Made by a program: the position numbers and the translations under genes. A stretch of DNA of 19,934 bases from Candidatus Uhrbacteria bacterium RIFCSPLOWO2_02_FULL_49_11 (GTDB taxonomy: Bacteria > Patescibacteriota > Patescibacteriia > 2-02-FULL-49-11). The notes under the pieces were generated by a model that did not search any database, was not told the origin of the DNA, and saw only the letters and a list, made by a program, of their open reading frames with translations. Positions 1 through 19,934 of this stretch are shown one piece after another (within the stretch, counting starts at the first letter, position 1; the number at the start of each line of letters is the position of its first letter). The stretch lies in NCBI GenBank assembly GCA_001791465.1, contig MGER01000062.1, positions 1 to 19,934 on the forward strand, in the 5' to 3' direction.

Positions 1-51
1 ACCCTTAACGCCTTAGCACGGCGCCGCCTTCAACCACTCGGCCACGCCTCC
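1..51 (-). tRNA. tRNA-Ser (anticodon GCT), 5' part
   Basis: Read on the minus strand from position 51, the sequence gives a 7-nt acceptor strand (GGAGGCG), a D arm (GCCGAG...AAGGC) and an anticodon arm whose 5-bp stem (GCGCC/GGCGT) holds the loop GTGCTAA. The anticodon is GCT, which reads the serine AGC/AGT codons. The variable arm, T arm and acceptor 3' strand lie beyond the left edge, so the gene is cut by the window and not broken. The long variable arm expected of tRNA-Ser cannot be checked here. Confidence 0.9.
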
Positions 52-148
52 GTTCTCCCTAGATTTATGGCATGAAATCGCTCAATGCTGCTGACTCACA
101 CGCGAGCCTGGGTGCACTGTGCCTTCAGCACAGGGAAAGGATACGAAA

Positions 149-177
149 TTACCTCACAATAATCAAGCCCAGATAAT
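149..177 (+). promoter_or_regulatory. Possible sigma-70-type promoter for the small ORF
   Basis: TTACCT at 149-154 and GATAAT at 172-177 are separated by 17 bp. The -10 matches the consensus at five of six positions and the -35 is weaker. It lies about 30 bp upstream of a Shine-Dalgarno-like sequence and ATG. Such matches arise often by chance, so this stands mainly on its position. Confidence 0.25.
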
Positions 178-205
178 ACAACATCCAAGAGGGAGGCATA
201 AACTT

Positions 206-388
206 ATGAGTATGAGTAAAAATAATAATGAGATAGAAGGGTCTGGTAAGAGCATCGAGATGTACCTTCGAGTCTCCCTCACCGATCGCCACACGTTATC
301 TTCACACAAGATTGTGCACCAACACTCCAAGTTCGCAACCATGCAAGAGAACGCTACCATCCGCGTCACGTGTGGCGTTGGATGTTGA
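206..388 (+). CDS. Possible 60-aa protein of unknown function
   Basis: The ATG at 206 follows a purine-rich Shine-Dalgarno-like stretch (AGAGGGAGG, about 188-196) at normal spacing, unlike most genes in this window. The frame could be extended upstream to a GTG at 119, but that start has no ribosome-binding site. The predicted peptide is polar and basic, starts MSMSKNNNEIEG, and contains no transmembrane segment or motif I recognise. Its last residues include two cysteines (VTCGVGC). It lies between the tRNA-Ser and comF and is convergent with comF. The promoter-like and SD-like sites are the only support; the amino-acid composition is not persuasive, and a 68-aa frame also exists on the other strand. 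It may well not be a gene. Confidence 0.3.
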   Translation: MSMSKNNNEIEGSGKSIEMYLRVSLTDRHTLSSHKIVHQHSKFATMQENATIRVTCGVGC

Positions 389-420
389 TATACTGGGCAA
401 GTGTATTACAAAGTTAAGAA

Positions 421-1182
421 TTAATTGTTTCTATGCGCATGGTATGCCACCGCCAGTCCCCAGATAACAAGATGCGGCCATTGTTTCCGAAGGGCGGATG
501 CCGCGGCTTTGAGCGTCGCGCCGCTGGTGACCACGTCATCAACCAGAAACACGACCTGTTCCTGCAGAGCGGCCTCTGTCTGCGGTTCGAACGCGCCTTC
601 AAGGTTGAGGAGCCGCTGTGCGCGGTTTAATTTCACCTGATCCTTGGTTGCGCGCGTGCGGATAAGGAGCTCTTTTAGGGGAAGCGAAAGCTCATGCGAG
701 AGCGCTTTGCAGATCAAGCGCGCTTGGTTATAGCCGCGTTCCCTCTCGCGCTGAGGATGGAGAGGGACAGGGCAGAGGGCTGCGGAGACTGGGCGCTCTG
801 ATAAAGAGTAGTTTTCCGTGAGTGCGCGCGCAAGCAGGCGCGCACAGGGTATGGCCGCAGATTTCAATCCATGGTATTTCAATCCATAGAGCAAAAGTTC
901 CATGGTTTTATGGGAAAGATTGGCAGCCATTAGGCAGCCTTCTAACCCCAGATTTTTTTTGCATGGGATATGCGCGCTTCCCGCGGCGGTGGGACGCTGG
1001 CAGCGAGGACAGGGGATTGGGTGGAGCAGCGGAAGCGATGCGGTGCACCGCGCGCACAGCCACGCGCCCACGCTCCCGCATTGGAAGCATTCGCGGGGCG
1101 TGATGAGGTTGAGGAGCGTATTGGCGAGAGATTTGCTCGAAGCGGCGAAACGTTTCGCTGGAGCATGAAGGACAATCGCCAC
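421..1182 (-). CDS. comF: ComF family phosphoribosyltransferase-like protein
   Basis: A 253-aa protein with the two parts of the ComF family. An N-terminal zinc-ribbon region has paired cysteines (C32/C35, C43/C46, C58/C61, then C74). It is followed by a type I phosphoribosyltransferase fold with the PRPP-binding loop VFLVDDVVTSGATL near residues 211-224. The typical ComF segment PVPLHPQRERERGYNQA is at about 139-155. In naturally competent bacteria ComF acts in the cytoplasm during uptake of single-stranded DNA; its exact activity is not settled. The start is a GTG at 1180-1182 with no clear Shine-Dalgarno. The gene begins 11 bp after the clpC stop, so the two are probably co-transcribed. 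With the pilus locus starting about 3 kb away, a role in transformation is a reasonable inference. Confidence 0.92.
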   Translation of the reverse strand: MAIVLHAPAKRFAASSKSLANTLLNLITPRECFQCGSVGAWLCARCTASLPLLHPIPCPRCQRPTAAGSAHIPCKKNLGLEGCLMAANLSHKTMELLLYGLKYHGLKSAAIPCARLLARALTENYSLSERPVSAALCPVPLHPQRERERGYNQARLICKALSHELSLPLKELLIRTRATKDQVKLNRAQRLLNLEGAFEPQTEAALQEQVVFLVDDVVTSGATLKAAASALRKQWPHLVIWGLAVAYHAHRNN

Positions 1183-1193
1183 AAAAAAGAAGT

Positions 1194-3698
1194 TTATTTT
1201 TTTGAGTTTACAATCGCGATAGCGTCCTTTCGCACGCTTAGGCGGATCGCCGAGCCGGCGCGCGCCTTACTGTTCAGCAGGAGATCGGTGACAGGGTCTT
1301 CCACCTGCTGTCTCAAAACCCGCGAAATTTTTCTCGCGCCCTCGTTAGGACTTAGGGATTGCTTCGTGATGAGATCGGCTGCCTTTTTATCCCAGGTGAG
1401 CGTAATGGATTGTTTGGCGAGGCGCGCGTGGATTTGGCGGAGCTGCTGTTCAGCGATTGCCTTGAGCGCTGCGGCGCTCAAAGGGCGGAAGACCATGATG
1501 CGGTCGATGCGGTTTAAAAATTCGGCGCGGAACCGTTCATGCAGTTCGCCCAACACCCGCATTTTCGTTTCCTCATATGCGGTACCGCGTTTCGCATCTG
1601 CAGACGAGAACCCGAGCGAGGCGTTCGCGTTAAACAAAGAGAGCCCGATGTTCGAGGTCATGATGATAACGGTATTCCGGAAATTCACTCTTCGCCCGGT
1701 CGCATCGGCAAGAAAACCGTCATCAAGGATCGAGAGGAAGAGATTGAATATATCAGGGTGCGCTTTCTCTATTTCGTCAAGGAGAATGACTGAATAGGGC
1801 CTGCGCCTAACGAGTTCGGTGAGTTTTCCGCCCTCCCTATACCCTACGTAGCCTGCGGGCGCGCCGATGAGTTTGGAGATATTGAAGCTTTCGCTGAATT
1901 CCGACATGTCGAATCTTATGAACGCTTCCGGATCGCGGAACACCACTTCCGCGAGCACTTTCGCGGTTTCCGTCTTTCCTACCCCTGAAGGCCCGAGGAA
2001 GATGAATGAACCCAAAGGGCGTGTGTCGCCCGCAAGTCCCGCGCGCGAACGCCGGATAAAGCTTGCCACTTCATGGAGCGCTTCTTCCTGGCCGATGATC
2101 CGCTCATTAAGGAGCGTTTCCAGATTTAACAGGTGGCCCCGCTCTTCCTCTTCGATCCGTCCCAAGGGAATTCCGGTAATGTCGGCAAGCACATGGATAA
2201 TATCCTCTCGGGTCACGTTGCCGTAGCGCGTGGCGCTTGATTCGCGGGTTTGTTCATTTTTATGCAAATCAGCGATTGTAGAGGCAATGGCCCGTTCTTC
2301 TTCTTTTTTCTGGAGGGCAAGGGGAAAATTTTCTTTCTTCACCGCTTCCTCTTTTTCTTTCTTCACCGCTTCGTATGCCGATTCTTTCATGCGCAATTCG
2401 CGCAAATAAGGGCTTTCTGAGCCGCTTATGCGTTTCATGGCGGATGCTTCGTCCACCAGGTCGATTGCCTTGTCCGGAAGGCGTTTTTCAGGCAGATATT
2501 GCGCGGAGAGGTGCGCGGCCGCCGTTAACGCGTCGTCTTCGACGCTCACATGGTGATGCGTTTCGTAGGATACCTTCACCCCTTTGAGAATTTCCACGGT
2601 TTCATCGACCGAGGGCTCGCTTACCTGCACCGCCTGGAAGCGCCGCTCAAGGGCCGGATCGGTTTCAAGGTGCTGTTTGTACTCTTCATAGGTTGTCGCG
2701 CCGATGCAGCGTATTTCCCCTCGCGCGAGCGCGGGTTTCAGGATGTTTGCCGCATCGAGCGACCCGGAAGCCGATCCTGCGCCGATGATATTATGGATCT
2801 CGTCGATGAAAAGGATGATATTGGGATCGGCGCGCACTTCATCAAGCACTTGCTTAATGCGCGATTCAAACTCGCCGCGGTACATCGTGCCGGCGACCAG
2901 GAGGGTAAGGTCGAGGCTGTAAATGCGTTTGCGCAGGAGCGGATCAGGCACTGCCCCCTCCCAAATGCGCTTGGCGAGGCCTTCCACGATCGCGGTCTTC
3001 CCCACGCCGGGGTCGCCGAGGAGGATGGGATTATTTTTCGTCTTTCGGGAAAGGATTTGGATGATGCGGCTGATTTCTTTGGTCCTGCCTATGACGGGAT
3101 CCAGACGCACCTGCGCGGCAGCGGAGGTCAGCTCATTGGCGAAAAAATCCAATGCAGGCGTTTTTGTTCTCGACGAATGGGCGCGGGTTTCATCTTCTTC
3201 ATCTTCCATTTCATCGCGGGAGATTGCCTGGGTGAGACCAGGGAAGCGCGAGGTGGATCTCATGACGAGCGCGACGTGTTTCTTGAGCGCAGAGATGGTA
3301 ATCCGGTGGTCCTGGAGCGCGCGCTCGACCGAGGCGTCCCTGCCGTTAAGAAGCCCCAAGAGCAAATGTTCGGTGCCGATGTATTTGTGATGGTAGCGGG
3401 AAGCGGCTAGCACTGATTTTTTTATCACCGCTTTTACCGTATCAGTGATGGGAAGGGCAAAGACGGAACTTGGCGCGTTTTTTCCTCCCTCCTCTTCATG
3501 CGGCGGGAGGGACGGGGGAGGAAGGCCTGCTTTCCGCAGGATTTCGTGCGCGAGCGAGCCAGTTTCACTTACCAAGCCCCACAAGATGTGGATTGGCTCA
3601 ATAGAGGGTGCATGGGCATACATCGCAAAGCGGTAGGCATTGCCCACCACATGCTGATAGTGCGAGGTGAATTTATTGAGTATAGAGTCTTCTATCAT
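1194..3698 (-). CDS. clpC: ATP-dependent Clp protease ATP-binding subunit, ClpC/ClpA type
   Basis: An 834-aa AAA+ unfoldase with the full Hsp100 layout. It has an N-terminal Clp_N double repeat (about 5-145), then NBD1 with Walker A GDPGVGKTA (228-236) and Walker B ILFIDE (295-300). A short coiled middle domain (about 430-480) precedes NBD2, which has Walker A GPSGVGKTE (569-577) and Walker B VILLDE (637-642), and the C-terminal D2-small domain closes it. The tripeptide LGF at about 695-697, after TSNIG, matches the ClpP-docking loop, so it should feed proteins to ClpP and not act as a ClpB disaggregase. An acidic linker (EMEDEEDE, 163-170) separates the N domain from NBD1. The middle domain holds an 8-residue tandem duplication (EAVKKEKE/EAVKKENF). 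It is divergent from pilM and first in a two-gene unit with comF. No ClpP is in the window. Confidence 0.96.
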   Translation of the reverse strand: MIEDSILNKFTSHYQHVVGNAYRFAMYAHAPSIEPIHILWGLVSETGSLAHEILRKAGLPPPSLPPHEEEGGKNAPSSVFALPITDTVKAVIKKSVLAASRYHHKYIGTEHLLLGLLNGRDASVERALQDHRITISALKKHVALVMRSTSRFPGLTQAISRDEMEDEEDETRAHSSRTKTPALDFFANELTSAAAQVRLDPVIGRTKEISRIIQILSRKTKNNPILLGDPGVGKTAIVEGLAKRIWEGAVPDPLLRKRIYSLDLTLLVAGTMYRGEFESRIKQVLDEVRADPNIILFIDEIHNIIGAGSASGSLDAANILKPALARGEIRCIGATTYEEYKQHLETDPALERRFQAVQVSEPSVDETVEILKGVKVSYETHHHVSVEDDALTAAAHLSAQYLPEKRLPDKAIDLVDEASAMKRISGSESPYLRELRMKESAYEAVKKEKEEAVKKENFPLALQKKEEERAIASTIADLHKNEQTRESSATRYGNVTREDIIHVLADITGIPLGRIEEEERGHLLNLETLLNERIIGQEEALHEVASFIRRSRAGLAGDTRPLGSFIFLGPSGVGKTETAKVLAEVVFRDPEAFIRFDMSEFSESFNISKLIGAPAGYVGYREGGKLTELVRRRPYSVILLDEIEKAHPDIFNLFLSILDDGFLADATGRRVNFRNTVIIMTSNIGLSLFNANASLGFSSADAKRGTAYEETKMRVLGELHERFRAEFLNRIDRIMVFRPLSAAALKAIAEQQLRQIHARLAKQSITLTWDKKAADLITKQSLSPNEGARKISRVLRQQVEDPVTDLLLNSKARAGSAIRLSVRKDAIAIVNSKK

Positions 3699-3717
3699 AG
3701 GTCTTACATAGGTCTTA
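3696..3717 (-). repeat. Tandem 11-bp direct repeat at the clpC start
   Basis: On the minus strand TAAGACCTATG occurs twice in tandem; the second copy ends in the clpC start codon. The first copy puts ATG directly before TAA, giving a start-stop pair just upstream of the real start. No Shine-Dalgarno is present. Confidence 0.8.
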
Positions 3718-3744
3718 TTATGATGTTTTATTAAAATTAGTCAA
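3717..3744 (-). promoter_or_regulatory. Predicted clpC-comF promoter
   Basis: On the minus strand TTGACT (3744-3739) and CATAAT (3722-3717) are 16 bp apart, each matching the sigma-70 consensus at five of six positions. The predicted transcription start falls about 10-12 nt before the clpC ATG, so the 5' leader would be very short and leave no room for a normal Shine-Dalgarno. No CIRCE or CtsR operator was seen. Confidence 0.6.
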
Positions 3745-3856
3745 TCCCTAATAAATCAAGCGAAATATACATTTTTTGGCGTTTTGATAAAATTGATTCT
3801 CGCATGAAAGACAGATCTTAGATGGATAAAGCATTAAAATTATCAAAAATATCTTT

Positions 3857-3885
3857 TCGACATTTATTCAAATTTGTGCTATAAT
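3857..3885 (+). promoter_or_regulatory. Predicted pilus-locus promoter (pilM)
   Basis: TCGACA (3857-3862, five of six) and a perfect TATAAT (3880-3885) are 17 bp apart, and TG at 3877-3878 makes it an extended -10. It sits in the AT-rich divergent region and would give a leader of roughly 85 nt before pilM. The leader contains AGAGGAG (3957-3963), 15 nt from the ATG, which is longer than usual spacing. Confidence 0.75.
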
Positions 3886-3978
3886 TCGGTTACATAAATT
3901 TCTCAAAGGTAAAAGGCATATTTATTATATCTCCCAGGAGCTAGGGTGCGGTGCAAAGAGGAGATAATTATATAAAAT

Positions 3979-5109
3979 ATGGGGCTATTTGCGAACAATG
4001 AGCATTATTTGGGCGTAGACATCAGTTCTACAAACATAAAAGCGGTGGAATTGAGGAATGAACGCGGACGGGCTCGTTTAATCACCTACGGTTTCGTGGA
4101 ACAATCGACTGACCTTGTGAAAGCAAGTTCCGAGGAGATGAAGAAGCAAGTCATCAGCCTTCTCCAGGCGGTGCTTGAGAAAGCAAAGACCACTACGAAG
4201 AAAACAGTCGCCGCGCTCCCGAATTATTCAGTCTTCAGCTCCATCATGAGTTTGCCGCAGATGTCGCAGAAGGATCTCACCCAGGCGGTGCAGTGGGAAG
4301 CAAAGAAAATTGTGCCGCTTCCCATTGATGAGATGATCATTGATTGGAAAGTGTTGCCGGAGGGAAGCAGGCCTCCAGCGCCTCCTCCCTTTCAATCGCC
4401 TTCCGCGCCAAAGGCTTCCGTGCCGCCGGAAGGGGATGCAGCGCCTTCTCCAAGACTCGAGGAGAAACAAGGGAATGCCCGCATTTTGCTTACCGCCGCG
4501 CCGAAAAATTTGGTGGAACGTTATGTGGCGCTCTTTAAAGCGGCAGGTCTTGAGCTCACAGGGCTCGAGACGGAGTCATTTGCGCTAGAGCGATCGCTCG
4601 TGGGGAACGATCCCAACCCGATCATGATTGTCGATATTGGGGCGCTCACTTCGAACATTATTGTGGCAGAGAAGGGGATTCCTCTTCTTAACAGGAGTGT
4701 TGATGTGGGGGGCGCTTCCATTACCAAAATGATCGCCGGGAGCCTCGGGGTGGATACGATGCGCGCGGAACAGTTTAAACGTGATATCGGCTTTACGAGC
4801 CAAGGGGACGGCGGTATTTTGAAGACCATTGAGTCTAGCATCAATCCCATCATCAATGAACTGAAGTATTGTTTTGATCTTTATCGTTCCCAGGAAGGAA
4901 TAGGGCATGTTTCAAAGATTATCCTTACCGGTGGGTCGGCGTTTCTGCCGGGCTTGTCTGATTACCTTTCGCGCTTGCTCTCCATCAAGGTGTTCGTGGG
5001 CGATCCGTGGGCGCGCGTGATTTATCCGACGGAACTCCGCCCCGCGCTCGAAGAGCTCGGGCCGCGTTTTTCGGTCGCGATAGGACTGGCGATGAGGGAG
5101 ATATCGTGA
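3979..5109 (+). CDS. pilM: Type IV pilus assembly protein PilM
   Basis: A 376-aa actin-like ATPase of the PilM/FtsA superfamily. The N-terminal phosphate-1 motif YLGVDISSTNIKAVEL (about 10-25), the second phosphate motif IMIVDIGALTSNIIV (about 216-230) and the adenosine motif ILTGGSAFLPGL (about 314-325) are all visible. In characterised pili PilM is cytoplasmic and binds the N-terminal INLLP peptide of PilN, linking the alignment complex to the motor. A proline-rich insertion at about 130-165 (PPAPPPFQSP and onward) interrupts the region between the first and second halves; this is not in well-studied homologues and resembles the low-complexity part of PilN next door. The gene is first in the plus-strand locus and has its own strong promoter. 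Confidence 0.95.
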   Translation: MGLFANNEHYLGVDISSTNIKAVELRNERGRARLITYGFVEQSTDLVKASSEEMKKQVISLLQAVLEKAKTTTKKTVAALPNYSVFSSIMSLPQMSQKDLTQAVQWEAKKIVPLPIDEMIIDWKVLPEGSRPPAPPPFQSPSAPKASVPPEGDAAPSPRLEEKQGNARILLTAAPKNLVERYVALFKAAGLELTGLETESFALERSLVGNDPNPIMIVDIGALTSNIIVAEKGIPLLNRSVDVGGASITKMIAGSLGVDTMRAEQFKRDIGFTSQGDGGILKTIESSINPIINELKYCFDLYRSQEGIGHVSKIILTGGSAFLPGLSDYLSRLLSIKVFVGDPWARVIYPTELRPALEELGPRFSVAIGLAMREIS

Positions 5110-5225
5110 AATGTCAAATGTCAAAGTTCAAATGTCAAATGGAGGTCAAATTTCAAAATCAAAATTTGATATTGGAATTTTGGATTTTATTTGAACTTTG
5201 AACTTTGGATTTTGGTTTTTTCAAA
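5110..5225. repeat. AT-rich palindromic repeat between pilM and pilN
   Basis: The whole pilM-pilN gap consists of short, repeated units (TGTCAAA, AAAGTTCAAAT, AAAATC) on the left and their complements (ATTTGAACTTT, GGATTTTGG) on the right. An exact 11-bp inverted pair is at 5123-5133 and 5189-5199. It would fold into a long imperfect hairpin in the transcript. It resembles the repeats at 7441, 9405, 11155 and 16458 in design, though the units differ. Confidence 0.8.
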
Positions 5226-5231
5226 CTCCCC

Positions 5232-6344
5232 ATGTTCGACGACATTGATTTCTTATCTCCCCAATCGGAGAAAGGCAAGCCTCGGCGTCGTCTCCCTACG
5301 AAGCAGGAGATTGATTTAAAGTACCCGAACGCGCATAAATCTGCGCCATTCCTGCACACGCTCAAAGCGTTGTTTAAGGGTTTGCGCCGTCCTTCATTGA
5401 AAAAATCTCATCCAACCCCCGCGCCGCGCATTGCCCCTGAACCGGAAGAGCCTATCCGCAAAATAAAACTTCCGCCCCCTCCCCGCGCCCCGCGCCCCGC
5501 GCAGCCAAGCGCTCTCGCGATATTTGTCCATAAATTTTTTGTCCGGAAACCAAAACTGCCATTACCCCCTGCGCCGGCATTAAAACAAAAAGCGGAACAA
5601 AAACCTCCATCCCCGTCCGCTCCATCGCCTTCATCAACACCGCCAATAGTTCCTCTCCCCGCCCCTCTTGTGGCGTCTTCCCCGCTACTCCTTCGCCCTG
5701 AGCCGCAGTCTGCACCACCCTCCCCAAAAAATGCCCCGCTTTCGACACCGCTGGAGGAGAAAAAATCCACACTGGTAGACGTGAATTTCCTGCCTTCCCA
5801 TGGGCGGAAGAATATAAGCTTTGAAAATCTCGTGACTTTATTTATGGGGGCAGGCATGCTTATTGTTTTTGTGATGGGGGGCGTCACGGTATGGTACCGG
5901 TATCGCGCGAGCACACTTGAGCGCGATATCCACATGAAACTGCAGGAAATATCAGGCCTCGAGCGCGACCTTGGCATACGCACGGATGTTTTGAATCGCG
6001 CATTGGTATTCCATGAAAAAAGCAGAGCGGTGGGGGCATTGCTCAAAAAACACACACACTGGCTGAAACTACTCGCATTTATCGAACAACACACTTCTCA
6101 AGAATTATTTTATGATTCGTTTTCTGCAAGCCCCGACGGCACCGTAAATTTGAAGGCGCAAGCAAAGAGCTACACGGCAGTTGCCGAACAAGTGATCAGT
6201 TTCGCGCGCGTCCCGGAAATCACAAAAATAGTCGTGTCGCCCGTCGAAGCAAAGGACAAGAGTGAGGTTGGCGATAAGACGGTGATTGTTGATTTCGTCT
6301 TATCCGTTGATCCGAATATTATTTTACCCGCCTCGAAGCCCTAG
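5232..6344 (+). CDS. pilN: PilN-like pilus assembly protein with long proline-rich N-terminus
   Basis: A 370-aa protein if read from the ATG at 5232. An in-frame TTG at 5205 would add nine residues encoded by the palindromic repeat, so I prefer the ATG. The PilN core occupies the C-terminal half. It contains a cytoplasmic VDVNFLP motif (about 182-188), the equivalent of the INLLP peptide that PilM binds, then one membrane segment (about 200-222), a coiled stretch, and a ferredoxin-like periplasm-side domain. PilN alone is usually near 200 aa; here about 180 residues precede the core. They are rich in proline, alanine and lysine (PPPPRAPRPAQP and similar) and probably disordered. PilN pairs with PilO, encoded 12 bp downstream. 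Assignment rests on position, motif and topology. Confidence 0.85.
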   Translation: MFDDIDFLSPQSEKGKPRRRLPTKQEIDLKYPNAHKSAPFLHTLKALFKGLRRPSLKKSHPTPAPRIAPEPEEPIRKIKLPPPPRAPRPAQPSALAIFVHKFFVRKPKLPLPPAPALKQKAEQKPPSPSAPSPSSTPPIVPLPAPLVASSPLLLRPEPQSAPPSPKNAPLSTPLEEKKSTLVDVNFLPSHGRKNISFENLVTLFMGAGMLIVFVMGGVTVWYRYRASTLERDIHMKLQEISGLERDLGIRTDVLNRALVFHEKSRAVGALLKKHTHWLKLLAFIEQHTSQELFYDSFSASPDGTVNLKAQAKSYTAVAEQVISFARVPEITKIVVSPVEAKDKSEVGDKTVIVDFVLSVDPNIILPASKP

Positions 6345-6356
6345 TGCCATTATCAC

Positions 6357-6992
6357 ATGTCTAATCCGATAATCACTTCAGTCCCTTTAGATCGGTCAAC
6401 GCGCGCTTTTATTGAGAAGCATCTTTTAATCATTGGTACTGGCGCACTTATAGCGCTCGCGCTTTTAGGCTGGTTCCTTGCGGCGCGCCCCGCCCTCAGG
6501 GCGTATCAGCGCGTGAGCGAAACCTCTTTGTCGGATTTAGATCTCCGTATAGAAGAGCGGCGCAGCAGCCTAAAAAAAGCCCAGCGTATTGAGGAGCAAT
6601 TCTCGCAAATTACCCCTGAAGATTATGAAAAGTTGAGCGACGCGCTGCCACCCGAGCCCGGCGCTGCAGATCTTATACCCAATATAGAGTCTATCGTGAC
6701 CTTGAGCGGATTGACACTTGAATCCGTGTCAGTGGCGCAATCCTCTGACATCCAAGCGGTAGCGCCCCCGGATACTGCGGCGGTTTCCGCATTGCCCGTG
6801 AATGTCCATCCGCTCTCGGTGAGTTTTCGGGCGAAAGGCAGCAATTACCTTACCTTTAAGGAACTATTACATCGCATAGAAACAAATCTCCGACTTCTTG
6901 ATGTGCCGTCGATTTCGTTCAATCCGGAAGATGAGATGATACAAATGAGCGTGAGCGCGTATTATCAGCGTACTCCCGGTGTTCAGAAGTAG
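6357..6992 (+). CDS. pilO: PilO-like pilus assembly protein
   Basis: A 211-aa bitopic membrane protein with a short cytoplasmic N-terminus and one transmembrane helix (about 22-46, LLIIGTGALIALALLGWFLA). A coiled-coil segment follows (about 60-85), then a C-terminal domain with the PilO-like pattern (LSVSFRAKGSNYLTFKELLHRIETNLRLLDV). PilO normally forms heterodimers with PilN and joins the extracytoplasmic face of the motor to the rest of the machine. The family is poorly conserved in sequence, and here the call rests on topology, length and the place directly after pilN. The start ATG is 12 bp after the pilN stop and has no clear Shine-Dalgarno, suggesting coupled translation. Confidence 0.85.
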   Translation: MSNPIITSVPLDRSTRAFIEKHLLIIGTGALIALALLGWFLAARPALRAYQRVSETSLSDLDLRIEERRSSLKKAQRIEEQFSQITPEDYEKLSDALPPEPGAADLIPNIESIVTLSGLTLESVSVAQSSDIQAVAPPDTAAVSALPVNVHPLSVSFRAKGSNYLTFKELLHRIETNLRLLDVPSISFNPEDEMIQMSVSAYYQRTPGVQK

Positions 6993-7006
6993 AAATATTT
7001 TTTTGA

Positions 7007-7115
7007 GTATGCCCGCCTAAATTTTGTCACACCTTTCGCGGGCGACGGCCTTATACCATTGAAACGGAAAATTATGAAAAAATGCGCGGATTACGTGCAA
7101 AACTTAGGCGGGTAT
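7007..7115. repeat. 109-bp element with inverted ends, copy 1 (before the PilP-like gene)
   Basis: The left end GTATGCCCGCCTAAATTTTG is the near-complement of the right end CAAAACTTAGGCGGGTAT. A matching element of 108 bp lies at 11254-11361 before pilC with the same ends and a diverged but alignable interior. In both, the ATG of the following gene lies in or at the edge of the right inverted end. No ORF fits inside, so any movement would need an outside enzyme. Confidence 0.8.
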
Positions 7116-7440
7116 GTTAGTTGAACGGCAAGCATCACGGCGGAAACATATCACTATGTTGGCGGCGATCGTGTTCGTCAACAGCGTAGTGGGGTACCTG
7201 CTGTATCAAAATTTTTTTCACACCAAGAGCGCGCCCCGTGTGCAAGAAGCGCCCATCGTTTCCGCCACGCCTTCGAAAGTGAGCGCGGCGATCGCGGCCG
7301 TGGAGACGCTCGCGGGGAGCTTAGACCGCTCCGTCATAGAAAGCGAAGAGTACCGGTCGCTTCAGAAGTACGGAACCTGGCCGCTTGAGGAAGCCCGCAC
7401 CGGCAAGGTGAATCCATTTATCCCGGCGTTTGGACCATAG
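7114..7440 (+). CDS. Small bitopic membrane protein of the pilus locus, PilP-like position
   Basis: A 108-aa protein with a basic N-terminus (VERQASRRKH), one transmembrane helix (about 14-33) and an extracytoplasmic tail of about 70 residues. The tail ends GKVNPFIPAFGP. The NPF-P ending and the place straight after pilO recall PilP, the partner of PilN and PilO, or minor alignment-complex proteins. However, PilP is normally a lipoprotein and this protein has no lipobox cysteine. I therefore call it PilP-like by context only. Its ATG is inside the right end of the repeat element at 7007-7115, so the repeat shapes its translation start. Another possibility is a lineage-specific pilus component. 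Confidence 0.75.
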   Translation: MLVERQASRRKHITMLAAIVFVNSVVGYLLYQNFFHTKSAPRVQEAPIVSATPSKVSAAIAAVETLAGSLDRSVIESEEYRSLQKYGTWPLEEARTGKVNPFIPAFGP

Positions 7441-7670
7441 TATATAATAAATCCCAAACCCCAATTTCCAATGACCAATGAAATCCAAAATCCCAATACT
7501 CAAAATTGGACATTTGCCTGCCCGCCATAGCCTTACCCTGAGGAATGGTTGATGATAAAGGCTAGCGCACACCCTTACAACAATACGTTCATCAATGACA
7601 GGCGTTGGCAGGCGGGGATTTTGAGCTTTATTGGGAATTGGGATTTGGTTATTGGGATTTTACAATAAGG
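7441..7670. repeat. AT-rich palindromic repeat before pilB, split by a nested element
   Basis: The left arm (about 7449-7512) is built of AAATCCCAA, CCAATGACCAATG and AAATCCAAAATCCC. The right arm (7618-7670) has the complementary TTGGGAATTGGGATTTGG type. Positions 7618-7662 match 11202-11246 over 45 bases with a single difference (7650), which proves these are copies of one element. The two arms are separated here by the element at 7516-7617, whereas the 11-kb copy has no such interruption. Confidence 0.85.
7516..7617. mobile_element. 102-bp MITE-like element nested in the repeat (CCTGCCCGCCATAGCC family)
   Basis: The left end GCCTGCCCGCCATAGCC and the right end GGCGTTGGCAGGCGGGG are imperfect inverted repeats. 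Both ends recur, in reverse orientation, in the element at 13509-13611. The interior has no ORF and is hardly alignable between the two copies. Comparison with the uninterrupted repeat at 11155-11252 shows that it splits that repeat; ATTT occurs on both sides. It may be a non-autonomous mobile element, but no transposase in the window can be linked to it. Confidence 0.6.
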
Positions 7671-7671
7671 T

Positions 7672-9402
7672 ATGTCTCGCAGAGAACAGCCGAAAACCGA
7701 GTTTTTAAAAAGCCTTCTGCAGGAGAAGGCTATTACGCTTGATGCGTATCAGCAATTGATTAAGGAAGAAACCATCGATGCGGTGGAGGGCATCCTAGCT
7801 GCGCAAAAGGGGATACCCGAGGAGGTATTGGCTCGAGCGCGAGGTAAAGCGTTTGGGTTTCCGTATGAGGATCTCATCGGCCGCAAGATAGACCAGAAAG
7901 TGCTGAAAAATATACCCCTTGAGTTTGCGTCTCATTACCAAGTCGCGGCGTATGACCTCAAAGGGGATACGCTCTCGGTCGCGCTCATCAATGCGACTGA
8001 TTTGAAAGCCCAGGAAGCGGTGGAATTTTTAGTGCGCGAGAGAGGTTTAAAGGTTCATTATGCGATCACCACCCCGGACGCTTATCAAGGAGTTATAAAA
8101 CAATATGGGAGCCTCGGGATCGAAGCAAAAGAAGCTTTAGATGTCGCGGCCGGCAAATTTGCGCCGACAACGAAGGAAAAAATGGAGGGCATGGAGGAGG
8201 TGGTGAAATCAGCGCCGGTATCAAAGATGCTTTCGGCGATATTGAAGCACGCGGTAGAAGCAAGAGCCTCCGATATCCATATAGAGCCTGTATTTAATGA
8301 AACCCGCGTGCGGTACCGCATTGACGGCGAGCTTCACACCTCGCTCGTGCTTCCCAAGTATATTCATTCCGCGATCGTCTCGCGCGTGAAGGTGCTCGCG
8401 AACTTGAGGATTGACGAAACTCGCGTGCCTCAAGACGGCAGAATCCGCCTTGAGATTGAGGGAAGGGAAATAGACTTCCGCATATCCACCCTGCCGCTCT
8501 ATAGCAATGAAAAAGTAGTGATGCGCATCCTCGACACCGCGGAAGGCGTGCCGACGCTTGAAGGCTTGGGGTTTGAAGGGAAAAACATTGCCGTGATGAG
8601 AGACAACATCGATAAGCCGCACGGCATGTTTCTGGTTACGGGACCCACGGGAAGCGGTAAATCCACCACCCTTTATGCGATCCTCAATGTGCTCAATAGC
8701 GAAGGGGTGAATATTGTCACTTTGGAAGATCCTGTGGAGTATTACCTGAAAGGGATCAATCAATCCCAGGTGCGCCCCGAGGTGGGGTTCACGTTCGCTT
8801 CAGGGCTTCGTTCCATTTTGCGGCAGGACCCTGATACGGTCATGGTGGGGGAAATTCGCGATAATGAGACGGCGGAGCTTGCCATCCATGCCGCCCTGAC
8901 AGGGCATATCGTGCTTTCCACGCTCCACACCAATGACGCGTTTGGCGCCATTCCGCGTTTTATTGACATGAAAGTGGAACCATTCCTTATCTCGTCCACG
9001 CTTAACGTGGTGGTAGCCCAGCGCTTGGTGCGGAAAATGTGCCAGTTTTGCAAAGAGTCTTTGGAGGTCCCTGACACGCTCGTGCAAGAAGTGCGGAAGG
9101 AGCTCGAACCGGTCCGCGCGAGCCTTCCCGAGAGTGTAAAGCTCGATGCGCCATTGACGTTTTGGAGGGGGAAAGGGTGCCAGCGGTGCAACGGGGAGGG
9201 GTACGCGGGACGGACTGCCATCGGCGAGGTGTTGGGCGTAAATGAAGAGCTGAAGACGATTATCGCCAATGGCGCAAAGTATGACCAGATTCGAGACGCA
9301 TTCAATCGGCAGGGGATGCTCACCTTGAAGCAGGATGGCATCATGAAAGCGATTGCGGGTTCCACGACCATTGAAGAAGTGTTGAGCGCGACGAAAGAAT
9401 AA
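7672..9402 (+). CDS. pilB: Type IV pilus extension ATPase PilB (GspE family)
   Basis: A 576-aa secretion ATPase with intact motifs. An N-terminal T2SSE_N domain (about 10-150) is followed by the arginine-bearing N2 domain (RASDIHIEP...RYRIDGELH, about 198-222). The core has Walker A GPTGSGKST (324-332), Asp box LEDPVEY (351-357), Walker B DPDTVMVGE (386-394) and HIS box AALTGHIVLSTLHTNDA (407-423). A zinc-binding tetracysteine motif (C457, C460, C503, C506) marks PilB/GspE and is absent from PilT. It powers pilin polymerisation from the cytoplasmic face through PilC. The ATG follows AAGG directly, closer than a normal Shine-Dalgarno, and is preceded by palindromic repeats. It should be the active motor of the locus. 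Confidence 0.97.
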   Translation: MSRREQPKTEFLKSLLQEKAITLDAYQQLIKEETIDAVEGILAAQKGIPEEVLARARGKAFGFPYEDLIGRKIDQKVLKNIPLEFASHYQVAAYDLKGDTLSVALINATDLKAQEAVEFLVRERGLKVHYAITTPDAYQGVIKQYGSLGIEAKEALDVAAGKFAPTTKEKMEGMEEVVKSAPVSKMLSAILKHAVEARASDIHIEPVFNETRVRYRIDGELHTSLVLPKYIHSAIVSRVKVLANLRIDETRVPQDGRIRLEIEGREIDFRISTLPLYSNEKVVMRILDTAEGVPTLEGLGFEGKNIAVMRDNIDKPHGMFLVTGPTGSGKSTTLYAILNVLNSEGVNIVTLEDPVEYYLKGINQSQVRPEVGFTFASGLRSILRQDPDTVMVGEIRDNETAELAIHAALTGHIVLSTLHTNDAFGAIPRFIDMKVEPFLISSTLNVVVAQRLVRKMCQFCKESLEVPDTLVQEVRKELEPVRASLPESVKLDAPLTFWRGKGCQRCNGEGYAGRTAIGEVLGVNEELKTIIANGAKYDQIRDAFNRQGMLTLKQDGIMKAIAGSTTIEEVLSATKE

Positions 9403-9404
9403 GC

Positions 9405-9530
9405 CTTGGGAAAACCCAATGACAAAATCCCAATGACCAATCAAATCCCAATTCCCAAATGATCAAATTTGGGCATTGGGGCTTCGCGTATTGATTGGGT
9501 ATTGGGTATTGGGATTTGGGATTTATAGCA
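9405..9530. repeat. AT-rich palindromic repeat after pilB
   Basis: The gap between the pilB stop and the next ATG (9533) is filled by AAATCCCAA/CCAATGACCAAT units, then the complementary TTGGGCATTGGGG, GATTGGGTATTGGG and GATTTGGGATTT units. It is the same family as the repeats at 7441 and 11155. The stop and the next start flank it closely, so nearly the entire gap is the repeat. Confidence 0.85.
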
Positions 9531-9532
9531 TT

Positions 9533-9943
9533 ATGTCCAAACGCCTTACCCATCACGGTTCAGTGCTCGTGATCGCCCCTGCGCTTTTGCAGCCCGCCTA
9601 CCGTCGGTATGAGGCTCCGCAAGGCGCCGTGCGCTATGCGGCGAGCATTGGCGAAGCTTTGCCCATACTTGCGCATGAACATATTGCGGCAATCGTGTAC
9701 CATGAACATGAAGCTCAAATCGAAATGGGGAGATCGCTCGCTCATTGGTTTGCCAACGTGCGAGGCGCCGCCCCGCTGCTCGCAGTGGTTGCAGGGTTGG
9801 ACAATGCGGCAAGCCTGCATTTGTCAGTGTTGCAGCCATACGCGTCCATGGTATTCAGCAAATATCACCACAGGCCGGACGAGGTGATTGCCATGGTGGT
9901 GGAAAATTTTGTGAGCACAAGGAAAAAGAAACAAAAGCCGTAA
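9533..9943 (+). CDS. Small protein, possibly a degenerate receiver (CheY-like) domain
   Basis: A 136-aa soluble protein between pilB and the PilT-like gene. The ATG at 9533 is preferred to an upstream GTG-type start at 9476, which lies in the repeat. I do not recognise it firmly. The order of predicted strands resembles a response-regulator receiver domain: GSVLVIAP (b1), AVRYAAS (b2), IAAIVYHEHEA (b3), PLLAVVAG (b4), then SMVFSKYHHRPDEVIAMVVENF as b5-a5 with the conserved-position lysine. The acidic pair after b1 and the phosphate-accepting aspartate after b3 are missing (P/A and H instead), so it could not be phosphorylated in the usual way. The tail is lysine-rich (TRKKKQKP). It may be a pilus regulator; an unrelated small alpha/beta protein is also possible. 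Confidence 0.6.
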   Translation: MSKRLTHHGSVLVIAPALLQPAYRRYEAPQGAVRYAASIGEALPILAHEHIAAIVYHEHEAQIEMGRSLAHWFANVRGAAPLLAVVAGLDNAASLHLSVLQPYASMVFSKYHHRPDEVIAMVVENFVSTRKKKQKP

Positions 9944-10022
9944 TAAGAAAAGTATAAAGTATTTATATTTAATTGTATCAGCATTTCAATCCTTCTCACT
10001 TAGAAGATATCCCCTCACGTGT

Positions 10023-10043
10023 CCCCTCCTTAGTAAGGAGGGG
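10023..10043. repeat. GC-rich hairpin before the PilT-like gene
   Basis: CCCCTCCTT and AAGGAGGGG form a perfect 9-bp stem around AGT. There is no T-run after it, so it is a poor Rho-independent terminator, and it lies within a gap of 129 bp between two genes of the same strand. It may affect relative expression or be another palindromic repeat. Confidence 0.6.
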
Positions 10044-10072
10044 ATGGGGTGGTTTCCTTAATTTATTAAAAA

Positions 10073-11149
10073 ATGTCTTCCCAAACAGACGTGCTTTTCC
10101 AAAGAATCCTAGCCTCCGCCGCGGCGCGGGGCGCTTCTGACGCGCATCTGACCGTCGGGCAGCCGCCTGTCGTGCGGGTGGATGGGAGTTTAAGCCCTCT
10201 CGAGGAAGAGGGCGTGCTTGCCCCCGCGACCATGGAAGAGCTCGTCGTGCTCCTCTTTGACGAGCACGCGCGGCAGGAGCTTGCCGTGAAGCGGAGAGCG
10301 ACTATCGCGAGAACCTATGGCAGCCGCGTGCGGTTCAAGGCTTCGGTCATCTACCAGCAGGGATTTCCTTTTATTTTCCTCCATTTTCTCTCTCCTGTCA
10401 TAAGAACATTGAAAGAGTTAGGCCTTCCGAAAGTGGTAGAAGAGCTTACCTTCATGCGCAAAGGGCTCATTATCGTCACCGGTCCTCACGGATCAGGGCG
10501 ATCCACCCTCATTGCGTCGTTTTTGAATACGATAAATACGAACCGGCCGGAGAATATAGTCACGATTGAGCACCCGATTGAATACGTATTAACCGGCGAT
10601 AAGAGCGTCATTGAGCAACAGGAATCGGGGAGGGATGTGCTAAGCATGCTTGAGGGATTGAAGGCCCTGAAGGATGAGGACGTCGACGTGCTTGCGGTGT
10701 CCGAAATATCGGATCGGTTCGTATTTGAGGAGCTTATCAATATCACGGAGGGCGGGCGCCTTGTGGTGGCGCCGCTTGATGCGGAGACATTATCCCAAGC
10801 GTTTGAGCATATCGTTGAATCGTACGCCGCGCACGAGCGCGAACGGATCTGCCATAGCCTTGCGGACAACCTTGTGGCGGTGATCGGGGTGCGGCTGGTG
10901 CCGCGCGTGGGGGGCGGTCGGATATTGGTGGTTGAGGTGCTCGTCGTTTCCGCGCCGGTAAAAGCGCTCATCCGCGACGGGCGCTTCAGCCAGATCAGTT
11001 CATGGGTGCTGACTGCGCGGGAGGGCGGCACGGTAAGCCTTGATCGCTCGCTCGCGGAACTGGTGAAAACAGGCGAAGTGCTGCTTGAGGATGCGCTGCG
11101 GGAGGTGTCCGATAAGGAAAATTTCCAAAGAATGGTAAAGGGAAGCTAG
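10073..11149 (+). CDS. PilT-like ATPase with degenerate catalytic motifs
   Basis: A 358-aa protein clearly of the PilT/VirB11 family. It has the PilT N-terminal PAS-like region (RGASDAHLTVGQPPVVRVDG, 19-38), a P-loop segment and a PilT-like C-terminal domain, and it lacks the tetracysteine motif of PilB. PilT normally drives pilus retraction. Here several motifs are changed. Walker A reads GPHGSGRST (137-145) with arginine (R143) for the invariant lysine. The Asp box is IEHPIEY, with histidine for aspartate. Walker B is DVDVLAVSEIS, keeping the glutamate but losing the GE(M/I)RD signature. The HIS box AIRAALTGH...TLHT is replaced by EELINITEGGRLVVAPLDAET. The frame is open and full length, so it is a diverged protein and not a pseudogene. 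It may be a regulatory or structural partner of PilB. Confidence 0.88.
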   Translation: MSSQTDVLFQRILASAAARGASDAHLTVGQPPVVRVDGSLSPLEEEGVLAPATMEELVVLLFDEHARQELAVKRRATIARTYGSRVRFKASVIYQQGFPFIFLHFLSPVIRTLKELGLPKVVEELTFMRKGLIIVTGPHGSGRSTLIASFLNTINTNRPENIVTIEHPIEYVLTGDKSVIEQQESGRDVLSMLEGLKALKDEDVDVLAVSEISDRFVFEELINITEGGRLVVAPLDAETLSQAFEHIVESYAAHERERICHSLADNLVAVIGVRLVPRVGGGRILVVEVLVVSAPVKALIRDGRFSQISSWVLTAREGGTVSLDRSLAELVKTGEVLLEDALREVSDKENFQRMVKGS

Positions 11150-11154
11150 TTTGA

Positions 11155-11252
11155 AAAATCCAAAGTCCAAATAAAATCCAAAAACCCAATGTCAAATTTG
11201 GATTTTGAGCTTTATTGGGAATTGGGATTTGGTCATTGGGATTTTATACAAG
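11155..11252. repeat. AT-rich palindromic repeat before pilC, uninterrupted copy
   Basis: The left arm (CCAAAGTCCAAATAAAATCC...ACCCAATGTCAAAT) and right arm (11202-11252) form an imperfect palindrome. The right arm matches 7618-7662 at 44 of 45 positions. It abuts the element at 11254. Confidence 0.85.
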
Positions 11253-11253
11253 G

Positions 11254-11361
11254 GTATGCCCGCCTAAGTTTTGCGGGCGCCAGACAAGATATGGATTGGT
11301 CGAGTATGATTATTACTGAAAAAATAATGCACCACATCAGGTGCAAAATTTAGGCGGGTAT
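11254..11361. repeat. 108-bp element with inverted ends, copy 2 (before pilC)
   Basis: The ends GTATGCCCGCCTAAGTTTTG and GTGCAAAATTTAGGCGGGTAT are inverted repeats matching the element at 7007-7115. The interior shares blocks with copy 1 (CGGGCG, GAAAAAATAATGC-like, GTGCAAAA) but is diverged. The ATG of pilC (11360) lies in the right end. It is placed immediately next to the AT-rich repeat at 11155-11252. Confidence 0.8.
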
Positions 11362-12562
11362 GTTTTACGATTTTAAGGCAAAAGACGCAGAGGGGAAGGA
11401 CATCCAGGGGGTGGTCGAGGCGCAGTCTGAACAAACTGCGCAGGAAGCGCTGGAAGAACGCTCACTCATTCCGATCATGATCACGGCGCGGGCTACGGAA
11501 TCTAAACTGCAGACGTTCAAGCTGTTTGACCGCGTGAAGCCAAAGGAACTGGTGGTGTTTTTCCGTCAGCTTTCTACTATGTCTGCGGCGAACCTTCCCA
11601 TCGTGGCGGCGCTGCGCATCCTCATTAAGCAAACAGAGAGCCAGAAGCTGAAAACCATTATCTCCGAAATCGCGGATGAAGTGGACGGAGGCGCGCGGCT
11701 TTCGCAGGCATTCGCGCGGCACCCCGACGTGTTCAATAATTTTTACGTAAACATGGTGCGCTCCGGCGAAACCTCGGGGCACCTCGATGAAGTGCTCTCG
11801 TACCTCGCGGATCAGCGGGAGAAAGATTACGACCTTATGAGCAAGATCCGCGGCGCGATGATTTATCCCGCGTTCATCCTTTCCGCGCTTTGCGTGGTAG
11901 GCGTTATTATGATGGTGTTTGTCGTGCCGCGGCTCACTTCCATACTCACCGAAACGGGAGGAGAGCTCCCCTTGGCGACAAAGATCCTTATAGGCACGTC
12001 GGGCTTCATGACCAAGTTTTGGTGGCTGCTCTTAATCTTCGTGGTCGGCGCGGTCGCAGGGCTGCGTTTTTCTCTCAAACAGCGGCCGGTGCGCCGTTGG
12101 TGGGATTGGATGAAGATCAAGTTGCCAGTTTTCGGGAAGCTCTTCCAGCGCATTTACATTATCCGCTTTACGCGCTCCATGAATACGCTCTTGAAAGGAG
12201 GCGTGCCGCTTCCGCACGCGCTCGAGATCACCGCCGAGGTGGTGGGAAGCGCAGTGTATCGCGACCTTATATTGCGCACCGTAAAACAGGTGCAGGACGG
12301 GAATCCGATTGCGGTCGAATTTGTCAACAGCCCGGAAGTGCCTGTCATGGTGTCGCATATGCTCTCGGTGGGCGAGACCACTGGCCAGCTGGAGCAGATC
12401 CTGGACCGGCTTACCCAGTTTTACGCCAGAGAAGTAGACAACCTTGTGTCCAACCTGGTCTCGCTCGTGGAGCCGCTTATCATGATCCTCATGGGCCTTG
12501 CGGTAGGCGTCATGGTCGCCGCCATTATCATGCCAATGTACAACCTGGCGTCCTCGCTCTAG
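11360..12562 (+). CDS. pilC: Type IV pilus inner-membrane platform protein PilC
   Basis: A 400-aa GspF/PilC-family protein of normal length. It has two copies of the T2SSF domain. The first (about 65-190) carries FFRQLSTMSAANLPIVAALR and the second (about 270-390) the matching IRFTRSMNTLLKGGVPLPHALE. Each is followed by the family pattern (VRSGETSGHLDEVL and LSVGETTGQLEQIL). Membrane segments are at about 165-190, 215-235 and 368-395. PilC sits in the cytoplasmic membrane and passes rotation or force from PilB to pilin. The start is the ATG in the right end of the preceding element; the N-terminal MFYDFKAKDAEGK agrees with the family, supporting this start. It ends the motor part of the locus, with the prepilin 271 bp downstream. 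Confidence 0.97.
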   Translation: MFYDFKAKDAEGKDIQGVVEAQSEQTAQEALEERSLIPIMITARATESKLQTFKLFDRVKPKELVVFFRQLSTMSAANLPIVAALRILIKQTESQKLKTIISEIADEVDGGARLSQAFARHPDVFNNFYVNMVRSGETSGHLDEVLSYLADQREKDYDLMSKIRGAMIYPAFILSALCVVGVIMMVFVVPRLTSILTETGGELPLATKILIGTSGFMTKFWWLLLIFVVGAVAGLRFSLKQRPVRRWWDWMKIKLPVFGKLFQRIYIIRFTRSMNTLLKGGVPLPHALEITAEVVGSAVYRDLILRTVKQVQDGNPIAVEFVNSPEVPVMVSHMLSVGETTGQLEQILDRLTQFYAREVDNLVSNLVSLVEPLIMILMGLAVGVMVAAIIMPMYNLASSL

Positions 12563-12724
12563 ACGCAGATGTACGCCGGAACGCTTCGGGAACTGACAAT
12601 AATACTTAAGCGTCGCGATCAAGCAGTTGATGCGCCTTTCCGCCTCTGCCGGCTGTTCCCTCGCTTTTCAAAGTATGGTCAGTGAGTAATTACTTAATCC
12701 GTGCTGTGATTTATAACAATATTA

Positions 12725-12733
12725 TGGTATAAT
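12725..12733 (+). promoter_or_regulatory. Extended -10 promoter for the prepilin gene
   Basis: TGGTATAAT gives a perfect TATAAT at 12728-12733 with the extended TG. No good -35 lies at the right distance, which is common for extended -10 promoters. Transcription would begin near 12740 and give a leader of about 94 nt. A separate promoter fits the high demand for major pilin. Confidence 0.65.
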
Positions 12734-12756
12734 GTGGATAACTTAAAAGGTCGAAT

Positions 12757-12777
12757 ATGAAAGTTAAAGAGCGGTGA
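12757..12777 (+). CDS. Possible 6-codon leader peptide (MKVKER)
   Basis: AAAAGG at 12745-12750 stands 6 nt before an ATG that opens a 6-codon frame ending in TGA. The second half of the frame lies in the 5' strand of the hairpin at 12765-12793. Shine-Dalgarno-like spacing is better here than at the prepilin start, which has none. Too short to judge by coding content. Confidence 0.25.
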   Translation: MKVKER

Positions 12778-12793
12778 GGTACCTCGCTCTTTA
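12765..12793 (+). promoter_or_regulatory. Hairpin in the prepilin 5' leader
   Basis: TAAAGAGCG and CGCTCTTTA form a perfect 9-bp stem around an 11-nt loop with GAGGTACCT. It starts about 25 nt after the predicted transcription start and ends 40 nt before the prepilin ATG. No long T-run follows, so a stabilising or regulatory hairpin is more likely than a terminator. Confidence 0.55.
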
Positions 12794-12833
12794 TAGAAGC
12801 AAAAACGTCTTACATAAAAACTAATTTTATTCC

Positions 12834-13274
12834 ATGCGTACACGAAAAGGTTTTACTCTTATTGAATTGCTGGTGGTCATTGCGATCATCGGCTTGCTCG
12901 CAACCCTTGCGGTGGTGGCATTGAACAACGCCAGGGCAAAATCACGCGACGCCAAGCGCGTCTCCGACATCAAACAAGTCCAGACGGCGCTGGAGCTCTA
13001 CTATTCAGACCAGAATGGGTATCCCGTAATGGGGCAAACAGGCGTACTTGGAGTTGGTCTCCAGTGTCTTGGTACAGGAGCTTTTGGCGTATTAGGCGGG
13101 ACAGCGTGCGGCGGAGCATATATGGGCTTAATCCCGTCAAACCCGACGCCAAACGGTATGGCATATACCTATGGAGGAGCTTCCAGTTCATATACAATTA
13201 CTTTCAGCATTGAGAGCGGCACCGGAGGATTGGGTGTGGGCGCGCATACTGCAACGCCAAGCGGCGTACAGTAG
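12834..13274 (+). CDS. pilA: Type IV prepilin, probably the major pilin
   Basis: A 146-aa prepilin with a short class III leader (MRTRKG) before the cleavage site G^FTLIELLVVIAIIGLLA. The invariant glutamate at mature position 5 is present. The hydrophobic helix continues as a coiled stalk (NNARAKSRDAKRVSDIKQVQTALELYYSDQNGYP is the usual pilin/pseudopilin transition). Two cysteines (QCLG and TACGG, about 14 residues apart) could form a disulfide loop in the globular head, which is rich in glycine, serine and threonine. A prepilin peptidase must process it but is not in the window. Its own promoter and leader hairpin and the flanking terminator-like hairpin suggest separate transcription. It could be a minor pilin, but no other pilin is present here. 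Confidence 0.93.
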   Translation: MRTRKGFTLIELLVVIAIIGLLATLAVVALNNARAKSRDAKRVSDIKQVQTALELYYSDQNGYPVMGQTGVLGVGLQCLGTGAFGVLGGTACGGAYMGLIPSNPTPNGMAYTYGGASSSYTITFSIESGTGGLGVGAHTATPSGVQ

Positions 13275-13308
13275 AGGAATATCAGATCGCTATAGTGAGA
13301 TTAAGAAT

Positions 13309-13336
13309 CTGCCCTCCGATATCCATCGGAGGGCAG
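13309..13336 (+). terminator. Terminator-like hairpin after the prepilin gene
   Basis: CTGCCCTCCGAT and ATCGGAGGGCAG form a perfect 12-bp stem with the 4-nt loop ATCC, 35 bp after the prepilin stop. The following AAGTTATATAAT is AT-rich but has no T-run, so termination is likely but not of the textbook form. Confidence 0.6.
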
Positions 13337-13375
13337 AAGTTATATAATGAGGAAGTTGATACGCAGATTCTCTTT

Positions 13376-13487
13376 GTAGCGTCGGAGCCTGTCTGCGCAG
13401 GCAGGCTCGTCTCCGACCAAGTGGGTGGCAGACCCCAGTAGTACCCCGCTTAGCGGGGACTACGGGGCAAGTAAACTGCCACGCTAC
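13376..13487. other. Highly structured segment: predicted three-way junction
   Basis: An outer helix, GTAGCGT (13376-13382) with ACGCTAC (13481-13487), encloses two long hairpins. The first (13383-13415) pairs CGGAG with CTCCG and contains CCTGTCT/AGGCAGG around GCGC. The second (13425-13482) pairs GTGGCAG with CTGCCAC, then CCCC with GGGG, GTAGT with ACTAC, and CCCCGC with GCGGGG around TTA. It could be a structured RNA or palindromes inserted into palindromes. It has no ORF, and no promoter is obvious. Confidence 0.5.
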
Positions 13488-13500
13488 CCTTGACTGTCAG

Positions 13501-13619
13501 AACGCAGACCCGCCTGCCTACGCCTATGGCCGGGTACGAACGGGAATAGGGTTATACCTCTAAAGCCACAAGTGTATTTCATTCATGGATAGAGGCTATG
13601 GCGGGCAGGTCAACGCAGA
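13501..13619. mobile_element. 103-bp MITE-like element with 8-bp flanking direct repeat
   Basis: The element at 13509-13611 has imperfect inverted ends (CCCGCCTGCCTACGCC and GGCTATGGCGGGCAGG). Both ends match those of the element at 7516-7617 in the opposite orientation. AACGCAGA occurs directly on both sides (13501-13508 and 13612-13619), as expected for a target duplication. There is no ORF inside. With the hairpins upstream it explains most of the gene-free stretch 13275-13637. Confidence 0.6.
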
Positions 13620-13637
13620 TTGTGTAATGAGACGAAA

Positions 13638-16130
13638 ATGAATTTTTTTAAATTACCCTTAAGCGATCGGTGGAGGCTGGATATAGCCACGGAGCCTATC
13701 CATGCTCTGCTTCTTGGCGCAGGAGCGCTTTTTGCGCTTCTTCTGTTTATTCAGCTCCCCCCTCTCATTCATTTATCACATACTTTACCCGCAGATTTTC
13801 TCCCGTATATATTCGATCGAGAGTTGTTTAATTCTGAACCGGAAGAGCCGTTCTTTTTCCATCTCGGCATTATATTTCTCCCCTTGTGCTCTCTTCTTTT
13901 TTGGCGTTTTGCGATTATACTAAATGAGAAAATATTTAAAGATGTGTCCGATCAAATAGTATTTCACGCCATATCATTTAAGTATTCATTTGGCCTTTTA
14001 TTAAGTTCCTGTTTTTCTCTCGTGGTTTTTTTTGTTGGTGTATTACGGTCTCATGCAAGGATGGCTTCCTTCATTGCTGCCATAGTTGTTTTTTTCAGTA
14101 TGGCTGCGGCAAACCATATATTTCTAAGGAGTATTGCGCATAAGTTTTTGCTCGCGCACGATGGTGCAGAAAAAGATGCTTATTTGCGCGTTTCGCAGAA
14201 ATACTTGTGGTCCTTAGCTATTATTTTTATATTGGCGCTTTTCTTGCTTTTTGGCTGGTTAAGCCTGTTTGCATATATTAAACAATATGTGTTTCATATA
14301 TTGCTTTTCATTGTTTTGTTTTGTGTAGCGGGGACAGGTTATTGGATGCTTCATAAGAGGATTTTCCTCCAAAAACCATGGCAAATAGGCTTGGAAATAT
14401 TTATAATCGGCATCCTTGTTCCGCTCTTGCTCTGGAATCCGCATTTCCGGTATCACGCGGGGTTTGGCGGCACCGCGCTTTATCACTTTAATTTCTTTTT
14501 GGGGCCGGTGAACGATATCCTCCATGGGAAATTACTATTCGCGGGGACTGAAAGCCAATATGGCATACTCCTGACCTATAGCCTTGCCTTTCTCTTCCGC
14601 TATCTCGTGCCGTTTACGTATGCAAATTTTTATGTCGTGATCATGGCAGTGAGCATTGCCTATTACTGGCTGCTCTATGCCCTGCTTCGCGTGCTCACTC
14701 GCAGTGTGCGGTGGAGCATTGTGGGGCTTTTTACGGTATTCTGCGTCCACTTGCTTGCCATTACCGCGATTTCGCCGCCCAATGAGGCGTACAGCTTCCC
14801 CAGTGTTACCCCCTTGCGGTTTATTTTTGATATACCTATTTTCCTATTGCTTCTTCTTTTTATCCGCAAGGGGAAACAGTTCATATTGCCGCTCGCGTTT
14901 ACGCTCGCATGCGCGGTGTTTTATAATTTTGAGATTGGGATTTCTTTGGGGCTCGCTGTATTCACTTTTTTCGTGTTACGAACCTGGTTTGCAGATAGCG
15001 GGAAACGCACCTGCACGCATGAATTGCTCCTCTTCTGCGGATATAGCGCATTATTTCTTGCCGTGATTGCGGGAATCGTCACTTTTGGCACGTACATAGG
15101 AAGCGGCCAGTTTCCTGCATGGGGGAGGTTAATTTACTTCACCAAACTTTATAGCGCAGGTTTCGGCGCGCTTCCCTTGCCGCAGGGTTTTAATCTCTAT
15201 CATCTTGTCTTGTTGATTTATTTGGTAACGCTGTTGACGGTCGTGGTAAAAAAGTTTGCAGGGAATGCGCGATCCGAGGATGCGCTGTGGGGCGCGCTTG
15301 CGGTGTATGGGATTTTTATTTTCCATTATTATCTCAACCGCAGCCATCCGAATAATCTCTATGTGGTTATTGTGCCTGCGGCAATACTGTTTATTATGAT
15401 GACAAAGTGGGTCGCGGGGAGATTCCAAGAGGCGCGCCAACAATATAAACAGCCTTCACTAAATATTAAAGGAGGTTATTTATTACCCTACTATGCCGCT
15501 CTTTTGACGGTTATAATTGTCGTATTTGGCGTCATTGGCGTAGTGCAAGGAAACGCGCTCGCAACGGTTGTGATCCAGCGGTATTTCGTCAAATATGATA
15601 CCCTGAATCTGAATTATTGGGCCTATCAGGGAACAAATTTTTTTGCCCGTGAACCGCAGGACGATTTTGCGATTGCAGCTAATACGCTGAAAAAGTATGC
15701 TGATGGCGAGGGGAGAGTCGCTCTCTTATCAAAGAATGATACCACGCTTACTATTATGTCCGGAACTGTAAACGTTACTGACTTCTATTATTTGGAAGAG
15801 CAAATATGGACACAATCTGATCTAGAACGCGCGGTCGTTCAGTTAAAAGGAGCAAATCCTCCTTATCTATTTATTGACCGCGATATGGCAACTCCCGCAG
15901 GGGTTGAGTTGCTTTCGTCGGCGATGAGTAATTCATTGGCAAAATATGGAAGGGAAGGCGGCAGTGAAGTGATTAAGGTGGAAGATCAGAAAACGCTTGA
16001 TGCGGTAAATGCGGTAATTCAGTATCTTCAGTCAAATACCAGCGGAAGAATTTTTAATGAGGCATTGTCTGGTTACGAATTCGTATCGCATGAAGGGGTT
16101 TTAGATTTGTATCGGAGGAAATCATTATGA
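13638..16130 (+). CDS. Large polytopic membrane protein, possible GT-C type glycosyltransferase
   Basis: An 830-aa protein read from the ATG at 13638; an in-frame TTG at 13620 lies in the flanking repeat. The first three quarters consist of many hydrophobic segments. The central motif FNFFLGPVNDILHGKLLFAGTESQYG is found near residues 282-310; similar sequences occur in large bacterial membrane proteins resembling GT-C glycosyltransferases (from memory, unchecked). The last roughly 180 residues (from about DDFAIAANTLKKYADGEG) are soluble and form an alpha/beta region without a catalytic motif I know. No DxD or early DE pair typical of GT39 was found, so substrate and reaction are unknown. It overlaps the ATL gene by 4 bp (ATGA), so the two are translationally linked. 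Surface glycan or lipid-linked sugar work is inference. Confidence 0.8.
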   Translation: MNFFKLPLSDRWRLDIATEPIHALLLGAGALFALLLFIQLPPLIHLSHTLPADFLPYIFDRELFNSEPEEPFFFHLGIIFLPLCSLLFWRFAIILNEKIFKDVSDQIVFHAISFKYSFGLLLSSCFSLVVFFVGVLRSHARMASFIAAIVVFFSMAAANHIFLRSIAHKFLLAHDGAEKDAYLRVSQKYLWSLAIIFILALFLLFGWLSLFAYIKQYVFHILLFIVLFCVAGTGYWMLHKRIFLQKPWQIGLEIFIIGILVPLLLWNPHFRYHAGFGGTALYHFNFFLGPVNDILHGKLLFAGTESQYGILLTYSLAFLFRYLVPFTYANFYVVIMAVSIAYYWLLYALLRVLTRSVRWSIVGLFTVFCVHLLAITAISPPNEAYSFPSVTPLRFIFDIPIFLLLLLFIRKGKQFILPLAFTLACAVFYNFEIGISLGLAVFTFFVLRTWFADSGKRTCTHELLLFCGYSALFLAVIAGIVTFGTYIGSGQFPAWGRLIYFTKLYSAGFGALPLPQGFNLYHLVLLIYLVTLLTVVVKKFAGNARSEDALWGALAVYGIFIFHYYLNRSHPNNLYVVIVPAAILFIMMTKWVAGRFQEARQQYKQPSLNIKGGYLLPYYAALLTVIIVVFGVIGVVQGNALATVVIQRYFVKYDTLNLNYWAYQGTNFFAREPQDDFAIAANTLKKYADGEGRVALLSKNDTTLTIMSGTVNVTDFYYLEEQIWTQSDLERAVVQLKGANPPYLFIDRDMATPAGVELLSSAMSNSLAKYGREGGSEVIKVEDQKTLDAVNAVIQYLQSNTSGRIFNEALSGYEFVSHEGVLDLYRRKSL

Positions 16131-16477
16131 GCGGGAATTTTTTTCAGCGCGTGTACGACATCGTGGCGCGCATCCCGCGAGGAAAAGTGGCGTCCTACGG
16201 GCAGATTGCGGCGCTTGCGGGCAATCCCCGCGCAGCGCGCGCAGTGGGTTGGGCGCTCCACGTGATGACGCCGGCGCAGTACCAGGATATACCGTGGCAC
16301 CGCGTCATCAATTCTCGCGGCATGATTTCCACCACCTGCCGCGAGCACCCCGCGAGCCTCCAGGTAGCACTTCTGCGCAAAGAAGGGATTGCGGTAATCA
16401 TGCGCCGCGACGGGAGTGGGTGGGTTGATTTAAAGAAATATTTGTGGCAATCTTATATCGTAAATTCTAAACTCTAA
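16127..16477 (+). CDS. Alkyltransferase-like (ATL) DNA repair protein, MGMT family
   Basis: A 116-aa protein matching the C-terminal DNA-binding domain of O6-alkylguanine-DNA alkyltransferase (FFQRVYDIVARIPRGKVASYGQIAALAG, and NPRAARAVGWAL). The active-site PCHRV is replaced by PWHRV (W57), the hallmark of ATL proteins. These bind O6-alkylguanine without repairing it and hand the lesion to nucleotide excision repair. GGAGG 8 nt before the ATG is one of the best Shine-Dalgarno sites in the window. The start overlaps the stop of the preceding gene (ATGA). The last residues (about SYIVNSKL) are encoded by the start of the palindromic repeat at 16458, so the original C-terminus may have been changed by it. 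Confidence 0.93.
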   Translation: MSGNFFQRVYDIVARIPRGKVASYGQIAALAGNPRAARAVGWALHVMTPAQYQDIPWHRVINSRGMISTTCREHPASLQVALLRKEGIAVIMRRDGSGWVDLKKYLWQSYIVNSKL

Positions 16478-16595
16478 GCTCTAAACCCTAAATAAATTCA
16501 AAATTCACAAAGATCTAAACCACAAACTCTTTGAATTTTGAACATTTGGATTTGGTATTTGTTTAGGATTTAGGGTTTGAAGATTTAGGATTTAT
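16458..16595. repeat. AT-rich palindromic repeat, TTTAGGG-type, after the ATL gene
   Basis: Left-arm units (TCTAAACTCTAAGCTCTAAA, CCCTAAAT) are complementary to right-arm units (GTTTAGGATTTAGGGTTTG, ATTTAGGATTT), with TTTGAATTTTGAAC in the middle. The arms share their units with the three insertions in the RNase P RNA gene. The left arm contains the ATL stop codon and the right arm runs to within a few bases of tRNA-Gly. Confidence 0.85.
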
Positions 16596-16600
16596 ATAAT

Positions 16601-16674
16601 GCGGGTATCGTATAATGGCAATACCTCAGCTTTCCAAGCTGGTGCCGGGGGTTCGATTCCCCCTACCCGCTCCA
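16601..16674 (+). tRNA. tRNA-Gly (anticodon TCC)
   Basis: A complete cloverleaf: acceptor GCGGGTA/TACCCGC, a D arm, an anticodon stem (TCAGC/GCTGG) with loop TTTCCAA, giving anticodon TCC, and a T arm GGGGGTTCGATTCCCCC. The discriminator T and CCA (16672-16674) are encoded in the DNA. A TATAAT at 16595-16600 touches the 5' end and would start transcription inside the tRNA, so the true promoter is probably further upstream, in the repeat. Confidence 0.95.
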
Positions 16675-16690
16675 GAATATTACCGACACC

Positions 16691-16707
16691 AGTTTCAGAA
16701 ACTTTTT
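16691..16707 (+). terminator. Weak Rho-independent terminator after tRNA-Gly
   Basis: AGTTT and AAACT pair around CAG and are followed by TTTT. The stem is short and AT-rich. A second hairpin, ATGCGGG (16709-16715) with CCCGCAT (16726-16732), follows before the rnpB promoter. Confidence 0.4.
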
Positions 16708-16746
16708 GATGCGGGAATGTCGCCGCCCGCATTACCTTGATGTCGC

Positions 16747-16775
16747 TTGACAAAAGTTATCGTCTGGATTAGCGT
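16747..16775 (+). promoter_or_regulatory. Predicted rnpB promoter
   Basis: A perfect TTGACA (16747-16752) is followed after 17 bp by TAGCGT (16770-16775), which keeps the three most conserved -10 bases (T1, A2, T6). Transcription would begin near 16782, just where helix P1 of the RNase P RNA begins, which supports both calls. Confidence 0.7.
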
Positions 16776-16812
16776 GCATAGTGCCTTTCCAGGAAGGCAA
16801 GAAGGCCGCCCT

Positions 16813-16932
16813 CCGCTGTTTCACAGCGGGAAACTCTAAATGCGAAATCCTAAATTCTAAACTTGTTTCATCAATTCGAATTTGTTTAGGGTTTAGTGCA
16901 TAGAGTTTAGGTTTTCCACCGTGAGGCGGTGG
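16813..16932 (+). repeat. rnpB insertion A (extended P3)
   Basis: The outer hairpins CGCTG/CAGCG (16814-16828) and CCACCG/CGGTGG (16916-16932) flank GGAAACTCTAAAT and GAGTTTAGGTTTTCC arms. The same bases can instead pair across the insertion: 16813-16818 with 16927-16932, and TTTCA with TGAGG, into one long helix. It lies between P1 and the GAGGAAAGTCC segment. Confidence 0.8.
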
Positions 16933-17094
16933 GGGGAGGAAAGTCCGAGCACTCCCCAATATATTAGGGAAATAAGCAATCGCTAACAGCGATCGGGAGC
17001 AATTCGTACCTTACTCGATGTGTCGATATTTCGAAATGTCGATAAGGGTCAGCGGATGAAGCCCAGGGAAAGTGCAACAGAGACAATACTAACC

Positions 17095-17209
17095 CATTGC
17101 TTCGCAATGGGAAACTCTAAATCCAAAATCCTAAATGAATTGAGAATTGAACACTTGTTTTGTTTAGGGTTTAGCGCTTAGGGTTTAGAATTTCCACTGC
17201 GGAGCAGTG
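17095..17209 (+). repeat. rnpB insertion B (extended P12)
   Basis: CATTGCTTCGCAATG at the left and CACTGCGGAGCAGTG at the right flank arms GGGAAACTCTAAATCC and GTTTAGAATTTCC. The centre, with TTGAGAATTGAACACTTG and TTTAGGGTTTAGCGCTTAGG, is nearly identical to insertion C. It stands after CAGAGACAATACTAAC and before GTAAAAGGTGAAA, the site of P12. Confidence 0.9.
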
Positions 17210-17379
17210 AGTAAAAGGTGAAAAGCACCTTGGTGTATTTGTGGGCAGCAATGTTTACTGATGCTACAAGGTTCCGTACGCGGCGACGCGTATTGGTTGC
17301 AAACCCTGCTTGAGTGAAAGGAGAGAAACCTCCGTGCCAGTTCCGCAGCAATGCGGAACGCAGACAGATGGCCTTACCT

Positions 17380-17501
17380 CATTGCTTCGCAATGGGAAAC
17401 TCTAAATTCAAAATCCTAAATCCTAAATAAATTGAGAATTGAACACTTGTTTTGTTTAGGGTTTAGCGCTTAGGGTTTAGAATTTCCACTGCGGAGCAGT
17501 G
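17380..17501 (+). repeat. rnpB insertion C (extended P19)
   Basis: It has the same outer sequences as insertion B. It differs by one extra 7-bp unit of the TCCTAAA type and by two substitutions in the left arm. It lies between AGACAGATGG, which follows P18, and ACAGAACTCGGC, where a P19 helix occurs in some bacterial RNase P RNAs. Confidence 0.9.
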
Positions 17502-17523
17502 GTGACAGAACTCGGCTTACCAC

Positions 17524-17547
17524 CCTTCCTGGAAGGGTTTTGTTTTT
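17524..17547 (+). terminator. Rho-independent terminator overlapping rnpB P1
   Basis: CCCTTC and GAAGGG (17523-17537 region) can fold on themselves and are followed by TTTTGTTTTT. The same bases are the 3' strand of P1, so the terminator stem and the mature helix use one sequence. Confidence 0.65.
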
Positions 17548-17575
17548 GTACGGACCTTGATTATTCCGGTATAAT
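17546..17575 (+). promoter_or_regulatory. Predicted promoter of the glycosylphosphotransferase gene
   Basis: TTGTAC (17546-17551) and a perfect TATAAT (17570-17575) are 18 bp apart. It follows the rnpB terminator directly and would give a leader of about 100 nt containing the palindrome at 17608-17684. Confidence 0.55.
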
Positions 17576-17607
17576 GGTGTATAGATAGGTGTTCCGTTTG
17601 TTTTCTT

Positions 17608-17684
17608 ACTGGATTCCCGCCGGAGTCCCGCCTGCGCGAGGCCATGGTTTGCCCCGCACCGAGATGCGGGGCGGGAATGACAGT
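17608..17684. repeat. GC-rich palindromic repeat (GATTCCCGC...GCGGGAATGACA type)
   Basis: The ends ACTGGATTCCCGC and GCGGGAATGACAGT are inverted. Inside, GCCCCGCA (17651-17658) pairs with TGCGGGGC (17665-17672). Two upstream in-frame ATGs of the next gene (17644, 17677) fall in it, which argues against those starts. Confidence 0.7.
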
Positions 17685-17688
17685 GAAT

Positions 17689-19077
17689 ATGCGCAGATCA
17701 GACATTATCTTCACCGCCGCGCTCGTGCCCGTGGACTATATAGCCGTCGTGGGGGCCGCGTCGGCCGCTTACTTTCTTCGGTACGCGGAGTTTTTTCAGC
17801 GCGTGCGCCCCGTGGTATTCAATCTTCCCTTTCGCCAATATTTTCCTCTCGTACTGGTTATCGCTGCGGTCTGGATTGTGATTTTTGCTTTTTCCGGCCT
17901 CTATGCGATGAGGGAACGGAAGCTGTCCAATGATATCGCGCGGGTGGCGCTTTCATGTTCCACGGGCACGCTCGCGGTGGTGCTCGTGTTCTTTTTTTCC
18001 CGCGAGCTTTTTTCTTCACGGTTCATGATACTGGCGTCGTGGGGACTGGCGGTGATGTTCGTGCTTGTCGGGCGATTTCTCATGCGGATGTGCAAGCGTG
18101 CATATTGGAAGCGGGGAAAGGGGCTCCATGAAGTGGCCGTGGTGGGCGGTGATGCGACTGCGCGGGCATTGCTTTCCTCCCGATTCGGGTCATTATCAAG
18201 CGGGCACAGAATCGTGCAGCAGCTTCCGAGGTGGGACGAGGCGGGAGAGAGGGCGTTGCGCGCGTATGTGGATACGGGGCGCGATTTGGACGAACTGGTG
18301 CTTACGGACCCTAATATCAGCAGGGAACGCATGAAGTCGCTGGTTGATTTTTGCACCGCGCACCAAGTAGGATTTAAATATACCGCGGAGCTTTTGGGAG
18401 GGCAGAGTTCGAATATCGGCGTGGATCTCATTGGCGGCATTCCCATTGTCGAGGTGCGTGCCACGAGACTTGATGGGTGGGGAAAGGTGCTGAAACGGTT
18501 GTTTGACATGTGCGTTGCGTCCGTCGGGTTGTTATTGCTGGCGCCGATTACGGTGGTGGTGGGCGCGGCGATTGTTTTAGACAGCCGCGGCTCGGTGTTT
18601 GTGGGATTGGAGAGGATCGGCACGCGCAGGAGGCGGTTTATTCTTTATAAGTATCGCTCAATGGTCGCGGGCGCGCATGAGATGAAGGGGGAATTGGTCG
18701 CGCAGAATGAGCGCAATGACGGGCCGCTTTTTAAAATGAAGGACGACCCGCGCATTACCCGCGTCGGGCGGTTTTTGCGGCGTTCAAGCATCGACGAATT
18801 TCCGCAGTTGTGGAACGTATTGAAAGGCGATATGTCGCTCGTGGGGCCTCGGCCGCATGAGCCGCAGGAGGTGTCGCGGTATGAGACTCTGCAGAAAAGA
18901 TTGCTGACCATCCGCCCCGGCATCACCGGCATGGCGCAAGTCTCCGGCAGGACCGACCTCACGTTTGCCGAGGAATCGCGCATTGACATGCTTTATGTGG
19001 AGCAATGGTCTCTGCTTCTGGACGTCATTATTATGCTGAAGACGCCGTTTATCCTCATTAAAGACAGAGGAATGTAG
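17689..19077 (+). CDS. Polyprenyl glycosylphosphotransferase (initiating sugar-phosphate transferase)
   Basis: A 462-aa membrane enzyme read from the ATG at 17689. Four N-terminal hydrophobic segments are followed by a Rossmann-like region (EVAVVGGDATARALL) and then the C-terminal catalytic domain. That domain starts with KRLFDMCVASVGLLLLAPI (a membrane hairpin). It continues with FILYKYRSM, the acidic pair in DDPRITRVGRFLRRSSIDEFPQLWNVLKGDMSLVGPRP, and RPGITGMAQVSGR. This is the bacterial sugar transferase pattern (WbaP/WcaJ/EpsL type). It moves a sugar 1-phosphate from a UDP-sugar to undecaprenyl phosphate, the first step of capsule, O-antigen-like or glycoprotein glycan synthesis. The sugar cannot be told from sequence. 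Upstream ATGs would add residues encoded by a palindromic repeat, so they are not favoured; no good Shine-Dalgarno decides it. Confidence 0.93.
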   Translation: MRRSDIIFTAALVPVDYIAVVGAASAAYFLRYAEFFQRVRPVVFNLPFRQYFPLVLVIAAVWIVIFAFSGLYAMRERKLSNDIARVALSCSTGTLAVVLVFFFSRELFSSRFMILASWGLAVMFVLVGRFLMRMCKRAYWKRGKGLHEVAVVGGDATARALLSSRFGSLSSGHRIVQQLPRWDEAGERALRAYVDTGRDLDELVLTDPNISRERMKSLVDFCTAHQVGFKYTAELLGGQSSNIGVDLIGGIPIVEVRATRLDGWGKVLKRLFDMCVASVGLLLLAPITVVVGAAIVLDSRGSVFVGLERIGTRRRRFILYKYRSMVAGAHEMKGELVAQNERNDGPLFKMKDDPRITRVGRFLRRSSIDEFPQLWNVLKGDMSLVGPRPHEPQEVSRYETLQKRLLTIRPGITGMAQVSGRTDLTFAEESRIDMLYVEQWSLLLDVIIMLKTPFILIKDRGM

Positions 19078-19128
19078 CCGTTCAGAATAGTTATACCTGC
19101 CTATACGTTTCCGCTACGCCAGCTCGAA

Positions 19129-19144
19129 TCCCGCCATGGCGGGA
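19129..19144. repeat. 16-bp perfect palindrome between glycan genes
   Basis: TCCCGCCATGGCGGGA reads the same on both strands and would form a 7-bp stem in RNA with almost no loop. It is not followed by T-residues. It lies 51 bp after the glycosylphosphotransferase stop. Confidence 0.6.
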
Positions 19145-19173
19145 ACATATTAATAAGTCAGAATAAGACGGAT

Positions 19174-19934
19174 ATGTATAAGAAGAGATATATATTGGTT
19201 GGTATTTTGATGCTTGCCGCGGGGTTGCGGTTGTGGAATTTAGAAGGACCGGATGTGGTGACGGATGAGGCAATCAATTCGTTTCGAGCGCTCGGAATGG
19301 TTGATTTTTTATCCACGGAATTCCAGACCACCCCTTTGGAGTGGCTGCAAGAAAAAACATGGTGGCTGCCGCTCTCATTCCACGACCATCCTTTGCTTTC
19401 TTTTTATATCCAGCACGTGTTCTTCCGCCTCTTCGGCGATACGCTCACGGTGATGCGCTTTACGTTTGCCTTGTGCGGCATCGTGTCGGTCTGGCTGGTG
19501 CATATGTTGGTCAAGGAAGTCCTTCGACAGGCCCAGGATGACGATTGGAGCGACGGTGTTGCGTTGGTAAGTGCGTTCGTGCTCGCGGTGAGCGGTCTCG
19601 CGGTCTGGATTTCAAGGATCGCCATGCAGGAAGCTATGGTGATTGCGTCTGGGTTGCTTATCATGTGGCTGGGATTGCGCGCAAGAGATAAGAAAAAATA
19701 CTGGTACTGGTTCGGGTTGGCGTTGGGGCTGGGGATGATGGTGAAATACACGGTTATCGTGTATTGGGTTATTACGTGTATTGTTTTATTATTTTATTCG
19801 AGGAATTCTTTGAGATTAAAAGAATTCTGGTTCGCGCACCTGATTGCGCTTGTCATCTTCACTCCCGTGATATTGTATAACATCGGCATGTATCGGCAGT
19901 TCGGGCATTTTGATCTCCAATTTTCGTATGTTCT
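19174..19934 (+). CDS. PMT/GT39-family glycosyltransferase, N-terminal part
   Basis: An open frame of 253 codons from the ATG at 19174 to the right edge with no stop, so the gene is cut by the window. The N-terminus is a transmembrane helix (RYILVGILMLAAGLRLWNLEG). It is followed by the acidic pair in TDEAINSF (residues 31-32) in the first outer loop, the usual catalytic site of dolichol- or polyprenyl-phosphate-sugar-dependent GT-C enzymes. HDHPLLSFY (70-78) and WISRIAMQEA correspond to further PMT motifs, and several more membrane helices follow. It likely transfers a sugar from a lipid carrier outside the membrane, and fits with the initiating transferase upstream. Residues about 116-123 (VLRQAQDD) are encoded by a repeat-like sequence. 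The start has no Shine-Dalgarno. Confidence 0.85.
   Translation, partial: MYKKRYILVGILMLAAGLRLWNLEGPDVVTDEAINSFRALGMVDFLSTEFQTTPLEWLQEKTWWLPLSFHDHPLLSFYIQHVFFRLFGDTLTVMRFTFALCGIVSVWLVHMLVKEVLRQAQDDDWSDGVALVSAFVLAVSGLAVWISRIAMQEAMVIASGLLIMWLGLRARDKKKYWYWFGLALGLGMMVKYTVIVYWVITCIVLLFYSRNSLRLKEFWFAHLIALVIFTPVILYNIGMYRQFGHFDLQFSYV
19519..19542. repeat. Dispersed-repeat-like segment inside the GT39 gene
   Basis: The sequence beginning GTCCTTCGACAGG and ending CCAGGATGAC resembles a short palindromic repeat that I recall as common in bacterial genomes (GTCCTTCGACAGGCTCAGGATGAC type). It is in frame and adds charged residues to a hydrophobic protein, in a loop between membrane helices. Its status as a repeat is from memory and cannot be checked within the window. 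Confidence 0.4.

Follow-up and report, generated by a model that had tools for sequence, protein, structure and literature searches.

How the gene of an essential ribozyme can come to carry three long, related palindromes is the question raised by the rnpB gene of the window, i.e., the whole stretch of DNA analyzed here (19,934 nucleotides), which comes from the Uhrbacteria, a group of the Patescibacteria. The best reading, with a probability of roughly three in four (0.77), is that the three arms are members of a single palindromic family, non-coding and probably selfish, residing in helices of the ribozyme that tolerate changes in length. This reading draws on the position, relatedness and foldability of the arms, on their dispersed kin, on their variable presence in relatives and on the existence of kin in 16S and 23S rRNA genes. 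The inserts thus resemble parasitic DNA settling at points where a longer arm can be borne by a structured RNA.

When the window was searched with Rfam at default settings, tRNA alone was reported and rnpB was missed, since the match scores 84.9 bits and the gathering score is 100. At a relaxed threshold, a covariance match to RF00010 spanning 16911-17369 (model positions 19-313; E 4.4e-26) was obtained, revealing that the conserved type A core is present. In addition, the P1 arms (16784-16808 and 17513-17537) pair over 25 nt with 76% complementarity. The genome of origin (termed G000) is a MAG of 967 kb, comprising 78 contigs and 73% complete, in which a single rnpB was found; given this level of completeness, a second is possible. 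That the MAG is so divided, with repeats at some contig ends, and that the RF00010 score is below the cut-off could be taken as signs of an assembly artefact or of a decaying pseudogene. Either is highly improbable, given that this is the one rnpB found in the genome, that the core motifs are intact and the flanks unique, that the neighboring gene is conserved and that the same architecture is seen in other assemblies. Indeed, a sugar transferase gene also adjoins rnpB in a relative, G048 (41% identity over 189 amino acids). The features of the locus are listed in Table 1.

Table 1. Features of the rnpB locus and its surroundings; positions are those of the window.
Feature	Position	Strand	Basis or remark
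Intergenic copy of the palindrome without end hairpins, adjoining tRNA-Gly	16458..16595	.	fold z -7.38
tRNA-Gly (TCC), upstream of rnpB	16601..16674	+	
rnpB (type A RNase P RNA), enlarged, ~754 nt	16784..17537	+	RF00010 match and P1 arms
Insert A, P3	16813..16932 (120 nt)	+	end hairpins 16813-16829, 16916-16932; fold z -6.42
Insert B, P12	17094..17211 (118 nt)	+	end hairpins 17094-17110, 17194-17210; fold z -6.45
Insert C, P19	17379..17503 (125 nt)	+	end hairpins 17379-17395, 17486-17502; fold z -9.69
Sugar transferase gene, downstream of rnpB	17644..19077	+	Pfam PF02397

An earlier, sequence-only reading of this DNA had described three inserts of 115-122 bp with common ends. These were recovered by script, the spans in Table 1 each taking in about 7 nt of the outer helix strand per side; the ends common to the rnpB inserts are GGGAAACTCTAAAT and TTTAG..TTTCC, and two small hairpins of the GCTTCGC/GCGGAGC type flank every one of them. 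Folding, as that reading had proposed, gave energies that none of 200 dinucleotide shuffles equaled for any of the three (z -6.42 to -9.69), such that chance is excluded. The P12 and P19 inserts share 96% identity over 98 nt when aligned ungapped (90% counting gaps), with the P3 insert being only 59-64% identical to either. The arms themselves consist of degenerate tandem heptamers, such as AAATCCT/TTTAGGA. Across the 32 arms of the 16 hairpin-ended elements described below, bases seven positions apart match in 68% of cases, as compared to 32% in shuffles (z 24), and TRF likewise gives a period of 7. Neither the flanking hairpins nor the heptamers featured in the earlier reading, nor did the 23S rRNA element of this genome described below. 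The possibility that the inserts are introns was rejected, as no group I or group II intron covariance match was obtained for them within the window.

The placement of the inserts at P3, P12 and P19, also proposed earlier, fits, with P12 being supported by covariance alignment and P3 and P19 in part by position relative to motifs. The P12 insert falls between model positions 136 and 137. The local alignment starts within insert A, with the variable P3 stem of the model falling on the hairpin at 16916-16932, in agreement with P3, and the left half of this insert is not placed by it. The alignment stops short of insert C, which was assigned to P19 by motifs, being located after the 3' strand of P2 and before the conserved 3' end. 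Neither the covariance alignment nor the motifs placed a strongly conserved core motif inside any insert. The core motifs are intact, as had been claimed for the core, and the presence of core bases within the inserts, which would have spoken against insertion, does not hold by Rfam covariance alignment.

To place these arms in context, rnpB was considered across relatives. An RF00010 match was obtained in 52 of 57 genomes of a class sample, and helix lengths were taken from regular-expression anchors, which failed at 16 of 51 rnpB loci, leaving 35 genes measurable for P12 and 33 for P19. Median lengths were 34 nt for P12 and 40 nt for P19, with 100 nt or more being reached by P12 in 5 of 35 and by P19 in 7 of 33 genes; P12 measures 131 nt in G000 and 119 nt in G048. 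In the latter, P12 holds one member of the family and the stretch separating P4/P5 from P7 another, with P3 and P19 having none; the second of these sites is empty in the window's gene. One element each is held between P4/P5 and P7 by the rnpB genes of G008 and of a Terrybacterium, the last identified by motifs, with no Rfam match. Because the sites differ between relatives and P12 and P19 are typically short, the arms do not represent ancestral structure that has become fixed. Comparison with relatives thus finds the family at other rnpB sites or absent; together with the existence of intergenic copies, this removes the possibility of fixed ancestral arms with no intergenic counterpart.

The arms occur in many copies across G000, and the repeat is present in 12 of the 57 genomes of the class sample. 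The intergenic repeat next to tRNA-Gly, held earlier to consist of the same units as the inserts, is real, yet what it has in common with them is confined to the arms. Twenty dispersed places (17 in G000 and three in G048), drawn from matches outside rnpB and 23S rRNA genes, were examined. The repeat was visible at 19 of these, at some as a single arm; seeds revealed no repeat at the remaining place, L215. At the 19 copies, no GCTTCGC-type end hairpin was detected, either by reading or by script; one place (L209) has a different hairpin on its left, and at another (L223), GTTTCGC lies 11 nt beyond its end. Elsewhere in the window, intergenic palindromes of a sister type, AAATCCCAAA/TTTGGGATTT, were seen at 7449-7660, 9425-9524 and 11171-11247, among pilus-like genes. 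The surrounding cluster (3979-13274) reads like type IV pilus genes and includes a pilin-like N_methyl protein, identified by Pfam, at 12834-13274.

Mobilization as a REP-type palindrome by RAYT (Y1_Tnp) was considered. Y1_Tnp was detected in 9 of 10 element-bearing genomes, as compared to 1 of 10 hand-picked others, yet this enrichment shrank in a panel assembled with a different aim, where Y1_Tnp was present in 10 of 12 genomes with the repeat and in 25 of 45 without it, such that two repeat-bearing genomes have no Y1_Tnp. Moreover, the repeat was found in only 1 of 20 Y1_Tnp neighborhoods (2.2-3.4 kb), some 1 kb from the gene, and the Y1_Tnp gene of G000 is flanked by a different palindrome, GTAGCG..CGCTAC. 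RAYT as the mobilizer is thus not supported and seems very unlikely. The gene in question, RAYT-like, lies between these palindromes at about 1360-2015 of locus L183 (G000 contig 64), the 3' side being partly masked.

The search for hairpin-ended kin was extended beyond rnpB. Scanning the exact hairpin-plus-arm pattern over one genome per species (84,980 species) returned four contigs, namely, from G048, the Terrybacterium, Ca. Saganbacteria (inside 23S rRNA) and one chance match (L096), partnerless, in an apparent protein gene and dropped. A two-mismatch version scanned over 380 genomes of the class found 17 places, of which 10 were without a partner and dropped, the others representing seven palindromes (three in G000 rnpB, two in G048 rnpB, one in G080 23S rRNA and one in G297 16S rRNA). 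A scan of 379 genomes from the phylum, some of them shared with the class sample, found 20 places, 11 of them partnerless and dropped; the rest correspond to the three of G000, to elements in the 23S rRNA genes of G640 (two places, being the two ends of one element), G588, G519 and G669, and to one in the 16S rRNA gene of G468. The partner test covered 37 loci, that of insert C standing outside it. For G640, the two ends gave z scores of 2.9 and 2.8, no better than a chance match in an apparent protein gene (L104; 2.8); the element was kept because both ends fit the pattern and sit in 23S rRNA. In this manner, 14 hairpin-ended palindromes were found, all 14 in structural RNA genes (rnpB, 23S, 16S) and one outside the Patescibacteria, that of Ca. 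Saganbacteria, placed by NCBI in the Cyanobacteriota/Melainabacteria group. Two more, in the rnpB gene of G008 and in the 23S rRNA gene of G000 itself, were recognized by inspection, bringing the total, including the window's three, to 16 (seven in rnpB, seven in 23S and two in 16S rRNA genes). As such, the proposal that the palindromes have colonized only tolerant helices of the ribozyme is supported as far as rnpB is concerned, but was too narrow, as the family also occupies 16S and 23S rRNA helices. No sign of carriage by phage or plasmid was found; the exact pattern gave no match in viral contigs and a blastn search with 16800-17510 gave none against plasmids or against phages.

In E. coli numbering, the 23S rRNA elements replace 535-558, 1164-1185, 1704-1769 and 1707-1769, 271-292 and 267-304, and 1865-1873, and those in 16S rRNA replace 71-100 and 183-242. 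Among the helices concerned are presumably H25, H45, H63, H68 and h6, with 535-558 taken to be helix 25 and 1164-1185 helix 45. Empty counterparts of filled sites were identified. For the 16S rRNA element of G297, the corresponding site lacks an insert in a congeneric genome, G268 (25 nt between flanking matches, as compared to 186 nt in G297), and also in G080 and G008. For the 23S rRNA element of G080, three genomes of the same family, G186, G151 and G050, have an empty site; at this site, G000 has a longer hairpin without the repeat. At the 535-558 site in G202 (L120), where G080 has a hairpin-ended element, a different palindrome, CCCGGCACTTTG..CCAAAGTGCTGGG, was seen. On G000 contig 67 (L013), group I intron matches (2343-2584 and 2816-3054) lie just 3' of the 23S rRNA match.

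Comparison of the elements with one another gave 79% likeness between the two of G048 and 61% between the P12 elements of G000 and G048. The P3 element of G000 is no more like its siblings than it is like those of G048 (61%), and the G000 23S rRNA element is nearest to that of G080 (68%), with 41-47% likeness to the rnpB elements. Judged from these values, elements are not consistently most alike within one genome. Recent spread within one gene is shown by the sequences of one pair, P12 and P19 of G000, and likely for a second, the two elements of G048.

Other palindromes also occupy enlarged rnpB helices. In G041 (98% complete), P3 and P19 hold a palindrome of another sequence, unmatched in G000, that is found at only four places in the whole genome (E up to 0.001), two in rnpB and two in 23S rRNA (L229, 1945-2671). 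Of the latter, one lies just before GGTAGGGGAGCGTTCC, a position that we take to be H45, and the other about 600 nt later. The P19 palindrome of G031 recurs in 23S rRNA and at two further places. That in P12 of G046 has a second copy at the contig start, immediately ahead of this rnpB core, and is present at at least 36 other places, at least 30 of these being 94 nt or longer (40 of 66 candidates scored). In the first set considered (10 palindromes from eight genomes), these three had clear copies elsewhere, P19 of G028 and of G032 had weak ones (70-77 nt, 72-79%), and the other five had none of at least 60 nt. In a second set (14 helices from 10 genomes), another copy was found for P19 of G033 alone, about 400 nt upstream and, by length anchors, within the same rnpB. 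In total, among 24 enlarged rnpB helices of relatives, 18 lack any further copy of at least 60 nt in their own genome, and the case for repeat families is weakened by these mostly unique helices. In P12 of G056 rnpB (L084), a hairpin-palindrome-hairpin arrangement with reversed loops (GAA on the left, TTC on the right) and different arms was observed.

If S and S' denote the strands that pair in the outer helix, the left end hairpin of an element takes the form S-TTC-rc(S) and the right one rc(S')-GGA-S'. In the 16 elements, these hairpins are nearly all Watson-Crick paired (103 of 112 and 104 of 112 pairs). The outer helix comprises 86 Watson-Crick pairs, 18 G-U pairs and eight mismatches, as compared to 86, five and 21, respectively, in the mirrored inner helix, while the loop pairs comprise 33 Watson-Crick and 15 G-U pairs, with no mismatch. 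When positions were scored at which both end hairpins are Watson-Crick paired and the outer or inner pair is not, an outer G-U faced an inner A-C 14 times, the reverse occurred once and another combination once (p 0.0005); with three possible copies dropped, the ratio was 10 to 1 (p 0.006), these p values being weakened by kinship, as the pairs are counted in related sequences. Such a bias is expected if it is RNA that pairs S with S', the inner strands being the DNA complements of the outer ones. The asymmetry thus points to selection acting at the RNA level. The loops depart from the TTC/GGA scheme in 5 of the 16 elements, yet are in this sense in 11 and reversed in none. This bias is explained by RNA pairing, in which U-G is allowed and C-A is not, such that a fixed direction of insertion need not be invoked.

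Selection of this kind on the outer helices, together with the enlargement of P12 in both G000 and G048, would be compatible with the arms not being parasites but serving a function, as extensions of RNase P RNA specific to the lineage. Against this, the insert sites vary by genome, other palindromes occupy the same helices elsewhere, and the family is also found between genes and in rRNA; functional arms are therefore considered unlikely. For the selfish palindromic family, the following sequence of events is proposed. The element would be copied with the rnpB transcript and would fold as a long rod continuing P3, P12 or P19, leaving the core intact. RNA-level selection would maintain pairing, G-U included, in the outer helix and at the UUC:GGA step, while in the DNA the small end hairpins would be kept exact by a templated correction that acts on short inverted repeats. 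The rods would then either be kept or be clipped by RNase III, as in the intervening sequences (IVSs) of 23S rRNA, leaving the RNase P RNA in pieces. Trimming by RNase III is plausible.

Taken to its full extent, IVS-type processing would mean that RNase III excises the arms and that mature RNase P RNA functions in as many as four pieces, joined through core helices such as P1, P2 and P4. Like 23S rRNA IVSs, the inserts form stems and occupy variable helices of a structural RNA that is essential, as judged by alignment for P12 and by position for P3 and P19, and the long stems suit processing of the RNase III type. Two hairpin-ended kin, moreover, lie at the 23S rRNA sites 1164-1185 and 535-558, in helices named as IVS regions, helix 45 in PMC4990558 and helices 25 and 45 in PMC2801512. 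RNase III (PF14622) was found in 9 of 10 element-bearing genomes (18 of 20 genomes overall), but not in G000, which is 73% complete, and selection on the outer helix does not demand that the rod be removed. Unlike 23S rRNA IVSs, which are cleaved by RNase III, cleavage of the window's inserts is putative; the three sit in rnpB, with one more in the 23S rRNA of G000, and the family has intergenic copies. Full excision is accordingly rated as somewhat less than an even chance. Still more tentative is the wider notion that mobile palindromes with stable end hairpins form a class specialized for structural RNA genes, in which they would home to the tips of hairpins (in rnpB, 16S and 23S rRNA genes) and spread among these genes in a cell and between phyla, being tolerated because the host clips or bears the rods, such that some bacteria would run RNase P on several pieces of RNA.

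Heterocystous cyanobacteria carry heptameric STRR repeats in rnpB. The arms of the window's rnpB also have a period of 7, but their heptamers are arranged as inverted arrays, bounded by end hairpins. Rickettsia palindromic elements (RPEs) are selfish palindromes of about 100-150 nt described from intergenic DNA, functional RNAs and coding sequences (PMC4316617). The present family resembles them, by description, in size and in lying both between genes and in functional RNAs; unlike RPEs, which also enter coding sequences, its hairpin-ended copies were found in structural RNA genes only. In rRNA genes of CPR bacteria, insertions have been reported in 48% of 16S and 82% of 23S genes (Tsurumaki, 2024; PMC11270868), many being short, uncharacterized, without intron or ORF, located at IVS sites and suspected to be IVSs. 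These come from the same kind of bacteria and are likewise short and at IVS sites; the passages concerned link them neither to a repeat family nor to rnpB, and the words palindrom, hairpin and RNase P are absent from the main text. CPR RNase P RNAs have been described as diverged, with large helix extensions and scores below cut-off (Lui, 2021; PMC8172020), as is the case here, and the RNase P RNA section of that study does not trace the extensions to repeats. A literature search, from which most subscription journals fell outside, returned no title or abstract opening that links palindromic repeats to rnpB.

Two oddities of the Patescibacteria that have been described apart, namely, oversized RNase P RNAs and short rRNA insertions, are thereby linked by one likely cause, palindromic repeat families settling in the helices of structural RNAs. 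This helps explain the sub-threshold rnpB scores seen in such genomes and offers natural experiments on the load that an essential ribozyme can bear, with fragmented RNase P RNA being a prediction. At the same time, the mirrored G-U/A-C pattern provides a way of telling selection at the RNA level from correction of palindromes at the DNA level using sequence alone.
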